From positions 1-64,000 of the forward strand of contig JAUHVL010000008.1 in NCBI GenBank assembly GCA_030425045.1: a DNA stretch of 64,000 nucleotides. Reading direction: 5' to 3'. The position numbers were made by a program, and so were the translations under genes. Of this stretch, positions 1 to 64,000 are shown in pieces; position 1 is the first letter of the stretch, and each line of letters starts with the position of its first letter. Origin of the DNA: a bacterium (lineage in GTDB: Bacteria > Bdellovibrionota > Bacteriovoracia > Bacteriovoracales > Bacteriovoracaceae). The notes under the pieces are model-generated. The model did no database searches and was not told where the DNA came from. It was given only the letters and a program-made list of their open reading frames with translations.

Positions 1-833
1 CCAACGAGTTTTTTCACACCCGCAAGTGTTTGCTGAACCTCATCAGCAATTTCTTCTTCAACAAGAAGCTTACCTACAGTTCCCTTACCGGCTTTCACAT
101 CAGCAGTAATTTCCTGTAAGTCTTTCATCATTGTTCTAGCGTTATTTAATATGTCATTAATTTTTGCTATCGCATTTTCCGGCGTATCTCGATCAACTTG
201 ATAAGCTAAGTCTTCAGACATTTTATTCAAGTTTGCAATTAAGTTGTTTAACTTTTCTTCATTGCCATTCATCAGGCGCTTCATTGTCGCCGTTGCTTCT
301 TTGGTGTTTTCGACAAGAACTTCCACATCACCAAGAATTTTTTGGAGTGGTGGTGGCCTATTTTCAGGGGCCAAAGACTCTCTAATGTTTTTGACGATGA
401 CTTTCACATCCCCCATAACCTCAGAGGCATCTCGAATTAAATTTTCCATTCCACCACCCTCTTGAGCGGGAATAAAACCATTAAGTCCCAAGCGATCCTT
501 ACTCTTACCAACAACAATCTCTAAATATTTGTCGCCGAGAAAACCAACAGTCTTAATTCTCAAAACAGAATCTTTTGGAATAAAAACCTTTTCTAAAACT
601 TCAAACGTAATAAGAGCGTTATTATCGGCAAGTTCAATGTCTTTAATTCTACCGGCGCTAATACCGGCTACCTTGATGGGAGTTTTTGGAAAAATACCAG
701 AAGCATCACGAACAATAGTTCTATAGCCGACATACTCTCCAAACCCTGATTGGTTTGAAGTAACTTTTAAAGACATATAAACAACAGATGCAATAGTCGC
801 TAACGCGAGAATCCCAACTTTTAACTCGTTCAC
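1..833 (-). CDS. mlaD: MlaD/MCE-family lipid-binding protein (partial, 3' end outside window)
   Basis: This is the periplasmic, membrane-anchored MCE-domain subunit of an Mla-type phospholipid transporter. I read the frame on the minus strand from a GTG at 833; an AGGA ribosome-binding site lies about 10 nt upstream. The product begins with one N-terminal membrane segment (about residues 4-22). An MCE domain follows, with the typical stretch GIFPKTPIKVAGISAGRI and later VGFLGDKYLEIVVG. Beyond it is a long helical region, and the frame is still open at the window edge. It lies downstream of mlaE and mlaF in the same direction, matching the usual E-F-D set in a different order. The family assignment is firm; the substrate is inferred from the family. 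Confidence 0.88.
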   Translation of the reverse strand, partial: MNELKVGILALATIASVVYMSLKVTSNQSGFGEYVGYRTIVRDASGIFPKTPIKVAGISAGRIKDIELADNNALITFEVLEKVFIPKDSVLRIKTVGFLGDKYLEIVVGKSKDRLGLNGFIPAQEGGGMENLIRDASEVMGDVKVIVKNIRESLAPENRPPPLQKILGDVEVLVENTKEATATMKRLMNGNEEKLNNLIANLNKMSEDLAYQVDRDTPENAIAKINDILNNARTMMKDLQEITADVKAGKGTVGKLLVEEEIADEVQQTLAGVKKLV

Positions 834-906
834 TTAGGTTAAATCCTGTGTTTTGCAAAACAGTATAATACTTTACTATTTTAGCTTCATTTAACACATT
901 AAACCA

Positions 907-1659
907 TTATAAATTGATAAATTCTTGAACTAACTTATTTGTCGAATTGTGAAATTCACTGGCCGGTAAATATTCTTCAATCATACCTTGATGAAGAAAC
1001 GCAATATAATCTGAAATGCGAAGCGTAGCTTTGACATCATGAGAAATAATAATCGAAGTCATCCCTCTATCAGCGTACTGCATTGAAGTACTTACGATAA
1101 GTTCATTCACCATATTGGTCGTGATGGGATCGAGACCAGTTGTGGGTTCGTCATACAGCATTATATCTGGACCAAGTGCGAGCGCTCTCCCCAACCCTAC
1201 TCTTTTACGCATACCACCAGAAAGTTCACTAGGAAGTTTATGATGGGATATTGGGTCAATTCCAACAGAGTCTAAAAGCCCAGCTGATTTTTCTAAAATT
1301 TCTTTATTCGTAAGTTTGGTAAACTCACGTAATGGAAAAGCAACATTTTCGATTGCAGTAAAAGAATCAAAAAGTGCTGCATATTGAAATAACATTCCAA
1401 AATGTCTTCGAAACTCACGAAGTTCCATTCGATCCATATGAGAAAGATCTTTACCTAAAACAGAAATTGTTCCTGAAGTTGGCTGAAGTAGACCAAGAAT
1501 ATGTTTTAATAATGTAGATTTACCAGCTCCAGAAAAACCTAAAATCGTGACAATTTTATTCCGTGGTATATCGAAGTTTAAATTTTTTAAAACAGTGTGA
1601 TCACCAAATGTTTTGGTAAGATCTTTAATCGAAACGGCTGCATTATCAAAACTTAACAT
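907..1659 (-). CDS. mlaF: Mla-type ABC transporter ATPase
   Basis: This is the cytosolic ATPase of a phospholipid-transport ABC system. The 250-residue product has Walker A (GFSGAGKST, about residues 41-49), the signature LSGGMRKRVGLGRA and Walker B IMLYDEPTTGLDP with the catalytic Glu, then the switch His in IIISHD. The SGGMRKRV form of the signature is typical of MlaF/Ttg2A. Its ATG overlaps the stop of mlaE by one base (TAATG), so the two are translationally coupled. mlaD follows 73 bp downstream. The pair probably drives lipid exchange between the inner membrane and the MCE protein. Confidence 0.95.
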   Translation of the reverse strand: MLSFDNAAVSIKDLTKTFGDHTVLKNLNFDIPRNKIVTILGFSGAGKSTLLKHILGLLQPTSGTISVLGKDLSHMDRMELREFRRHFGMLFQYAALFDSFTAIENVAFPLREFTKLTNKEILEKSAGLLDSVGIDPISHHKLPSELSGGMRKRVGLGRALALGPDIMLYDEPTTGLDPITTNMVNELIVSTSMQYADRGMTSIIISHDVKATLRISDYIAFLHQGMIEEYLPASEFHNSTNKLVQEFINL

Positions 1660-2474
1660 TATAAAATATGTACCAAAAAGCTGGTTAAGAAATAATCCAA
1701 AACCAGAACAAGTATCATGCCCCAGACAACCGCTAAGTTCGTTGCTTTACCAACTCCCTCGGCTCCTTTCGTGACATTAAAACCAAAATATGTACCAATA
1801 ACTGAAATTAGAAACCCAAAGAAAAATGCTTTAATTAACCCTTGCCAAATATCTTCTAAAAACATGAACTCACCAAGTTTTGAAAGATAGATGGCCTCGT
1901 CAATAGATAAAAACTTTGTCCCAACCAACCAAGAGCCAATATTACCGACGAACAAAAAAAGTGCCGAAAGCATAGGAACACTGATCACACTTGCCAAAAT
2001 TCTTGGAACCGCTAAGTACTGAACAGAATTTATGCCCATAACTTCAAGAGCATCCACTTGCTCTGTTACTTTCATCGTTCCAATCTGGGCGGCCATAGCA
2101 GCTCCCGCTCTTCCCGCAACAATAAGTCCCGTTAATACTGGAGCTAGTTCTTTAGCAAGAGTGAGTGCCGTGACGGGACCAACAAGTGAATCAACTGATA
2201 TCAATTTGAAACCAAAATAAGTCTGGTAGGCCATCACCATACCGGTGAATGCTCCAGCGAGACAGACAATGAAAATACTTTTATTTCCAACAAAGTATAA
2301 TTGCTCAAATAAAAGTTTAAATCGATAGGGAGGTTTTACCATCCAATAAAAAAATCGTCCGGCAAAGAGAGTGATTTCTCCAAGAGCATGCAAATTCTCA
2401 ATGATAGTAGCACCTAGGCTCTCTACCCATCTCAATAAAAAGAACATTTGCTTTTTGGACTCCACGTTACTCAT
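1659..2474 (-). CDS. mlaE: Mla-type ABC transporter permease
   Basis: This is the inner-membrane permease of the Mla lipid transporter, 271 residues, with five or so hydrophobic segments. The conserved MlaE stretches AGRAGAAMAAQIGTMKVTEQ (about residue 120) and DALEVMGI, which form the coupling region that meets MlaF, are clear. It is the first gene of the minus-strand mlaE-mlaF-mlaD set. Its stop overlaps the mlaF start. alr lies 49 bp upstream in the same direction, so transcription could continue from the alr side. Length and motifs match the family. Confidence 0.95.
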   Translation of the reverse strand: MSNVESKKQMFFLLRWVESLGATIIENLHALGEITLFAGRFFYWMVKPPYRFKLLFEQLYFVGNKSIFIVCLAGAFTGMVMAYQTYFGFKLISVDSLVGPVTALTLAKELAPVLTGLIVAGRAGAAMAAQIGTMKVTEQVDALEVMGINSVQYLAVPRILASVISVPMLSALFLFVGNIGSWLVGTKFLSIDEAIYLSKLGEFMFLEDIWQGLIKAFFFGFLISVIGTYFGFNVTKGAEGVGKATNLAVVWGMILVLVLDYFLTSFLVHIL

Positions 2475-2523
2475 GTACTCACTTTATACTTATTGCATTA
2501 AGTTTTCCACAGGAAAAGCCTGA

Positions 2524-3657
2524 TTAAGAATCACGCGACTCAAGGTATACCCTCGGAACTCGAGAAGAGATTTGGCAGAATAGCTCATAGGGAATCATCT
2601 GCGTTTGTTTCGAGAGTTTTAAAAAGCGACTTGGATCTTCATTCCAAATTTGAATAGTTGATTTTTCTTTAATATCGGCATCAGCAGGAAACAATATTTG
2701 GGCCATATCCATATTAACTCTCCCAAAGATATTCCCCGTATACTCTTTGAAAAACATTTCCGAGTTACCGTAATTGGTACTCAAACCGTCACCATAACCT
2801 AAAGTAATAATCGCAAGCTGCCCGTCCTTAGTCGCTGTGGTTCCCCCATAGCCAACAGGCTCTCCTTTTTTTATCGACCTGACTTTAATAATTTCAGTTT
2901 CTAAAGCTGAGATAATTTTTCCATTCCATTTACTGAGATGACGGATACTCTCATCAAGAGATGAAGGGCCATATAACATAAGACCAGGTCTGATATGAGT
3001 TTCCTCTAACCCAAAGCCTTGTTCTATTGTTCCGGAGTTTGCTATTGAAGTGGACTCAATTGTTAAGCCTCGAGACTTTAAAGACTCTTTCACCTCATCA
3101 AATCGTTCTCTTTGTTTAATGTTTAATGGATGCTCACGGTGAGACTGAGAGGCACAGGCCATATGGGTCATGACATGAAATACTGAATCCCTGCCATTAC
3201 TTTTAATAAGATCGGCAATCTCTCCAGACTTGTCCCAAGACATCCCCAAGCGGTTCATACCTGTGTTGAATTTTAAACATAAAGGAAAAAACCTATACTT
3301 CTGATTACTCAAAACAATCTTTAAATCATGTTCATTGGTAATAACGGGTATTATTCTTTTTTCTAAAAACAAGTCTCCTTCAGCTTCAATATTTAAATTA
3401 AAATCAGAAAAGACATAAATTTCAAATTGCTGATCAGGAATCTGCTCTCTCAAGTTAACTGCTTCGGCCAAGGTTGCACATCCAAATTCATTGATTCCCT
3501 TTTTCAAAGCGTAACGTACGACCTCAACAATACCATGACCATAACCATTGGCCTTAACCATAAAAATAATATTGTTTTGAGGGCATAATTTTTTTAACGA
3601 ATCGATGTTTTCACCGAGAAAATCAAGGTTAACAGCTAAGCGACTACCAAACCTCAT
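2524..3657 (-). CDS. alr: Alanine racemase
   Basis: This PLP enzyme interconverts L- and D-alanine for peptidoglycan. The 377-residue product carries the PLP lysine in VKANGYGHG (Lys35), and the partner tyrosine lies in VGYGGT (about residue 268). The family stretches NSGT, RPGLMLYG, TLGYGDG and GRVNMDM are also present. The gene begins two bases after the stop of the upstream 505-residue gene, so they are very likely cotranscribed. Length is normal for the family. The assignment rests on several independent motifs. Confidence 0.95.
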   Translation of the reverse strand: MRFGSRLAVNLDFLGENIDSLKKLCPQNNIIFMVKANGYGHGIVEVVRYALKKGINEFGCATLAEAVNLREQIPDQQFEIYVFSDFNLNIEAEGDLFLEKRIIPVITNEHDLKIVLSNQKYRFFPLCLKFNTGMNRLGMSWDKSGEIADLIKSNGRDSVFHVMTHMACASQSHREHPLNIKQRERFDEVKESLKSRGLTIESTSIANSGTIEQGFGLEETHIRPGLMLYGPSSLDESIRHLSKWNGKIISALETEIIKVRSIKKGEPVGYGGTTATKDGQLAIITLGYGDGLSTNYGNSEMFFKEYTGNIFGRVNMDMAQILFPADADIKEKSTIQIWNEDPSRFLKLSKQTQMIPYELFCQISSRVPRVYLESRDS

Positions 3658-3659
3658 TA

Positions 3660-5177
3660 TTACATCGTTTGTTCAGGGGCCCGTCCAGGAGCAAAGAATT
3701 TATCCTGAGGAATTTCTTCTTCGAGAAATGACTGATTTGTAAGATGCGTACTATAGGCATCGATTGAACTTGGAATCATTTTGAGTTCTGGCTTTAAAGA
3801 TTTTCCTAAGACCACTTCTGCATCATCAAAATATCTCCAAAAAGAATATCTCGAGATATAGGCTTTCATAAAATCAAAAAACTCTTCTGCTAATTCCGTT
3901 TCAACCAAGCAAGCGGCGTGATTAACGCCAAAAAAAGACAATTTAAAATCTATATTTTTTTGCCTATTCACTCCAGCGAAAAAATCTGTAATAAATTCAT
4001 TCCAATAAAAACGTAGTTTGCGCGAATTTATTTCAAACAACATCGAGTCGAAACAAATATCGACAATAAGATATTTATCAGAACCTAATCTCTCACCGGC
4101 AGCGCTCACCTTTCCATTAATTCCCTGATCTAATAATGAATATAGCTGCCAAGGAGCGAGGTATTGAGACTCTGTTTTGACGAGTGACATTTGCGTACGC
4201 CACTTCATTTGACTGTAAAGTCCACTTAAATAGCTTTCGAGCACATCCCATTCAAAGTCTTGAAGAACTTCTTCATTTTTAACTTTTACAATAATTAATT
4301 TATCAGGAGACTCTTGAATTCCTTGAATACAAAGAGACATGAGATCGCCACCCATAAGATCAATACATACTTGAGAGGCCATATTTTGAGCAAAGAATTC
4401 TATGCCATTCTCACAAGTTTTACCGAGCCAAAGAGCAGGAACCTTAACGAACTTATCGTGCTCCATTGTACTGGTTATCAATTTTTGTCCACTTTTCGTT
4501 AGTTCAAAAATTGTAAACTCTGCGATTTCATTGACCGAACTAAAAACACCGGCAACGGCCAGATCAAAATGATTTTCATTTTTTCTGTTTTCAAAACGAG
4601 CAATAATTGATCTTAGTAATTTATGATAAAAAGCTTTTTCTTTTAATGTTTCGGAAACTCTTACAACCTGAGTAATTTTTTTATCGAGAATCTCTTTGTG
4701 GTCACTTTCAGAGACAGCACTCGATTTTAATTCAGACCATTCATTGAAACGGCGAAGAACCGATTTAATCTGACCTGTTAAAGGAAGCTCACGACAAATG
4801 AGTCCATGATGAAAAAGGTCGAAAGTCGAAACCAAAAGTGGCGCCGATTCTTTTTCCCAAAAAAACGAAAGTTGAACTTCTTTAGATTTAATTAAAGGAT
4901 GATCTTTTAATAACAAAGTCCCTTCACTTGCCAATTTAACATCAGCGACTGTGAAGTCTGGTCGATCCTCAATGACTCCTTTCCAGAACTCTTTTAACGA
5001 AGTGTAGATATAAGGAACAACGCCAACTTTTCTAAAAACCAAACTAATGGTTTTGGCTATTTCTAGATCAGAAATGAGAAGGGCGACCTGACGTTCTTGA
5101 TCAGCTTCTGTTTTATTGTCCGAATTTCGGATAACCTTATTTTCCACTTCTTTACCCTCTTTCATTAGTGTCAACAC
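3660..5177 (-). CDS. Uncharacterised protein with receiver-like N-terminus
   Basis: I do not recognise a family for this 505-residue soluble protein. Residues about 28-150 look like a degenerate response-regulator receiver: VALLISDLEIAKTISLVFRKVG resembles the first beta-alpha unit, and DFTVADV sits where the phosphoacceptor strand would be. The middle holds helical linker sequence (VSETLKEKAFYHKLLRSII). The C-terminal half could be a sensory or catalytic alpha/beta domain with no motif I can name. There is no signal peptide or membrane segment. It lies tightly between aroK and alr on the same strand (2 bp before alr), which suggests a link to cell-wall or stress control, but that is inference only. 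Confidence 0.75.
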   Translation of the reverse strand: MLTLMKEGKEVENKVIRNSDNKTEADQERQVALLISDLEIAKTISLVFRKVGVVPYIYTSLKEFWKGVIEDRPDFTVADVKLASEGTLLLKDHPLIKSKEVQLSFFWEKESAPLLVSTFDLFHHGLICRELPLTGQIKSVLRRFNEWSELKSSAVSESDHKEILDKKITQVVRVSETLKEKAFYHKLLRSIIARFENRKNENHFDLAVAGVFSSVNEIAEFTIFELTKSGQKLITSTMEHDKFVKVPALWLGKTCENGIEFFAQNMASQVCIDLMGGDLMSLCIQGIQESPDKLIIVKVKNEEVLQDFEWDVLESYLSGLYSQMKWRTQMSLVKTESQYLAPWQLYSLLDQGINGKVSAAGERLGSDKYLIVDICFDSMLFEINSRKLRFYWNEFITDFFAGVNRQKNIDFKLSFFGVNHAACLVETELAEEFFDFMKAYISRYSFWRYFDDAEVVLGKSLKPELKMIPSSIDAYSTHLTNQSFLEEEIPQDKFFAPGRAPEQTM

Positions 5178-5246
5178 ACTTCACCACTTAAAGTATGCCA
5201 AAATTGACTCAATACCACAAAAAATACTATTAAAGGCCGCTATTTT

Positions 5247-5744
5247 TTACAGATCTTGACCCATGGCGTCGGTGACAAATTGACATATTTCTTCTTCAGA
5301 GCTCGATTGAAAATGTGAAAGACCATATTTCTTTTCTCTTTCAGCATACAGCTCATGAAAAGCTTGTTCACCACTTTTGACGAGAGGCCTTTCACTATCT
5401 TGGGCGACTCTCTGCCAACACGTCTCAACCGGCGTCGAAATCCAAACGAGCAACTGGTCTTTGCCATTGGGAAAACTCCAGTTTTTATCAGAGTCGATTA
5501 AACAACCACCACCCAGCGAGTAGACTCCACTTTCTTTACTCTTTAATATTTCTTGATAGAGCTGAAACTCTTTCTCTCTGAAGTCTTTCCAACCAAGTCT
5601 TTCGATAAACTCTCCCATAAGTTCGTTTTTCTCACCAAAACGTCTAAGTAGTTCTTCATCAAAGTCTAGACCATCAAATGCGAGCTTATTGCGCAAAGTA
5701 CTTTTTCCACATCCCATAAAACCCCAAAGAAATATTTTCATCAA
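5247..5744 (-). CDS. aroK: Shikimate kinase
   Basis: This P-loop kinase phosphorylates shikimate in aromatic amino-acid synthesis. The 165-residue product has the P-loop GFMGCGKS (residues 8-15), the shikimate-binding Asp in LDFDEEL, Arg in KDFREKE, the GGG loop in YSLGGGC and the lid arginine in ERPLVK. All are in the right order for the family. The P-loop has Cys where most shikimate kinases have Val, Ala or Ser. The product is slightly short but complete. It is divergent from the yceD-rpmF-fab cluster, with about 80 bp between. Confidence 0.88.
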   Translation of the reverse strand: MMKIFLWGFMGCGKSTLRNKLAFDGLDFDEELLRRFGEKNELMGEFIERLGWKDFREKEFQLYQEILKSKESGVYSLGGGCLIDSDKNWSFPNGKDQLLVWISTPVETCWQRVAQDSERPLVKSGEQAFHELYAEREKKYGLSHFQSSSEEEICQFVTDAMGQDL

Positions 5745-5827
5745 GCGACTTTTCCCTTTTTAATTCAGATGAATTCAGCTACTTGTTTATTCTCCAAATT
5801 ATAGGGAATCAAGTCAAAAGGTATGAA

Positions 5828-6382
5828 ATGAGCAAACAAGATCATAGTGGAAAGTTAAATTTAAAAAGCCTCCCTATGGGCCAAACACAATTTTTAAAAC
5901 ACGATCTTAAGACAAAATGGATTGAGCAAATCCTTGTTGAGGCTCAAGAAAATAGTACTATCGATCCGCAAACTCAAAGTACGATCGAGCTCGAACTTGA
6001 GGTCACAAGACAGCAAGCTCCCCGTTTAAAAGACTACCTTATTATTGAAGGAAAGATAAATTCAACTTATCAGCTTCCCTGTGTTAGGTGTCTTGAAAAT
6101 AGCATCCTTAAAATGGATACAGATTTTTCCGTTTGTGTACTCGATGAAGACCTCGAAGACGATGAAGCTTTTCAAGATCTCGATAGCTATATCATTGGTG
6201 ATAAGGAGTATCAGCTCTATTTTACCAAAAAGCGTCAATTTAATCTTGAGTCCTGTGTTCACGAGCAGTTTTTTATGAATGTTGAATATCTCCCCCTTCA
6301 CGATGAAAATTGTCTGGGGCTATGCCCAGAATGCGGCGTGAACAGGAATTTAGAGACTTGCAAGCATGTGACAAAGCAGTGA
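5828..6382 (+). CDS. yceD: YceD/DUF177 family protein
   Basis: This is the small acidic protein usually found directly upstream of rpmF and the fab genes; it has been linked to ribosome or rRNA processing. I place the start at the ATG at 5828 (AAAGG about seven bases upstream), not the in-frame TTG at 5783. The product is 184 residues. It carries the DUF177 cysteine pattern: CVRC near the middle, then C-x-G-LCPECG and a final Cys near the C-terminus, probably a metal site. Linkage to rpmF, 98 bp downstream, is the classical arrangement. Confidence 0.85.
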   Translation: MSKQDHSGKLNLKSLPMGQTQFLKHDLKTKWIEQILVEAQENSTIDPQTQSTIELELEVTRQQAPRLKDYLIIEGKINSTYQLPCVRCLENSILKMDTDFSVCVLDEDLEDDEAFQDLDSYIIGDKEYQLYFTKKRQFNLESCVHEQFFMNVEYLPLHDENCLGLCPECGVNRNLETCKHVTKQ

Positions 6383-6480
6383 ATTTAGGTACTTTAAAAA
6401 TAGTTCTTGCTAGATTACATCCCGTAGCGTAAAAAACATGACTGTTTTATGAGTTAATTAGTTAAAATTCGGAGAAATAT

Positions 6481-6699
6481 ATGGCAGTTCCTAAGAAAAA
6501 AACCAGTCCTTCAAGAAGAGGTCTAAGAAGAGCAGGTCAACATCATAAACTTTATGCCGCTCAACCTTATAGTTGTCCAAACTGTGGAGCTCATTCTCTT
6601 CCTCATACAATCTGCCCAAGCTGCGGAACTTATAAAGGTAAAGAATTTATAACGTTCAAAGCTGAGGAAGAAGAAGCAACTGAAGCTACTGAAGAGTAA
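6481..6699 (+). CDS. rpmF: Ribosomal protein bL32
   Basis: This is a large-subunit ribosomal protein of 72 residues. It has the N-terminal MAVPKKKTSPSRRG of bL32 and two CxxC pairs (CPNC and CPSC) that form a zinc-ribbon. The C-terminus is acidic (EEEEATEATEE), longer than in many species. A GGAG-type ribosome-binding site lies just upstream. It stands between yceD and fabH as in most bacteria, tying ribosome supply to lipid synthesis. Confidence 0.96.
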   Translation: MAVPKKKTSPSRRGLRRAGQHHKLYAAQPYSCPNCGAHSLPHTICPSCGTYKGKEFITFKAEEEEATEATEE

Positions 6700-6745
6700 A
6701 TTTCAATAAGGTCATTACCTACGTATTCACGTTAAGGAGAAATCC

Positions 6746-7744
6746 ATGACCACTCAAACTAAAATTCTCGGTACAGGTATTTGCCTTCCAGAAAAAGTAA
6801 TGACCAACTTTGATCTCGAAAAAGTCGTTGATACTAATGATGAGTGGATCTATGAAAGAACGGGTATCAAAGCTAGAAGAATATGTTCTACAGAAGGCGG
6901 AGAATGGCCAACAGACCTTGCAGAAAAAGCTGCTTGGCGGGCCCTTGAAGCTGCCGCTTTAACTCCAGATGATATTGATATGATTATTTTTGCGTCGGTT
7001 ACACCTGACGTGAAACTTCCTAATAGCGCGAGTATTTTACAACAAAAATTAAAAATTACGAATCAATGTGCGGCCATGGATATCGCTGTTGCCTGCTCGG
7101 GGTTTGTTTATGGCGCTAATATGGCCGACTCATTTATCAAAACGGGAATGGCCAAAAAAGTTCTTGTTGTTGGATCAGAAATGCTCAGTCGTGAAATTGA
7201 TTGGAGTGATAGAACGATCTGTATCCTTTTTGGTGATGGTTGTGGTTGTGCCATTTTTGGTGCTGCCGAAGAAGGTGAAACCTCTGAGGTACTGGCAACA
7301 CATTTAGGAACCGATGGTTCTGGAGCTGAATTTTTTGACCAACCTATTGGTGGAGCCGTAACTCCTTTGACAGCAGAACATATCGCTGCCGGTGAACATT
7401 TCATGAGAATGAAAGGTAGAGAGATGTTCAAAGTTGCGACCAGAACATTAGCTGAAAACGCTCGAATCGTGCTAAAGAAAGCAGGTCTTTCACTAGAAGA
7501 TGTCGATTGGGTTGTTCCTCACCAAGCAAATATTAGAATCATTGAAACAACAGCGAGACTTATCGGTGTTCCCATGGAAAAAGTTATCGTCAATATTGAA
7601 AACTACGGTAACACTTCAGCAGCAACTGTTCCTATTGCTTTTCATGAAGCAGTGATGGATGGAAGAATTAAACGAGGAGACATTGTTCTCTTTGATGCTT
7701 TCGGAGCAGGGCTAACTTTTGGTGCTACACTTCTTCGCTACTAA
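6746..7744 (+). CDS. fabH: Beta-ketoacyl-ACP synthase III
   Basis: This enzyme condenses acetyl-CoA with malonyl-ACP to start fatty-acid synthesis. The 332-residue product has the Cys-His-Asn triad: Cys117 in AVACSGF, His in VPHQANIRI and Asn in ENYGNTSAAT. The N-terminal pattern WIYERTGIKARR is typical of FabH. An AAGGAG site lies a few bases before the ATG. It is the first of five consecutive fatty-acid genes on this strand. Confidence 0.97.
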   Translation: MTTQTKILGTGICLPEKVMTNFDLEKVVDTNDEWIYERTGIKARRICSTEGGEWPTDLAEKAAWRALEAAALTPDDIDMIIFASVTPDVKLPNSASILQQKLKITNQCAAMDIAVACSGFVYGANMADSFIKTGMAKKVLVVGSEMLSREIDWSDRTICILFGDGCGCAIFGAAEEGETSEVLATHLGTDGSGAEFFDQPIGGAVTPLTAEHIAAGEHFMRMKGREMFKVATRTLAENARIVLKKAGLSLEDVDWVVPHQANIRIIETTARLIGVPMEKVIVNIENYGNTSAATVPIAFHEAVMDGRIKRGDIVLFDAFGAGLTFGATLLRY

Positions 7745-7759
7745 CCATAGGTCAACGTC

Positions 7760-8716
7760 ATGACAAAAAAATCGATTACACTTCTCTTTCCCGGACAAGG
7801 TTCTCAATATGTTGGGATGGGAAAAAATCTTGAGAATGATACAAGCTTTGAGCTTTTTAATTCTGCTAATAAAAAATTGGGATACTCACTCACTCAAATT
7901 ATGATGGAAGGCCCAATCGAAGACCTCACTCTTACAAGTAATGCTCAACCGGCTATCGTTTCTTACTCGATTGCTCTTTTTCAAAAGCTGAGTCAATTTC
8001 TTGAAGGAAAAGATGTGACGATTCATTCTGTTTTAGGACATTCGGTGGGTGAATATTCTGCTCTTGTCGCTGCAGGTGTTATTAACTTTGAAGACGCTGT
8101 CTACGCCGTTCACAAAAGAGGTGAGTTCATGCAAGCGGCTGTCCCCGTGGGAAAAGGGAGCATGCACGCGATTATGAAAGTTCCTGGTGAAGTCATCGAA
8201 AAAGCCTGCCAAGAAGTTTCTAACGACGAATATCAAGTCACTCCAGCAAATTTTAATGAACCAAATCAAATCGTTATCAGCGGGCATAAAGAAGCCTGTG
8301 CTGCTGCAATTGAATGGATTGAAAAAAATCACGAAGGTGCATTTAGACAAGTTGAACTTAAAGTGTCTGCTCCTTTTCACTCCCCTTTAATGAAAACAGC
8401 TGCTGAGAACCTCGAAGCTGAACTAGAGAAGATTCCTTTTCAAAACTCAAAACTACCCTATATCGCCAATATCGATGCTCAACAATATGTTGTTGAAACA
8501 GAGGGAAATACCATTAAGAGAAATCTAATAAAACAAGTAGCAGGAACCGTGAGATGGACACAGTCTTTTGCCCAACTTCCAGAAGATACACTATGTATTG
8601 AAGTAGGACCGGGGAGAATTTTAGCGGGACTTGCGAGGAAAATTAATCCAAATATCAAGGTTGTCTCTCTTGATCGAGAGGGAGCTTTTGAACAAATTGA
8701 GGAGTATCTGGCATGA
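7760..8716 (+). CDS. fabD: Malonyl-CoA:ACP transacylase
   Basis: This enzyme loads malonyl groups from CoA to acyl carrier protein. The 318-residue product starts with the FPGQGSQYVGMG motif and has the catalytic Ser95 in GHSVGEYSAL, with the partner His in APFHSPLM. It follows fabH by 15 bp, and its stop overlaps the start of fabG (ATGA), showing translational coupling. Length and motifs are standard. Confidence 0.97.
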   Translation: MTKKSITLLFPGQGSQYVGMGKNLENDTSFELFNSANKKLGYSLTQIMMEGPIEDLTLTSNAQPAIVSYSIALFQKLSQFLEGKDVTIHSVLGHSVGEYSALVAAGVINFEDAVYAVHKRGEFMQAAVPVGKGSMHAIMKVPGEVIEKACQEVSNDEYQVTPANFNEPNQIVISGHKEACAAAIEWIEKNHEGAFRQVELKVSAPFHSPLMKTAAENLEAELEKIPFQNSKLPYIANIDAQQYVVETEGNTIKRNLIKQVAGTVRWTQSFAQLPEDTLCIEVGPGRILAGLARKINPNIKVVSLDREGAFEQIEEYLA

Positions 8717-9477
8717 GCGCTACCTATAACGACCTATCAGATAAAAGAATTCTAATCACTGGTGCTTCAAGAGGTATTGGTAAAAGTATCGCTCTTGGTT
8801 TAGCAGCACAAAAAGCTCATATCGTTTTTAATTACCGAGAAGGAAAAATTGATCAAGCTAAGGCCATTTGTGATGAGCTTCTCTCGAAAGGAGCAAGTAG
8901 CGCTGAAGCGATCGAATTTGATATTACAAATTTTGATCAGGTAAAAACAGCGATCGATGGCTACCTAGAGAACCATGGTCCCATAACAGGCCTTGTCAAC
9001 AATGCTGGTATCTCTAAAAACCAACTTCTTATGAGGCTCAAAGAAAGTGACCTCTCTCAAGTTATCGATACAAACCTGAAAAGTGCCATCATGCTCACGC
9101 AATGCTTAACGAGAAACTTTCTCAAATCCGGTCCTGTTAGTATTGTAAATGTAAGTTCTGTTGTAGGGCTTATGGGAAATGCAGGACAAGTTGCGTACGC
9201 AGCTTCTAAAGCAGGATTGATTGGGTTTACCAAATCACTCGCCAAAGAATTAGCAAGTAAGAAAATTAGAGCAAACGCCATCTGCCCTGGTTTTATCTCT
9301 ACAGATATGACGGATGAGCTTCCTGAAAAGACAAAAGAAGCATATTTTGAACAAATCCCCACAGGCCGATTTGGTACTCCTGAAGAAGTTTCCAACCTTG
9401 TTAACTTTCTCTTGAGTGATACTTCTTCATATATTACAGGAGAGGTGATAAAAATCGATGGTGGCTTGTATATTTAA
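8713..9477 (+). CDS. fabG: 3-oxoacyl-ACP reductase
   Basis: This NADPH-dependent SDR reduces beta-ketoacyl-ACP in each elongation round. The 254-residue product has the cofactor glycines TGASRGIGKS, the NNAG motif, the catalytic Ser in NVSSVVG and Tyr-Lys in YAASKAG, and ends in the FabG-like GGLYI. The start ATG overlaps the fabD stop. It is distinguished from the other SDR in the window (16135-16872) by its place inside the fab cluster. Confidence 0.96.
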   Translation: MSATYNDLSDKRILITGASRGIGKSIALGLAAQKAHIVFNYREGKIDQAKAICDELLSKGASSAEAIEFDITNFDQVKTAIDGYLENHGPITGLVNNAGISKNQLLMRLKESDLSQVIDTNLKSAIMLTQCLTRNFLKSGPVSIVNVSSVVGLMGNAGQVAYAASKAGLIGFTKSLAKELASKKIRANAICPGFISTDMTDELPEKTKEAYFEQIPTGRFGTPEEVSNLVNFLLSDTSSYITGEVIKIDGGLYI

Positions 9478-9521
9478 GTTATTTTTCGGTAATATACTGT
9501 GCATTTAAATAGGAGAAAATT

Positions 9522-9746
9522 ATGCAGGACAAAGTTATTAAATTGATCAGTGACGCTACTAAAGTTGACATCGCTAAAGTTCAACCAGAAACAAGCTTTG
9601 TAGATGACCTCAATCTAGACTCTCTCGATATCGTAGAACTTATGATGAAAATGGAAGACGAGTTTGGTGTTGAAATTCCAGAGGAAGATGCCGAAGGTCT
9701 TAAGACTGTTAACGACGTTGTAAAATATTTAGAATCTAAAAACTAA
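9522..9746 (+). CDS. acpP: Acyl carrier protein
   Basis: This is the small acidic carrier that holds growing acyl chains on a phosphopantetheine arm. The 74-residue product has the attachment site DLNLDSLDIVEL with Ser34 as the modified residue. AGGAG lies seven bases before the ATG. It sits between fabG and fabF, its usual place. Confidence 0.97.
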   Translation: MQDKVIKLISDATKVDIAKVQPETSFVDDLNLDSLDIVELMMKMEDEFGVEIPEEDAEGLKTVNDVVKYLESKN

Positions 9747-9760
9747 TTTTAGGTAAAATA

Positions 9761-11011
9761 ATGACCCGTCAAAGAGTAGCCGTAACCGGCTTAGGAATTG
9801 TTTCTCCTGCCGGTCTCGACCTTAATCAAAACTGGGAAACCATTACAAGTGGTAAATCCTGTATTTCACATATCGAGGCCATCGATACAGAAAATCTTGC
9901 AGTAAAAATTGCAGGAGAAGTAAAAAACTTCTCACTTTCTGAAGATCTTTTGGCAGCAAAAGAACAACCTCGTTATGACCGCTTCATTCATTTTGCCATC
10001 AAGGCCGTTGATGAAGCTCTTACAAATGCAGGTCTCAAAGGTGATTGGCAAGGCTACAAAGAAGATATGGTGGGTTGTATCTTAGGTGTGGGAATGGGAG
10101 GCTTTCCTCTTATCGAAACGAACCATAAATCGTTTCTTGAAAGAGGACCGAGAAGAGTCTCTCCCTTTTTTATCCCCGCCATTATTCCCAATATGGCCAG
10201 TGGCTTAGCATCGATTATCTTTGGGATCAAAGGTGTTAACTACACTGTCTCGAGTGCCTGTGCTTCGTCGTCTCATTCAATTGCAGCTGCTGCTCAAGAA
10301 ATCATCAGTGGAACACATGATGTTGTTGTGACTGGTGGATGTGAATCAGTTGTGGCTAATCTTACGATTGCCGGCTTTTCTAATATGAAAGCACTCAGCA
10401 AAAGAAATGACGAACCTGAAAAAGCAAGTAGACCATTTGATATTGATCGTAATGGATTTGTTATGGGAGAAGGAGCAGGAGTCCTTGTTCTTGAAAACTA
10501 TGATAAAGCTGTTGCGAGAGGTGCCAAGATTTATGCCGAAGTTTCTGGCTTTGCGAGCTCTTCAGATGCTTATCACATTACTGCTCCCCACCCTGAAGGA
10601 GAAGGAGCATCATTATGTATGACAAAAGCTCTTGCTCACGCTGGAATTACCCCGGATCAGGTCGGCTATATCAATGCTCACGGGACATCTACCCCACTTG
10701 GCGATATCGGAGAAACTAAGGCCATCAAAAAAACATTTGGTGATCACGCCTATAACCTTAATGTTTCTTCAACAAAATCTATGATCGGGCACCTTCTCGG
10801 TGCTGCAGGTGGAGTCGAGTCACTTTATTGCATCATGGCCCTTCACACTGGAATTATTCCTCCAACGGCCAACTTGGATAATGTTGACCCTGAATGTGAT
10901 TTAAATTACACGGCCCTCAAGCCCCAAAATAAACAAGTTCAATATGCTCTCAATAATTCATTTGGGTTTGGTGGTACTAATAGCTCTTTGATCTTTAAAA
11001 GAGTAGATTAG
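9761..11011 (+). CDS. fabF: Beta-ketoacyl-ACP synthase II
   Basis: This is the elongating condensing enzyme. The 416-residue product has Cys167 in [10 protein letters not shown], the first His in [12 protein letters not shown] and the second in [12 protein letters not shown], plus the C-terminal glycine-rich loop [13 protein letters not shown]. It lies 14 bp after acpP. It closes the fatty-acid part of the cluster; glyA follows after a short gap. All catalytic residues are present. Confidence 0.97.
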
Positions 11012-11055
11012 AAATAAACCTGCCATCTTTGGCAAAAAATTTAAGTGAGAATTAT

Positions 11056-12315
11056 ATGTTTCATCAAGACTCTTTTGAACTGAATAAGATCGACTCAGAA
11101 TGTGCTAACTTTATTGAGCTTGAAAGGCGAAGACAAGAAGAAGGTATCGAGCTTATTGCCTCTGAAAACTATGCCTCTCCCGCTGTGATGGCCACCCAAG
11201 GATCGATTCTAACCAACAAGTATGCCGAAGGTTACCCTAAAAAAAGATATTATGGTGGATGTGAGCATGTCGACTCAATTGAGTCTCTCGCTATCGAACG
11301 AGTTAAAAAACTTTTTAATTGCGACTATGCCAATGTACAGCCTCACTCAGGTTCAGGTGCGAATATGGCGACATATTTTGCCTTAATTGAACCAGGTGAC
11401 ACTGTGATGGGAATGGACCTCTCTCAAGGTGGTCACCTCACTCACGGTTCTCCCGTCAACTTCTCAGGAAAGTTTTATAATATTGTTTCATATGGAATCA
11501 ATGTCGAAACAGAGACTCTTGATTACGATGAAATTCAAAGACTCGCAAACGAGAGTAAACCAAAGCTTATTGTTGCAGGAGCTTCTGCTTACGCGCGCAC
11601 AATCGATTTTGAAAAATTTAGAAAAATTGCCGACTCCGTAGGAGCCTACCTACTCGTAGATATGGCCCATATTGCCGGTCTGGTAGCTGCAGGTGTTCAT
11701 CCTTCTCCCTTTCCTCATGCTCATGTTGTGACTAGTACGACTCACAAAACATTAAGAGGACCAAGAGGAGGAATCATCCTAACGAATGATGAAGAGCTCG
11801 CTAAAAAAATTAACTTTAATATTTTTCCAGGAATTCAAGGTGGACCACTTGAGCATGTCATTGCAGCAAAAGCTGTATGTTTTAAAGAGGCGCTGACTGA
11901 CCAATATAAGGAATATCAATCTCAAGTTGTTAAAAACGCTGTGGCGTTGGCCGATACCTTAACGGAAAACGGAATCAAAGTTGTTTCTGGAGGAACAGAT
12001 AATCATCTTATTTTAGTTGATACCAATTCTTTTGAACTGACTGGCAAAGAGTCTGAAAAACTACTCGAAACAGTACATATCACATGTAATAAAAATATGA
12101 TCCCTGGTGATACGAGATCTCCTTTTGTGACAAGTGGTATCCGTCTTGGAACTCCAGCGATTACCACAAGAGGATTTAAAGAAGAGCATTGTAAACAAGT
12201 TGCCAACTGGATTATTGAAACTCTTAAAAACCCTGAAGACACTGCCCTTCACCAAAAAGTGGCAGCTTCAGTTGTTGAACTTTGTAAGCAGTTTCCGGTT
12301 TATAAAGGTCAGTAA
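11056..12315 (+). CDS. glyA: Serine hydroxymethyltransferase
   Basis: This PLP enzyme makes glycine and methylene-tetrahydrofolate from serine. I choose the ATG at 11056 (419 residues, AGTGAGA just upstream) over the TTG at 11029, which would add nine residues. The sequence has [10 protein letters not shown] near the N-terminus, HSGSGAN, and the PLP lysine in [14 protein letters not shown]. The product length equals the family norm. It links one-carbon supply to the nrdR-nusB genes that follow within 3 bp. Confidence 0.96.
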
Positions 12316-12318
12316 AAA

Positions 12319-12816
12319 ATGAATTGTCCTCATTGCCAAGCATTTGAAACGAAAGTCATAGAGACAAGACTTGTCCAACAAGGAAAAGTCACGAGACGAC
12401 GAAGAGAATGTGAGGTTTGTGAGCGTCGATTTACGACTTATGAAAGTATCATTGTACAATTACCAGCAATAATTAAAAGAGACGGAAGAAGAGAGCCCTT
12501 TAACAGAGAAAAAATTATCAAAGGACTTGTTAAGGCTTGCGAAAAAAGAAACGTATCGATGACAAGCCTTGATGAGCTTGTCTCGAGGGTAGAAAAATCG
12601 CTTTTAGAGTTATTCAAAAAAGAAGTTTCAGCAGAAATTTTAGGGAACCTCGTGATGGAGGAACTCTACAAATTAGATTCCGTATCTTATGTACGTTTTG
12701 CTTCTTTTTATTGGAACTTTGGCGACGTTGAGAGTTTTATCAGTGAGCTCGTCAAACATACGAAACATCAAACAAATACAAATGAGAGTATAAATGAGCA
12801 ACAACGACCGCACTAG
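12319..12816 (+). CDS. nrdR: Transcriptional repressor NrdR
   Basis: NrdR represses ribonucleotide reductase genes in response to ATP/dATP. The 165-residue product has a zinc ribbon at the N-terminus (CPHC, then CEVCERRFTTYE) and an ATP-cone domain from about residue 48 (IIKRDGRREPFNREKI). The last 15 or so residues (HTKHQTNTNESINEQQRPH) are a polar tail beyond the usual end. This tail is the part encoded where nusB overlaps by 23 bp. The gene begins 3 bp after the glyA stop. Confidence 0.95.
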   Translation: MNCPHCQAFETKVIETRLVQQGKVTRRRRECEVCERRFTTYESIIVQLPAIIKRDGRREPFNREKIIKGLVKACEKRNVSMTSLDELVSRVEKSLLELFKKEVSAEILGNLVMEELYKLDSVSYVRFASFYWNFGDVESFISELVKHTKHQTNTNESINEQQRPH

Positions 12817-13231
12817 AGGAAGAGAGCTCGCTTTAAAGTTTTTATACAATAAGGCAAAGATCACCCCTGATAATATTGACGACGAACTTATTGTCTTTCT
12901 TGAAAGCTATCAAGTTGAAGATGATGAACATCCCGAGAACGCCCTAAATGATCACGCTATCTTTTTTGGAAAGAAAATCATTACCCACCTTTTATCTGAT
13001 CAAGAGAAATGGGATGAACTTGTTTCGAATCATATTGGTGACTGGAAAATAGAAAAACTTGATCGTATGGATTATTGTATTTTACTTATTGGCGCCTATG
13101 AACTTTCTGCAAAAGAAACCCCTCCGCAAGTTATCATCAATGAATGTATTAACTTGGCCAAATCATATAGTGCAGCTCAATCATACCGTTTTATCAATGG
13201 AGTTTTAGATGGAATTAACTCCCGAAGCTAA
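12794..13231 (+). CDS. nusB: Transcription antitermination factor NusB
   Basis: NusB binds boxA RNA and, with NusE, supports rRNA antitermination. The 145-residue all-helical product has the NusB opening RTRGRELALKFLYN and the C-terminal family motif PPQVIINECINLAKSYSAAQSYRFINGVLDGI. Its start lies 23 bp inside nrdR and its end overlaps the next small gene by 23 bp, so the three are read as one packed transcript. The tail motif makes the assignment firm. Confidence 0.93.
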   Translation: MSNNDRTRGRELALKFLYNKAKITPDNIDDELIVFLESYQVEDDEHPENALNDHAIFFGKKIITHLLSDQEKWDELVSNHIGDWKIEKLDRMDYCILLIGAYELSAKETPPQVIINECINLAKSYSAAQSYRFINGVLDGINSRS

Positions 13232-13622
13232 TACGAATATTTTATTAGAAAGTATTGACCTCAACACAAAGGGGATAATATGGGTTGCTCAACAAATACA
13301 ATCAGAAGACAACTCACTTATTAACGAGTTAGATTATTTTTTTGATGGAACAATTACCAGTGGAGTTCACCACCATCAATCTGAAAGTAACTTTTCACTT
13401 TTTACGACTAATAATTTTGGTAGAGATCTAAAACTTGGAATGATTCCCAATAATAATAAGTTTAGTTCTTATTTAAGCACGTTCCTTGATCTTGTTACTC
13501 ACGAGACAACGCCTTTTAAAGTCATTCTCATTCAGCAAAAAGAAGATAAAAATATTGAAAAGCTTGTAAGTGATAAATTATCAAAGTTTAAAAATTCATC
13601 GCTCGAAAAATTATACTTTTAA
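13209..13622 (+). CDS. Small uncharacterised protein overlapping nusB
   Basis: I recognise no family for this 137-residue protein. It is soluble, with mixed alpha/beta character and no cysteines or signal peptide. A His-rich turn (GVHHHQSE) lies near residue 53. The start codon lies inside the nusB 3' end, in the +2 frame, and is the only start giving a long product. The stop falls one base before the end of the convergent methyltransferase gene. Coding is supported by the tight packing with nusB and the unbroken frame, not by homology. Confidence 0.6.
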   Translation: MELTPEANTNILLESIDLNTKGIIWVAQQIQSEDNSLINELDYFFDGTITSGVHHHQSESNFSLFTTNNFGRDLKLGMIPNNNKFSSYLSTFLDLVTHETTPFKVILIQQKEDKNIEKLVSDKLSKFKNSSLEKLYF

Positions 13623-14420
13623 TTAAACCCAGCCTACGACGTAAGTTACCCAAGAGTCACAGTTTTCTTCAACAGTAGAGCGGTAAAACTCTCCATTTCC
13701 ACCATCGTCGTCATCGTCTTCTTCCCAATAAGTTGTGACTGTTTTAAATCCAGCCTCTTCCATAATTTCGACGACCTCTCTCACAGTCCACATTCTCCAG
13801 TCATAAGAGAAAACCTTTTTATACTTCACTCCTCCAACTTTGAAGTGAATATAATACTGAACTTCATTATTTAAAGGATTATAAGAATCACAATCCCAGT
13901 AATAAGTGTGGTTATCATATTTTGTTTTTTCTTCAAGCTCTTGATTGCAATCAGTACCACCAAAAATATCGACAAAAAACGCTCCCTGCTCTGGAAGGGC
14001 CTTTCTCACGGCCTTAAAATAATCTAGCAATTGCTGTCTTTTCTTAAATATGAAATAAGAAAAGTTAAAAGCGACAATAACATCTGGTGAGAATTGATAA
14101 CGATCAAGTACATTTCCTTGAACATAATTCATTCGACTCTTTTGATCGTCATTTAATTTTTCATAATGAACTTTTCTTCCGTAGGCCATTGGTTCTGGAT
14201 CAAGATCAATCCCCCAAGCTTGATGAGCGTCAGACTGAGTGGTCCAAGAGCAGGCCATGGCCGCGGTTCCACCAAAATCTTCACGTAAGATAAGAGGCTT
14301 TTTTCCATATGTTTTTTTAAACTCTTTATTTATAAACTCAATATCAACTTCAAAGTTTTGTACGGAGCCTTCATAAAGTTCATATTTCTGATCCAAAGGA
14401 AGTTGTTTGTTCTTTTTCAT
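13623..14420 (-). CDS. Class I SAM-dependent methyltransferase
   Basis: This is a probable small-molecule or protein methyltransferase of 265 residues. The SAM-binding region is clear: LREDFGGTAAMACSW (motif I, about residues 42-56), then WGIDLDPEPMAYG with the ribose-binding acidic residue, and DVIVAFNFSYF (motif IV). The C-terminal half has a tryptophan-rich beta region (TYYWDCD, DWRMWTVREVVEIMEEAGF). An acidic run (EEDDDDDGG) near residue 240 is unusual. The substrate cannot be read from the sequence. It is convergent with the nusB cluster. Confidence 0.82.
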   Translation of the reverse strand: MKKNKQLPLDQKYELYEGSVQNFEVDIEFINKEFKKTYGKKPLILREDFGGTAAMACSWTTQSDAHQAWGIDLDPEPMAYGRKVHYEKLNDDQKSRMNYVQGNVLDRYQFSPDVIVAFNFSYFIFKKRQQLLDYFKAVRKALPEQGAFFVDIFGGTDCNQELEEKTKYDNHTYYWDCDSYNPLNNEVQYYIHFKVGGVKYKKVFSYDWRMWTVREVVEIMEEAGFKTVTTYWEEDDDDDGGNGEFYRSTVEENCDSWVTYVVGWV

Positions 14421-14446
14421 CTATCGTTACCTCTATAATTTTCTTA

Positions 14447-14827
14447 TTAATACTCTTCGTAGGATTTAACTTCTCTGATTTCAGAGCCATACTTATTATT
14501 GATCTTATTTTTTACATCAAATCTTTTATCATTAGTAATATAAACTTGTCTCGCCAATTCAATAAACTCAGCATCAAAAGACTTTGCTCTTTCTTTTTCT
14601 CTTATATCGTCTTCTATTTTCCAAAGTATTTTATTTACATCCGTCATTTCTTTCAAAAGCTCTTCACTGCCCTCAAGTTTTTGTGACAGAAGAATTTCTT
14701 TTAAGAGCTCATATTCCTTCTCGACCAGCTGAAGTTTCTCTCTATCTTCAATCATCTCTTTTTTAATGATAAGAATACTCAACCTGTCAAAAAGTTCACC
14801 AATTGCAATGGGAATTGAAACTTTCAA
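14447..14827 (-). CDS. DUF6165-family protein
   Basis: This is a small 126-residue helical protein that begins MKVSIPIAIGELFDRLSIL, a pattern I associate with the DUF6165 family, whose members often sit near surface-sugar genes; function unknown. The rest is charged and probably coiled-coil (KKEMIEDREKLQLVEKEYELLKEILL). The start overlaps the stop of the upstream phosphatase (ATGA), so the two are coupled. This points to a shared task, but none can be named. Confidence 0.7.
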   Translation of the reverse strand: MKVSIPIAIGELFDRLSILIIKKEMIEDREKLQLVEKEYELLKEILLSQKLEGSEELLKEMTDVNKILWKIEDDIREKERAKSFDAEFIELARQVYITNDKRFDVKNKINNKYGSEIREVKSYEEY

Positions 14828-15300
14828 CGCTGATTCCTTTTCTGTTCAAGCTCTGACAAGAGCTCTTCACATCCTTCTGTTACCATATCGAGAACTTTTT
14901 CAAATCCCTGATCCCCACCATAATAAGGGTCGGGCACTTCATTTTCATCATGAGATTTTGCATAGGAGGCCATTTCAACAACCTTCTCAATATTTTCGTC
15001 TTTCTTGGTTAATGCTGTCACGTTTTGATAATTACTTTTATCCATCACAACAATATAATCAAACAAATCAAAATCTTCCGGCTTAAATTGCCTTGAGCGT
15101 GACTTTAAATCGATCCCTCTTTTTTTGGCGTGTTCTCTCATTCTCGCATCAGGCAATTCACCCACATGCCAGCTCCCCGTTCCTGCAGAGTCGACAACAT
15201 AATGATCTGTTAAATTTTTCTTTACTAATAAGTCGAGAAAAACACCCTCTGCTGCTGGAGATCGACAAATATTTCCAAGGCAAACAAATACCACTTTCAT
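14824..15300 (-). CDS. Low-molecular-weight protein tyrosine phosphatase
   Basis: This is a cytosolic phosphatase of the arsenate-reductase-like fold. I start at the ATG at 15300 (158 residues), because the P-loop CLGNICRS (Cys7 to Arg13) should lie near the N-terminus; an upstream start at 15372 would add 24 unrelated residues. The general-acid loop is VPDPYYGG with the Asp typical of this family. It is coupled by ATGA to the DUF6165 gene and divergent from def. Confidence 0.92.
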   Translation of the reverse strand: MKVVFVCLGNICRSPAAEGVFLDLLVKKNLTDHYVVDSAGTGSWHVGELPDARMREHAKKRGIDLKSRSRQFKPEDFDLFDYIVVMDKSNYQNVTALTKKDENIEKVVEMASYAKSHDENEVPDPYYGGDQGFEKVLDMVTEGCEELLSELEQKRNQR

Positions 15301-15339
15301 GACTATATCCCTTCCTGATTCTGTGTTAAGATTGTACCC

Positions 15340-15888
15340 ATGGCAGTAAAAGAAGTCATTCGAATGGGGCACCCCGTCCTAAGAAAAGTCGCAGAAACTG
15401 TGAAACCTGAAGAAATTCAAACAAAGGAATTCAAGCAGCTTTTACAAGATATGCTCGATACCATGAAAGAACAAAAAGGGATCGGAATAGCCGCACCTCA
15501 AATTGCCGTTTCCAAACAAGTCGCTCTTATCGAAATCCTCTCTCAAAGTGAACGCTATCCTGAAGCTGAAGAGAGTGAACTCCTGGTTATCATCAACCCT
15601 GTGCTCACCACTTTAGATGAGACAACTCAAGGCTTCTGGGAAGGATGTTTATCAGTGCCTTTTCTAAGAGGGTTTGTCGAAAGACCAAGAAAGATAAAAG
15701 TCGATTTTCTCGATATAAATGGAAATGCTCAAAGCCTAGAAATTGAGGGCTTTCTCGCCACCGTTTTTCAACACGAACTTGATCACCTCTTCGGCAAACT
15801 CTACGTTGATAGAATTACAGATACAACGAAACTAGCCTATCAAGAAGAGTATATTCAATTCCACGAAAATAACGATGTTACTGAATAG
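15340..15888 (+). CDS. def: Peptide deformylase
   Basis: This metalloenzyme removes the formyl group from nascent proteins. The 182-residue product has the three family motifs: GIGIAAPQ (about residue 48), EGCLSVP with the metal-binding Cys, and QHELDHLFGKLYVDR with the HExxH pair. All metal ligands and the catalytic Glu are present. It is divergent from the phosphatase gene, and its 3' end overlaps the convergent lipoprotein gene by 11 bp. Confidence 0.96.
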   Translation: MAVKEVIRMGHPVLRKVAETVKPEEIQTKEFKQLLQDMLDTMKEQKGIGIAAPQIAVSKQVALIEILSQSERYPEAEESELLVIINPVLTTLDETTQGFWEGCLSVPFLRGFVERPRKIKVDFLDINGNAQSLEIEGFLATVFQHELDHLFGKLYVDRITDTTKLAYQEEYIQFHENNDVTE

Positions 15889-16132
15889 TACAGTCTGAGC
15901 TTCCACCCAGCTTAAATTCTTTTTTCTTTTGTTGTTCTATTAATTCTTTTTCAATGTCTTTTTCTGTACCACAGGACTCGTCTTCTTCTTTTTTCTTGAG
16001 ATCAGAAAAGTCATCGTTAACGGTGCTACTAGAGGCACCAAGGTTTAAATCGGGAGTAGAAGTTGTGCTGACTTCTTCTTTTTTACAAGAAATTGTTAAA
16101 AGTAAAATTAGTGCTAAAAAAACTTTTTTCAT
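15878..16132 (-). CDS. Small lipoprotein, function unknown
   Basis: This is a predicted lipoprotein of 84 residues. The signal sequence MKKVFLALILLLTISC ends in a lipobox-like LTISC, so Cys16 would be lipidated. The mature part is short, charged and low-complexity (KKKEEDESCGTEKDIEKELIEQQKKKE). I use the ATG at 16132; a TTG two codons upstream is possible. It follows the SDR gene by two bases and is probably cotranscribed with it. Confidence 0.72.
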   Translation of the reverse strand: MKKVFLALILLLTISCKKEEVSTTSTPDLNLGASSSTVNDDFSDLKKKEEDESCGTEKDIEKELIEQQKKKEFKLGGSSDCTIQ

Positions 16133-16134
16133 AA

Positions 16135-16872
16135 TCAACTCTTTGTAAAGTTCAGTGTTTGGTTAGACATAATAAAATAGTAAACCTTTCTTGGTAATAT
16201 TCTTAAAAACATCATTAAGAAATTCATTTGCCATGGAAAAATATAACGTAACTTTTTTCTTTCTATCGCTGCTCTAATAAGAGCCGCTCCTTTTGAAGCA
16301 GACATTAAAAATGGCATGGGATGATTATTTTGCTTGGTGAGAGGTGTATCAATAAAACCAGGGCAAATACAAGTGACATTAATATTATCAGATTTGTAAT
16401 CTAGAGAAATTGATTCACAAAACGTTGTGACTGCTGCCTTCGAAGCGCTATAAGAAGCTGCTCCGGCCAGTCCCACAAACCCCGCCACAGATGAAATGGC
16501 CACCAAATGACCCGACTTCTGAGATGTCATGATCTTTAAGGCACTTTCAAAAGCGTACATGACTCCGTAAACATTTGTATCCATCACGTCATATGCTTTA
16601 GACCAGTCGGCCATCTTCTCTTTCACGCCAACAGAGCGTCCCGCATTAGCGATGACAATATCGAGACCATCTCTACCAAAATCACTAATGGCTTCATCTA
16701 AGGATTTTTTATCTGTCACAGATAATTGATAGGATTTCAATTTATCTTTTAGCTCTTGAGGAAGTTTTGTTAAGTCTCTACCGCATACACCAACGACATG
16801 GCCGTCAGCTAAATACTGGCGGGCAAGCTCAAGGCCAATACCTGTTGTTCCCCCCGTAATGAAAACTTTCAT
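16135..16872 (-). CDS. Short-chain dehydrogenase/reductase
   Basis: This is an NAD(P)-dependent oxidoreductase of 245 residues. The cofactor motif is TGGTTGIGLE, followed by IANAGR in place of NNAG, the catalytic Ser in ISSVAG and YSASKAA with Tyr and Lys. The C-terminus has a hydrophobic patch (WQMNFLMMFLRIL) suggestive of membrane contact, as in lipid- or ketone-acting SDRs. It overlaps the upstream permease gene by ATGA. The substrate is unknown. Confidence 0.9.
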   Translation of the reverse strand: MKVFITGGTTGIGLELARQYLADGHVVGVCGRDLTKLPQELKDKLKSYQLSVTDKKSLDEAISDFGRDGLDIVIANAGRSVGVKEKMADWSKAYDVMDTNVYGVMYAFESALKIMTSQKSGHLVAISSVAGFVGLAGAASYSASKAAVTTFCESISLDYKSDNINVTCICPGFIDTPLTKQNNHPMPFLMSASKGAALIRAAIERKKLRYIFPWQMNFLMMFLRILPRKVYYFIMSNQTLNFTKS

Positions 16873-17864
16873 TTTACGAGTCTCTTAAAAAGTGCTCTTA
16901 CAAGGAGCAAACAAAACACAACGGTAATGGCGAGAAGAAAATAATTTGTATGCTCGTGATGGTGATGTCCGGCGAGCTTCATTGTCAGTGGCCAGTTAAA
17001 ACTACTGTAGAGAAAGTCGACGACATAAGAAAGAATCAAAGAGACAATCATGATAACAATAATATTTAAAATGATTCCTTTCTTGCCGAGGTATTTTTGT
17101 AAAACAAGAATTGAAGAAAGGTTTGTCGCAGGTCCCGTTAAGAGAATAAGCATCGCCGTTCCTGGACTCATCCCTTTTAAGATTAAAGAAGCTGCGATCG
17201 GTGTCGATGCCGAAGCACAAATATAAAGGGCGGTTCCAATTGTCATCAAGGCCACTCTTCCCCATAGGCCATTCCATCCTTCAAGAGAAGCTGCAGGAAA
17301 AAACCAATCAATACAGGCCCCAGCGATAAGTCCGAAAGTAAGCCAAACAGCAATATCTTCTAATAATGTAAAGTAGCCATACTTTATTCCATCGAGCAGA
17401 GACTTATCTTGTTTTTTATTTTTACTACAACAAGGTGCTTTCTCTTCTTCTTTTACTTCAAAATCTTCATTAAAAAGTCGATGAACAACTCCAACAGTTG
17501 AAGCGGTAACAAAAGCAAAGAGTGGTCTCATCACGGCCATGGGTAAATCCATTAGGCCATAAGTGACAGCGATCGAATCAACTCCCGTCTCAGGAGTCGA
17601 CACCAAAAAAGAGGACGTGGCAGAATTACTTGCCCCTTTTTTTCTAAGAGCAATCGCAGTTGGAATAACGGAACACGAACACAGCGGTAATGGAACGCCA
17701 AAAAGAGACGCTTTGATAATCGCCCAAGGTTTACCTTTCCCAAGATGAGATTCAACTTTCTCTACACTTAAAAAGATATGAATTAAGCCGGCCATTCCCA
17801 TGCCAAGCATGAGGTAAGGGGCGGTCATTTGTAAGTAGCTCCAAAAGGAGTTCAGAAATTCCAT
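16869..17864 (-). CDS. SO_0444-type permease, probable Cu/Zn efflux
   Basis: This is a multi-spanning inner-membrane permease of 331 residues in the DUF318 class. The signature PLPLCSCSVIPTAIALRKKGAS (around residue 60) and the later TGPATN are the conserved elements of the SO_0444 family, for which Cu/Zn efflux is proposed. Further metal-binding features are a CCSKNKK cytoplasmic loop and a late HHHHEH cluster. It is coupled to the SDR gene and divergent from the TauE-like gene by 40 bp. Confidence 0.85.
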   Translation of the reverse strand: MEFLNSFWSYLQMTAPYLMLGMGMAGLIHIFLSVEKVESHLGKGKPWAIIKASLFGVPLPLCSCSVIPTAIALRKKGASNSATSSFLVSTPETGVDSIAVTYGLMDLPMAVMRPLFAFVTASTVGVVHRLFNEDFEVKEEEKAPCCSKNKKQDKSLLDGIKYGYFTLLEDIAVWLTFGLIAGACIDWFFPAASLEGWNGLWGRVALMTIGTALYICASASTPIAASLILKGMSPGTAMLILLTGPATNLSSILVLQKYLGKKGIILNIIVIMIVSLILSYVVDFLYSSFNWPLTMKLAGHHHHEHTNYFLLAITVVFCLLLVRALFKRLVK

Positions 17865-17904
17865 AAAGACAATATTACACTGATTAAAGTAAAGTTAAAA
17901 ATAT

Positions 17905-18711
17905 ATGGTTATTCTTATACTTTTAAGCCTTGCGGTAGGATTCATCTCGTCATTTTTTGGCGTCGGGGGCGGCGTCCTGATGGTTCCGGGACTATATCTT
18001 ATCTACCCTGATCTCCCGCACCAAACCATTATCTCCACCAGCATGGGAGTCATATTTTTTAATGGACTTTTAAATAGTTATAATTTCTACTTAAAGGGTA
18101 AAGTTCCACAATTAAAAATGATTTTTTATCTATCCTTCGGGATGGTTATTGGTGGGCAGATAGGAAGTCGGCTCACCTATCTTTTTGATCAGCAGACAGC
18201 AAAGAAGCTCTTTGCCCTTATTCTTCTCTTGGTCATCCTAAGAACATACTTTTCAAAAAAGAAGACACAAGATCCAGGAAAATCGAAGCCCGCTATAAAC
18301 GTAAAAGTTCCCCAAACTCTTTTCACAGGGTTTGTTGCTGGCCTTATCGCTGGACTAAGCGGATTGGGCGGGGGCGTCGTAATCGTTCCGGCCTTGATGA
18401 TCATTTATGGGCTCCCCTTTTCCTGGCTTTCTGTTTATAGCAACCCTGCCATGGCAGCAGGTGCGCTTTCAGCGCTCTTAACTTTTATGACCGTTGGGCC
18501 TTCACAAAGTATAAAAACCAACCTAGATAGCTTTTATCATCCCTTTCAATGGGGCTATCTCAACTTTGCTCTCATCGCCATTATCGTCTTTTTCTCTTTT
18601 CTCTCCTCAAAGCTAGGCACCAAGTTAACCGATAAAGTGAGCCCCACCACGGCTAAATATAGTTTTTTAAGTTTGCTCACAATCATCATGTTTCGTATGT
18701 TTTTATCTTGA
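17905..18711 (+). CDS. TauE/SafE-type anion exporter
   Basis: This is a probable sulfite/organosulfonate or related anion exporter of 268 residues. It has the duplicated family motif: GFISSFFGVGGGVLMVPGLY near the N-terminus and GLIAGLSGLGGGVVIVPALM in the second half, with about eight membrane segments. Its stop codon overlaps the -35 element of the following tRNA promoter. The substrate cannot be assigned. Confidence 0.88.
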   Translation: MVILILLSLAVGFISSFFGVGGGVLMVPGLYLIYPDLPHQTIISTSMGVIFFNGLLNSYNFYLKGKVPQLKMIFYLSFGMVIGGQIGSRLTYLFDQQTAKKLFALILLLVILRTYFSKKKTQDPGKSKPAINVKVPQTLFTGFVAGLIAGLSGLGGGVVIVPALMIIYGLPFSWLSVYSNPAMAAGALSALLTFMTVGPSQSIKTNLDSFYHPFQWGYLNFALIAIIVFFSFLSSKLGTKLTDKVSPTTAKYSFLSLLTIIMFRMFLS

Positions 18712-18736
18712 TAACAAGACTCATCTCCATTATACT
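18708..18736 (+). promoter_or_regulatory. Sigma70-type promoter of tRNA-Asp
   Basis: A TTGATA -35 (18708-18713), a 17-bp spacer and a TATACT -10 (18731-18736) stand 26 bp before the tRNA. The -35 overlaps the stop codon of the preceding exporter gene. Confidence 0.8.
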
Positions 18737-18762
18737 GCCAAAACCTTCACAGAAGACATTAC

Positions 18763-18839
18763 GGGGGCGTAGTTGAGTTGGTTACAACATCGGCCTGTCA
18801 CGCCGAAGGTCGCGAGTTCGAGTCTCGTCGCTCCCGCCA
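18763..18839 (+). tRNA. tRNA-Asp (anticodon GTC), CCA encoded
   Basis: All four arms fold. The acceptor GGGGGCG pairs with CGCTCCC (one G-U), the D stem is GTTG/CAAC, the anticodon stem TCGGC/GCCGA holds loop CTGTCAC with anticodon GTC, and the T arm is GCGAG-TTCGAGT-CTCGT. Discriminator G and CCA are encoded at 18836-18839. Its 3' end (CTCGTCGCTCCCGCCA) is the sequence repeated at the end of each downstream accessory cassette, so this gene is the apparent attachment site. It is intact and has its own promoter and terminator. Confidence 0.97.
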
Positions 18840-18859
18840 TTTACTTAAAAAATAATCCT

Positions 18860-18888
18860 AAAGCCTTGTTATAACAGGGCTTTTTTTT
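18860..18888 (+). terminator. Terminator of tRNA-Asp
   Basis: AAGCCTTGTT and AACAGGGCTT form a 10-bp stem with one G-T pair and a 2-nt loop, followed by eight T. An almost identical copy lies at 31391-31419 after another tRNA 3' end, so this terminator is probably carried by the inserted element. Confidence 0.85.
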
Positions 18889-18903
18889 CGCCTAAAAAAA
18901 CGT

Positions 18904-18917
18904 GATCCACTTTGATC
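18904..18917. repeat. GATCCAC repeat site interrupted by the IS
   Basis: GATCCAC at 18904-18910 is followed by TTTGATC, where the sequence leaves the pattern seen intact at 31436-31453 (GATCCACTTTGATCCACC). The break point coincides with the left end of the IS6-like element. The site belongs to the family of paired GATCCAC repeats found at nearly every cassette junction. Confidence 0.6.
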
Positions 18918-19881
18918 GGTTCTGTCGCGGCCTCAAACCAGCTACCATAGGGGTTATTGACGTTTGACCACTTTGCAGTATTTCAAACTAATTAAATTCA
19001 CAAAATATTTAAATAGAATTAAAGTTTTGTCCAAGCTTCTAGCTGTTCTTTAATTATTAAGATTTATATTGATCAAAATTTGGATTTTTTTGTATTATTG
19101 ACGGGCAATTTCATAGAAATCATCCTCATATTCTAACGAGAAAAGATCACCAGTATAAACTTGTCCTTTCTTTAACATATTCATCATTTCAATTCCCGCT
19201 ATAGTTATTTGAGCCGAGGTAAATTTCTTAAACGACCCCATGCTTCGAGTCAGTCGTTTTATTTTTCGATGATCTTGTTCAACAATATTGTTTTTATATT
19301 TAATTTTATCGATCTCGATATTCGTATTATGTCTTTTATTAAAAAGCTCAATTCCGGCAGTGTTAGCGCCACTTTTGTCGATATTGACCTTAATCGGAAG
19401 ACCGTTGTTTTTCACTGCTTTTTTTAGAAATTTATATGCTGCTGACTTATTTCTTCTTTTTGAAAAATAAAAATCAATAGTTCTACCATCACTATCCACC
19501 GCCCTGAGAAGATAACACCACTCACCAGCAACTTTAACGTAAGTCTCGTCCATATACCATTTTTTACCAACAGATAACTTCGTTTTCTGAAATCTACTCA
19601 AGATTTTAGGAGTAAACTTTAAAACCCAGCGGTTGATTGTAGAGTGATCAATTTCTTCTTTATCTTCTCTCATTATCTCTTCCACTTCTCGATAAGAAAG
19701 TGGATATGAGAGATAAAGACGGATACATTTTAAAATTACCGCCGCTTTAAATTTTGATCGTCCAAATTTGACCAAACTACTTGCCTCAGGATAGTGAAAA
19801 TCTTCTATCCATCGACTATATCGGCCGATCAGAGTTTTGAGGTCTGGGAAAATATTGATCTATTGCTGATGCGACACTACC
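18918..19881 (-). mobile_element. IS6-family insertion sequence (ends tentative)
   Basis: One transposase gene is flanked by imperfect 11-bp inverted repeats: GGTTCTGTCGC at 18918-18928 and the complement of GGTAGTGTCGC at 19871-19881 (9 of 11 match). The left end resembles known IS6 termini (GGTTCTGT). CTTTGATC borders the left end, and a near copy (CTTTGATT) begins five bases beyond the proposed right end, so the right boundary could lie at 19886. The element splits a GATCCAC repeat pair of the first cassette. Confidence 0.55.
19095..19775 (-). CDS. IS6-family transposase
   Basis: This DDE transposase of 226 residues has the N-terminal LSYREVEEIM and STINRWVLKF helices typical of IS6/IS26 enzymes. 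The catalytic triad is Asp in YMDETYVKV, Asp in NIDKSGAN and Glu in IVEQDHRKIK. The start is a TTG at 19775; the frame stays open a further 30 codons upstream without an ATG. That makes the N-terminus uncertain, although the family normally begins a few residues before this point. The core is intact and may be active. Confidence 0.9.
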   Translation of the reverse strand: MVKFGRSKFKAAVILKCIRLYLSYPLSYREVEEIMREDKEEIDHSTINRWVLKFTPKILSRFQKTKLSVGKKWYMDETYVKVAGEWCYLLRAVDSDGRTIDFYFSKRRNKSAAYKFLKKAVKNNGLPIKVNIDKSGANTAGIELFNKRHNTNIEIDKIKYKNNIVEQDHRKIKRLTRSMGSFKKFTSAQITIAGIEMMNMLKKGQVYTGDLFSLEYEDDFYEIARQ

Positions 19882-19959
19882 CTGAACTTTGATTCAGCTT
19901 TTTTTATGCCTGAAAACACAATTTAGAGACTTGAACGAGCGAAGCGAGTTTGCCTGGCC

Positions 19960-19989
19960 GTAAAAACGTGACCCACGTCACGTTTTTAC
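19960..19989. terminator. Perfect 13-bp inverted repeat, bidirectional terminator candidate
   Basis: GTAAAAACGTGAC and GTCACGTTTTTAC are exact complements around a CCAC loop. The T-run at each end would end transcripts from either side. It lies just beyond the ankyrin gene's 3' end and upstream of the transposase, so it would stop the ankyrin transcript. Confidence 0.6.
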
Positions 19990-20029
19990 TTTCTTGAAAA
20001 TTAAGTGAAGAGAAAAACTTTGAAGAATC

Positions 20030-20056
20030 GAGTTCGGACAGGCGTCGCTATCGCTA
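20030..20056. repeat. Degenerate tRNA-Asp 3' end (cassette junction)
   Basis: GAGTTCG, then CGTCGCT and CGCTA, follow the order of the tRNA T-loop and acceptor 3' strand, with several changes. The next bases (TTCACTCTAAG, then TTTAATTTAAAGAATAA) match the sequence after the junctions at 23478 and 26476. This marks it as an old, decayed boundary between the IS-bearing cassette and the ankyrin cassette. A weak GATCTAC site follows at about 20098. Confidence 0.6.
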
Positions 20057-20092
20057 TTCACTCTAAGCATTTAATTTAAAGAATAAATTTTT

Positions 20093-22633
20093 TCATGATC
20101 TACTTTTAACTTTGATTATTTTTTTCCAAAAGCAAATTCCTAAAATTAATAAAAATAAAATAGATGTTATTTCCCAAAAATAACTGCCAAACAAAAGTAG
20201 TTTTTCTTCAATTTTATTTGAAAGAGAATCTTTTTTATTATCTATGTCGCTTAACTTATCAAATTTATTATTTAACGATGTATTCTTAATTATATGAGTA
20301 TATGAATTATCAAAAAATGAATTAGTATAACCAGAAAGATCATATTTATTATGAAAAAATAATTCTTTCTTATTTTTTAGGTCAACAGCCAACATTTTAT
20401 AATTTTCTAATATAATTAAATTCTCTCCAATAATTAAAAAGTTATTACTAGAGTTTCTAGCTGTGTTGTTTATTCTAAAATCTTCTGTTGAAACATTAAA
20501 AACATCTTTAAAACTTATTTTTCCGAAAACTAATTTAACACGACCCAAGAATTCACTTTCCTCATTTTTTAGTAGAAACCAATCATTATATAAATGCTTA
20601 ACAATCATGTAATCTAAACTTTTCAAATTATTTAATTCAATAAGGTTATATAACTTTCCATTGCGATCTCTACTTTCTGTAGCAAACCATTTTTTCTCAT
20701 CATCACATCTAAAAAACTGACAATTTGAATTTTCTCTCAAAGTATTTAATCGAGTTTTATCCACCCAGTTAAAGTCAAACTCTGAATGATAAGCGTTCTT
20801 GCTTACGAAACCACTTATCTTACCTTTAGAATTTATACTAAATACCTTTAAGATATAATCACATTCAGGCCCTATAGGAGGGAAAGACATTATTCTCTGT
20901 TCACACTTTGATCCATAAGCAAAAATATTATCTTCAAAGAATATTTTAGCAGAGAACAAAAAACCATTCTTTTCATAAAGGGTTAAACTATCAATTACAC
21001 TTAAATCTTTTTCTAAAGTAATTATTTTTTTATCTGTAATTACAATTAAATTTTGCCCACTACTTTTTACCTCTTTAATAAAATCATTAGGTATGTATTT
21101 CTTTACTTCATTAAATGATCTATCAAACAAGGACAAATGTTCGTTACTGTATCCTATATAATAATTATCCCATGTAATAATTTTACTAATACAATTATCT
21201 CTTCTCTTTCGATTACAATTTTCATCTTCAAAAACTAATTTTTCTATAAATTTGTTTAATTCAACGTAAAATCTAAGAGTGTAAAGATTACCTTTTGAAA
21301 CTCCAACAAGCTCAAAATCATTATTTGGAAAATTGCCTAACATAAATTCTTTTATATTTTTAGTTGCTTCAATTTTATTGCGATAGTTACTTAAGAAGAC
21401 TTTTCCTTCATCATATACTCGCTCAAGCATTTTATAATCTCTGACTTTTCCTGTTTTTATACTAAGTTTTCGAAATTCATAATTTATATCCATAAATTTA
21501 ATATAAAATTTATAAAACTCGTTTAAATCTTTAAAACTTTCTTCAGATCTTATTTCTTTAAGTTTTGTTATCTTTCTTGGGATAAATTCAGTAGTTCGGT
21601 AAGGCAAAATACTCCATTTAGGTATAAATTTTTTCTTATTTTTTCCAAAAACACCCCCAACTTTTTTTAACTTTAGATAAAAATCAAAATTACCATATTG
21701 AACTGAAACATCTAGAGGTGTAAAACCACTATTATCAGCTGAATTTAGGCTAACACCACTACTTATTAAGAAATCAATTAAATCAACCCTACCAAAAATA
21801 GCAGCATGATGAAGAGCTGTTTCGCCTAAATCATTTTTCATATTGTAATTAAGACCGTAGTTCTTTAACTCATTAAAATAAAGCTCAAACAAATCTTTAT
21901 CTTTTGTTTTAAACATTGCTTCATGAAGAATAGTGTTTCCAACGGTATCAGCAAAATTTTTTTGATGTTCTCGAAATTCTTCGTGATAACTTAAATCTAT
22001 TGGTGTATTAAAATTAAAACCTAATTTTTGATAAATAGCTATTTGTTCTGAAAATAACTTTTTTGTTAACTTAACTCTTTCCTCTTTAGAAGATCTGTTT
22101 GTTATCGGCCAATATGTGGGTAGTACCTCACGATGTATTTTTAAATATTTCTTATCTATATTTAATTTTTTTACATAGTTATAAGTTTCTTCAAATTTTC
22201 TTTGATTATTCATTTTTAATAACCAATGAAGTAAAGCCATATTGTAATTTTGAGAGTTTAAAAAGTATTTTAGAAGCTCAAAGTTCTTTACTGAAGATAT
22301 TGAAATCAGCATCCTCTGTAGATTACTATCAACAACTGATAGTTTTTGACGGATCATCTTCCTTCCATTTCTAGCTACAGGCTCATATTTTTCTTTTATT
22401 ATGAACTTTTCACCACAATACTTTTGCAGTTCTCCTTTCTTAATTTTCGTAATCCCTAAGGAATTAAATTTAAATTTTTCTCCACATTTACATACAGGTC
22501 TAGTAATACTACGAGTATCAGATACTTTTTTTACAACCTCCCACTCACAAATCATTTCACCAGAGGCACCTACAGCAGAGAGGGAAACCATTAAAAACAA
22601 AATAAATATAATAAAAGTTTTCTCAATAAACAT
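20093..22633 (-). CDS. Exported ankyrin-repeat protein with C-terminal membrane anchor
   Basis: The product is 846 residues from the ATG at 22633; a TTG five codons upstream is less likely. An N-terminal signal peptide ends near AVGASG. A short Cys-containing region (VCKCGEKF) follows. Ankyrin repeats lie around residues 230-330: GNTILHEAMFKTKDKDLF, GETALHHAAIFGRVDLIDFL and GFTPLDVSVQYGNFDFYL. A long C-terminal part of about 450 residues is rich in beta strands and may be a propeller. A single membrane helix (ITSILFLLILGICFW) and a basic tail end the protein. The gene is much richer in AT than the core genes. The function is unknown. Confidence 0.8.
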   Translation of the reverse strand: MFIEKTFIIFILFLMVSLSAVGASGEMICEWEVVKKVSDTRSITRPVCKCGEKFKFNSLGITKIKKGELQKYCGEKFIIKEKYEPVARNGRKMIRQKLSVVDSNLQRMLISISSVKNFELLKYFLNSQNYNMALLHWLLKMNNQRKFEETYNYVKKLNIDKKYLKIHREVLPTYWPITNRSSKEERVKLTKKLFSEQIAIYQKLGFNFNTPIDLSYHEEFREHQKNFADTVGNTILHEAMFKTKDKDLFELYFNELKNYGLNYNMKNDLGETALHHAAIFGRVDLIDFLISSGVSLNSADNSGFTPLDVSVQYGNFDFYLKLKKVGGVFGKNKKKFIPKWSILPYRTTEFIPRKITKLKEIRSEESFKDLNEFYKFYIKFMDINYEFRKLSIKTGKVRDYKMLERVYDEGKVFLSNYRNKIEATKNIKEFMLGNFPNNDFELVGVSKGNLYTLRFYVELNKFIEKLVFEDENCNRKRRDNCISKIITWDNYYIGYSNEHLSLFDRSFNEVKKYIPNDFIKEVKSSGQNLIVITDKKIITLEKDLSVIDSLTLYEKNGFLFSAKIFFEDNIFAYGSKCEQRIMSFPPIGPECDYILKVFSINSKGKISGFVSKNAYHSEFDFNWVDKTRLNTLRENSNCQFFRCDDEKKWFATESRDRNGKLYNLIELNNLKSLDYMIVKHLYNDWFLLKNEESEFLGRVKLVFGKISFKDVFNVSTEDFRINNTARNSSNNFLIIGENLIILENYKMLAVDLKNKKELFFHNKYDLSGYTNSFFDNSYTHIIKNTSLNNKFDKLSDIDNKKDSLSNKIEEKLLLFGSYFWEITSILFLLILGICFWKKIIKVKSRS

Positions 22634-22749
22634 AACTATATATTCCAATTGTATTATACTTAATCATACACAAATCCCTATGATATTAATTGCCTACCTA
22701 AACTCAAAAGCTGTTAGACACTCATTATCAACACAAAATGCAATTGTTT

Positions 22750-22778
22750 TTGTATGCACACTGTACATATGATATACT
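22750..22778 (+). promoter_or_regulatory. Promoter of brnTA
   Basis: TTGTAT (22750-22755) and TATACT (22773-22778) are 17 bp apart. A TGTACA dyad lies in the spacer (22762-22767), a possible BrnA contact. The predicted start of transcription is close to the brnT ATG at 22785, and no Shine-Dalgarno sequence is seen. Confidence 0.55.
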
Positions 22779-22784
22779 ATCACC

Positions 22785-23072
22785 ATGAAATTTGAGTGGG
22801 ATAAACGTAAAGAGAAAAAGAATATTGAAAAGCATGGAATCAGTTTTGATGAGGCTAAGGATCTATTCTATAGAGACGACTCCATTGTATTTGATGATCC
22901 TGAACACTCAAAAGAAGAAGATCGGTTTCTAATAGTTGGCTTTAGTATGAAGCTTAATTTATTGGTCACCTGTTTTTGTGAAAGAGATGGTGGCGATACG
23001 ATTCGAATAATATCAGCGAGAAAACTTACGAAGAAAGAACAAAAGAACTTTTCAGGAAGGTGGAAAAAATGA
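22785..23072 (+). CDS. brnT: BrnT-family toxin
   Basis: This is a RelE-fold ribonuclease toxin of a type II pair, 95 residues. The opening KFEWDKRKEKKNIEKHGISFDEAKDLF is the BrnT hallmark, followed by RFLIVGFS and the C-terminal IRIISARKLTKKEQ with the catalytic Arg region. Its stop overlaps the antitoxin start (ATGA). It lies in the ankyrin cassette, near the next junction. BrnT toxins cut mRNA and arrest growth until BrnA is restored. Confidence 0.92.
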   Translation: MKFEWDKRKEKKNIEKHGISFDEAKDLFYRDDSIVFDDPEHSKEEDRFLIVGFSMKLNLLVTCFCERDGGDTIRIISARKLTKKEQKNFSGRWKK

Positions 23073-23293
23073 AAAAAGAATATGACTTTTCCAAAATGAA
23101 AGGAAAGAAAAACCCTTATGCAAAAAAGCTCAAGAAATCAGTAACGATTAGGCTTGATGATAATGTCATTGAATATTTCAAGGCCCTTGCTGAAGAAACA
23201 GATATCCCTTATCAAACACTCATTAATCTTTTTCTTAAAGACTGTGCAACCAGTAAGAAAAAGCCTCAAACGAAATGGATTAAAGCATCTTAG
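23069..23293 (+). CDS. brnA: BrnA-family antitoxin
   Basis: This is a DNA-binding antitoxin of 74 residues from the ATG at 23069. The ribbon-helix-helix part is VTIRLDDNVIEYFKALAEETDIPYQTLINLFLKDC. It neutralises BrnT and represses the operon in known systems. The gene ends 5 bp before the 179-bp junction repeat, so the cassette boundary lies directly against the coding region. Confidence 0.9.
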   Translation: MKKEYDFSKMKGKKNPYAKKLKKSVTIRLDDNVIEYFKALAEETDIPYQTLINLFLKDCATSKKKPQTKWIKAS

Positions 23294-23298
23294 TTTAA

Positions 23299-23478
23299 GG
23301 CTCGAGTCTGCTTACTCCCGCCACTTGATCCACTTTTGACCCACCCCTTGATGAGAAAACATGAAATATGATGAGAGAAGATGAAAGTTAAAAAAAGGCA
23401 AAACTCTTGAAGTCATTCCTACTTGTTTAAATTAATCGAGCTTTATAACCCTATCGAGGGAACTCGTCGCTCCCGCCA
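23299..23478. repeat. Cassette junction repeat R1 (about 180 bp)
   Basis: This is the first full copy of the junction unit. It begins with a tRNA-like core (CTCGAGTC...ACTCCCGCC), then GATCCAC at 23327 and GACCCACC at 23338 (11 bp apart). A 20-bp tandem repeat of the type TGATGAGA..ATGAAA follows, then an A/T-rich stretch, and the unit ends in CTCGTCGCTCCCGCCA, identical to the tRNA-Asp 3' end. It separates the ankyrin/BrnTA cassette from the lipoprotein/hydrolase cassette. It is the most divergent of the four complete copies. Confidence 0.9.
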
Positions 23479-23484
23479 TTCACC

Positions 23485-24807
23485 CTAAGAATTTAATTTC
23501 AAAATGAAAAACTTTCTACCTGTACACTGATTAGCCTTGGTCACCAAAGGCTTTTCTTTAAAGTTTTCCAATTCATAATATCTATCTTGAAACAACCATT
23601 TGTTTTTCTCGAGGTCCCAAACTGTAAAATAACAATCAAAATTTAAATTACGCGAAAAATCGATAACTTTATTGTTTATAAAAGTCATATAAGGACTATG
23701 CAAGTGAGGAATGTCTTTTTCTTTTCTTATGTTAACTTCATATTCACTGATATTAATCTTACCGATAAATGAATCTGTAATTCTTCTATTATTTAAAGTT
23801 ATATTTTTATAAATAAAATATGAATCATCTTCCTTTGATAGCTTTTTAAATATTCGATGATCCCTTAATGAGTCTGCAAATACTTCATATCTATTCCCAA
23901 TATCGCCTAGTTTCCGAACTTCTACAACTGTGAGATATTTTCCTGTCCTAAGGTCACCAACTTTTCCAAGCGAAACCCATAATCTTAATGATTTATCTAT
24001 CCAATGACTTTTTAAGCCCGCCCAAGTATACCTTACACCAAAATCTACATCTTCTTCAGATTTTTTTACTTTTCCAGAACTTAATATTTTATACTTATAT
24101 ACTTTCGAGTTTAAAAACCTTAAGTCACCATCTACATCTCTCACCAAATTAGTATGCCTAAAGAAAATAGTATTTTTAAAATGCACAAATTCTTTTAGGG
24201 ATTCCGCTATATCATCGATAGGATAAGAATTTGCTAGTTCCACCATGGAGCTGTTTCTAAATATTAATTTTTCTTTTTTTAAAAAAATTAGATAATCGTC
24301 AGTAGCTCCGAGGTAACTACCATCTCGCTCAATATCAAATCTTTTAATTACTTTAAATAAATTGTCAAATACAATGAGATAACCTTCAACTTTCCAAAGA
24401 TAATAGCTTTTCCAATTTGTGATTTTACCAAAATGAGCAGGATAGCTTGCTTTATAATTAATTTCAGCAATTAATTCTGTTCGATACCAAGGGGCTTTAA
24501 GTAAAAAATCAAAACGTTTAAGTTGTAAGGAGTTTCTTTCTTCACTATTTTCCTGAACTAATATCTTAATTTTATTCTCAACAAGTATTTTATTTAAAAG
24601 ATAATTTCGATCTTCTTGAAGAGATTTTACAAACTTTTCTCTTTTACTAAGTTTTTTATTTGATTTTAAAACTCCTATAAACTCCTTATCCTTTATTATG
24701 CTTTTCTCTTCTAAAACATTTAAACTATTATTTTTTATTAACTCATTATTCGTAGAACACGATGAATTCATCAAATTTAATATTATTACCCATAAGAAAA
24801 GTCTCAC
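23485..24807 (-). CDS. Lipoprotein, beta-propeller-like, unknown function
   Basis: This is a predicted 440-residue lipoprotein. I start at a GTG at 24807, because GGAG lies five bases upstream and the product then begins with a signal sequence ending in the lipobox-like MNSSC. Starting further upstream would put unrelated hydrophobic residues in front. The mature part has repeating short beta-strand units with aromatic residues (YYLWKVEGYLIVFD, YAGLKSHWIDKSLRLWVSL type) and may be a propeller, as in the C-terminal half of the ankyrin protein next door. It ends 7 bp after the junction. Confidence 0.7.
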   Translation of the reverse strand: MRLFLWVIILNLMNSSCSTNNELIKNNSLNVLEEKSIIKDKEFIGVLKSNKKLSKREKFVKSLQEDRNYLLNKILVENKIKILVQENSEERNSLQLKRFDFLLKAPWYRTELIAEINYKASYPAHFGKITNWKSYYLWKVEGYLIVFDNLFKVIKRFDIERDGSYLGATDDYLIFLKKEKLIFRNSSMVELANSYPIDDIAESLKEFVHFKNTIFFRHTNLVRDVDGDLRFLNSKVYKYKILSSGKVKKSEEDVDFGVRYTWAGLKSHWIDKSLRLWVSLGKVGDLRTGKYLTVVEVRKLGDIGNRYEVFADSLRDHRIFKKLSKEDDSYFIYKNITLNNRRITDSFIGKINISEYEVNIRKEKDIPHLHSPYMTFINNKVIDFSRNLNFDCYFTVWDLEKNKWLFQDRYYELENFKEKPLVTKANQCTGRKFFILKLNS

Positions 24808-24964
24808 ACTTTCTCCAGATTCAAACTTATATATTCCAATTATACTATAGGTTATATTAAAATATAAAAACATATTTATACATAACTGGAAGAGGCGGGT
24901 AATTTTAAAAGTTAAGTTTATAAATTTTGTACCCAACAAAATCACAATTTCTGTATCACTTGCT

Positions 24965-25336
24965 ATGTTTTTAACAGCATTTGTATTTTCGTTGATTAAT
25001 AGTGCATCAATATCTTGGACTATTATTGAAATTATTTTTTACTATATTCTGTACACTTATTTGCTTCAACCCCTAAAAGAGAAAATGAATTATTCAGAGA
25101 TATGCCTTTTTGTAGTATTGCCAATACAGTTCATAACTTTTATCTTTGGATATAATTATTTTTTTATAAATGATCCTTTATACGAAACTACATGGCATAC
25201 ACCGTCCAATCCTATGACGAGATCAATTGGTATAAGAAATCTGGCATTTGAGTTTACATTAAAAAATATATCACTTTTAATAGTATCAATTTTTAATTTG
25301 TTTTTAATAATTATTTATTCTTATCTCTTTGAATAA
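24965..25336 (+). CDS. Small integral membrane protein
   Basis: This is a 123-residue protein with three or four membrane segments and no recognised domain. The ATG at 24965 lacks a good ribosome-binding site. The frame is open for another 30 or so codons upstream, and GGAAGAGG lies before an in-frame ATT near 24905, so the true start may be an unusual codon or the gene may have lost its start. It ends 11 bp before the hydrolase gene and is probably cotranscribed with it. Confidence 0.5.
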   Translation: MFLTAFVFSLINSASISWTIIEIIFYYILYTYLLQPLKEKMNYSEICLFVVLPIQFITFIFGYNYFFINDPLYETTWHTPSNPMTRSIGIRNLAFEFTLKNISLLIVSIFNLFLIIIYSYLFE

Positions 25337-25347
25337 TCCCCAAAAAA

Positions 25348-26292
25348 ATGAAAAGTAAAATAGCTATTGCGATATTAATTATATTTCTACTAACAAACTC
25401 TATCGTTTGGAATCAAACAAACTCTATGATTTTCTTTTCAAATACAACAAAACAGCGATCAAAAATTCAAAAACATAGTTTTCTTGATAAATTAAACTTG
25501 ATCATTTTTGGAATAAGTAATCCAAAACCTCATTATAAAAAAACACCAAAAGACTATAATCTGAGCTTCAAAACATTATTGATAAAAGAGAATAATATTG
25601 AATTAGAAACTTGGGTTATAGAAAATCCGAATTCAAGTAAATATATAAGTCTCTTTCACGGAGCAATGGCATCTAAGGATCACTTACTTGATGAAGCTAA
25701 AGAGTTTTATGAGCTAGGATATAATATTGTACTACCTGATTTTAGAGGTTCAGGTGGATCAAACCAAAATTACACTACTTTCGGTTATCTAGAAGCTCAC
25801 GATGTGAGGACAGTTGTTAATTATGTTATTGCCAATTTCAACCCTAGTGAGCTCATACTTTATGGTAGATCATTAGGAGCAGCTTCGATAACCAGATCGA
25901 TAAGTGAGCTTGGTGCTAAAGCTGATAAGATCATCCTAGATTCCGTTTACAAGAACCTCGAGCAAACGATAAATAACCGCTTTGATTTAATGAATCTACC
26001 TTCATTATTTTTTCCAAAGCTAATGTTGTTCTGGGCCAATAGAATCCTCCCAATAAACAGCTTTAATATGAAACCTATAGACTTTGCAAAAAATATATAT
26101 ATTCCCGTTTTGTTTTTACATGGTGAATTGGACAAGAGAGCAAAACTTGAAGATGCAAAGCTAGTTTATGATGCAATACCTTCTGAAGAAAAGAAGTTCA
26201 TTATCTTTGAGAATACAAGGCATGAACCCTTATTCGTGAAAAATAAAAAAGAATGGTTAAAAGTGATTAACAACTTTTTAGGATTTAAATAA
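25348..26292 (+). CDS. Membrane-anchored alpha/beta hydrolase
   Basis: This is a 314-residue serine hydrolase with an uncleaved N-terminal membrane anchor (residues 5-20). The catalytic triad is visible: Ser in GRSLGAAS, Asp in LHGELDKRA and His in NTRHEPL. The oxyanion region is SLFHGAMASKD, and DFRGSGGS is another family motif. It resembles the BEM46/YqkD-type hydrolases that face the periplasm. It is the last gene of its cassette and stops 5 bp before the next junction repeat. The substrate is unknown. Confidence 0.85.
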   Translation: MKSKIAIAILIIFLLTNSIVWNQTNSMIFFSNTTKQRSKIQKHSFLDKLNLIIFGISNPKPHYKKTPKDYNLSFKTLLIKENNIELETWVIENPNSSKYISLFHGAMASKDHLLDEAKEFYELGYNIVLPDFRGSGGSNQNYTTFGYLEAHDVRTVVNYVIANFNPSELILYGRSLGAASITRSISELGAKADKIILDSVYKNLEQTINNRFDLMNLPSLFFPKLMLFWANRILPINSFNMKPIDFAKNIYIPVLFLHGELDKRAKLEDAKLVYDAIPSEEKKFIIFENTRHEPLFVKNKKEWLKVINNFLGFK

Positions 26293-26297
26293 TTATT

Positions 26298-26476
26298 GTT
26301 CGAGTCGTACTCTCCCCGCCCCTTGATCCACTTTTGATCCACCTCTTGATGAGAAAACATGAAATATAATGAGAGAAGATGAAAGTTAAAGAAAAGGTAA
26401 GCTTTTGAAATCATTCCAACTTGTTAAAATTAATCAGGTTTCATAACCCTATGGAGGGAGCTCGTCGCTCCCGCCA
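26298..26476. repeat. Cassette junction repeat R2 (179 bp)
   Basis: The unit begins GTTCGAGTC, like a tRNA T-loop, then the small dyad GAGT-CGT-ACTC and CTCCCCGCC. GATCCAC sites stand at 26325 and 26336. The tandem 20-bp repeat follows, and the right end has the hairpin GGGAGC-TCGTC-GCTCCC and CGCCA. It is nearly the same as R3, with differences mainly near CCCTATGG. Confidence 0.92.
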
Positions 26477-26625
26477 TTTACTCTAAGTGTCTAATTTTAA
26501 AGAATAATTTTTATCTGTGATCCACTTTTGATCCACCTCTTGTGCAGTTTTTTAGCTCGTTGAAAAAATCGATTGGCGGGGACGGATTTACCCTAACAAA
26601 TTCAAAAAATTTTCGATGATCCACC
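26477..26625. repeat. Left end of the third large cassette: paired GATCCAC sites
   Basis: After the tRNA core the sequence runs TTTACTCTAAG, then TTTAAAGAATAA, with GATCCAC at 26519 and GATCCACC at 26530 (11 bp apart) and a third site at 26618. Between them lies GATTGGCGGG (26571-26580), also found at 33560 near another cassette end. No gene is seen from 26477 to 26809. The layout is that of arm-type recombinase binding sites flanking a core; that reading is inference. Confidence 0.7.
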
Positions 26626-26809
26626 TCTTTTTTTAAAGCTTTAAACTATCTCTTGAGAAGAAGGAGTATTGAAAAATACGACGTGCATACAGGTTACTAT
26701 ATTTAAATTAACAAACTTTAATACATTTCAAACCCAGAAACTCTCAAAGAGCACGCCGAGAGAATTCTATATTAAATTTTAATAGATACTTGAATTATTA
26801 AAAAACTAT

Positions 26810-27061
26810 TCAATCATCAGCAGAGTAGCATTCGAGATAATAAATATATTTTTCCAAATCAAACTCAATATTATATTTCTCTTTAAAATACCCAGCCTCT
26901 TTATCGGTAATTTCAAAACAATCATACATTGGGTTTTCATCATCAACAGAGAAAAGATCCTGAAGCTCTCTCAAGCATATATCCCTGAGTTCAAACTCAT
27001 CCTTAATGAAATCGTCATCTCCTTTCTCGAATACTGTTATACTTCTTTTCACTCTATACAT
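26810..27061 (-). CDS. Probable immunity protein (orphan)
   Basis: This is an 83-residue acidic protein. The pattern MYDCFEIT, a Glu/Asp-rich body and the YLECYSADD end resemble small immunity proteins found behind colicin E3-like toxin domains. Its ATG directly follows the stop of a toxin C-terminal remnant (TGA-ATG), which supports the role. The toxin itself is missing, so this would protect against the toxins of relatives. The family name is not certain. Confidence 0.6.
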   Translation of the reverse strand: MYRVKRSITVFEKGDDDFIKDEFELRDICLRELQDLFSVDDENPMYDCFEITDKEAGYFKEKYNIEFDLEKYIYYLECYSADD

Positions 27062-27166
27062 TCATGGCTCCACTCTTCTTGCAGGGTTAGCAGGCTTAGT
27101 CATAGCACCAGTATTAGCATCAAATTCCCCTAAATACTTCCCCAGAAGATAGCTCAAGCATTGTTT
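27062..27166 (-). pseudogene. C-terminal remnant of a polymorphic toxin
   Basis: Reading on the minus strand gives KYLGEFDANTG followed by TKPANPARRVEP and a stop. This tail (KHLGEFDPxTGxxTKPxxPxRxxEP in relatives) is typical of colicin E3-like ribonuclease toxin domains. Only about 34 codons remain. The upstream edge falls at the stop codon of the helicase gene in the same frame. The rest of the toxin was lost at this junction, while the immunity gene is whole. Confidence 0.6.
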
Positions 27167-29615
27167 TTAATGTCTTTGTGAAAACTCTGAGAAAATATTC
27201 ACTTGGAAAAGCAGTTGATTTGCTTTTGGACCACTATCTGTGACTATTTCATATTCCATCTTCTTGTAGACAGGAATTCTTTTTTTGAACATTTTAATTG
27301 TAAGTCCGTTATTTGCATCGAGATAGTCAAAAATTCGGACTTCCTTTTTACCTTCAAAGGGTCTATGAATTCTTCCTGCATACTGAACCATTCTTCCTTT
27401 AAATGAGACAGGCATCGTGATAAACAAAGAATCAAGAACAGGTAAATCAAAACCTTCTCCAATAAAAGATCCTGTCGAAAGTATGTAGAAAGATTCTTTC
27501 TTCTCAACACATTTTTGAATTTGTTCTAAAATTTCTTTTTTCTGCTTCTTCCCCATATCTCCAACAAGAACGAACTCTCTTGCTTTACCTTTTACAACAA
27601 GGCTCATTTTCTTTGAAATATTTGCTAAATGGCCTTTTCTTTCTGAAATAACCAAAGGATGTCTGTTGTTTTCAAGTTCCTTTGATAAGTCCTCAACAAT
27701 CATTTGAGTTCGTCCTTCGTGGGCAACAATCTCATCCCAAATTTCGTGTATCTCAAGCCTCCTCTCAAGAGTCTCTGAAAATTGAAATCCCGTTTCTCGA
27801 ACAAATACTTTTTTCTCCAAGTTCTTAGCCCCAAAGTCCTCCATTTCATATCTTGTAGGGCCTAGTTGCATATGAATAATTGCTTGATGACCATCTTTTC
27901 GATATGGAGTAGCCGTTAAACCGAGAAAATATTTAGCGGGAATTTGTTTTAACACTGCTTCAAATGAGACCGCCGGAACATGGTGACATTCATCTACAAT
28001 TATTTGCCCATAACTATTTAACAGTTCTTCACTGTCCTCTAATTTTGACAAAGTTTGCAGCATCGCTACATCAACTTTTCCTTTCGGCTTTTTTCTACTT
28101 CCACCGAAAGAACCTATTTCTTTAGGGTCGATATCCAAAAACACTTTTATTCTCTCAATCCATTGCTCCATTAAAGGCTTTCGATGGACTAGAATTAGAG
28201 TAGGAACTTTTCTCTTGGCAATAAGGTTACACCCCATCACTGTTTTACCAACACCAGGAGGGGCGACAAGTACTCCTGTATCAAATCTCGAAATTTCTTT
28301 GATGGCCTTTTTCTGATCGGACCTTAGTTCTCCTTGAAATTTCGTCCTAAGCTTTTTGTGTTTTCCTCTTTCATCAAAAATATTGACGTTTGCCCCAACC
28401 TCATTTGCGATTTCGACACACTCCTCAAACTTTCCTCTTGGAAGGGACATTTCGTTGCCTAAGTTTTCGCTACAACAGATGAAGCGGGGAGTATCCCAGG
28501 TTGAAAACCTCATTCTCTGTCTCTTGTAGAACTCAGGGTTCGCAAATGTTGCTGTTCTTCTAAAAGCTCCAATCAAGAAATCAGGAATACCTTCAAAGTT
28601 AATGAAGACCTGTTCTCCAAGCCTAATATCTACGCTTCCGGTAAATTCCTCATACTTTAATCTCTTAGTGATTGAATCGAGAGCATTTTCAGTGACTTTA
28701 AGGTCAAAGTCTTCAGGAGAAAAAGTTAAGTCTTTGAGAATATTCTTAGATAAAATAGAAGTCACATCATTTGCAGAAACAACTCTGGCCTTAGCAAGCA
28801 GCCCCCATTGATCTTTAATAGGTCGAAAATCTTCATCAACAAAAAGAGTATTTCCAATGTCTCTTGCTTTTCTCTGAAGAGGGAGTGCGATCAAGTTACC
28901 AAATCCACCTTTAGGGAGAATATCTTGATTAGGAAAAAAGCGGTCGTGACTGCTTAACTTGATTTGACGACACAGACTGGAAGCTCTTACAAGAATGAGA
29001 GTCCCCAATTGTCTTGCTTTATTTGCAAGAACAGGTTCATCGAAAAATATCCAGACGTGAGCACCATTTCCAGACTTAGAAATCTCTACATAGGCCTCTA
29101 TTCCAAATTCTCTAGCGGCTTTTTTAAAAGCTAAGGCATCTTTCTTCCAAGTCGCCTTGTCAAAATCAGCTGCCAAGAAGATACAAGTGTTGTCAGGTCG
29201 AATAGCATAAGTCCCTGCAATATGTGCTCCTTGAAGATGTCCTTTTACGGAAATGTCATCCAAAGGAACAAAGGACTGATGCTGGCTCAGAACATTTTAC
29301 TTTGGGCTTATTGCAAATTGGCTTCACCCATTCGTTCGTACAGACAGGTGAATAGCCTTTCTTTCCAGTTTTCTCATTTTCCCAGAAACGAGGAAAAATA
29401 TCTTTTCTGCAACTGAAGAGTCTTTGAAATAACTGTACTTTTTCTTCTGGAGTATTAGGGGTTGGAAAATTTAGTTCACGGCCTACGAGAGGAGTTTTCA
29501 GGTTGCTACTTTTCTTGAGAGTTCCTAGTTCTTTGAGTAAAGAAGTCCTCTGAACATTGAGTTCCTCAAGCTTCTTTTCGATTTCATCAATACGGCTAGA
29601 TGAACCTGATTCCAA
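27167..29615 (-). pseudogene. TOTE-type primase-helicase, frameshifted
   Basis: This is a large protein of the TOTE conflict-system type, with an archaeo-eukaryotic primase domain followed by a superfamily 2 helicase. The first part (29256-29615, 119 codons) has a coiled coil and ENEKTGKKGYSPVCTNEWV. The second (27167-29263, 698 codons) has the primase DFD (residues 33-35), Walker A APPGVGKT, DECHH, GLTATPYRKDG and QYAGRIHRP. Near 29285 the frames join as KCSE|QHQSFVPLDD, so two bases appear to be missing, including part of a conserved Cys codon. No slippery site is seen. It is either an inactivated gene or a sequencing error. Confidence 0.8.
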
Positions 29616-29616
29616 C

Positions 29617-29913
29617 TTAGGCAGCTTTTTTCAAAGTAACATTTGGAGAAATCCCTAGAACTGTCACCACTCTCATCAAGTAATCGAGAGTTATGCTTCT
29701 GCTTGTTCCCTTCTCAATTCTACTGATAACTGATTGAGTCGTTCCTAGCATCTCAGCTAATTCCTTTTGCGAAATGGACTGTTGCTTTCGGGCCTTCACA
29801 ATAGAGGCAATGATCTTGTTTTTCGTTGAAATGAGCCAGCTATCATAGTCATCAAGTCCAAGGACTTCCTTAGAAAATGTCTTTACGTCTTTGTAAGTTT
29901 TTGTCTTGGCCAT
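29617..29913 (-). CDS. XRE-family antitoxin (HigA-like)
   Basis: This is a 98-residue helix-turn-helix protein. The HTH is ISQKELAEMLGTTQSVISRIEKGTSRSITLDYLMRV at residues 45-80. Its ATG overlaps the toxin stop by one base (TAATG), and toxin-first order is typical of HigBA-like pairs. It would repress its own operon and block the toxin. It ends one base from the start of the broken TOTE gene, so read-through into that gene is likely. Confidence 0.88.
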   Translation of the reverse strand: MAKTKTYKDVKTFSKEVLGLDDYDSWLISTKNKIIASIVKARKQQSISQKELAEMLGTTQSVISRIEKGTSRSITLDYLMRVVTVLGISPNVTLKKAA

Positions 29914-30230
29914 TATCTTATCTCCTTCAATCTTTTGAGGATTAACTTCTTTTCTTTTTCTGGCAATTTCTGAGTCTTCTTCCTAAATGCGTGAAGAATA
30001 TAGATAGCATCCTTTTTCTTCACGAAGTAGATCACTCGAAACTGTCCCTTCTTATCCTTCACTCTGATCTCAAAGAGGTTCGAGTGTATGCCTGTTAATG
30101 GTCTAACATGAGGAAGCCCTAGAGTCAGACCCAATTCTAGTTTTTCAAGAATATCCTGCAAATCTTCACGAATATCCCGTGTTTCATTCCTTAATATTTT
30201 TATAACTTGATCTACGATCTCTATCTTCAT
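29913..30230 (-). CDS. RelE/ParE-type toxin (Gp49-like)
   Basis: This is a 105-residue toxin of the phage Gp49-like (HigB) group. Characteristic parts are GLPHVRPLTGIHSNLFEIRVKDKKGQFRVIYFV, then IYILHAFRKKTQKLPEKE. It probably cuts mRNA on the ribosome. AGGGGATG lies before the ATG. A -10 like TATATT and the near-palindromic ATATCGCAAATATGC lie just upstream, a possible operator. Confidence 0.9.
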   Translation of the reverse strand: MKIEIVDQVIKILRNETRDIREDLQDILEKLELGLTLGLPHVRPLTGIHSNLFEIRVKDKKGQFRVIYFVKKKDAIYILHAFRKKTQKLPEKEKKLILKRLKEIR

Positions 30231-30557
30231 TACATCCCCTGTAACTCTATCAATATAGCATATTTGCGATATTTTGTCATGAAAGTTTTTAAAGCACTAA
30301 CTATAAGAGAGATAACAACCTGAAATCATTTATTAGTGTCGACTCTTCAAGGTTATACCTTTAAAGAAAGCCCTTCATTTGTCACACACTTATAGGATTT
30401 TTTGAAATTTTTTCGGCTTATCCATTCGACTAGCTTTTGCTGTAGAAATACTTTCCCCCTATTTTATAGATGATTGATACAAAATTTGATTTTTCTATTT
30501 TCGTCATCGTCTTGCTTTAAGTATTTTTTATATGAAGAAATTCTAAATCACTAAGGA
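30231..30557. other. Gene-free spacer between two toxin-antitoxin pairs
   Basis: I find no gene, RNA or junction repeat here. The part next to 30230 holds the likely promoter and operator of the toxin pair (near 30245-30275, minus strand). The remainder is A/T-rich, with no GATCCAC site and no tRNA-like core, so the two pairs belong to one cassette. Confidence 0.5.
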
Positions 30558-30818
30558 TTAGGCAACTTTCTGACGAGCTTCCCAAAGATCATACTCAGCC
30601 TGCATCCTCACCCACATTTCAGCCGTTGTCCCTAGTTTATCTTCCAGAATAATAGCAAAAGATGGGGAGATTCCCCTTTTCCCATTTACGATTTCATTAA
30701 TTTTTCTAGGCGAACAACCACAAAGCTTTGCTAACGTCGATTGGTTAAGCTCCATCTCGGCCATATAAATTTCGGCAAGAACTTTTCCTGGATGTAATGG
30801 TAATGGATTTTCAATCAT
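30558..30818 (-). CDS. higA: HigA antitoxin
   Basis: This is an 86-residue antitoxin of the HigA/VapI group. It opens with PLHPGKVLAEIYMAEMELNQSTLAKLCGCSPRKINEIVNGKRGISP, the classic HigA helix-turn-helix. The C-terminal part (WVRMQAEYDLWEARQ) is also typical. It follows higB after 2 bp. Confidence 0.93.
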   Translation of the reverse strand: MIENPLPLHPGKVLAEIYMAEMELNQSTLAKLCGCSPRKINEIVNGKRGISPSFAIILEDKLGTTAEMWVRMQAEYDLWEARQKVA

Positions 30819-30820
30819 AG

Positions 30821-31117
30821 CTAACCTCGATGATAATTTTCGATCTTCACCTCAGAGAATTCACCATTTTTAAACTTAAAGGTTATACACCAAGGTAATT
30901 TTATCGTGACACTCCAATATTCTTTTCGATTTCCCTTTAATTTATGAAGTCGAATAGTAGGAGGCTCACCTTTTATTTTTAAATCTTCCAATGTGCTTGT
31001 AGCATGCATAATTGTCAGTAGTGCTTTTGCTCGTAGCCATAACTCTTTAGGTAAAGACTTGGACTTATTTGTCATCCAAACGTCTTTCGCAACTTTTCCT
31101 TCAAAACTAACAATCAC
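30821..31117 (-). CDS. higB: HigB toxin
   Basis: This is a 98-residue RelE-fold toxin of the HigB killer group, with IRLHKLKGNRKEYWSVTIKLPWCITFKFKNGEFSEVKIENYH near the end. It starts at a GTG at 31117, with GGGGAG five bases upstream. It would cut mRNA in translating ribosomes. It is transcribed from a strong promoter overlapped by a dyad (31137-31168). Confidence 0.93.
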   Translation of the reverse strand: MIVSFEGKVAKDVWMTNKSKSLPKELWLRAKALLTIMHATSTLEDLKIKGEPPTIRLHKLKGNRKEYWSVTIKLPWCITFKFKNGEFSEVKIENYHRG

Positions 31118-31136
31118 AGCTTCTCCCCAAACACTA

Positions 31137-31168
31137 TTACATTATACCACATTATGTAACAAAAACAA
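31137..31168 (-). promoter_or_regulatory. higBA promoter and operator
   Basis: On the minus strand TTGTTT (plus 31163-31168) and TATAAT (plus 31141-31146) are 16 bp apart. A dyad TTACATTAT-ACCAC-ATTATGTAA (31137-31159, one mismatch) covers the -10. This is a good HigA operator candidate. Confidence 0.7.
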
Positions 31169-31191
31169 TAATGACGTGTAAATTAGATAAC

Positions 31192-31370
31192 GTTCGAGTC
31201 GAACTCTCCCCGCCCCTTGATCCACTTTTGATCCACCTCTTGATGAGAAAACATGAAATATGATGAGAGAAGATGAAAGTTAAGAAAAGGCCAAGCTTTT
31301 GAAATCATTCCAACTTGTTAAAATTAATCAGGTTTCAAAACCCCAAGGAGGGAACTCGTCGCTCCCGCCA
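31192..31370. repeat. Cassette junction repeat R3 (179 bp)
   Basis: It starts GTTCGAGTCGAACTCTCCCC. GATCCAC lies at 31219 and GATCCACC at 31230. Tandem 20-bp repeats occupy 31241-31260 and 31261-31280, and CTCGTCGCTCCCGCCA ends at 31370. It separates the helicase/higBA cassette from the Nudix cassette. The sequence after it matches that after the tRNA gene itself. Confidence 0.92.
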
Positions 31371-31502
31371 TTTACTTAAAAAATAATCCTAAAGCCTTGT
31401 TATCACAGGGCTTTTTTTTTCGCCTAAAAAAACGTGATCCACTTTGATCCACCTCTCGATACTTTTTTTATAAGCACGATTCCGTGATCCACCTTTGATC
31501 CA
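31371..31502. repeat. Duplicate of the tRNA downstream region with paired GATCCAC sites
   Basis: From 31353 to about 31449 the sequence repeats 18822-18917 almost exactly, including the terminator. Beyond the point where the IS interrupts the first copy, this one continues GATCCACC at 31446, then a second pair at 31486 and 31497. It shows what the tRNA-proximal end looked like before the IS arrived. No gene lies between 31371 and 31558. Confidence 0.85.
31391..31419 (+). terminator. Copy of the tRNA-Asp terminator
   Basis: AAGCCTTGT and ACAGGGCTT pair around a TATC loop, followed by a T-run. It differs from the copy at 18860 by one loop base and one T. Here it follows a truncated tRNA end with no functional tRNA before it. 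Confidence 0.75.
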
Positions 31503-31558
31503 AAAGAATTAGATCCCATGTCTTTATTTGTTTTCTCGCTTTAATACTAAGGCGATTA

Positions 31559-31786
31559 ATGACAATAAATCTCAGCAAGAAATACAAAAAAGCATCCTAT
31601 CCAGACTGTCTCGATGAGCTAAAACAATTGTCGGTAGTAGAAATGAAAGTCAAAAATGAAGAAATCCATGTACTCACAGAGATAAAAAAGAACGCCAAGA
31701 AGATGTTCTCCTGCTTAAAGCTAGAATTGCCAGAGAAAGTTCTTTACCAATCAAATCCAGAAGTTCAATTTGTGGGTCCGGCCTAA
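31559..31786 (+). CDS. Small hypothetical protein
   Basis: This is a 75-residue lysine-rich protein with no recognised domain. AAGG lies seven bases before the ATG, which gives some support. It is the first gene of its cassette and the only one on the plus strand there. It could be the remnant of a longer gene. Confidence 0.4.
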   Translation: MTINLSKKYKKASYPDCLDELKQLSVVEMKVKNEEIHVLTEIKKNAKKMFSCLKLELPEKVLYQSNPEVQFVGPA

Positions 31787-31805
31787 CTCTTTTTAAAAAC
31801 TAAAA

Positions 31806-32066
31806 CTATACGAGAGACTCTCTGTTGTTGTTTTGTACCCTACAAGGTGTCAAACCTACGTGAACTTGGCTTTCATCAATTGCATAGTATTGAATCAGGT
31901 CTTTTGAAGTTTTTATTGAGTCGTCTAACCCTAGTAAGAGTTTATCAATCAAATTTGGAGTCTTTTGTTTCATGGCCATATATCCCCAATACGAAAATCG
32001 TAAATAGAAAAAATAATCACTAGCTTTGACGAAAAAGGCCCAAAGTTTTAGCAAAAAATTTGTCAA
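31806..32066 (-). CDS. Small hypothetical protein
   Basis: This is an 86-residue protein with an aromatic N-terminus (LWAFFVKASDYFFYLRFSYWGYMAM) and a polar C-terminal half. The first part may contact a membrane. It follows the Nudix gene on the same strand by 20 bp, so it could be the third gene of that operon. No family is recognised. Confidence 0.4.
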   Translation of the reverse strand: MTNFLLKLWAFFVKASDYFFYLRFSYWGYMAMKQKTPNLIDKLLLGLDDSIKTSKDLIQYYAIDESQVHVGLTPCRVQNNNRESLV

Positions 32067-32086
32067 ATTTGATTGGTTTCTAGATT

Positions 32087-32875
32087 TTACTTAATTCTTC
32101 TTGCAGAGTAGCCCATACTCCCTGCAAGACTTGTTTCTATCCCAGAAGTAGGCATCCAAGAAAAGTGGAAGTTCATTCCTTTATCAATACCATCTCCTTG
32201 CACAGAGTGTGACCAACTTTCCTGTACTTCAGTTGTCGGTTCAAGAAGGAAGACATGACGCCTGTTAAACTGTTCGTGTGTATTTCGGTACATTATGTAC
32301 TCATCAATTTTTTTAATGACTCTAACTTTCTCTAGTCCTGATTCTTCTTGTGCCTCACGAAGTACTGCTCTCTCAATTTCTTCTCCTGGATCCACTGAAC
32401 CAGCAGGTACTTGGAGACCAGCTTCACTCCATTTTTTGTCGTGCTCAAAAACCAGTATTTCTTTCTTGTTTCCCTTGCTCTTCAAAATGTAAGCTAAAAC
32501 TTTATCCACTAAAGGGTACTTACTATTTTCAATAGCAAAGTCATTCCAAGAAATCTTTTTCGCTTCTATATTAGATTCACAAATTATTTGGAACTTATCT
32601 TGATACAATGGATTAGTCGGAAGATCAGAAACAAGTACTTCCAATGGTTCCCTCACTACAAAACGATGCCATTCTTGTAATCCAGACGAAAAATACTTAT
32701 CAAGACCACGCTCTGTCCAAAATGAGATAGCTCCAGGATACTCTGTTCCTATTTTCGGCAGCCATGAGCCGTCAGGCTTTCCCTCTCTTCTCCTGTCATC
32801 TCTTGGGCAATGATTGTCCACAGCCTCATAGATGCCAATGCCATCACAAACAAATCTGTAGATTTTTTCACTCAC
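32087..32875 (-). CDS. Nudix hydrolase with extra N-terminal domain
   Basis: This 262-residue protein hydrolyses a nucleoside-diphosphate-linked compound. The Nudix box GSVDPGEEIERAVLREAQEESGL fits G-x5-E-x7-REUxEExGU. About 110 residues precede it, with EWHRFVVREPLEVLVSDLP, which I cannot assign. The C-terminus (SLAGSMGYSARRIK) is basic. The start overlaps the stop of the tautomerase gene (ATGA), so they act as a pair. The substrate is unknown. Confidence 0.85.
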   Translation of the reverse strand: MSEKIYRFVCDGIGIYEAVDNHCPRDDRRREGKPDGSWLPKIGTEYPGAISFWTERGLDKYFSSGLQEWHRFVVREPLEVLVSDLPTNPLYQDKFQIICESNIEAKKISWNDFAIENSKYPLVDKVLAYILKSKGNKKEILVFEHDKKWSEAGLQVPAGSVDPGEEIERAVLREAQEESGLEKVRVIKKIDEYIMYRNTHEQFNRRHVFLLEPTTEVQESWSHSVQGDGIDKGMNFHFSWMPTSGIETSLAGSMGYSARRIK

Positions 32876-33249
32876 TTTCTTACCACTCCATTTCCGGCTA
32901 TCACTCTTCCAGACTTTGCTTCTTTGTAGGTCATAAAAATATTTCCAGATATTCCAAGAGATTCACTCAAGGTGTTCGCTGCTACAGTTAATACTTTTTC
33001 AATTTCTTCTTCTGATTTCCCTTCAAAACAAGTGAGTTCACAAATTGGAGGATGAGTTTCACTTGGTTGTTCGACTGCTTCATTTTCTCCCTCAACATAG
33101 AACCCCGGAGAGATTTCTTCCCAAGTCGACCAGACTTGATGTGGTTTGCAACCATACACCTCACTGATGGCCACACAGGTTTTTTTGAGTGCTGATGTGA
33201 TTTTGCTTTTGTCTTTTTGAGGCAAGGCTCTCACGTGAAGAATTGGCAT
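32872..33249 (-). CDS. Tautomerase-superfamily protein
   Basis: This is a 125-residue protein of the 4-oxalocrotonate tautomerase/MIF type. The ATG at 33249 gives MPILHVRALP, placing the catalytic Pro directly after Met. GGAGAGAAAG precedes it, so this start is preferred over 33261. The part from VWSTWEEISPGFYVEGE to the GNGVVRK end is longer than a classical 62-residue subunit. It is coupled to the Nudix gene, suggesting a two-step detoxification or salvage cassette. Confidence 0.75.
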   Translation of the reverse strand: MPILHVRALPQKDKSKITSALKKTCVAISEVYGCKPHQVWSTWEEISPGFYVEGENEAVEQPSETHPPICELTCFEGKSEEEIEKVLTVAANTLSESLGISGNIFMTYKEAKSGRVIAGNGVVRK

Positions 33250-33349
33250 CTTTCTCTCCATTTTGATTGAAAACTTCTACCATCTCCAACAAATTTTGTC
33301 CCGATGCAATAAGATGGAAAATCGACTCTATCCTAATCTCTTAGTTTGA

Positions 33350-33426
33350 GAGTTCAGATTTTCCCCTGACATTGATCCTTTTCTACGCACTTTGACGCTA
33401 GGGTTCGTCGCTTTCCGCTCCCGCCA
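33350..33426. repeat. Shortened cassette junction
   Basis: A weak left core (GAGTTCAGATTTTCCCC) is followed by TTGATCC. After only about 40 bp comes the right core (GTTCGTCGCTTTCCGCTCCCGCCA), which has four extra bases. Most of the 179-bp unit, including the tandem 20-bp repeat, is missing. It separates the Nudix cassette from the isochorismatase cassette. Confidence 0.65.
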
Positions 33427-33590
33427 TTTTCGATTTTAATTTATAAGCAATTTAAATCATTAATTTCCAACTTTATTCAATAAGAATTTATTAACTTAAA
33501 GTGGTGGATCAAGTTGGATCTAGAACTAAATCTATTAGTATTTTTATATCTTTAAGAATGATTGGCGGGAGAAGGTAAATCCTAACAATT
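33427..33590. repeat. Left end of the isochorismatase cassette, inverted GATCCA sites
   Basis: GGTGGATC (33503-33510) and TGGATC (33515-33520) are the GATCCACC/GATCCA pair in reverse orientation. GATTGGCGGG (33560-33569), then CCTAACAA, repeats a motif at 26571. No gene is present between 33250 and 33702. Confidence 0.6.
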
Positions 33591-33702
33591 ATTAAAGAAT
33601 ACCCATTCAAACACTTATTCCCCACTATTTTTAAGTATTGAAAGAATAGCAAAAGGAGGATTTTCTTTGCTGACATCTTATAGGTATTAAAAGTATGTAT
33701 GA

Positions 33703-34347
33703 TTAATTATTAAAAAGCCTTTCAATATCTATCAAAGTACCTAGTTCTTCATAGTGTTCACGAGATAAGTCGATAGATTTTTCACCATCAACCTTCGCGA
33801 AGTCATTTAGGTAATACGGGTATATATATTCGTGGTAATTAAAGTCGGCAATTCCTTTTGGATAGGCTTTAACAGTATAACTTTCTTTCAGTGCACCGAT
33901 GATAGTTGACTGAACACAAGCACCACCATTTGCTCCCATAACGACAAGGTTATCTATTAAATATTTATCTAAGAAATTAAGTGCTTTCTTCCGATGGATC
34001 TCATTACCTAAACCATTAGAAAAAAGGTCGTTGTATTCTTTTCTTATGATAGTAAAGTTTTGGTAGCCACTAAGCTCACTCTTAAGAACGGGAAGCAAGT
34101 TACCCCAAGTTCCATACAGTGTCGCTAATATAGGAACATTGTTTTTCTTCGCTAGTCTTATAACTCTAACCTGTTCTTCAATTAACGCTTCAAGCTTCTC
34201 TTTGTTTCGTCGAGCTAATTCCCTTCCCCCCTTATAATCTATTATGAAATAGCTTTCCATATCGAGGATCAAAAGTCCCGACTTCATTGCACTAGCATTG
34301 GAACTAATAAGAAGAAAGGTAACTAAAAACAAATATACCTTAATCAT
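33703..34347 (-). CDS. Exported isochorismatase-like hydrolase
   Basis: This is a 214-residue cysteine hydrolase of the isochorismatase fold. The triad is visible: Asp in LLILDMES, Lys in IIRKEYND and Cys in GANGGACVQST. Unlike most members it has an N-terminal signal peptide (VTFLLISSNASA), so it acts in the periplasm or outside. Known relatives cleave amides or isochorismate. It is the main cargo of its cassette, with a toxin-antitoxin pair behind it. Confidence 0.82.
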   Translation of the reverse strand: MIKVYLFLVTFLLISSNASAMKSGLLILDMESYFIIDYKGGRELARRNKEKLEALIEEQVRVIRLAKKNNVPILATLYGTWGNLLPVLKSELSGYQNFTIIRKEYNDLFSNGLGNEIHRKKALNFLDKYLIDNLVVMGANGGACVQSTIIGALKESYTVKAYPKGIADFNYHEYIYPYYLNDFAKVDGEKSIDLSREHYEELGTLIDIERLFNN

Positions 34348-34483
34348 GAGTTAGTTTTTAGCATTGAACTTATTAATTGAAAATATAGATCAAATTAATC
34401 TTAAAAGAGCTTGAGGTACTCCTGCTCACATTATTTAATATAAATGAAATCTCATTTATTTATGAAATAAGTACCATTACTTA

Positions 34484-34837
34484 CTACATCGTAGATATGC
34501 TTTTTAGAAAATATTTAGGGTCACGCTCGATTAATTGCAGTAGTCTTCTCGTTGCTCCATTAGGAGAATTTTCGCCACGCTCCCAAGCTTTAACGGCACT
34601 TGGAGAACAAGCTAAAATAGAAGCAAAAACGGGCTGGCTCACCTCAAGAAGACTTTCTCTAATTTTTTTTATTTTTGTTTTTGAATACTTTGGTGGCCCA
34701 TCTGGTAATTCTAAACTTTCTGACTTTAAAGTCACCTTTCCACTCGCATGATCAAGGGCCTCTTCCGCACTGGCCAGCAGTAACTCAGAGAAGTTATCGC
34801 TTGTTACTTCATTTTTTTTTCTTTTTTTCATACTCAT
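34484..34837 (-). CDS. XRE-family antitoxin (NadS/HigA-like)
   Basis: This is a 117-residue protein from the ATG at 34837. The C-terminal helix-turn-helix is LLEVSQPVFASILACSPSAVKAWERGENSPNGATRRLLQLI, the form seen in NadS/HigA regulators. The start lies inside the 3' end of the toxin gene, a 29-bp overlap. It would bind the toxin and repress the operon. Confidence 0.85.
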   Translation of the reverse strand: MSMKKRKKNEVTSDNFSELLLASAEEALDHASGKVTLKSESLELPDGPPKYSKTKIKKIRESLLEVSQPVFASILACSPSAVKAWERGENSPNGATRRLLQLIERDPKYFLKSISTM

Positions 34838-35162
34838 GTTTAATACCCTCAACAATTTTCTTTAATACTTTCTTTTCAGCAGGAGCAAGGTCATCTTTTA
34901 TATCCTTGCTATACAGAAGCATTAAGTAGGTTGTTTCATCTTTAGCTAAATCCAAATAAAGAACTCTAAAACCGCCTCTTTTACCCTTATTTCGAGTTTT
35001 ATCACTTACCCGAAACTTTCTTATTCCACCTGTGCCAATAACGAGATCACCACGAGTAGGGTTTTCTAAAATATCGTTCTTAATCTGTCTTTCAAGCTCC
35101 TTGTCATCCTCTTGGTCAATCAGACTCTTAAAGATGCTAGTTTCAACAAACTTTCTAATCAT
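34809..35162 (-). CDS. RelE-type toxin
   Basis: This is a 117-residue toxin of the PF06296-like RelE group. I start at the ATG at 35162, which has AAAGGA eight bases upstream. Key parts are GTGGIRKFRVSDKTRNKGKRGGFRVLYLDL, followed by YLMLLYSKDIKDDLAPAEKK. The C-terminus is a run of lysines. It probably inhibits translation. Confidence 0.85.
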   Translation of the reverse strand: MIRKFVETSIFKSLIDQEDDKELERQIKNDILENPTRGDLVIGTGGIRKFRVSDKTRNKGKRGGFRVLYLDLAKDETTYLMLLYSKDIKDDLAPAEKKVLKKIVEGIKHEYEKKKKK

Positions 35163-35297
35163 ACTTATCGTCCTTTCAATGTATGACATTTAATATTATA
35201 TACTATTTAATGTCATATTTCCATATAAATCTACAACAGATCATAATTACAAATATTTATAGGTGCTACCAGTACTTATTTCGACCCTAAACTAAAG

Positions 35298-35476
35298 GTT
35301 CGGGACGTCCTCCTCCCGCCCCTTGATCCACTTTTGATCCACCCCTTGATGAGAAAGCATGAAATATAATGAGAGAAAATGAAAGTTAAGAATAAGATAA
35401 GCTACTGAAATCATTCCAACTTGTTAAATTGAATCAGGTTTCAAAACCCTATGGAGGGAGCTCGTCGCTCCCGCCA
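35298..35476. repeat. Cassette junction repeat R4 (179 bp), last of the array
   Basis: It starts GTTCGGGACGTCC, where the left-core dyad is GGAC-GTCC instead of GAGT-ACTC. GATCCAC sites lie at 35325 and 35336. The right end carries the GGGAGC/GCTCCC hairpin and the tRNA 3' end. Sequence after 35476 does not resemble any other left end, so this may be the outer boundary of the array. Confidence 0.92.
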
Positions 35477-35518
35477 TTTTTTCCTTCAGATTCACTACTT
35501 GTTTTTTTGTGCCTATTT

Positions 35519-36019
35519 TTAAATTTTAAAACCAATTTTCTTTCTATGATTAAAAGCTTTATCCTCAAGGTTACCCAACCTTTCAAAGACTACTTTAAAA
35601 ACCTGAGTTACATTCTCTTCCAGCTTATTCACTTTTCTATCCATCCTCTCTTCAAATGCATAAAAACTCCTAAGCCTGGTGAAAACTCTCATAATTGCAA
35701 TATTAATCTCAATTGCGACTTCAGAGTTTAGAACTGTTGATATCATCGCAACTCCATTCTCTGTAAAAACAAGAGGTTCATACCTTCGGCCCCCTTTACC
35801 TTCCTTTGAGGTCGCAAATTGCGACCTCAAAGCTTCAAACTCATCCTTTGTAAGCTTGAACATGAAATAAGCTGGAAACCTTTTTAAGTTTCTTCTAACC
35901 TGCTCATTTAACCTTTTCGTTTCCACTCCATACAACTTTGCCAAATTGCTATCGAGCATCACATTTTGTCCCCGAATGACATAAATCATATTTTGTATTT
36001 GATCGAGCTGTACTTCCAT
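35519..36019 (-). CDS. ORF6N-domain protein
   Basis: This is a 166-residue protein of the ORF6N/KilA-like group, common on phages and mobile elements and thought to bind DNA. The pattern IYVIRGQNVMLDSNLAKLYGVETKRLNEQVRRN, then RRYEPLVFTENGVAMISTVLNSE, is diagnostic. The last 40 residues form a coiled coil. It lies just outside the last junction and may have arrived with the array. A perfect 27-bp palindrome lies inside the gene. Confidence 0.9.
   Translation of the reverse strand: MEVQLDQIQNMIYVIRGQNVMLDSNLAKLYGVETKRLNEQVRRNLKRFPAYFMFKLTKDEFEALRSQFATSKEGKGGRRYEPLVFTENGVAMISTVLNSEVAIEINIAIMRVFTRLRSFYAFEERMDRKVNKLEENVTQVFKVVFERLGNLEDKAFNHRKKIGFKI
35805..35831. repeat. Perfect 27-bp palindrome inside the ORF6N gene
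   Basis: TTTGAGGTCGCAA and TTGCGACCTCAAA are exact complements around a single A. It encodes part of LRSQFATSK, a conserved stretch, so coding constraint may explain half of it. The exact symmetry is notable. Confidence 0.7.
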
Positions 36020-36242
36020 AAAGTCTCCAATTAAATTAACAAAGCTTTATAAAATAGATTAAAGAACAAACAATAAAACCAGACCAAGATTTAGTAATTA
36101 TTTCAATAATGGATTATCACGGAATGATGCCTACACCTCCTAGTCTCTTTAAATCTCATTGAACCGAACAAACGTTACTCAATATAACGTTTGAAATTCT
36201 TTTCGATGACATCTAAAATTTTGCCTAACAAAAGGAACAAAG

Positions 36243-36437
36243 ATGAGCGATCTACAACCACACAAAACAATGACTGACGAATACAAAGGAAACAAAATCT
36301 TCAAAATCTATAAAATTGATGACGAAGGTAATGAAATAGAAAAGTATGGAACGATTGTTAGTTTTGGTGTGAACAAAGCTAAATATATTCTCGAAAATAT
36401 TGATAGTATAAAAGAGTTTGTTGAAGAAAACTCTTAG
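36243..36437 (+). CDS. Small hypothetical protein
   Basis: This is a 64-residue charged protein with a beta-hairpin-like core (KGNKIFKIYKIDDEGNEIEKYGTIVSFG) and a C-terminal helix. AAAGGAAC lies before the ATG. No family is recognised. It is followed by the VOC gene after 51 bp on the same strand. Confidence 0.55.
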   Translation: MSDLQPHKTMTDEYKGNKIFKIYKIDDEGNEIEKYGTIVSFGVNKAKYILENIDSIKEFVEENS

Positions 36438-36488
36438 TTGTTTTGATAACTCATCAGTTTTAAGCGAAATATATATAAAGAATTAATT

Positions 36489-36905
36489 ATGAATTTAAGA
36501 CCATTTCACTTGGCGATGCCAGTGACAGATTTAGAAAAAACGCGTGAATTTTATGAAGGAATAATGGGTTTAAAACATGGACGCTTTAGCAAAAGATCCA
36601 TTGACTATGATTTTTTTGGTCACCAAGTTGTTTTTCATAAAGTTGATGATGCTATTAAGTCTCCCGTTAACCCCGTAGATGGAAAACATGTGCCGGTACC
36701 TCATTTTGGGATTGTTCTAGAGAGAACAAAGTGGGATGAGCTTGCAGTATTATTTAAAAAAGCAGGTGTGAAATTTATCATTGAGCCTTATCTTCGGTTT
36801 GAAGGACAAACGGGTGAGCAAGGAACATTCTTTATTGAAGACCCCAATGGCCTCAATTTAGAGTTTAAAACCATGAGCGATTTAGACCAGCTATTTTCGT
36901 TTTGA
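36489..36905 (+). CDS. VOC-family (glyoxalase-like) protein
   Basis: This is a 138-residue metalloprotein of the vicinal oxygen chelate fold. The first module opens FHLAMPVTDLEKTREFYEGIMGL with the metal His; a second His lies in VPHFGIVLE, and the metal Glu in EDPNGLNLEFK. It resembles dioxygenase- or lyase-like members. The substrate is unknown. Confidence 0.88.
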   Translation: MNLRPFHLAMPVTDLEKTREFYEGIMGLKHGRFSKRSIDYDFFGHQVVFHKVDDAIKSPVNPVDGKHVPVPHFGIVLERTKWDELAVLFKKAGVKFIIEPYLRFEGQTGEQGTFFIEDPNGLNLEFKTMSDLDQLFSF

Positions 36906-37081
36906 TGGCCATGGGTCTGCTAAGTACCTAATAACACAAGCCAAAAAGATGAGTTCTTCCTTAAAATCCACTGAAATCAGAATGTTATATTGACTAAATT
37001 ATCAAGATGAGTGATATTACGAGGCTATTCGCAGCAAATCTTCATTGTATAAGAAGCAATGACTAACTAAGGATTTTACAT

Positions 37082-37360
37082 ATGAAAGCTGGAATTCACC
37101 CTGATAATTACCGTCCCGTTGTCTTCAAAGATATTAGTTGTGACTTTGCGATCCTAACAAGATCAACAGTTTCAACAAGTGAAACAATCACTTGGGAAGA
37201 CGGAAAAGAGTATCCTCTTTATAAGATCGACATTTCTTCGGCCAGTCACCCTTTTTATACTGGTAAGCAAAAAGTTCTCGATACCGAAGGTAGAATTGAG
37301 AAATTTAAGAAGAAATTTGGTTCTCGTTATGCCAATGCCGGAAAGAAAAAAGACTCTTAA
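37082..37360 (+). CDS. rpmE2: Ribosomal protein bL31 type B
   Basis: This is a 92-residue large-subunit protein. [17 protein letters not shown] and [25 protein letters not shown] are typical of bL31. It lacks the four zinc cysteines (only one Cys is present), so it is the zinc-free type B, often expressed when zinc is scarce. A strong terminator follows 34 bp later. No Zur box was identified. Confidence 0.95.
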
Positions 37361-37394
37361 GGCATCTTAAAAAAATTTAAATTATTACGTTCTT

Positions 37395-37437
37395 AAAAGG
37401 ATGATCAACTCAACAGTGTTGATCATCCTTTTTTTTT
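37395..37437 (+). terminator. Terminator of rpmE2
   Basis: AAAGGATGATCAAC pairs with GTTGATCATCCTTT around a short loop, followed by a T-run. It also lies at the 3' end of the convergent gene at 37439. Confidence 0.92.
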
Positions 37438-37438
37438 A

Positions 37439-37810
37439 CTAAATGCAGTCGGCTTTCCTTCCTGTAAAATGTCCAAAAACATTTCCATCTGAAGACAAGG
37501 TTCCCATTAAAAAACAAGTATCATTGCTTATTTTTGATTCTAAAATCACTTGGAAAGTATGACCATTTTCACTTGCCCTAAATTCTCCCGTTATTTTATT
37601 TGGTTTATAACTACCCAAAAAAGGAGCTTGAAAAACATTTGGTACAATAAACTCTCCCCTAAGTGCTCCTTCTTTTGCTTCTTTTATAATCAGAAAGTCA
37701 GTAAAGTTAGACTGATTGATCGAAACATTTAGTTGATAACGTCCTAAAAGGTCTTCATTGGCATAGATATTAAATATTGTGATAAGTACAATTATCATTA
37801 CTTTAAGCAT
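37439..37810 (-). CDS. Small secreted protein, unknown
   Basis: This is a 123-residue protein with an N-terminal signal peptide (VMIIVLITIFNIYA). The mature part looks all-beta, with a conserved-looking GRYQLNVS start and two Cys near the C-terminus (NDTCFLMG, ADCI) that could pair. No family is recognised. It has its own upstream spacer and shares the terminator region with rpmE2. Confidence 0.6.
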   Translation of the reverse strand: MLKVMIIVLITIFNIYANEDLLGRYQLNVSINQSNFTDFLIIKEAKEGALRGEFIVPNVFQAPFLGSYKPNKITGEFRASENGHTFQVILESKISNDTCFLMGTLSSDGNVFGHFTGRKADCI

Positions 37811-37989
37811 GGTAACTCCTAAAAAAATTTAGCTACTAAAAAAAAACTACGGCGTGGTTTACCACCAAAGAATTGCTATAGAGATTGAATATCGTACTAG
37901 TCTACACATAGTGAAACGTTACTTTCATAAAAGACAAGAGTCTAGCGAAAGAATCTTACAAAATATAAATATTGGGCTAAGATAATTTC

Positions 37990-38175
37990 ATGTACAACGA
38001 AAAAGAATATTTTTTCCAATGTCCTTATTGTTTTGAGTCCATCTCTTTTCTTCTCGAAGAGCTTTATGACAATCAAAACTATATCGAAGACTGCGAAGTT
38101 TGCTGCAACCCCATTGAAATCAATTATCGAAGTAATGGTGAAGAAATCATTAACTTCAATGCAGAGAAAGCTTAA
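37990..38175 (+). CDS. CPXCG-motif zinc-binding protein
   Basis: This is a 61-residue protein of the CPXCG family with FFQCPYCFESI and CEVCCNPIEI, two Cys pairs for one zinc. Function unknown in the family. Its 3' end overlaps the convergent folA by four bases. Length and motif match the family. Confidence 0.85.
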   Translation: MYNEKEYFFQCPYCFESISFLLEELYDNQNYIEDCEVCCNPIEINYRSNGEEIINFNAEKA

Positions 38176-38663
38176 CGTTTTTCGAGATGTAAAAACTCCC
38201 AAGCAATGGGCGTATCATGTGAATTTTTGTGAAATGTTTTTTTCTCAACAACCTTCCAATCAAATTGAGTATGGTCTGGAAAATAGGCATCTCCCTCTTG
38301 CTCATAGTCGACTATGGAGAGATAAAGTCGATTGATATGAGGAAGTGATAATTCGTAAATTTGTGCTCCACCAAGGATAAATAACTCTTTTTCATTTTGA
38401 TTTTTAGAGTACTCCAGTGCTGCTTCGTAACTTGAAAAAGAAGGACGCGGCAAGCTGAGTTTTTGATTTCTAGATAAAATTAGAGACTTTCTTTTTTCAT
38501 GAAAGGTTTTGTTTGCTTCAAAATTCTTTCGCCCCAATAAATAATGATTATCACCGACTATATCGAGATAATGTTTTTGTTCACTAGGTATTGACCACAT
38601 CATCGAATTATTTTTTCCGATAACTCTATTTTTCCCCATGGCCACAATTGCTGAAATATTCAT
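38172..38663 (-). CDS. folA: Dihydrofolate reductase
   Basis: This enzyme reduces dihydrofolate. The 163-residue product has the N-terminal ISAIVAMGKNRVIGKNNSMMWSIPSE, the LLGRKNFE cofactor loop and FILGGAQIY with the conserved GG pair. The active-site acidic residue seems replaced by Ser or Glu in the SIPSEQ stretch, and the motif is looser than in standard FolA, so a divergent RibD-like reductase cannot be ruled out. It is coupled (ATGA) to the DoxX-like gene upstream. Confidence 0.82.
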   Translation of the reverse strand: MNISAIVAMGKNRVIGKNNSMMWSIPSEQKHYLDIVGDNHYLLGRKNFEANKTFHEKRKSLILSRNQKLSLPRPSFSSYEAALEYSKNQNEKELFILGGAQIYELSLPHINRLYLSIVDYEQEGDAYFPDHTQFDWKVVEKKTFHKNSHDTPIAWEFLHLEKR

Positions 38664-39025
38664 TTAAAGGTACTCGCAAGATAAAGCATTTCAAAAAAAA
38701 TGACGAAGTTTTTAATGAAGTTTTGTGTTTCTAAAAGCCGTAGACTTTTGTCTTCTTCTTTCCAAAATGCATGAACCAAAAAGGCTGCTAAGAGTACAAA
38801 AACAGCTAGAGCGACTGAAGAAGAAATTTTTACAAAACTCGAAGGGAAAAGAAGACCCACTCCACATACGATAAGTAGAAATCCACTTAACTTTACAAGA
38901 AGAGGGCCGTACTTAATTTGTCTTTTATGCATATATTCTTCAAGGATCAATGGATTGATAAAGTGGTTCACCCCATTAAAGATAAAAAATAATGCTAAAA
39001 ATATAATTAATGCTGTTTTAAGCAT
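38660..39025 (-). CDS. DoxX-like membrane protein
   Basis: This is a 121-residue protein with four membrane segments. FIFNGVNHFINP and KLSGFLLIVCGVGLLF fit the DoxX-like family, whose members act near membrane redox processes. Its stop overlaps the folA start. No specific role can be given. Confidence 0.75.
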   Translation of the reverse strand: MLKTALIIFLALFFIFNGVNHFINPLILEEYMHKRQIKYGPLLVKLSGFLLIVCGVGLLFPSSFVKISSSVALAVFVLLAAFLVHAFWKEEDKSLRLLETQNFIKNFVIFFEMLYLASTFK

Positions 39026-39028
39026 TAA

Positions 39029-39472
39029 TTACTGTGCAAAAGCTTTAACAATATCGTTTCTTGTAACAACACCTGCTAATTTTGAACCTTCCATAATAGG
39101 AACAAGATCAAGATTATGCTTAATCATAAACTCAGCAACATCATTAACAGTACTGTCGACAGCTAAAGTCTTTGGATTTTTGGTCATGACTTCTTTAAGT
39201 TCTTTATCTTTTACTTTCATAGATAATTCTTGAAGATCATGGACTCTATAGTTTTCGTTAAAGATTTCTCTAACTGAGGCCATAGCATGAGGTATTTCTA
39301 CTTCTTTTCCCATAAAGTCTGAGTCTGAAATGACTCCTACAAGTTGTTCATTGTCATCAACAATGGGAAGAGCAGATAGTCCTTGCTCGGCCATAATTTT
39401 TGCTGCGTCCTTTACCGTATTGTTTTGCGGTATTTGCACAGGCTTGTTGTTCATTATTTCTGATATATTCAT
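39029..39472 (-). CDS. CBS-domain pair protein
   Basis: This is a 147-residue protein made of two CBS domains that probably bind adenosine nucleotides. The first runs MNNKPVQIPQNNTVKDAAKIM...GLSALPIVDDNEQLVGVISDSDFMG, the second MTKNPKTLAVDSTVNDVAEFM...LAGVVTRNDIVKAF. I use the ATG at 39472 because GGAGG stands four bases upstream. It follows a few bases from the DoxX gene and is probably in the same operon. Confidence 0.9.
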   Translation of the reverse strand: MNISEIMNNKPVQIPQNNTVKDAAKIMAEQGLSALPIVDDNEQLVGVISDSDFMGKEVEIPHAMASVREIFNENYRVHDLQELSMKVKDKELKEVMTKNPKTLAVDSTVNDVAEFMIKHNLDLVPIMEGSKLAGVVTRNDIVKAFAQ

Positions 39473-39575
39473 AAGTCCTCCTTTTTTAAAGGTTTGTAAC
39501 ATTTTTATAAATAATTTTCGATTAAGGCGATTTTGTCTAAGATAAATTCTGTTAGATAAATATAAAAATTACATA

Positions 39576-39926
39576 CTACTGAGCAGAAATATTAATTCTT
39601 TTACCCTTAACATAATGACAAATACTTGAGTAAAGAGGTGGTATCATAAACATGGTTGTTTCAACATTCACATCAACTAAAGAGTTATACTTCTTATCTT
39701 GTGCGATAAGATCATCAATAATATCAAACTGACTTTTTTGAGAAGTTGGAAAAATAAAGTACATTCTATTACAGTGCTCAAGCTTTACACTCTCACCAAT
39801 ATCACCACTTTTTATACTTTTCGCCTGTTTTAAATCTAACTGAGAAGAATAGAGTCCAATATCTTTATTTAAAATAGAACAACTTGTGAGAGTTAAAATA
39901 AGTGATATTTTTACTAAATCTTTCAT
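39576..39926 (-). CDS. Small lipoprotein
   Basis: This is a 116-residue predicted lipoprotein with signal VKISLILTLTSC, where Cys16 would be lipidated. The body has alternating beta segments and HCNRMYFIFPTSQKSQFDIIDDLI, which recalls TRL-like small lipoproteins. It is divergent from the LysR gene. Confidence 0.65.
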   Translation of the reverse strand: MKDLVKISLILTLTSCSILNKDIGLYSSQLDLKQAKSIKSGDIGESVKLEHCNRMYFIFPTSQKSQFDIIDDLIAQDKKYNSLVDVNVETTMFMIPPLYSSICHYVKGKRINISAQ

Positions 39927-40093
39927 CGAAAATTTCCTTTAAAAGACTATTATGAACAAACTCAAGCCTATATTCAACACTTTAGAAATATTCTATTCTA
40001 AAATTGTCTAAGATAGAAAAAATCTATTGTATTTGATTTATAAATAACTAGAATTCAGATATATAAATTTTCTATATATAAAAGTAGTACGTT

Positions 40094-40975
40094 TTGAGAA
40101 GAATATTTAACTATCACCATTTATTTTACTTTAAAGAGGTTGTGGACAACGGCACAATTTCTAAAGCCGCCGAGAGCCTTGAAATGGCCCAGCCAACTTT
40201 GAGTGCGCAAATTAAAAGCCTTGAAGATAGTCTTGGTTTCGATCTCTTTACGAGACGAGGGAAAAAACTCGAGTTAACAAATCAAGGAAAGGTGGCCTAT
40301 GAATACGCGAAAAATATTTTTAGCATGGGAACCGAAATGCTTGAAAGTCTTCAAGGAGACCATCAAGACTTTTTACCAAGTTTACATATTGGTGCCCTCG
40401 ATAGCATTTCAAAAGATATTGTTGCAAGACTTGTAAAGACAAGTTCAAAATTTGGTCCCTGTAAAATCAAAATGATTGAAGGTGGACTTGATTTTCTCGT
40501 TAATGAACTGACAACTCATAAACTCGATCTTATTTTAACGACCTTTCTACCCCATGGTGAAAACTCAACAGAGTTAACATCTAAAAAAATATCGAAAAAG
40601 AATATTTATTTCTATGGCTCTGAGAAATTTAAAGATTTAAAAAAGAATTTTCCCCAATCAATTACCGGAGTACCACTCATTTTTCCTTCCTCTGGATTTA
40701 AACTCAGAAATGATCTCGAAGATTGGGCAAAGTTAAATGGAGTCAATCTAAATATTCAAATGGAAATACAAGACGTGAGTTTGAAAAAACTTATTGCAAA
40801 TTCTGGTCTTGGTATCTTTGCTTCCGCTGCTCATACTGTCTCTGAAGAAGTTAAAAATAAAACATTATATAAAATTGGAGAACTCAGTGATGTCTACGAA
40901 GAAATCTATCTTGTAACTGGCAAGAAAAATATTCCCAATCATATTTTAAAACACATTCTTAGTAATTTTTCTTAA
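40094..40975 (+). CDS. LysR-family regulator (NhaR-like)
   Basis: This is a 293-residue transcription regulator. The N-terminal winged HTH is YHHLFYFKEVVDNGTISKAAESLEMAQPTLSAQIKSLEDSLGFDLFTRRGKKLELTNQG, the NhaR-like form, and the effector domain follows. The start is a TTG with no strong ribosome-binding site. It is directed towards the carbonic anhydrase gene 22 bp downstream and may be cotranscribed with it, which is unusual for a LysR target. Confidence 0.88.
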   Translation: MRRIFNYHHLFYFKEVVDNGTISKAAESLEMAQPTLSAQIKSLEDSLGFDLFTRRGKKLELTNQGKVAYEYAKNIFSMGTEMLESLQGDHQDFLPSLHIGALDSISKDIVARLVKTSSKFGPCKIKMIEGGLDFLVNELTTHKLDLILTTFLPHGENSTELTSKKISKKNIYFYGSEKFKDLKKNFPQSITGVPLIFPSSGFKLRNDLEDWAKLNGVNLNIQMEIQDVSLKKLIANSGLGIFASAAHTVSEEVKNKTLYKIGELSDVYEEIYLVTGKKNIPNHILKHILSNFS

Positions 40976-40997
40976 TTACTAAAACAAGGAGAAGATT

Positions 40998-41762
40998 ATG
41001 AAAAAAACATTTCTATTGTCTGCTTTATTACTAACTTTTGGAGTACAAGCAAAAATCTGTGAAGGCTTTGGCCCACAAACGTCGAGAGACATTACCAGTA
41101 AAAAAGGTACAAACCCTGTGGTTTTTAGTTTTGCCCCATCCTATGAGCAAATGAATTTATGTAATATTCATTTTCATAAAAATGCAGAACACAAAGGACC
41201 TGGCTTCAGTGTTTACGCTGGAAAAGGAGAATTTGGTGGTTATCAATGTAATGATACCTCAAAACTTTCTCAAGCAGAGCTTAAAGCTCCTAAGGCCATG
41301 GACTGTAAAAATGTAAAACCTGGTGACACGATCGAAATCCACTGGGTTCACACCACATGTACGACCAAGCCAGGACCAACTCTTGGTGCTTGTTTAACTG
41401 ATGCCTGTGCCAACCCTCAGTTAAGAGTTGAAACTCAGGTTTACTTACTTGTTAATGATAGAAGTGCTACTGACATGATGGATATGGATCTCCATAAGAG
41501 ACAAAGAGGTGGATACTATCAAGCGAAGACCATCCCAACAAAAGGTGATGCTGTTCAATTTTTAGGATCGACAACAGGACCAAGCTATAGTGAGCAAAAA
41601 TGTTCTCCTTTACAAGTAACGTGGAATGTAAGCCCGTCTTGTCAAAAAATGGATATTAACAGTCTTCACAAATGGTGTAAGAGAAATAAGTTTAATGAAA
41701 ATAAAGCTCACGGGGTGAGACCAATTGTAAAAGACCCTCGTCTTCTTTCTGAAATCAAGTAA
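40998..41762 (+). CDS. Delta-class-like carbonic anhydrase, periplasmic
   Basis: This is a 254-residue exported protein. The signal peptide ends LTFGVQA. The metal region NLCNIHFHKNAEHKG, then IEIHWVHTTC, and the stretch NPQLRVETQVYLLVND are those of bacterial delta-class carbonic anhydrases. It probably hydrates CO2 in the periplasm. AGGAGA stands before the ATG. It is followed 9 bp later by a DUF2490 gene. Confidence 0.82.
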   Translation: MKKTFLLSALLLTFGVQAKICEGFGPQTSRDITSKKGTNPVVFSFAPSYEQMNLCNIHFHKNAEHKGPGFSVYAGKGEFGGYQCNDTSKLSQAELKAPKAMDCKNVKPGDTIEIHWVHTTCTTKPGPTLGACLTDACANPQLRVETQVYLLVNDRSATDMMDMDLHKRQRGGYYQAKTIPTKGDAVQFLGSTTGPSYSEQKCSPLQVTWNVSPSCQKMDINSLHKWCKRNKFNENKAHGVRPIVKDPRLLSEIK

Positions 41763-41771
41763 GGATAGAAA

Positions 41772-42416
41772 ATGAACTTTAAGATTTTAGTATTAGCGGC
41801 ATCATTCATCGTGATGTCGTTTTCCCAAGCGACTGAAACAGCAAACGGATGGTGGATTGGAACTTATGCCAAAAAATCACTATCCCAAAGCTTTACAGGT
41901 ACTATGGAAACTCAAATTAGATCAAGTTTTGAAAATGGCCAAGTCGGTCAGATTCTCTATAGAGCAGGTATTTTATACAAGCTCAATCCAGAGAAATCTC
42001 AAAATGTAGGCTTCCTTTATGGAATTATTCAATCAGGCTCAAGTGTTGAAAAAAGATATACCTTTCAACATGGAATTAATTATTTCAACGATAATATTAA
42101 TAAGCTTGGTCACAGGGTAAGAGTAGAGGGAAGAGACTTAAGGGGAAGCGCAAATGACTCAATAAGAGTTCGTTACTCTCTTAAGTATACCAGAGAGTTT
42201 TCATCGTTTACTGGTATTATTTCAGACGAAGTCTTTATTAACGCAACAGATGAAGACGATCGTAACCAAGATCGATTTGAAAGAAACAGATTTTTTGTTG
42301 GTGTAGGTTTTAATGCCTTCAATACAAAATTTGTTACAGGTTATTTAAACCAATATGTTCCTAGAAAAACTGTCGACACGATGGAACATATCATGACTCT
42401 TTATTGGCACTTTTAA
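41772..42416 (+). CDS. DUF2490 outer-membrane beta-barrel protein
   Basis: This is a 214-residue exported protein whose signal ends near SFSQA. NGWWIGTYAKKSLSQSF and the repeated amphipathic strands to the final TLYWHF (terminal Phe) are typical of small outer-membrane barrels in DUF2490. It is cotranscribed with the carbonic anhydrase. Confidence 0.8.
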   Translation: MNFKILVLAASFIVMSFSQATETANGWWIGTYAKKSLSQSFTGTMETQIRSSFENGQVGQILYRAGILYKLNPEKSQNVGFLYGIIQSGSSVEKRYTFQHGINYFNDNINKLGHRVRVEGRDLRGSANDSIRVRYSLKYTREFSSFTGIISDEVFINATDEDDRNQDRFERNRFFVGVGFNAFNTKFVTGYLNQYVPRKTVDTMEHIMTLYWHF

Positions 42417-42421
42417 TCATA

Positions 42422-42457
42422 CCCCCGTATGACTCATAAAATCATACGGGGTTCTTT
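42422..42457 (+). terminator. Terminator after the carbonic anhydrase operon
   Basis: CCCCGTATGA and TCATACGGGG form a perfect 10-bp stem around a 9-nt loop, followed by TTCTTTC. Confidence 0.8.
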
Positions 42458-42551
42458 CATGAGTGTAAGTAATTAACGGCCAATAATTCTCATCAATTTT
42501 TACTTTTTGATAAAATAAACTATATCTCAAAATCGTGAACCAGGAGGGTCC

Positions 42552-43763
42552 ATGAAGTTAGCAATAGGATTATTGGTCTTATCATTATCTGTTTTTTCTC
42601 ACACAGATTATCCTAAAATTTCTCAAGAAGAATTACGAAACTCTGAAAATATTTTTGTAACTGTAGGCTCAGACTTTATCTCTCATTCAAGAGAAAGTAT
42701 TTTTATGGGAGCTATAGAAGTCATTCATATCAATGAAGAGAAGTCTCTTTTAAAAGTGAAAGAAGCCGCCCTCCCTATCCTTTCAGAGTTTATGCATAAA
42801 GAGTTTAAGCGCTGTGGTGGCTTTATTAGACATAAAAACATTACAAAAGCGATTGATATGGTGGAATCTCCTTCAAACCCAGTCTCTTTTGCACCGATGT
42901 TTAACGATTATTCTCTTACGGAAGCTCCCCTTGTTAATAATTTCATGGGGCAAGTAAACGAAGCAAATATCAGTAATATGATTATTAAACTTTCGAGTTA
43001 TCGTAACCGTTATTACAAATCTAAATATGGTGTCGAGTCTTCAGAGTGGATTTATGAGAGATGGAAAGAATTGGCCGGTACCAGAACTGATATTGAAGTA
43101 AAAAAATGGCAACATCGATGGCCTCAACCAAGTGTGATCATGGAAATAAAAGGCAAAAGTGATGAAATCATTGTTATCGGTGGACATGCTGATTCCACAG
43201 CTGGCTTTATGGGTGGTAAGTATGTAAAAGCCCCCGGAGCAGATGATAATGCTTCAGGAATTGCGACCATAACAGAAGTCATTCGTGTTCTCATGGAGAA
43301 TAACTACCGCCCAGAGAAGACTTTAATGTTTATGGGTTATGCTGCAGAGGAAGCCGGACTCTTAGGCTCCAATGAAATTGCTAGTAAGTTCAAAGAACAA
43401 GGGAAAGACGTCGTCGGAGTTTTACAACTAGATATGACAAATTTAAAAGGTAGTGATGTCGATATCGTCCTCATTACAGACTACACAAATGAGCAGCAAA
43501 ATATGTTTCTTGGGAATCTCATCGATCAGTATCTTCCAAACCTAAAATGGGATACCGACAAATGTGGATATGCCTGTTCGGATCACGCCTCATGGACGGC
43601 CAATGGCTTTGCTGCATCGACCCCTTTTGAGTCTAAAAAAAGAGATATGAATTCAAAAATTCATACCCGCCACGATACCTTTAAAACGTTAAAAAACAAC
43701 TCATTACACGCAGTTAAGTTTACAAAGCTATCTCTTGCCTATCTAATTGAGCTAGATCGCTAG
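42552..43763 (+). CDS. M28-family aminopeptidase, exported
   Basis: This is a 403-residue zinc peptidase with signal peptide (LLVLSLSVFS). It has the five zinc ligands of M28: His in VIGGHADS, Asp in APGADDNASG, Glu in AAEEAGLLG, Asp in LQLDMTN and His in IHTRHDT. A CGYAC pair near the end may form a disulfide. It resembles leucyl aminopeptidases that trim peptides outside the cell, in keeping with a predator. Confidence 0.92.
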   Translation: MKLAIGLLVLSLSVFSHTDYPKISQEELRNSENIFVTVGSDFISHSRESIFMGAIEVIHINEEKSLLKVKEAALPILSEFMHKEFKRCGGFIRHKNITKAIDMVESPSNPVSFAPMFNDYSLTEAPLVNNFMGQVNEANISNMIIKLSSYRNRYYKSKYGVESSEWIYERWKELAGTRTDIEVKKWQHRWPQPSVIMEIKGKSDEIIVIGGHADSTAGFMGGKYVKAPGADDNASGIATITEVIRVLMENNYRPEKTLMFMGYAAEEAGLLGSNEIASKFKEQGKDVVGVLQLDMTNLKGSDVDIVLITDYTNEQQNMFLGNLIDQYLPNLKWDTDKCGYACSDHASWTANGFAASTPFESKKRDMNSKIHTRHDTFKTLKNNSLHAVKFTKLSLAYLIELDR

Positions 43764-43859
43764 TTATTCGACTCAAAATCTAGCTGTAAAATCCTCATGA
43801 TGACCTAATAAGCTAAATGACTTCATGTATCTTTCCTCCATTCTTAAACTGGAGGAAAG

Positions 43860-44627
43860 ATGAAAATTTTAAGTTTATTTATTTTAGCATTACTACTTGG
43901 TTGTTCTTCATTTACTAAAAAAGTCGATAAGGAAGCCTTAAAACAAGTAAAAAAAGTAGCACTGGTTGGCTACACCGTCGATTACAAAAAACCTTTAACA
44001 GGAAAGAACCTACTCGCCCATGTTTTAACGGGTTCAGAACGCGATGATGGTTATGGAAAAATTATTAAAAGTATCGATGAAAATCTTGTTTCTAAACAAA
44101 CCTATAATGACCTCACCAAAAAAATTGAGGCCATGACCGGTTGGCAATTTGTTCCTTATAGTAAAGTCGTAAGAAGTCCAACGATCAGTCGTATGTATCA
44201 AATGAAAAAGAAAACAGTTCAAACGGGAGTTCCCCCACTTAGAGGTGGTAATGATCGTTTAGAGAGAAGTCGAATTCCACAGACGTATTATATCCATCAA
44301 GCAGATATTAATGACAAAAGAAAACTCGCTAAAGAGCTAGGAGTGGATGCCATCGTTACGGCGAGAATTATTACTCATGTAAATCAATTTAAAGTCCTTG
44401 GTATTGGCTTTGGTGATTTAAAATTCCAATCAAATGTCATTTTAGAAGTCCTTGAACCAAATCGAGATGAATCCATATTGAGAATTTCAGAAATGGGTGA
44501 AGAGATTTCAAGTGTCGATAGCAAGTTCATGGGCTTTAACAGTGAAGATGAGCATATGAAAAAGACCTACAAGGGAATTTATGTTGCCACTGATGAGCTT
44601 CTTAATGAAATGAAGGCCGAGATGTAA
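43860..44627 (+). CDS. Lipoprotein, unknown function
   Basis: This is a 255-residue predicted lipoprotein with lipobox LLGCSS (Cys15). The body is alpha/beta, with KKVALVGYTVDY at the start and AKELGVDAIVTARIITHV later, recalling the TolB-N-like folds of other small lipoproteins. GGAGGAAAG stands before the ATG. A terminator follows. No named family. Confidence 0.65.
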   Translation: MKILSLFILALLLGCSSFTKKVDKEALKQVKKVALVGYTVDYKKPLTGKNLLAHVLTGSERDDGYGKIIKSIDENLVSKQTYNDLTKKIEAMTGWQFVPYSKVVRSPTISRMYQMKKKTVQTGVPPLRGGNDRLERSRIPQTYYIHQADINDKRKLAKELGVDAIVTARIITHVNQFKVLGIGFGDLKFQSNVILEVLEPNRDESILRISEMGEEISSVDSKFMGFNSEDEHMKKTYKGIYVATDELLNEMKAEM

Positions 44628-44664
44628 AAGTGATTATCAAAGTTTAACTGTATGTAAGTTTTAC

Positions 44665-44718
44665 AATGAGTCTTATAAAAAAGCTGTTTAATTACAGTAG
44701 TTTATAAGACTCATTTTT
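44665..44718 (+). terminator. Terminator after the lipoprotein gene
   Basis: AATGAGTCTTATAAA and TTTATAAGACTCATT are complementary around a 20-nt loop that has its own CTGT/ACAG stem; four T follow. Confidence 0.75.
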
Positions 44719-44732
44719 ATAAGAGAAAATCA

Positions 44733-44761
44733 TTGAGTCTAACGAAACATTAAGCTATAAC
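44733..44761 (+). promoter_or_regulatory. Promoter of the RCC1/protease operon
   Basis: TTGAGT (44733-44738) and TATAAC (44756-44761) are separated by 17 bp, and the first gene starts 20 bp further. Confidence 0.6.
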
Positions 44762-44781
44762 ACTATGCATAACAATTAAAA

Positions 44782-45552
44782 ATGAGAATGATGAAGTTTA
44801 TTAAGATAATGGCACTTTGCCTGACATTTATTTCTATTAATGCGGTCGAAACGCTCGATCAACAAATACTCACGTTATTAGAAAGTCAAAACCAGCTACT
44901 AGATGAAATTTCATATACTGTTGTCCAAGAAGACTTTGCTCGAATTTTACTCATCAAAAAAGCGATCAAAAACGTAAGTGAAGATATTAAAGAAAATAAA
45001 GAGCTGGATATTGCTCCCATTACATTACAAACGTTACTGCTCATGCAAAAACTCATGATTCAGTATCGTCACTCAAAAGAGTTTTTTGGATGGGGTGAGC
45101 AACCATCTTATTTATCGATCCACACTCCCCTAACTGAAGATGCCATCAAAGAACTTTATTCGAGTTATCAAAATACCTTAAAGGTTTATGGTTTTAAAGA
45201 AGATCCAAACTTAACAATTACTTTTGATACGTTTATCCAAATTGAAAAATCTATTCGATCACTTCTTAATTTTGTTAATGATGAAAACGCAAAAGCTAAA
45301 CTTAGTGAAATATTACCTCTAATCGGAAGAACCATCGCTATTGCCAAAGTTGAAGATGGAGATAATATTTGTACATTTTTACAAGCCTCTAAGGCCATTA
45401 ATGCCATTAGAGAAGTCTATGAGGTCTTTTATCAAGTTAATAACGACAATCTTGCAAGAGAGCTGATTTTAGATATTCAAGGTCAAACAGGATTCTATGC
45501 TGAATATTCTCAATTAGATCGATTATCTGATGAAGGTGTTACATGTCAGTAG
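44782..45552 (+). CDS. Exported helical protein, first gene of a four-gene operon
   Basis: This is a 256-residue protein with a signal peptide (MKFIKIMALCLTFISINA). The body is almost all helix, with several LxxLL-like stretches, and has one Cys pair (NICTF and near the end VTCQ). I recognise no family. Its stop lies inside the next gene (10-bp overlap), so the operon is tightly coupled. Confidence 0.6.
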   Translation: MRMMKFIKIMALCLTFISINAVETLDQQILTLLESQNQLLDEISYTVVQEDFARILLIKKAIKNVSEDIKENKELDIAPITLQTLLLMQKLMIQYRHSKEFFGWGEQPSYLSIHTPLTEDAIKELYSSYQNTLKVYGFKEDPNLTITFDTFIQIEKSIRSLLNFVNDENAKAKLSEILPLIGRTIAIAKVEDGDNICTFLQASKAINAIREVYEVFYQVNNDNLARELILDIQGQTGFYAEYSQLDRLSDEGVTCQ

Positions 45553-47270
45553 CTTCACTCGATCACATATGGTTAGAGCGCTGGAACCAAAATATTTTGG
45601 CCGCTCAACAAGGAATGGCCTCAATAAAAGTTGAAAAGTCGTGGGGTGAACTCAATCCTGCAGAACTTCGATATATCAAAAAAGACGATTACGATCTTTA
45701 TTTAGAGATGCTTCTCTTAAAATCAAGTCTATTAAGGGCCAATAATAAATTACAAAAATCAAGCTCATTGATTGCTTCGACTTATCGTAAGCATACAGCA
45801 CTAAAAAATACGTTGAATTTTAAAATGCAGTTTGAACTTGGATTAGATCATTGGTGTCACGAAGATATACCTAGTGCTCTTGATGCCTTTATTCTTGCTG
45901 AAAAGCTGGCACAGAAAACTCATGAAAAAATATACTCCCTATCAAATCTCTTGTGGTGTCTTGAAGCATTAGATATGGAAAGAGAACAGATTGAAATAAA
46001 ATTAGAGAGAGAATTAGAGAGTTTGGCCCCCAGAAAACATAAACATATTAGACAACAATATGATGCTTACTTACTCAGAAAGAGTTTTTACCAACATGGT
46101 AAGTTAAATTGGAACAAGACAAACGAGGAAATTGGACAATCAGATTTTTTTGCCTGCTTTGTTTCTCATCTCCCCTATATGATCGATCGAATAAATAATA
46201 TCGACTTTTATCAAAGCATTTTTTCTAATCAAGCAAACCTTTGGCAAGGCTCTTATCGATTAAGAACAATTAATGGATTTTTTATTCCTGCAGATACATC
46301 TGTTGAAAGAATTGGTGACGGTATAGATCGTTTATACCTTTGGACCTGGTACTGGATGGCCAGTCAAAAAGAAATCAGTATTAGAAAACTTGAACTAACG
46401 TTAGACTCAATTTTAAAAGCTCTTGATTTAGATGAACTCAGTATTGAAAATAAGCTTCTTTTAAGAAATTCTCTTTTTTGGATTAGAATGTTTAGTCCAA
46501 AGTCAACAACAAGGATTAAAGACCTTATTAGGGATCTACAAAAAGCGACTGGGAAAAATTATAATACTCTTGAGTCAGAATTTTTAATACAACAAGAACT
46601 CTGGTCACTCGTTAATTGTGGTGTAAAATCTGGGCAAAAGCAGTCATCGATTTTTGAGAAATTATTAGAAGAAGACAAAAGAACACTATTGTTGCCTAAC
46701 CTCTCACTTGTTCTCAATAAAAAGATTCATTCGAGTGATAAAAATAAAGAAATTATTATTGATTTAGCAAAAAACGAAATACAAAATATGCCGGAAGGAA
46801 CTTGTCTCCAATCCCCTCTTCTCACAAGATTGTTTTTCTTAATTTATGAACGAGGAATATTTTCACTAGATGATATTCAAGACAATTTCGGAGAAAACAA
46901 AAGGCAAATTTATAACCTTTTCAATAGAGCAAAGAAGTTTTATCCACAAATCGAGATATCTCTAAAAGATGGAAAAGTTATCAGCTCACTTGATAGAAAC
47001 CTCATCAAAATTGAAAATTCCTATGCAAAATCAAAAGTAACAAAAAAACTTATTAAGAAGGTAATACAAAAGCAAAGTAAAGCTGAATCAATTGTTAGTA
47101 TTAATGCAATTAAGCTTATTCACCCAGTAGAGTTTAATCGCGGGCAATTTCAAAAAATATTTAATTTTTCCAAAGCGACAGCAACAAGGATACTCAACGA
47201 TTGGCAAGACCAAGGAATCATCGAAAGAAAAGGACAAGGAAAAGCTGTGAGGTATCTATGGTTAAAATAA
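45543..47270 (+). CDS. Cytosolic winged-helix protein with helical repeats
   Basis: This is a 575-residue protein with no signal. Residues 1-350 are helical and TPR-like. Near 430-480 there is an FSLDDIQDNFGENKRQIYNLFNRAKKF segment like a first winged helix. The C-terminus is a clear winged HTH: FNRGQFQKIFNFSKATATRILNDWQDQGIIERKGQGKAVRYLW. It is probably a transcription regulator, inserted between genes for exported proteins. It overlaps the protease start by 13 bp. Confidence 0.65.
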   Translation: MSVASLDHIWLERWNQNILAAQQGMASIKVEKSWGELNPAELRYIKKDDYDLYLEMLLLKSSLLRANNKLQKSSSLIASTYRKHTALKNTLNFKMQFELGLDHWCHEDIPSALDAFILAEKLAQKTHEKIYSLSNLLWCLEALDMEREQIEIKLERELESLAPRKHKHIRQQYDAYLLRKSFYQHGKLNWNKTNEEIGQSDFFACFVSHLPYMIDRINNIDFYQSIFSNQANLWQGSYRLRTINGFFIPADTSVERIGDGIDRLYLWTWYWMASQKEISIRKLELTLDSILKALDLDELSIENKLLLRNSLFWIRMFSPKSTTRIKDLIRDLQKATGKNYNTLESEFLIQQELWSLVNCGVKSGQKQSSIFEKLLEEDKRTLLLPNLSLVLNKKIHSSDKNKEIIIDLAKNEIQNMPEGTCLQSPLLTRLFFLIYERGIFSLDDIQDNFGENKRQIYNLFNRAKKFYPQIEISLKDGKVISSLDRNLIKIENSYAKSKVTKKLIKKVIQKQSKAESIVSINAIKLIHPVEFNRGQFQKIFNFSKATATRILNDWQDQGIIERKGQGKAVRYLWLK

Positions 47271-48643
47271 TATTACTTCTGCTTTTCTCAATTGGTATCA
47301 AGGCGCAGTCGCTAGACCAGATAAAAAATGCTGTTGTCAAAATAAAGTCTTATCCGTGTATCTATAAATCACCTGTATTTGAAGGAAGTGGATTTGTTAC
47401 AGAAATAGCGGGAGAGAAGATTGTTCTTACTTCAGAACACATTTTAATGCCTCAAAATTTAAATAAAGTTTGTATGACAGCAAGTAATGAATATATTGGT
47501 GAGGTTGAAGTTGCTCTAAGGAAAAATAGTTTTGAGCACGGTCTTGCAATATTAAAGTTCAATCAGGATCTTAATATTCAACCAATCGAGCTTAAAAGTG
47601 CCAGCAGCGAAGGGCAAGATATTATCATTTTGGGTTATCCTGCTAATTCTCACTCATTACAGATTCTCTCTGATGGAAAATTAATTACAAAGACCAGCAC
47701 GAGATCTCTTATTCCAGCACTAGAGTCTATCATTGAAATCTCTCACTTACCTGTTGAGTTTGGAATGAGTGGTGGTCTTGTGGTTCAAAAAAACAATCGT
47801 GCTTATTCTTTTATTGGAATGTTATCTCATCAGTATCTTAAAAGAGAAGCAGGTCGCTCCACTAGTATAGAAACAAGATCACGTAAAAGTGATACCTCAT
47901 CAAATGACTTAACTCTAGCAATATCATCAAGCGATATTAAAAGGTGGTCTAATCAAGAGCGTGACGATGAGGTGCGATTTGTTAGATCACTAAATCATCG
48001 GAACCAAATAAATATTGAACTTGGGCCGCTTGTTTTTGAAAAAATAACTCTTGATTCAGCTATCTTAAATAGAGGTGGTGCAGATGGTACAGGAATTGGT
48101 GGAGATGGAGTCAGCGAAAATGAAAATGGAATTACAGCAATAAAAATCTCACTGAATTCTTCTGATGAACTAAAAAGAACCATTGAGAAAATAAACTCAC
48201 CACTCATTAAAAGATGGTACCACTGGCTTCTCCAAGGACAAGAGCTTTATATTATTCAAATGACGAATCAAAGTGGAGACGAATCCATTTCACTTTCTTC
48301 TTTTGATCAGCTCATCACTTTATGGCTTAGAGATCAATATACTCCTCTCGTATTTAGAGGCGATGTAAGTCAGATCGATGCCAGAATACAGAGTATTCTC
48401 AATCAAGCTGATAAAGTAAAAATGATTCTAAGTAGAATTGATGAAAACAACTATGATTTATCACTTTGGAGAAAGTCTCTTTATAACAAGCTACTCATTT
48501 TAGAATCAAGTCTAACCTTCACTCTTGAGGAGTTTAACTCGAAAAATAGTCCACGGTATTGGCAGTATTTATACAATTATGATTTCGACTTGGCCTTAGA
48601 GTTAGAAATAGAGCTAGAGCAACTAGAGAAGCTTTTTAGGTAA
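47258..48643 (+). CDS. Exported trypsin-like serine protease, doubtful Asp
   Basis: This is a 461-residue protein from the ATG at 47258, with signal peptide (IILLLLFSIGIKA). It has a GSGFVTEI fold start, catalytic His61 in LTSEH and Ser171 in FGMSGGLVV. Where the catalytic Asp should stand (the usual DLAVL) the sequence is FEHGLAILK, with Glu93 and His94 instead. The C-terminal 200 residues (PLIKRWYHWLLQGQEL and a helical end) are unassigned. It may be a divergent protease or a pseudoprotease. Confidence 0.72.
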   Translation: MVKIILLLLFSIGIKAQSLDQIKNAVVKIKSYPCIYKSPVFEGSGFVTEIAGEKIVLTSEHILMPQNLNKVCMTASNEYIGEVEVALRKNSFEHGLAILKFNQDLNIQPIELKSASSEGQDIIILGYPANSHSLQILSDGKLITKTSTRSLIPALESIIEISHLPVEFGMSGGLVVQKNNRAYSFIGMLSHQYLKREAGRSTSIETRSRKSDTSSNDLTLAISSSDIKRWSNQERDDEVRFVRSLNHRNQINIELGPLVFEKITLDSAILNRGGADGTGIGGDGVSENENGITAIKISLNSSDELKRTIEKINSPLIKRWYHWLLQGQELYIIQMTNQSGDESISLSSFDQLITLWLRDQYTPLVFRGDVSQIDARIQSILNQADKVKMILSRIDENNYDLSLWRKSLYNKLLILESSLTFTLEEFNSKNSPRYWQYLYNYDFDLALELEIELEQLEKLFR

Positions 48644-48646
48644 TTT

Positions 48647-51600
48647 ATGAAAAGTATTATTTTTTTAATAACATTATTTCCATCAATCATTTTTGCCTTT
48701 ACACAAAAAGATATTCAACTATTTCATAAGGTGTCCATGGTCAAGTCAAGCATGTGTCTTATTGATCAAGAGAACTTAAAATGTTGGGGAGAAGACGATT
48801 ACGGCCGTCCAAGAATTGGTGACGCCGACTTTATGCAGTCAGTTCCCAATATTACTCCCACAATGGTGAGTACGGGGAGTTGGAAAACTTGTTTTTTAAT
48901 TGAAAAAGAAGCCTATTGTGTCGGAAGAAATAAAGACCTACATGAAATTGGCTTTTGGCGTAAGATTGATCATCTTTCTTCACTTATAAAAGAATCTAAG
49001 CAAAATTATGAGGTCTTTAAGGCTTATACAAAATATGCGACAAAAGAGTTTTCCTTAAAAAAGGAAATCCCTGAAATTAGTAGAAAGTCCTTTTCTAAAG
49101 AATATTCGGATTGGTATTTGTCTCTAGATGAAGAGATTAGAGAATATACAGACATCACAGGTCGCTTTATTGAGGCATTAAACGAATTTCAACGCTATTT
49201 AACAAAAACAACTAACTTAATCAGCAGTCAAGAGATCGTCGAATACACTAATCATCTTATTGCTAAGTATAATGAGAAAGAAGAGACAGAAAAAATTCCA
49301 CTTTTAAAGAGCTTTAAAAAAGATGATATTTTTGAATTCTCACTTTTTAATTTTATTCAAAGTAATAATTCAGCTCATTATTATCTAAGACCAAAATTAG
49401 AAGTCTATCATGGTTTATATAAAATCATGGAGGAAGGAATTAAAAAACATGAAGACTATTTTTCAAGGTGTTTAGAATACCATCCGAGTAAAGGATCCAT
49501 CGATGAACTTAAATTAGTATTTAATAAATTTTTAGTTTCATATGAAGACATAAATGATGGTGAAGTAGGAGATTGTATTTGGGATTTTGTTCATAGATCC
49601 AATGACGATTATGAGTATCAAACTCCAAATTATAAACTCAATCTTGAAAATGTCTCTTTTGTAACGACAAAGGGAGACAATGTATGTGCCATTTCCAATA
49701 ATGAAATTAAGTGTCTTGATTCACTAGGAGAGCTAAGTGTACCGAAAAGTTTTCAAAACCCTAAAATGGTTGCCATGGGAAAAAGGCATTCTTGTGCCAT
49801 TGATGACTCTGGTGTTCAGTGTTGGGGAGATAACTCTAATGGTGAATTAAATATCCCCCCTCTTAAAAACCCTTATTATATTGATACTCAACGTTTTCAT
49901 ACATGTGCATTAGATCAAGAAGGTGTAAAGTGCTGGGGTTATCCTGGTCATGGCCGAACAAAAGTCCCCTCTCACGTTATCAATCCTCAAATTGTTAGTG
50001 TTGGAGACCGTCACACATGTGTGATCGATAAAAAGACCTCTGGCAATGAAGTTGTTTGCTGGGGAAGTAATAGCTATGGACAAAGTAATGTGCCAGAGCA
50101 ACTTCACAATCCCTATCATGTGATTGCTAAAGATAATAAAACCTGTGCCTTAGATCAACATGGTTTACTTTGTTGGGGAGAAGGTACTCAGTTTGAAGCA
50201 AGTGAATATAGTTACAATACTAATTTGTGTTTAGATGAAAATAAAAGTCGCAGTGAATGTAACAAGGAAAATGTTTTTGGTGACCTCAGTTCTTATACTT
50301 ATCAAGATGAGTATTACAATCCTGTATTTAATTATTGTGAATTTAAAACTGCTTGTCTGAACGAATATTGTCAAACAAAGTCTTGTAAGGAGAATTTTGA
50401 ACCAGTCAGTGAGTTTCTTCTAGAAAAATATAATAAAGAAATACTTCAGTCTCTTGCACCTTTCGGACAGGCTCCCTTAGTAGAAGAGTATGACCCCATC
50501 ATAAAAAAATATGTTGGTAGTAAAGAAATGAAACTACTGATTGAGCTATCTTCTCAAATCTCGATTGGGTCAAGACATCACTGTATCATCACAGAAGAAG
50601 GTCTCTATTGTGACGGTAATGCCATCGCTAGTCCTTTTTTGGATTCCAAAAGAGTTGAAAATAAAATAGTTAAAGTAGCTTCAGGCCAAAGCGAAATCTG
50701 TGCTCTTGATAGTACAAATACACTTTTTTGCTGGGGAGATTACGAGCAACACACGATAGAAGATGTAAAAGATTTTGACGTTGGAGCAGAAGAGGTTTGT
50801 GTTATTAAAACTGACGGAAGGGCCAAATGTCATAATGACTTTATTCACCAAGTGGTTCGCTATAATCGTGAAATAAAAAATGCTCAGCAAATTGTTACTG
50901 GTCATTCTCATGCCTGTGTTATCGATGAAAATAAAGTTAAGTGCTGGGGTAAAAATGATGAGGGCCAGTTGGATATACCGACAAATATTAAAAATCCTTA
51001 TTTCTTATCAACCGCAAGAAATCATACCTGTGCTCTAGCTGAAAATGGTCTTTTTTGTTGGGGATCTAATAATTACGGTCAAGCTACAGTACCTCTTGAT
51101 TTAAAAGATAAAAATATAAATTTCCTAAGTGTTGGCTCGTGGCACACCTGTGTTCATATTGTAGATGAAGGTTCAAAATGTTGGGGTTATGATCGTTATA
51201 AGCAATCGAGTATCCCTAATAACCTAAAAGAAAACCTCATCTTCTCAGGTCATAAAAAAAGCTGTGCCCTTACCAAACAAGGTCTTTCGTGCTGGGAAAA
51301 AGAGGACGATCAAGAAAAAGTAAGTCAATACAAAATTCCTCATCTCATTGATTACGATAAAAAGAAAGAATGTGAAGTCGTCGTTTCACATTCTTATTAT
51401 GATGAGCACCAGCTTCAATGTACAATATTAAACGATACTGATGATTCGAAAGTAGAAACAATTTCTGAATTTGGATGTCTCTTTAATTCAGAGGGAAGTC
51501 GTTGTGGTATAACAAAAAACGAGATCAATAGTGATTTTGAAAAACTCTATACTAATTTAATTTCACTGCTTGGCTCTAATGAAGAAATATTTGAAAAACT

Positions 51601-52090
51601 CATCGCTGGTAGTTATCGGGCAGAACGAGATTTTTTAAATAAGATAAAAATTTTATGGGAAAAATCTAAAACCAATAATCATAATCTAAATAATGCGATT
51701 GATCAGTATGTGCTTAAACTCCTGGCAGTTTTCGTAAAGCAAAATAACTCAAAATATTTTCAAGAAGAAGTCATACCTCATTATAATTATTTAAGTGAAG
51801 GCTTAAGTGACTTTAGTAAAGAAGATGCCCCTCATTTCATAAAGTTTAAATTGCGTACAATTCAACAAACACTACAGCTGAGTAAAACCTTTTTGGATGA
51901 AGAGCAAGTTTATGACATCGAACAAATTATAAACTCTCTAACGGGTGTCTACAAAGAACCGACTCAGAACAATCTTTCTAATTTTAAAATAACCTTAGCT
52001 GATCATCGCTATCTTCTCGAAGGCTTTGAACATAGCCCTAGACTTAACTTTCTTATACAACTCTTTGATATTACAAGAGAAGAACTCTAG
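48647..52090 (+). CDS. Giant exported RCC1-like Cys-repeat protein
   Basis: This is an 1147-residue exported protein (signal IIFLITLFPSIIFA). About a dozen copies of the unit C-[AV]-[IL]-x(3-8)-G-[LV]-x-CWG occur, for example TCALDQEGVKCWG, TCALDQHGLLCWG and TCALAENGLFCWG. These are RCC1/BNR-like blades with a Cys in two strands, so each blade may hold a disulfide. Blades lie at about residues 30-100, 330-540 and 640-930; helical parts lie between them and at the end. Likely a surface or secreted binding protein. It follows the protease by 3 bp. Confidence 0.82.
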   Translation: MKSIIFLITLFPSIIFAFTQKDIQLFHKVSMVKSSMCLIDQENLKCWGEDDYGRPRIGDADFMQSVPNITPTMVSTGSWKTCFLIEKEAYCVGRNKDLHEIGFWRKIDHLSSLIKESKQNYEVFKAYTKYATKEFSLKKEIPEISRKSFSKEYSDWYLSLDEEIREYTDITGRFIEALNEFQRYLTKTTNLISSQEIVEYTNHLIAKYNEKEETEKIPLLKSFKKDDIFEFSLFNFIQSNNSAHYYLRPKLEVYHGLYKIMEEGIKKHEDYFSRCLEYHPSKGSIDELKLVFNKFLVSYEDINDGEVGDCIWDFVHRSNDDYEYQTPNYKLNLENVSFVTTKGDNVCAISNNEIKCLDSLGELSVPKSFQNPKMVAMGKRHSCAIDDSGVQCWGDNSNGELNIPPLKNPYYIDTQRFHTCALDQEGVKCWGYPGHGRTKVPSHVINPQIVSVGDRHTCVIDKKTSGNEVVCWGSNSYGQSNVPEQLHNPYHVIAKDNKTCALDQHGLLCWGEGTQFEASEYSYNTNLCLDENKSRSECNKENVFGDLSSYTYQDEYYNPVFNYCEFKTACLNEYCQTKSCKENFEPVSEFLLEKYNKEILQSLAPFGQAPLVEEYDPIIKKYVGSKEMKLLIELSSQISIGSRHHCIITEEGLYCDGNAIASPFLDSKRVENKIVKVASGQSEICALDSTNTLFCWGDYEQHTIEDVKDFDVGAEEVCVIKTDGRAKCHNDFIHQVVRYNREIKNAQQIVTGHSHACVIDENKVKCWGKNDEGQLDIPTNIKNPYFLSTARNHTCALAENGLFCWGSNNYGQATVPLDLKDKNINFLSVGSWHTCVHIVDEGSKCWGYDRYKQSSIPNNLKENLIFSGHKKSCALTKQGLSCWEKEDDQEKVSQYKIPHLIDYDKKKECEVVVSHSYYDEHQLQCTILNDTDDSKVETISEFGCLFNSEGSRCGITKNEINSDFEKLYTNLISLLGSNEEIFEKLIAGSYRAERDFLNKIKILWEKSKTNNHNLNNAIDQYVLKLLAVFVKQNNSKYFQEEVIPHYNYLSEGLSDFSKEDAPHFIKFKLRTIQQTLQLSKTFLDEEQVYDIEQIINSLTGVYKEPTQNNLSNFKITLADHRYLLEGFEHSPRLNFLIQLFDITREEL

Positions 52091-52122
52091 TTATTCGACT
52101 CAAATTGATAATATAAAATCAG

Positions 52123-52152
52123 ACGCTCTAAGACTTTTAGAGCGTTTTATTT
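52123..52152 (+). terminator. Terminator of the RCC1 operon
   Basis: ACGCTCTAA and TTAGAGCGT pair around GACTT, followed by TTTATTT. Confidence 0.82.
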
Positions 52153-52217
52153 AGTACTTTCTCTCTCGAAGGAACGATTTAACAAAAACGGATTTGAAAT
52201 TTTATTGGAGAGAAAAC

Positions 52218-52850
52218 ATGAAAAACTTAATTTTAATTTTAACACTTAGTTTAATCGTAACTTTTAGTGCAAACGCTGAAAGAGATTTACAATTTAGACC
52301 ATCAAAAATTTTGGCAGTAAAAGTTGTCAATGTAAATGGTCCAGAGTCCTTACGAATTTATGGAAAAGACTTAGGACTTGCGAGCAAAGTTACCCTTGGT
52401 AATATTCGCTTAAATGAAATAGTTGAATGGAACAACGACTTTATTGAGGTAAAACTTCCTAATAATATTATTCCCGCAACTTATCTTTTAAAGGTCGAAT
52501 CTAAAATTAAAGAAAATCGATTTGAAAGAAAATGGGCGAATATGGCCATAACAGTTGGAGCTGTTGGGCCAAGAGGTCCTCAGGGATATACTGGTGCAAC
52601 AGGGCAAACTGGTCCTCAAGGTGTTCAGGGCTTAAAAGGCGAGACCGGAGCGCGCGGTCCAAAAGGTGAAAAAGGTGCCCGTGGACCAAAAGGATCTAAG
52701 GGCGAAATGGGAGCATCTGGTGTCGCTCCAAGTGAACTTGCATCAATACTATCAAGACTAGATGCACTTGAAGCATCGAGCAAAAAAGACGAAGAAACGG
52801 CCATAGAAACAGTTGAAACGGAAACCGAGAGAGAAACAACAGTTCAATAA
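52218..52850 (+). CDS. Exported IPT-like and collagen-like protein
   Basis: This is a 210-residue protein from the ATG at 52218 (GGAGAG before it), with signal peptide ending SANA. After an IPT/TIG-like part (SLRIYGKDLGLASKVTLGN) comes a run of Gly-X-Y triplets from GPRGPQGYTGATG to about GEMGASG, roughly 17 triplets of collagen type. A Glu/Thr-rich C-terminus ends the protein. It probably forms a trimeric fibre on the cell surface. No hydroxylation is implied. Confidence 0.85.
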   Translation: MKNLILILTLSLIVTFSANAERDLQFRPSKILAVKVVNVNGPESLRIYGKDLGLASKVTLGNIRLNEIVEWNNDFIEVKLPNNIIPATYLLKVESKIKENRFERKWANMAITVGAVGPRGPQGYTGATGQTGPQGVQGLKGETGARGPKGEKGARGPKGSKGEMGASGVAPSELASILSRLDALEASSKKDEETAIETVETETERETTVQ

Positions 52851-52860
52851 ATCTCACTTG

Positions 52861-52885
52861 CCATATACCCCCATGGGGTATATGG
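52861..52885. promoter_or_regulatory. CsoR-type operator palindrome
   Basis: CCATATACCCC and GGGGTATATGG are perfect complements around CAT. The core TACCCC..GGGGTA is the known CsoR/RcnR-family operator pattern. It stands 8 bp before the first gene of an operon whose fourth gene encodes a CsoR protein, so autoregulation is likely. Confidence 0.75.
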
Positions 52886-52892
52886 TTTCACC

Positions 52893-53510
52893 ATGAAAAT
52901 CATCTTCTTTTTATTATCAATTCTCAGTACTTCCTCTTTTGCACATCCCGTTATATATGGCGGTGGTTGGGTTTATCAGGGAACCTTTATGCCTAAAATG
53001 AATATGCTTCGCCTAGGTCATTCGGTTACATCACGTTATGCCTTAGTGGCCAATGGTACTCATTTTAAAAACAATAATAATTATCAAGATTACACCTTCG
53101 GAGTCAATGTTCTTGCCAAACGTTGGTTACAACATGACTCACAAGGAAACCTATATTTTGGTACTCACGGTGGCCGCTATGAGGATGATAGTGGAAAAGG
53201 TAATGTTGGTAACCTCATGATGATGGCCGACTGGGAATCAAGAAAACATTATGTCGTCGCTAAATCTAAAAGTTATTTTTATGACGATAAAGAAAGATTA
53301 AGTTATACGTTTCGCTATGGATTTGCCCCTTATGTTGCTGGTATGAATACTCTTCAAAGTTGGCTAATTTTACAAACATTTTATTTTAAAGAACAAAGTA
53401 GAGAGCTCATTATCACTCCTCTTATGCGCTTTTTTTATAAAAATGTGCTGTGGGAAATTGGATATTCAACAAGAGGTCAGTCCTATTTAACTTTAATGGT
53501 TCATTACTAG
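52893..53510 (+). CDS. Exported beta-barrel-like protein of the metal operon
   Basis: This is a 205-residue protein with signal peptide (FFLLSILSTSSFA). The mature part is made of alternating beta strands, rich in Tyr, Trp and Phe (GGGWVYQGTFMPKMNMLRLGHS), and ends in LTLMVHY, as small outer-membrane barrels do. Several Met and His (MMMADW) could contact metal. It is the first gene of a Cu-type operon. The family is not recognised. Confidence 0.65.
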   Translation: MKIIFFLLSILSTSSFAHPVIYGGGWVYQGTFMPKMNMLRLGHSVTSRYALVANGTHFKNNNNYQDYTFGVNVLAKRWLQHDSQGNLYFGTHGGRYEDDSGKGNVGNLMMMADWESRKHYVVAKSKSYFYDDKERLSYTFRYGFAPYVAGMNTLQSWLILQTFYFKEQSRELIITPLMRFFYKNVLWEIGYSTRGQSYLTLMVHY

Positions 53511-53518
53511 AGGTTTTC

Positions 53519-53806
53519 ATGAAAAAAATTATTCTTCTCTTTCTTCTCTCTTTATCTATCACTCTTCAATCCAAAGAAGTGGTCGTTGAAGTTCCTGGCA
53601 TGGTTTGCCAGATGTGTGTCTACGGAATGAAAAAACATTTCAAGTCTGCTGTAAAAGACTCAGAGAAAGATATTATTGTAGATTTAGAAAAGAAAACTGT
53701 TCTCGTCAAACTCAGTAAAACGATCTCTGATGATGACATTAAAAAAAGAGTCAAAGATGCTGGTTATGAAGCAGGAAAAATAACCTGGAAAGAAACTAAA
53801 AAATAA
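53519..53806 (+). CDS. Exported heavy-metal-associated (HMA) protein
   Basis: This is a 95-residue protein from the ATG at 53519 (AGAGG before it), with signal peptide (ILLFLLSLSITLQS). The HMA fold carries the GMVCQMC metal site (two Cys) and a DDDIKKRVKDAGYEAG end. It is MerP-like and likely hands Cu or another soft metal to the membrane partner that follows. The start is placed here because an earlier one would add 23 residues read from the preceding gene. Confidence 0.85.
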   Translation: MKKIILLFLLSLSITLQSKEVVVEVPGMVCQMCVYGMKKHFKSAVKDSEKDIIVDLEKKTVLVKLSKTISDDDIKKRVKDAGYEAGKITWKETKK

Positions 53807-53812
53807 AGCGAA

Positions 53813-54181
53813 ATGTTTAATAAAGTTTTAAACTTTTTTTCTCTCTTTGGCTCACTCAGTACACTACTTTGCTGTGCTCTTCCAGTAACTCTCGTCTCCA
53901 TTGGGATGGGTGCTACCTTTGCAAGCCTCACCTCAAACTTTCCTCAAGTCATTTGGCTGATTGAAAGAAAAACGACACTTTTTATCATCACAGCATTTTT
54001 ATTAGCTCTTTCTTATTTTATGATGAAAAGGGCCGATAGACTCTCTTGTCCTATCGATCCCGAACAAAAAGCAGTCTGTGAAGCGACAAAACCACTAGCA
54101 TGGAAGATATTTTGGGTAAGTATTCTCTTTTATTTTGTCGGTCTTTTATTTTCTTATATCCTTCCACTTTTTTTATTTTGA
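53813..54181 (+). CDS. MerT-like membrane protein
   Basis: This is a 122-residue protein with three membrane segments. GSLSTLLCCALPVTLVSIGMG in the first segment holds the CC pair typical of MerT/MerC-like importers. Another Cys pair (LSCPIDPEQKAVCEA) lies in a loop. Together with the HMA protein it would move a soft metal ion across the inner membrane. mer genes proper (merA) are not present. Confidence 0.78.
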   Translation: MFNKVLNFFSLFGSLSTLLCCALPVTLVSIGMGATFASLTSNFPQVIWLIERKTTLFIITAFLLALSYFMMKRADRLSCPIDPEQKAVCEATKPLAWKIFWVSILFYFVGLLFSYILPLFLF

Positions 54182-54188
54182 GGTGACA

Positions 54189-54458
54189 TTGGAACATCCA
54201 AGCCATAAAAATGAAATTAACCGTATCAACAGACTCATAGGCCAACTAGAGGGAGTCAAAAAGATGATTGAAGAAAAGGCTTACTGCCCAGAAATCTTAA
54301 TTCAAACAAAGGCCATTACTTCTGCCATCAGAGGACTTGAAACATCTTTATTAGAAAAACATATTCAACATTGTGTAAAAAACAACTTACAAAATGACTA
54401 TCACACAAGCGAAACGATAGACGAGCTCGTAAATATTTTCAAAACGAGAATTAAGTAA
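54189..54458 (+). CDS. csoR: CsoR-family metal-sensing repressor
   Basis: This is an 89-residue repressor. I start at the TTG at 54189, which has GAGG just upstream and gives MEHPSHKNEINRINRLIGQLEG, the usual opening of the family. Cys33, His58 and Cys62 have the same spacing (25 and 29) as the Cu(I) ligands Cys36, His61 and Cys65 of CsoR. Its probable operator is at 52861-52885. It overlaps the convergent thioesterase gene by 8 bp. Confidence 0.88.
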   Translation: MEHPSHKNEINRINRLIGQLEGVKKMIEEKAYCPEILIQTKAITSAIRGLETSLLEKHIQHCVKNNLQNDYHTSETIDELVNIFKTRIK

Positions 54459-54894
54459 TTTTATATTGATAGATATTAAACGTACCTGTCGCCATGGCCA
54501 CAACTTTTGAAGAATCATCTTTTTTATATAACTCAGCAACAACAGAACACAATGTTCTTCCCTTATGCAACACCTTTGCCTCAGCGATTACCTCATCACC
54601 TTCTTTTAAAGGTTTAAAATATTTTACGTTGAGATCTACTGTTGACGTCAGTTCAAGTTTTTCAAGAGTTGTAAAGACAGCACAGCCAAGAGAAAAATCT
54701 AAAAAGCCAGAGACAACACCACCATGAACGGAATTACTTGGAGACAAATGTTCTTTTCGAATTTTAATCGTTGTCCTGGCAACTTTTTTATTTAAATCAT
54801 AGTCAAGAATTTCATATCCTAACCATTCGCCATATTGATCAACTAAGGGGACATTTGTCCCCTTAACTTCATTTAAAAAATCTACAAACTTCAA
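54451..54894 (-). CDS. PaaI-like thioesterase
   Basis: This is a 147-residue hot-dog thioesterase, probably acting on acyl-CoA. The motif HGGVVSGFLDFSLGCAV (HGG with the catalytic Asp/Glu region) and LNVKYFKPLKEGDEV are typical. I favour a TTG at 54894 with AGGG eight bases upstream; another TTG at 54915 is possible. It is coupled to the upstream secreted-protein gene. Confidence 0.8.
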   Translation of the reverse strand: MKFVDFLNEVKGTNVPLVDQYGEWLGYEILDYDLNKKVARTTIKIRKEHLSPSNSVHGGVVSGFLDFSLGCAVFTTLEKLELTSTVDLNVKYFKPLKEGDEVIAEAKVLHKGRTLCSVVAELYKKDDSSKVVAMATGTFNIYQYKIT

Positions 54895-54904
54895 TGAATT
54901 TACC

Positions 54905-55420
54905 CTAATAGACAAGATAAGAGTGTTCGACTTTTGGTTGGTTTTTTAAAATTTTGATAACACTTGTCCCTGGCTTAATATCTAATCTTGCAACAAGCTT
55001 GGTAACAATTCTTCCGTTGTTATAAACCATCCATTTACCATGTCCAGAGTTATACTTCATATCTAAATTATAATTATCTTTAACTCCTTCAACTGCTTTG
55101 AAAGAAAGATTTATTCTTCCACCTTCTTTAACGGTGAAGTACTTACTATATAAATCTACAATATGTAGACCAAAAGCAGAAACTCTTAAAATCTTAGGAG
55201 TCGTTGTGGCCAATTTATTAAGTGAAACCTTAATAGGAAGTCCGGCAACAAAAGCTTTTTCAATTCTATTTTGCTTGTCTACTTGTAACATTAAGTCACC
55301 TTTCATCATTTCTTCGCTTCCTGAATTGTAGACTTCTATTTCTGTGAGTTTAAAGTTTTTGGCCGAGATTTGAGTGATCGTAAGTAATACAAATAATAAA
55401 CTTAATCCAAGTTTCTTCAA
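54905..55420 (-). CDS. Small secreted protein, unknown
   Basis: This is a 171-residue protein with signal peptide (LGLSLLFVLLTITQISA). The mature part is basic and mostly beta, with no cysteine pair. No domain is recognised. AGGGAGG lies before the ATG. It shares a strand and probably an operon with the thioesterase. Confidence 0.6.
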   Translation of the reverse strand: MKKLGLSLLFVLLTITQISAKNFKLTEIEVYNSGSEEMMKGDLMLQVDKQNRIEKAFVAGLPIKVSLNKLATTTPKILRVSAFGLHIVDLYSKYFTVKEGGRINLSFKAVEGVKDNYNLDMKYNSGHGKWMVYNNGRIVTKLVARLDIKPGTSVIKILKNQPKVEHSYLVY

Positions 55421-55508
55421 AAATCCTCCCTGATTTTAGTACTTATACCTATTTTCTTTTAAAAATGGATCTAATGCAAAAACAAAATCGTGATATAATG
55501 AAACTTCG

Positions 55509-56246
55509 ATGAAAATAGTCAACATATTACTCTATTTATTTTTTCAAGTATCATTTGCTAATGAAATTAAAATTGGTGATTCGTTTTATAAACAAAGAGA
55601 AAAATTATCAAATGTCTATTTGGCCCTTGAAAACTATGAGAAATTTCTTACTAAAAATAACAATAGTATCGATGCTCTCTGGCGTATCAGTATGGCCCAT
55701 TATTATATAGGTCATGTTCTTAAAAAAAGCTCTAATAGAGAGAAGCACTTTAGACTCGGGGTGAAAACGGGAAAAAAATGTGCTGAGCTTTCAAAGCGTC
55801 AATCTGTTGAATGTATATTCTGGCTCGCTACCAACACTGCACTATTAAATAAAGAACATGGTATCTTAAGTTTGGCCTTTGGTATTGGGCATATGATTGA
55901 TCTCTTTGAAGAAGCAAGAAAACTAAATCCCGATTATGCTAGCGCTGGTCCCTACCGTATGCTTGCTTTACTGTATTATAAAGCTCCAGGATTTTTAGGT
56001 GGCGATAAAAAGAAAGCTTTAAGTTATATCAAGCAGTCTATTGAGAAATCTCCCAATGAACCACTCAATGTATACTTTTATATGACGTTTCTTCTCGATA
56101 AAAAGAAAAGTGATGAAGCCATGAAAATCGCTAACGATTTTTCTAAAAAAGCAAACCCCAAAACTTTTCCATTTTACGAATCACACTCAGCCTATCGTAA
56201 GATCAATTACTTCATTGCCCATAAAAGCTTCCCTAAGACCAAATAA
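55509..56246 (+). CDS. TatT-like TPR protein, exported
   Basis: This is a 245-residue protein with signal peptide (IVNILLYLFFQVSFA). TPR-like helices run from about residue 30 to 230, with NYEKFLTKNNNSIDALWRISMAHYYIGHV, KLNPDYASAGPYRMLALLYYKAPGFLGGDKKKAL and YFYMTFLLDKKKSDEAMKIA. The APGFLGGDKKKAL stretch recalls TatT, the periplasmic partner of TRAP transporters. No transporter gene is next to it. Confidence 0.7.
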   Translation: MKIVNILLYLFFQVSFANEIKIGDSFYKQREKLSNVYLALENYEKFLTKNNNSIDALWRISMAHYYIGHVLKKSSNREKHFRLGVKTGKKCAELSKRQSVECIFWLATNTALLNKEHGILSLAFGIGHMIDLFEEARKLNPDYASAGPYRMLALLYYKAPGFLGGDKKKALSYIKQSIEKSPNEPLNVYFYMTFLLDKKKSDEAMKIANDFSKKANPKTFPFYESHSAYRKINYFIAHKSFPKTK

Positions 56247-56324
56247 TGTCTTAAAAGATGACAGTGACTATGTAATCTTTCCAAGAATCTAGATATCTTA
56301 CTGATTTTCGGTTAATTTCTCACT

Positions 56325-56633
56325 ATGAGAGTTCCTTACTTACATAGTTTTTTTGAATTTATTAGCCACAACAACCTATTTGGAATTCCATTAGATATTC
56401 CTGCCCATCTTATCGTAGGGGCAATCGCTTCTTATTATATTCTTAGAAAAACTCAAAGCATTAAAACTTGTCTCATTTCAATTCTTTTAATCGCTCTGAT
56501 GAAAGAGTTATATGATCAGAAGGTAATGACCAACACATTATTAGAAAATATCAAAGATATAACGATTACGATGCTTCCTGCATTTTTACTCGTCTATTTT
56601 CATCAATTAAAAACTTCTCGAGCACTTAAGTAA
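56325..56633 (+). CDS. Small membrane protein
   Basis: This is a 102-residue protein with two or three membrane segments (PAHLIVGAIASYYIL, CLISILLIALM, ITITMLPAFLLVYF). Family not recognised; there is a faint resemblance to VanZ-like proteins. It stands alone between the TPR gene and moxR. Confidence 0.55.
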   Translation: MRVPYLHSFFEFISHNNLFGIPLDIPAHLIVGAIASYYILRKTQSIKTCLISILLIALMKELYDQKVMTNTLLENIKDITITMLPAFLLVYFHQLKTSRALK

Positions 56634-56684
56634 GGTAAGTTCATCCCTCATGATTATCAGTACTTATTAAAGTACAATTGAGGC

Positions 56685-57599
56685 ATGAATAAACATATCA
56701 AACGACTTATAGAAAAAGCATCTACTGTTATTATCGGAAAAGAAAAACAAATTGAGTTGGCCCTTTGCTCATATTTCTCATCCGGACATTTACTCATTGA
56801 AGACATTCCCGGTGTTGGAAAAACAACATTAGCAAAGACTCTTGCCGCTTTATTTTCACATGATTTTAAACGGATTCAGTTTACTAATGATTTACTTCCA
56901 AGTGACCTTATTGGAACACAAATCTTTAATACAAAAGATCAAACTTTTACTTTTCACAGAGGGCCTCTCTTTACTCAAATCTTACTTGCTGATGAACTTA
57001 ACCGAGCTTCTCCTAAAACTCAAAGTGCATTATTAGAAGCGATGGAAGAGAAAAAAATTACCATTGAAGGTGTCTCTCATCCATTACCTCGGCCATTTTT
57101 TGTGGTAGCAACACAAAATCCCAAAGGACAACTCGGAACCTATCCTCTTCCAGAATCTCAAATGGATCGGTTTATGATGAAAATAACACTTGGCCCGCCA
57201 TCTCCAGAACAAGAGGCGAAATTACTACTCCAAAGTAAATTGTACAATGAAGAAAATATTAAACTTCTTGAAGGTGAAGAAGAGATACATCAGGAAGTTG
57301 CTAAGGAGAAAAGCAATATTACAATCGATGAAAAGCTTACTCAATATGTAGTATCACTTCTCAATATTAGCAGGCAAAGTGAGCAGTTTATTGACCTTTC
57401 TCCCAGGGCCGGAATTGATCTTGTTGAAGCTTCAAAAACTCTCGCCTATTTTAATGAGAGAGACTTTGTAACTCCAGATGATATTCAATATCTTGTTCCC
57501 TATGTTTGGGGACATAGACTCATCTCACCACTAGAATCTTCCGTCGATAGTGAAGCCTTATTGTCTGATCAATTGATAAAATCTGTACCTGTACCCTAA
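56685..57599 (+). CDS. MoxR-family AAA ATPase
   Basis: This is a 304-residue AAA+ protein. Walker A is DIPGVGKTTLAK, Walker B LLADELNRASPKTQ, and the MoxR features EAMEEKKITIEG, FVVATQNPKGQLGTYPLPESQMDRF (sensor 1 and Arg) and LSPRAGIDL (sensor 2) follow in order. These ATPases act as chaperones for metalloproteins or membrane complexes. It is the first gene of a three-gene set with a DUF58 protein (2 bp later) and a transglutaminase. Confidence 0.95.
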   Translation: MNKHIKRLIEKASTVIIGKEKQIELALCSYFSSGHLLIEDIPGVGKTTLAKTLAALFSHDFKRIQFTNDLLPSDLIGTQIFNTKDQTFTFHRGPLFTQILLADELNRASPKTQSALLEAMEEKKITIEGVSHPLPRPFFVVATQNPKGQLGTYPLPESQMDRFMMKITLGPPSPEQEAKLLLQSKLYNEENIKLLEGEEEIHQEVAKEKSNITIDEKLTQYVVSLLNISRQSEQFIDLSPRAGIDLVEASKTLAYFNERDFVTPDDIQYLVPYVWGHRLISPLESSVDSEALLSDQLIKSVPVP

Positions 57600-57600
57600 A

Positions 57601-58545
57601 ATGATACTTAATAATGCCATAAGTTTTATCAAAGCAAAAACAGCAAAAAGCAAGAATACATCTAAAATTTATATTCTTCCCACTTTAATTGGAGTTTATT
57701 TTTTTGCGACCGCAGTTTTACAATTAATTATGGGAGTTGTCTTTAGTAATAACCTCATTTTACTTTTCGGCTTAATGTTACTTATTTTTGGAATTCTGAC
57801 AGCAGTCATCACCAATTTTCACCTAGAAAATATAGAGTTAACAAATCTTAATATTTTTTCGGGACATCAAAACTTTGATCAAATAATTTCATTAACCTTT
57901 AGCAATAAATTAAAAAAACAAGAGCTTTCCGGACTTAAAATCATTGTTAAAACGAAAGAAAAAAAAGAATTATCAATTCCACTAAAATCTTTAAAACCAG
58001 GATTACAAAAAGTCACACATCAATTTAAGCTTCCAAGAGGTAAATATCATATCGAGACAATCGTTATCTCGACTCAATACCCTCTCAATTTATTCGAATC
58101 TTGGAAAAATCAAAAATCTTCTCATAATACTTTTTTCGTTTATCCAGAGAAACTTAAAAGTTTTACGAAACAAGATTATTTTATTGAAACAGAATTCGAC
58201 AAAGGGAGAAAAACTATTTCTGCAGAGTTTTCTCATCTTGAAAAATTTCAACCAGGTGATCCGATAAACAGAATTGACTGGAAAGTCTTTGCTCGTACAG
58301 AAGAATTGTATAAAAAAGTATTTCAAGATCATATGAGTCCACAACAAAAATTCTTGTTAAAAGAGCCCATTACAGAGAAGTCCTTAAGTGAAATATCTAC
58401 CTTAATTTCTCATGCCTATGAAAATAATCATCAGTGGGAACTAGAATCGACAGATACCATTTTTCATATGGACTCTGGCAAAAGTCATTTTACTGAATGC
58501 CAACGATACCTCAGTGAAAAGGAAGTCAATGAAAAAACTTCTTAA
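57601..58545 (+). CDS. DUF58-family membrane-associated protein
   Basis: This is a 314-residue protein with two N-terminal membrane segments (about residues 24-80). The DUF58 motif FQPGDPINRIDWKVFARTEELYKKVFQD lies near residue 215. The C-terminal part is short, without the full von Willebrand-like domain. It is usually linked to MoxR. The end overlaps the next gene by 17 bp. Confidence 0.85.
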   Translation: MILNNAISFIKAKTAKSKNTSKIYILPTLIGVYFFATAVLQLIMGVVFSNNLILLFGLMLLIFGILTAVITNFHLENIELTNLNIFSGHQNFDQIISLTFSNKLKKQELSGLKIIVKTKEKKELSIPLKSLKPGLQKVTHQFKLPRGKYHIETIVISTQYPLNLFESWKNQKSSHNTFFVYPEKLKSFTKQDYFIETEFDKGRKTISAEFSHLEKFQPGDPINRIDWKVFARTEELYKKVFQDHMSPQQKFLLKEPITEKSLSEISTLISHAYENNHQWELESTDTIFHMDSGKSHFTECQRYLSEKEVNEKTS

Positions 58546-60487
58546 TATTTGTTCTACACCTCCTTGGTGGGGAATATGTGTTCTTTTTGCAAGTTTTTTA
58601 TCAGACACTCCACATGAAATTATTAGTTCTAGTATTGTTATTCACCTACTCTTTATTCTAGGGATATATCCTAAAGAAAAAGCAAATAAGAGAGCTTTTA
58701 TCCTTATACTCTTATCGGCCAGCACTTATATGGTCTTTCATTTTTTTCAAACAATTCTCGATTTAGAAGCCGGGATATCACTTCTCACTTTTCTTGTTTC
58801 GGCAAAAGTTTTTGAACTGAATAACAAAAGAGACAAAGCAATCTATTATTATATTGGTTTTCTTGTGATCACAGGTATAACGGTCTTTAACCAATCATTT
58901 TATGCTTCAATCATTTCAATCTCTCTCATATCCCTTGGCGTTTGGGGCCATACCTCTTTAGATCAACATAATAAATTTTCATTTCAATTAGGTGGTGTCT
59001 CGACTAAAAACTTGTTCGCTTACGGTTTCGTTGCCTCTGCTATCTTAATTATCTGTTACCTCTTATTTCCAAGAATCAATTTTGGGTTTAGAAATCAATC
59101 TACTCTTCTTGGTAAATCGAATTTTTCACCAACAGCTGCTCCTGGTGAAGTAGATCAACTCATTCTAACAGATGATCCTGTTTTTGTAGCTAAACTAAAT
59201 AAGAAGCAACTTAATTCCGAGAAACTCTATTGGGTCGGGACGATACTGACGAGAACTGATGGTTATTTTTGGAATGAAGATAGAAGAATTGAGAGATTAC
59301 CAGCCCCCAAAGCGTTATCAAAGGCCAGTCGTTTTGAAATTCAGTTAAGGGGGCAAAATAATGAATACCTCTTTACACCTGATACCGCAATTGGACCTCC
59401 AAATGTTTTAGAAAGTTTTTTTATTCTCAACGAAAAAAGCTTCAAGCTTAAAAGGGCCACACATAAAAAAATTACGTATAGCGGAGACTTTACATTTAAA
59501 GGTAAATTTGAAAAGCCTGACTTTAAGTATTACAAAAAAAGAAAATCTTATCGAAAAGCAAAGGATAAAACTTTTCAGTTAGCATCAAAATTAAAAGCTA
59601 GCACGAGAGAAGAAACACTCCAAAATATATTAAATTATTTTGTTAATCAGAAGTTTATTTATACTTTAAAATCGGGAGAGACTTCCTCTGTTGATGATTT
59701 TCTTTTTATTACAAAAAAGGGATTCTGTACTCACTTCGCCTCAGCAACCGCCCTACTACTGAGATTAAATGATATACCTAGCCGAGTGATTAGCGGATTT
59801 CACGGAGGTGAATATAATAGCTTTGGTGATTTTTATACGATTACAGGAAAAGACGCCCATGCGTGGGTAGAGTACTACTTGGAAGAAGAGGGCTGGCAAA
59901 GAGTCGACCCCGTCGATGTCATTAGCCCAGAACGTGTCAGACTTGGAGGTCAGGCTTTTTTTAATATAGCTCGAGATGCGCAAGGAAGGGCCATTCGTGA
60001 CGAGAGTTGGTTCTCTGAACAATATCAAGTGGCCTCAATGTTTTTAGCTAGCTTAAATAATGACTGGCAGAGGTTTTTCTATGAGTATGATCAAGTTAGC
60101 CAACTAGAATTGGCAAAGAGTATGGGAATGCATATTGGAAAGCTTTATTACTACGGATCATTTCTCATCATGTTTCTTATTTTTGTCTTAATTATTACAC
60201 GCATAAAAAAAGAAAAAAAACGTATTCATGATCCCGTCATTATTGAATATCAAAAATTTCTTTCTAAAGTAGAAAAGCTAAATATTTATAAACCCACATT
60301 TGAAACTCCTCATCAGTTTTTTATCAAATTGAAAAAGGAACTAGGGCTTGAGTATAAAGATGACTTAGATAAGCTCAATAATCTTTTTAATCAGTATCAC
60401 TATAGTACCGATCAAAGCCACCATAATGAAATCATTTTATTATTAAAAAGAATTACTCAATTATTAAAAGACAAGAAAGTTAAATAA
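58529..60487 (+). CDS. TgpA-like transglutaminase membrane protein
   Basis: This is a 652-residue protein from the ATG at 58529 (AAGGAAG upstream). Six or more membrane segments lie at the N-terminus, followed by a periplasmic transglutaminase domain with Cys in KGFCTHFASATALLLRL, His in GKDAHAWVEYYL and Asp in QRVDPVDV. One more membrane segment (about residue 550) and a cytosolic tail end the protein. The product and its MoxR and DUF58 neighbours form the conserved trio seen in many proteobacteria. Confidence 0.9.
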   Translation: MKKLLNICSTPPWWGICVLFASFLSDTPHEIISSSIVIHLLFILGIYPKEKANKRAFILILLSASTYMVFHFFQTILDLEAGISLLTFLVSAKVFELNNKRDKAIYYYIGFLVITGITVFNQSFYASIISISLISLGVWGHTSLDQHNKFSFQLGGVSTKNLFAYGFVASAILIICYLLFPRINFGFRNQSTLLGKSNFSPTAAPGEVDQLILTDDPVFVAKLNKKQLNSEKLYWVGTILTRTDGYFWNEDRRIERLPAPKALSKASRFEIQLRGQNNEYLFTPDTAIGPPNVLESFFILNEKSFKLKRATHKKITYSGDFTFKGKFEKPDFKYYKKRKSYRKAKDKTFQLASKLKASTREETLQNILNYFVNQKFIYTLKSGETSSVDDFLFITKKGFCTHFASATALLLRLNDIPSRVISGFHGGEYNSFGDFYTITGKDAHAWVEYYLEEEGWQRVDPVDVISPERVRLGGQAFFNIARDAQGRAIRDESWFSEQYQVASMFLASLNNDWQRFFYEYDQVSQLELAKSMGMHIGKLYYYGSFLIMFLIFVLIITRIKKEKKRIHDPVIIEYQKFLSKVEKLNIYKPTFETPHQFFIKLKKELGLEYKDDLDKLNNLFNQYHYSTDQSHHNEIILLLKRITQLLKDKKVK

Positions 60488-60512
60488 TTACCTCCCTCAC
60501 CGGGAGGCAATT
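60487..60512. terminator. Bidirectional terminator between tgpA and the protease
   Basis: CCTCCC and GGGAGG pair around TCACC (60491-60507), with AATT on either side adding base pairs. It lies between the 3' ends of two convergent genes. Confidence 0.65.
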
Positions 60513-60535
60513 AATATGGATTGAAGGCCTGATGA

Positions 60536-61372
60536 TTAGGGTTTATACCAGCAACGAGGTCTCATCCCTACAAGATATCCCTCACTTCTGGTACATGCAT
60601 TTATATTTGCATCCTGATCATCAAAGTCTGAATTATAGTCTTTATCGCAAAGGGCCCCTTGAAAATAAGTATCGAGCCGACATTGAGCTGCGGGATGATG
60701 ATGAGCTGTCCACCACACTTTCTTTTTAGATGGCTTATCAAAGCTCACATCACTTCCATAATTTAAACTAGAGAGAACATTTCCAAGACTTAATCCGGCC
60801 ATCGATGCTCGCTGACAAATAGCAACTTCATCGGCAGAGCTATAAACCGAAGTACATTTCTGAGTCACAATTTCAGGAATATCCATTGTTGATACAATCC
60901 CCACATTATCGTCCCCTTCTACATAGAGACGAAAACACTTTGTGGTACCAAAGTAATCAGACTGTCCTTCGTTGGTTACCCAATTCCCCTTACCTGACTT
61001 TGGAGCACCTCCGAGATGATGTCCAATTTCATGACAGCTAACGAGAGCAAAGCCATCGAGAGTTGTTTTTTCATGTCTGGCAAAGCCACCAAACATATGG
61101 ATATATGAAATATCTCCCGTCTGACTGGCATAAGCATTTACCGTTCCATCTTGCCAGTTTCTTTTAATGACAAGCTTTCTTCCTTTTGCCTCAAAGATTG
61201 GTTCATAAAGTAGCTTGATCCGATCTAAAACTGAATTAAAATCATCTTGAGTAATATTCGCATCACGCTTCTCAGTTCCAATCCACCAATTATTTTTGGG
61301 TGCAATTCCATTACATAATTCGTGAGCATTAATTGTTACTGAAAATAACAGAAAAATAAGAGATATCTTCAT
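60536..61372 (-). CDS. Secreted zinc metalloprotease
   Basis: This is a 278-residue protein from the ATG at 61372, with AAGGAG before it. The signal peptide is KISLIFLLFSVTINA. The zinc motif is CHEIGHHLGG (HExGH). Several Cys pairs (LCNG, KCFRLY, QKCTSV, ICQRAS, QCRLD, LCDKD, ACTR, RCWY) suggest a disulfide-rich exported enzyme. The second half (DEVAICQRASMAGLSLGNVLSSL) is unassigned. A role in prey digestion is inferred. Confidence 0.82.
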   Translation of the reverse strand: MKISLIFLLFSVTINAHELCNGIAPKNNWWIGTEKRDANITQDDFNSVLDRIKLLYEPIFEAKGRKLVIKRNWQDGTVNAYASQTGDISYIHMFGGFARHEKTTLDGFALVSCHEIGHHLGGAPKSGKGNWVTNEGQSDYFGTTKCFRLYVEGDDNVGIVSTMDIPEIVTQKCTSVYSSADEVAICQRASMAGLSLGNVLSSLNYGSDVSFDKPSKKKVWWTAHHHPAAQCRLDTYFQGALCDKDYNSDFDDQDANINACTRSEGYLVGMRPRCWYKP

Positions 61373-61520
61373 AAGCACTCCTTGCTTAAAATCGATTCTT
61401 AATCATTAAGTAATTTTATTTTAACTGAATTCTAAAAAAGTATAGAAGATGAAACTATTTGTAAGAACAACTCTTAAATAGAAAAAATTTATTTTCTGAC
61501 AAAAGTATTTTACTTAGAAA

Positions 61521-62354
61521 TTAAAAAGTATAACTTGTTGAAAGATACCAGCTACTTACTTCAGGATCAAAGGCGTAAAACTCAAAAGTACCACCTTTAA
61601 CTTGTGATTCAGAATGAGCATAACCTGCTGTTACTGAAAACTTTGGCATAATCATATAGGTAGAGCTGATATCAAGATCGAGAAAACCTTCATTACTGGC
61701 ACGACCATCTTGCTGGAAGTCACCGAGCTCATCATAGGTTTGTCCAAACCCAACGAGACCAGTAAAGCTAAGTTTATCAAGAGGAGAAACACTTAAGAAA
61801 ATATTATTCCCTAAAATGGCCATTCTGTTCATGGCCCCTTCTTGAGTTTGTTTGTACTTATTAAAATAATACATACCATAAGGCTGGTAACCTAAGGTAA
61901 TACGATTATTAAAAAGAGAACTGAAGAAGTTAAACCTCGTCAGCACTCGCCCTGTTCTTTTCACCTCTCTGGAAACATCACCAGTAGGAAGATAGAAAAA
62001 TAAGTCTGCACTGGTTGAGGAAAGAAAAGAAGGAGGGGCGAGAAAACGATACCTGGTTCCGACTCTTAGGTCGTCCCAGGTATACTCTCTTCCACCAAAT
62101 TTATCGTACACATAAACCTTAGTAATTCTTTGACGAGCATTAAGCGACCAAGCGTTCGTCAACTTGTAGGTTCCTATACCAGAGATTGTTGTAGAGGAAT
62201 CGATATCCTCTTTAAAGCCGTCAGAGTGAGTTAGAGATAAAGTTTTACTCCACTTACTCTCCGAGCTTTGAATCTCTTCTTCGAGTACGGCATTTTGAGC
62301 GTGAATTCCCACGCTCAAAACTAATGCAAAAATTATGATGAAAGAGTTTCTCAT
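61521..62354 (-). CDS. Outer-membrane beta-barrel protein
   Basis: This is a 277-residue exported protein with signal peptide (FIIIFALVLSVGIHA). The body alternates polar and aromatic residues in strand-like units (YKLTNAWSLNARQRITKVY, LFFYLPTGDVSREV) and ends in STSYTF, a typical barrel C-terminal Phe. Probably an outer-membrane channel or transporter. It follows the large metalloprotease gene by 17 bp and is likely in its operon. Confidence 0.75.
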   Translation of the reverse strand: MRNSFIIIFALVLSVGIHAQNAVLEEEIQSSESKWSKTLSLTHSDGFKEDIDSSTTISGIGTYKLTNAWSLNARQRITKVYVYDKFGGREYTWDDLRVGTRYRFLAPPSFLSSTSADLFFYLPTGDVSREVKRTGRVLTRFNFFSSLFNNRITLGYQPYGMYYFNKYKQTQEGAMNRMAILGNNIFLSVSPLDKLSFTGLVGFGQTYDELGDFQQDGRASNEGFLDLDISSTYMIMPKFSVTAGYAHSESQVKGGTFEFYAFDPEVSSWYLSTSYTF

Positions 62355-62371
62355 TGGTTTTGTTTCCTTTC

Positions 62372-64000
62372 TTAACGAACAGTTAAGTACATTCTGTAAA
62401 GTTCAACCAAGTCAGCTTTCAGACGGTTGATGTTTTGATCACCAAAGCTTTCTGTAATCTTTTGGAAGATATTATAAGAATATGGTGAACGGTACTTCTC
62501 AGTTAAGTAGTAACTTCCGTGAACATTTGTATAACCAACGATCGCCCCTTTGTTAAAGTGAGGAGAATCAGCAGTTTCAACGGTAAATGTTCCTGTATCT
62601 CTTAAGCTAGAAAGATCAAGACCGAGGTCATCTCTTAATTGCTCAGAAGAAAGCTTCACAACTCTAATTCTATCGACAAGAGAGTTATCAAAACTATTCG
62701 AAAAGTTTGCAGAGTTAAATGCATATAGGGCCCTAGAATAACCTAAGAACCAAGTATCCATATCAACTCTTGTGGTGAGTGAGTTTTCAAAAGCTCTTTC
62801 AACATATTCCTTAATTTCAGGAATATCAGCATAAGAAAGGTAACTAATATTATTAAAAGACTCACTTGGATTATACATAAAGCCTTCATCACCGATTAAA
62901 AACCTAACGGCAAATAGTTTATCGTAGAGGATACCTTGTCTTGTCACAGCACCAGTTCTGTTATCAAACTGTGTTCTCCAAGGACGGTCAGAAGCAGCTT
63001 GCTGAACAACACCATCGTAGAAAGCAAGAGAGAGCTTAACTGCGTGATGGAATTGATCATTAATGTCTTCAATGATGTCTTCTTTTTGATCTAGCGTAAG
63101 ATCAGGACGGTTTTTGAAGTACTCATTTAACTGATTACTTGTAAAATCCTGTCTCCACATTGCTAAGAACTTCTTGATATCCCACATTGTTCCGAAAAGA
63201 GCGTTGGCATAACTTTGCGTTCCCCAAAATGGTCTATCGTAACGGTAGTTTCTAATGAAATAGAGACTTTCATAGTCTTCAATCATATTAGCGATTACTT
63301 CCGTTGGAGTTGCACCTTTATCCCAAGTGTTACACATAGCATTTAGAGGTCTATGCTCATCAGTACAGAATAAGTGAAACTTTTCAGAGTCAACGGTTCC
63401 ATCTGAATAAAGGTATTGAATAGCTGCTTTGTCATAAGACTCCCAGTCATACTCAAGTCCAATTTCATCTTCTAACGCTAGGTAATCCATAACAGAAGAA
63501 GATGTTGCGTTCTCGTCAACAAAGTTTTTCTTATCAACTGAACCGTAGAAGTTGTGACGTAAACTTATATTGTGACCAAATTCGTGAATCGCAACACGGT
63601 ATAAAATATCGTCAACAATTTCTTTATTGGTTTTACCTTTAGTAATGGCACCTCTTACCCCAGCAAGAGCTTCCATTAATGGATACTGACAATGTCCTCT
63701 TTGCTGATCACGAATTTCACTTTTCATTTTCTCGTCCATTTCAACAAATACTTTATCCATTCCTTTGTTGAAATTAGTGAAGTTGGTGTGAAGTCCGTGC
63801 CCAGAGTGAGATAACATTTCATCAATTTGCGAGGAATCTCTCGCTGTAAAAATACTATGTTCTTGTGGATCTACAGTTGTAAATGAGTTCCAGTAAGGAA
63901 GACCATAAGTCTTATCCATCATAACTCGATGAAAAATGTCTCCCGATTTTCTTTCTGTGAAATCCATCGGCATTTTCCACTGATCAGATTCAAAACCAAG
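62372..64000 (-). CDS. Large zinc-dependent metalloprotease (partial, 5' end outside window)
   Basis: The frame is open to the window edge; the visible part is about 542 residues. The zinc motif RVAIHEFGHNISLRHNFYGS (HExGHxxxLRHNF) is that of the DUF4953/DUF5117 group of zinc peptidases. Downstream stretches such as SSVMDYLALEDEIGLEYDWESYDKAAIQYLY match the usual Met-turn and following segment. An earlier part with signal and pro-domain must lie beyond 64000. These proteases are frequent in predatory Bdellovibrionota. Confidence 0.88.
   Translation of the reverse strand, partial: LGFESDQWKMPMDFTERKSGDIFHRVMMDKTYGLPYWNSFTTVDPQEHSIFTARDSSQIDEMLSHSGHGLHTNFTNFNKGMDKVFVEMDEKMKSEIRDQQRGHCQYPLMEALAGVRGAITKGKTNKEIVDDILYRVAIHEFGHNISLRHNFYGSVDKKNFVDENATSSSVMDYLALEDEIGLEYDWESYDKAAIQYLYSDGTVDSEKFHLFCTDEHRPLNAMCNTWDKGATPTEVIANMIEDYESLYFIRNYRYDRPFWGTQSYANALFGTMWDIKKFLAMWRQDFTSNQLNEYFKNRPDLTLDQKEDIIEDINDQFHHAVKLSLAFYDGVVQQAASDRPWRTQFDNRTGAVTRQGILYDKLFAVRFLIGDEGFMYNPSESFNNISYLSYADIPEIKEYVERAFENSLTTRVDMDTWFLGYSRALYAFNSANFSNSFDNSLVDRIRVVKLSSEQLRDDLGLDLSSLRDTGTFTVETADSPHFNKGAIVGYTNVHGSYYLTEKYRSPYSYNIFQKITESFGDQNINRLKADLVELYRMYLTVR

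Follow-up and report, generated by a model that had tools for sequence, protein, structure and literature searches.

Tandem Integrase-less Islands Downstream of tRNA-Asp and a Probable Attachment-Site Family of Bacteriovoracia

Stacked genomic islands without an integrase are already known. CIMEs lack integration genes, keep both attL and attR, and, like the products of tandem ICE/IME accretion, are stacked at the 3'-end of a target gene (reviewed in PMC5704250). In Dehalococcoides, serine-recombinase islands are found in tandem at ssrA, are bounded by repeats of the 3'-end of the target gene, and in about half of the cases are without an integration module (PMC3146451). Lambda-type attachment sites that operate with wHTH factors, such as those of KplE1 (IntS/TorI, PMC2951348) and ICEMlSymR7A (IntS/RdfS, PMC11963761), have arm-type repeats, an integrase near one arm, and a small wHTH protein; KplE1 also has a tRNA core (PMC2951348). 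The tycheposons are tRNA-anchored cargo islands with tyrosine recombinases (PMC10872708), and integron cassette arrays are serial groups of genes with repeated recombination sites in which toxin-antitoxin pairs are common.

In this report, we describe a locus and a family of sites that resemble these systems in part. The window (the whole stretch of DNA that was analyzed) covers the initial 64 kb of contig C2 (143 kb), from a genome of a Bacteriovorax-like bacterium that amounts to 3.97 Mb, is assembled in 91 contigs, and is 99.9% complete. It appears to contain four islands (3.0–4.9 kb) arranged in tandem, none of them with an integrase, that is, non-autonomous or decayed elements of a CIME-like kind. 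The likeness to CIMEs is one of sequence and may not reflect descent from an ICE or IME, and the elements described here are much smaller (1.2–5 kb), occur at several tRNA genes within one bacterial family, and have a conserved P arm. The Dehalococcoides islands use serine recombinases at ssrA, whereas here a tyrosine integrase, arm repeats, and tRNA genes are found. Unlike the lambda-type sites, the predicted design has two pairs of arm repeats that vary by element beside a fixed block of four 10-bp repeats. In contrast to integron cassette arrays, there is no attC-type folding, no integrase within the array, and the att design is double-stranded with a tRNA core. Tycheposons, which were compared by description, differ in being described as 4–200 kb in length (PMC10872708).

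What is new is not the stacking of integrase-less islands but this family, which has a conserved P arm, extends over several tRNA genes in one bacterial family, and includes small integrase-less members. The mobile elements of this predatory lineage are little described in the literature that we found, in which there was no account of comparable arrays from Bacteriovorax or Bdellovibrio. With a site pattern of this specificity, tRNA-anchored islands can be mapped directly in the genomes of the predatory lineage, and mapping in this way also catches the integrase-less islands that ordinary searches miss.

Array of Islands Downstream of tRNA-Asp

The features of the array are collected in Table 1. 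The sole tRNA gene in the window is that for tRNA-Asp(GTC). Four copies of a 179-bp unit are located downstream of this gene, all on the plus strand and 81–95% identical to one another. They start where the original prediction had placed them, and their parts follow the same order in each copy, as it had also claimed. All four end in CTCGTCGCTCCCGCCA, which is the final 16 nt of tRNA-Asp through CCA, and this end lies within an inverted repeat, GGGA(G)-CTCGTCG-CTCCC; the original prediction that the unit ends in the true tRNA 3'-end was confirmed. A displaced tRNA 3'-end, by which a tRNA-integrated genomic island is recognized, is found at all four of the far borders. An integrase gene, which is also expected of such an island, was not found in the window, and neither was a wHTH gene. 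A fifth unit is present elsewhere in the same genome, on contig C1, 7.7 kb downstream of tRNA-Glu, and it ends in the final 17 nt of tRNA-Glu. No DNA similar to the array was found in plasmid and phage collections.

Table 1. Positions of the features of the array within the window
Feature	Position	Strand	Basis
tRNA-Asp(GTC), target gene, attB side of first junction	18763–18839	+	ARAGORN; Rfam RF00005
Element 1: IS, ankyrin-repeat protein, BrnT/BrnA toxin-antitoxin pair, unit 1	18840–23478	+	borders at tRNA 3'-ends; cargo genes
P'-side repeats of element 1 (GTGATCCACTTTGATC); truncated pair at 18904, with the IS interrupting its second repeat	18902–18917	+	sequence; match to unit repeats
IS240/IS6-type insertion sequence, ends approximate (transposase ORF 19095–19775)	18918–19881	-	Pfam DDE_Tnp_IS240; imperfect terminal inverted repeat, 12/18
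Unit 1, putative attR half	23299–23478	+	sequence copies
Element 2: uncharacterized 486-aa protein, alpha/beta hydrolase, unit 2; P' repeats not visible	23479–26476	+	
Unit 2, putative attR half	26298–26476	+	sequence copies
Element 3: DUF7683, TOTE-type primase-helicase, HTH/Gp49 and HTH/HigB toxin-antitoxin pairs, unit 3	26477–31370	+	
P'-side repeats of element 3, GATCCAC pair at 26519/26530	26517–26542	+	
Unit 3, the unit under study, putative attR half	31192–31370	+	sequence copies
tRNA-like left core of unit 3; flanks conserved, center hypervariable across four copies	31192–31214	+	15/23 match to tRNA
P-arm direct repeats GATCCAC, 11 bp apart	31219–31236	+	sequence; P/P' match; spacing survey
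Four ATGA repeats in 10-bp phase: ATGAGAAAAC ATGAAATATG ATGAGAGAAG ATGAAAGTTA	31243–31282	+	
Conserved box AATCATTCCAACTTGTTAAAATTAA	31303–31327	+	
Core: tRNA-Asp 3'-end within inverted repeat, 7-bp center CTCGTCG (31355–31361)	31347–31370	+	
Element 4: NUDIX, isochorismatase, RelE-like/HTH toxin-antitoxin pair, unit 4	31371–35476	+	
P'-side repeats of element 4, GATCCAC 10 bp apart, at 31436/31446	31435–31457	+	
Unit 4, putative attR half, last array border	35298–35476	+	sequence copies

The four elements are, in order, 4.6, 3.0, 4.9, and 4.1 kb in length. In three of them, a toxin-antitoxin pair (BrnT/BrnA, HigB/HTH, or RelE-like/HTH) is found just before the unit. The repeats that the original prediction had located within the unit are indeed there, but they also extend beyond it, since a second GATCCAC pair is found across the core. 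Elements 3 and 4 have full arm-type repeats on either side of the core, those of element 1 are truncated, and in element 2 none were seen on the P' side. No transfer gene was found among the cargo of elements 3 and 4. So far as can be judged from their sequences, elements 3 and 4 correspond to the definition of a CIME, with no integration or transfer genes and with putative attL and attR sites both retained.

The IS240-type insertion sits exactly within the second P' repeat beside tRNA-Asp, and it is a guess on our part that this insertion removed an integrase. The primase-helicase carried by element 3 (27167–29263; AEP-TOTE and ResIII domains) is probably a conflict or defense gene. Within element 4, at 33403–33429 and 33500–33525, an additional sequence that resembles the 3'-end of tRNA-Asp (GTTCGTCGCTTTCCGCTCCCGCCATTT) is followed by inverted GATCC motifs and has no unit; it is probably the relic border of an older element.

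Anatomy of the Repeated Unit

The fraction of variable columns among the four copies was determined to be 5% for the direct repeats, 7% for the ATGA block, 4% for the core, and 18% for the conserved box, compared with 42–53% for the spacers. The binding-type sites are thus conserved 5–10 times better than the spacers, and the low variability of the repeats, block, and core is what one would expect if proteins bind there. The window contains 20 occurrences of the motif GATCCAC versus 4.1 expected, and the maximum in 100 shuffled sequences was 10. The two copies were originally predicted to be exactly 11 bp apart in every unit. This is correct for three of the four units, but the second repeat of the unit at 23299 is GACCCAC. 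The tandem 20-bp repeat that had been noted at 31241–31280 is present, but it is better described as four 10-bp repeats that extend from 31243 to 31282. The conserved box was compared by eye with the IHF consensus, and no clean match was found.

The left ends of the four units agree with the 3'-region of tRNA-Asp at 18, 15, 15, and 15 of their 23 positions, a level that none of 4000 random places attained (the best had 14), and the claim of a tRNA-like left core is borne out for the array in the window. The same feature was not seen in the units of relatives, however, and is best regarded as a peculiarity of this array and not as part of the general site design. A two-core structure as a general rule was rejected, with no left core seen in other tRNA-Asp units. 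Within these 23-bp segments (beginning at 23300, 26298, 31192, and 35298), the flanks are kept and the 8-bp center is hypervariable, with 88% variable columns in the center among the four copies. A short inverted repeat (GAGT/ACTC or GGAC/GTCC) is kept in each copy by different bases.

The serial arrangement of small gene groups, several of them with toxin-antitoxin pairs and each separated from the next by a repeated site, calls to mind an integron cassette array in which the unit would be an attC-like, single-strand hairpin site for an IntI-type integrase. We consider this very improbable. The P arms fold no better than shuffled sequences (z = 0.7 to 1.3) and show no consensus pairing, the core is the 3'-end of a tRNA, and arm repeats are found on both sides of it. 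The same folding results bear on a further proposal, a conserved small RNA or peptide encoded within the unit, which the original prediction had named as its alternative and which we find even harder to credit. The strong conservation between copies and the minus-strand frames, which are often open, could be taken in its favor. Against it, no Rfam match was obtained apart from the tRNA, there is no conserved structure, and the conservation follows the repeats that are particular to each element and flank the core to the left and right. A peptide from the plus strand is unlikely because the TGA that recurs every 10 bp falls in all frames.

Units and Integrases in Related Genomes

A sequence-only model, designated R1, was built from the repeats, block, and box of 11 units, with the core left out. 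Matches to R1 were found in 61 of the 129 genomes searched. In a set of 75 loci, R1 gave 96 matches. For 30 units there is a tRNA gene on the same strand within the locus, and in 28 of these the unit is followed by 12–22 nt of the 3'-end of that very tRNA; in the other two, the match is 8 and 11 nt. This test is free of model bias because the core is outside of R1. The tRNA 3'-end in the 28 units is at a nearly fixed distance of 120–138 bp from the start of the motif. The target tRNAs are Asp, Glu, Pro, Arg, Val, and Ser, together with one that is called SeC by ARAGORN.

The spacing of the direct repeats, for which conservation across genomes had been suggested as a check, was examined in 90 distinct units (at least 7/8 identity between repeats). 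It was found to be 9, 10, or 11 bp in 10, 27, and 31 units, respectively, and other spacings were encountered 0–1 times. The sequence of the arm repeats varies by element (GATCC, GTACC, GTTCC, GGTCTG, GCTCAC, and GCACG), while the sequence of the ATGA block stays constant. VTGAR motifs 10 bp apart occur 205 times in 92 units versus 0.5 times expected, a result that is partly by construction since R1 was built from phased units. Agreement between the P' pair beside the tRNA and the pair in the unit is better within an element, with a mean score of 9.45, than between elements, with 7.07 (0 of 20,000 permutations); neither this comparison nor the spacing survey shares the bias of the VTGAR count.

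In the complete elements of relatives, a tyrosine integrase of approximately 410 amino acids (about 390–440) adjoins the tRNA gene on the P' side and on the opposite strand, 3.7–8.7 kb from the unit. An integrase gene is present within the elements at loci L115, L125, L131, L135, L147, L155, and L162. A small HTH_17 gene (winged-helix, excisionase-like) overlaps or directly precedes the integrase in 10 of the 11 cases examined; the exception is L061. The relatives that were found through the integrase carry the label Bacteriovoracia or allied names, with the single exception of a record labeled Epsilonproteobacteria. With the integrase at the other end of complete elements and matching repeats beside it, the phased direct repeats can be regarded as putative arm-type sites of a tyrosine recombinase, just as had been predicted. 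Because the integrase and the wHTH gene adjoin the tRNA, and because the repeats there match those of the unit at the far end, the unit is assigned as attR. It is very probably the half of an attachment site that contains the P arm and the core, belonging to a Bacteriovoracia family of tyrosine-integrase elements that target tRNA genes. The original proposal that the unit is a recombination site is supported, but the unit would be one half of an att site, with the crossover at its right end, and not the whole of it.

At five loci, the start of an integrase ORF, which in some cases is a fragment, lies 124–159 bp beyond the unit. This is as expected at a tandem junction where two elements meet and a full attP is formed. 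Among 140 ORFs near units, there are at least four Gp49, three HigB, three Fic, two AbiEii, and two BrnT family members, and these families do not appear among the matches listed for 140 control ORFs that were unmatched for size. These counts are no more than suggestive of an enrichment of toxin-antitoxin genes next to the units.

Proposed Recombination and Mobility of the Array

The arrangement of sites and genes is read directly from the sequences, and from it we infer binding, strand exchange, excision, and a division of labor among the proteins. By analogy with lambda-type systems, the N-terminal domain of the integrase would bind the variable repeats and the catalytic domain would bind the core, with crossover presumably within the 7 bp of CTCGTCG. 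The wHTH protein may be the recombination directionality factor that binds the conserved, 10-bp-phased ATGA block. Integration at the 3'-end of the tRNA would restore the gene and place the displaced 3'-end at the far border, and successive insertions would then stack as islands. In many cases, the element brings its own terminator after the CCA of the tRNA.

The four 10-bp repeats might instead be bound by the integrase itself or by a host DNA-bending protein. We take this as a serious possibility, somewhat short of an even chance, in that integrases can occupy several arm sites and IHF and Fis assist intasomes (PMC2951348). However, the block stays the same when the neighboring repeats change, which fits a protein conserved across elements; a wHTH gene is linked to each integrase that was checked except L061; and wHTH proteins such as BldC are described as binding with one turn of DNA per subunit (PMC11963761). 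The family offers a natural test of how the arm specificity of an integrase changes while an accessory site stays constant.

For the islands in the window to move, an integrase would have to be supplied in trans or gained through accretion. Any present mobility is conjectural, since no cognate integrase was found in the genome when GATCCAC pairs were sought beside its integrases. Pairs of GATCCAC with at most one mismatch were found only in the window array and as an isolated match in one other genome (G025), where no unit was recognized. We give an even chance to the array being a fossil, with sites that are att sites by origin, islands that are fixed, no acting integrase, and a similarity due only to common descent or duplication. 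Such an origin is consistent with the lack of integrase and wHTH genes in the array, the lack of a cognate integrase in a genome that is 99.9% complete, the IS within the tRNA-proximal repeats, and the absence of P' repeats from element 2. It is less easily reconciled with the better conservation of the binding sites than of the spacers among the four copies, with the integrases that are kept in related elements, and with the turnover of arrays between congeneric species.

This turnover is suggested by two of the longer arrays at tRNA-Glu, which have five recognized units in G083 and three in G082. These congeneric species have in common a 1.16-kb stretch that includes a unit (L171 and L164, respectively; 90% identity), and a different element is found beside the tRNA in each; it is the different neighbors of the common stretch that suggest turnover. 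The TGCTCAC repeats of these two arrays have further matches in G007, G060, G084, and G085. Whether islands reduced to cargo and one site still move is a second natural test. On a more speculative reading, which we hold to be rather unlikely, the family would constitute an integron-like platform on the tRNA genes of Bacteriovoracia. A dedicated integrase/wHTH family would act in trans on arrays of minimal islands, each consisting of cargo (often a toxin-antitoxin pair) and a site of 140–180 bp. The variable repeats would then serve to tag specificity, and the invariant 10-bp block would be the directionality switch that all of the islands share.

The genome from which the window is derived has two intact integrases of the same family on contig C61 and a broken one on C19, with weak R1 matches beside them. 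The C19 site and one of the C61 sites have a core like TCGGGTAGTTCGGGCAT and not the end of a tRNA. A second group of similar units (L157, L160, L163, L167, L169, L170, L057, and L061) also has a non-tRNA core (TCGGGTAGTTCGGGCAT or close to it), and these units sometimes occur in pairs and beside an integrase. At one tRNA-Arg locus (L127, positions 3559–3767), the element lies in the opposite orientation: the P arm adjoins the intact tRNA, and the integrase is located at the distal end.
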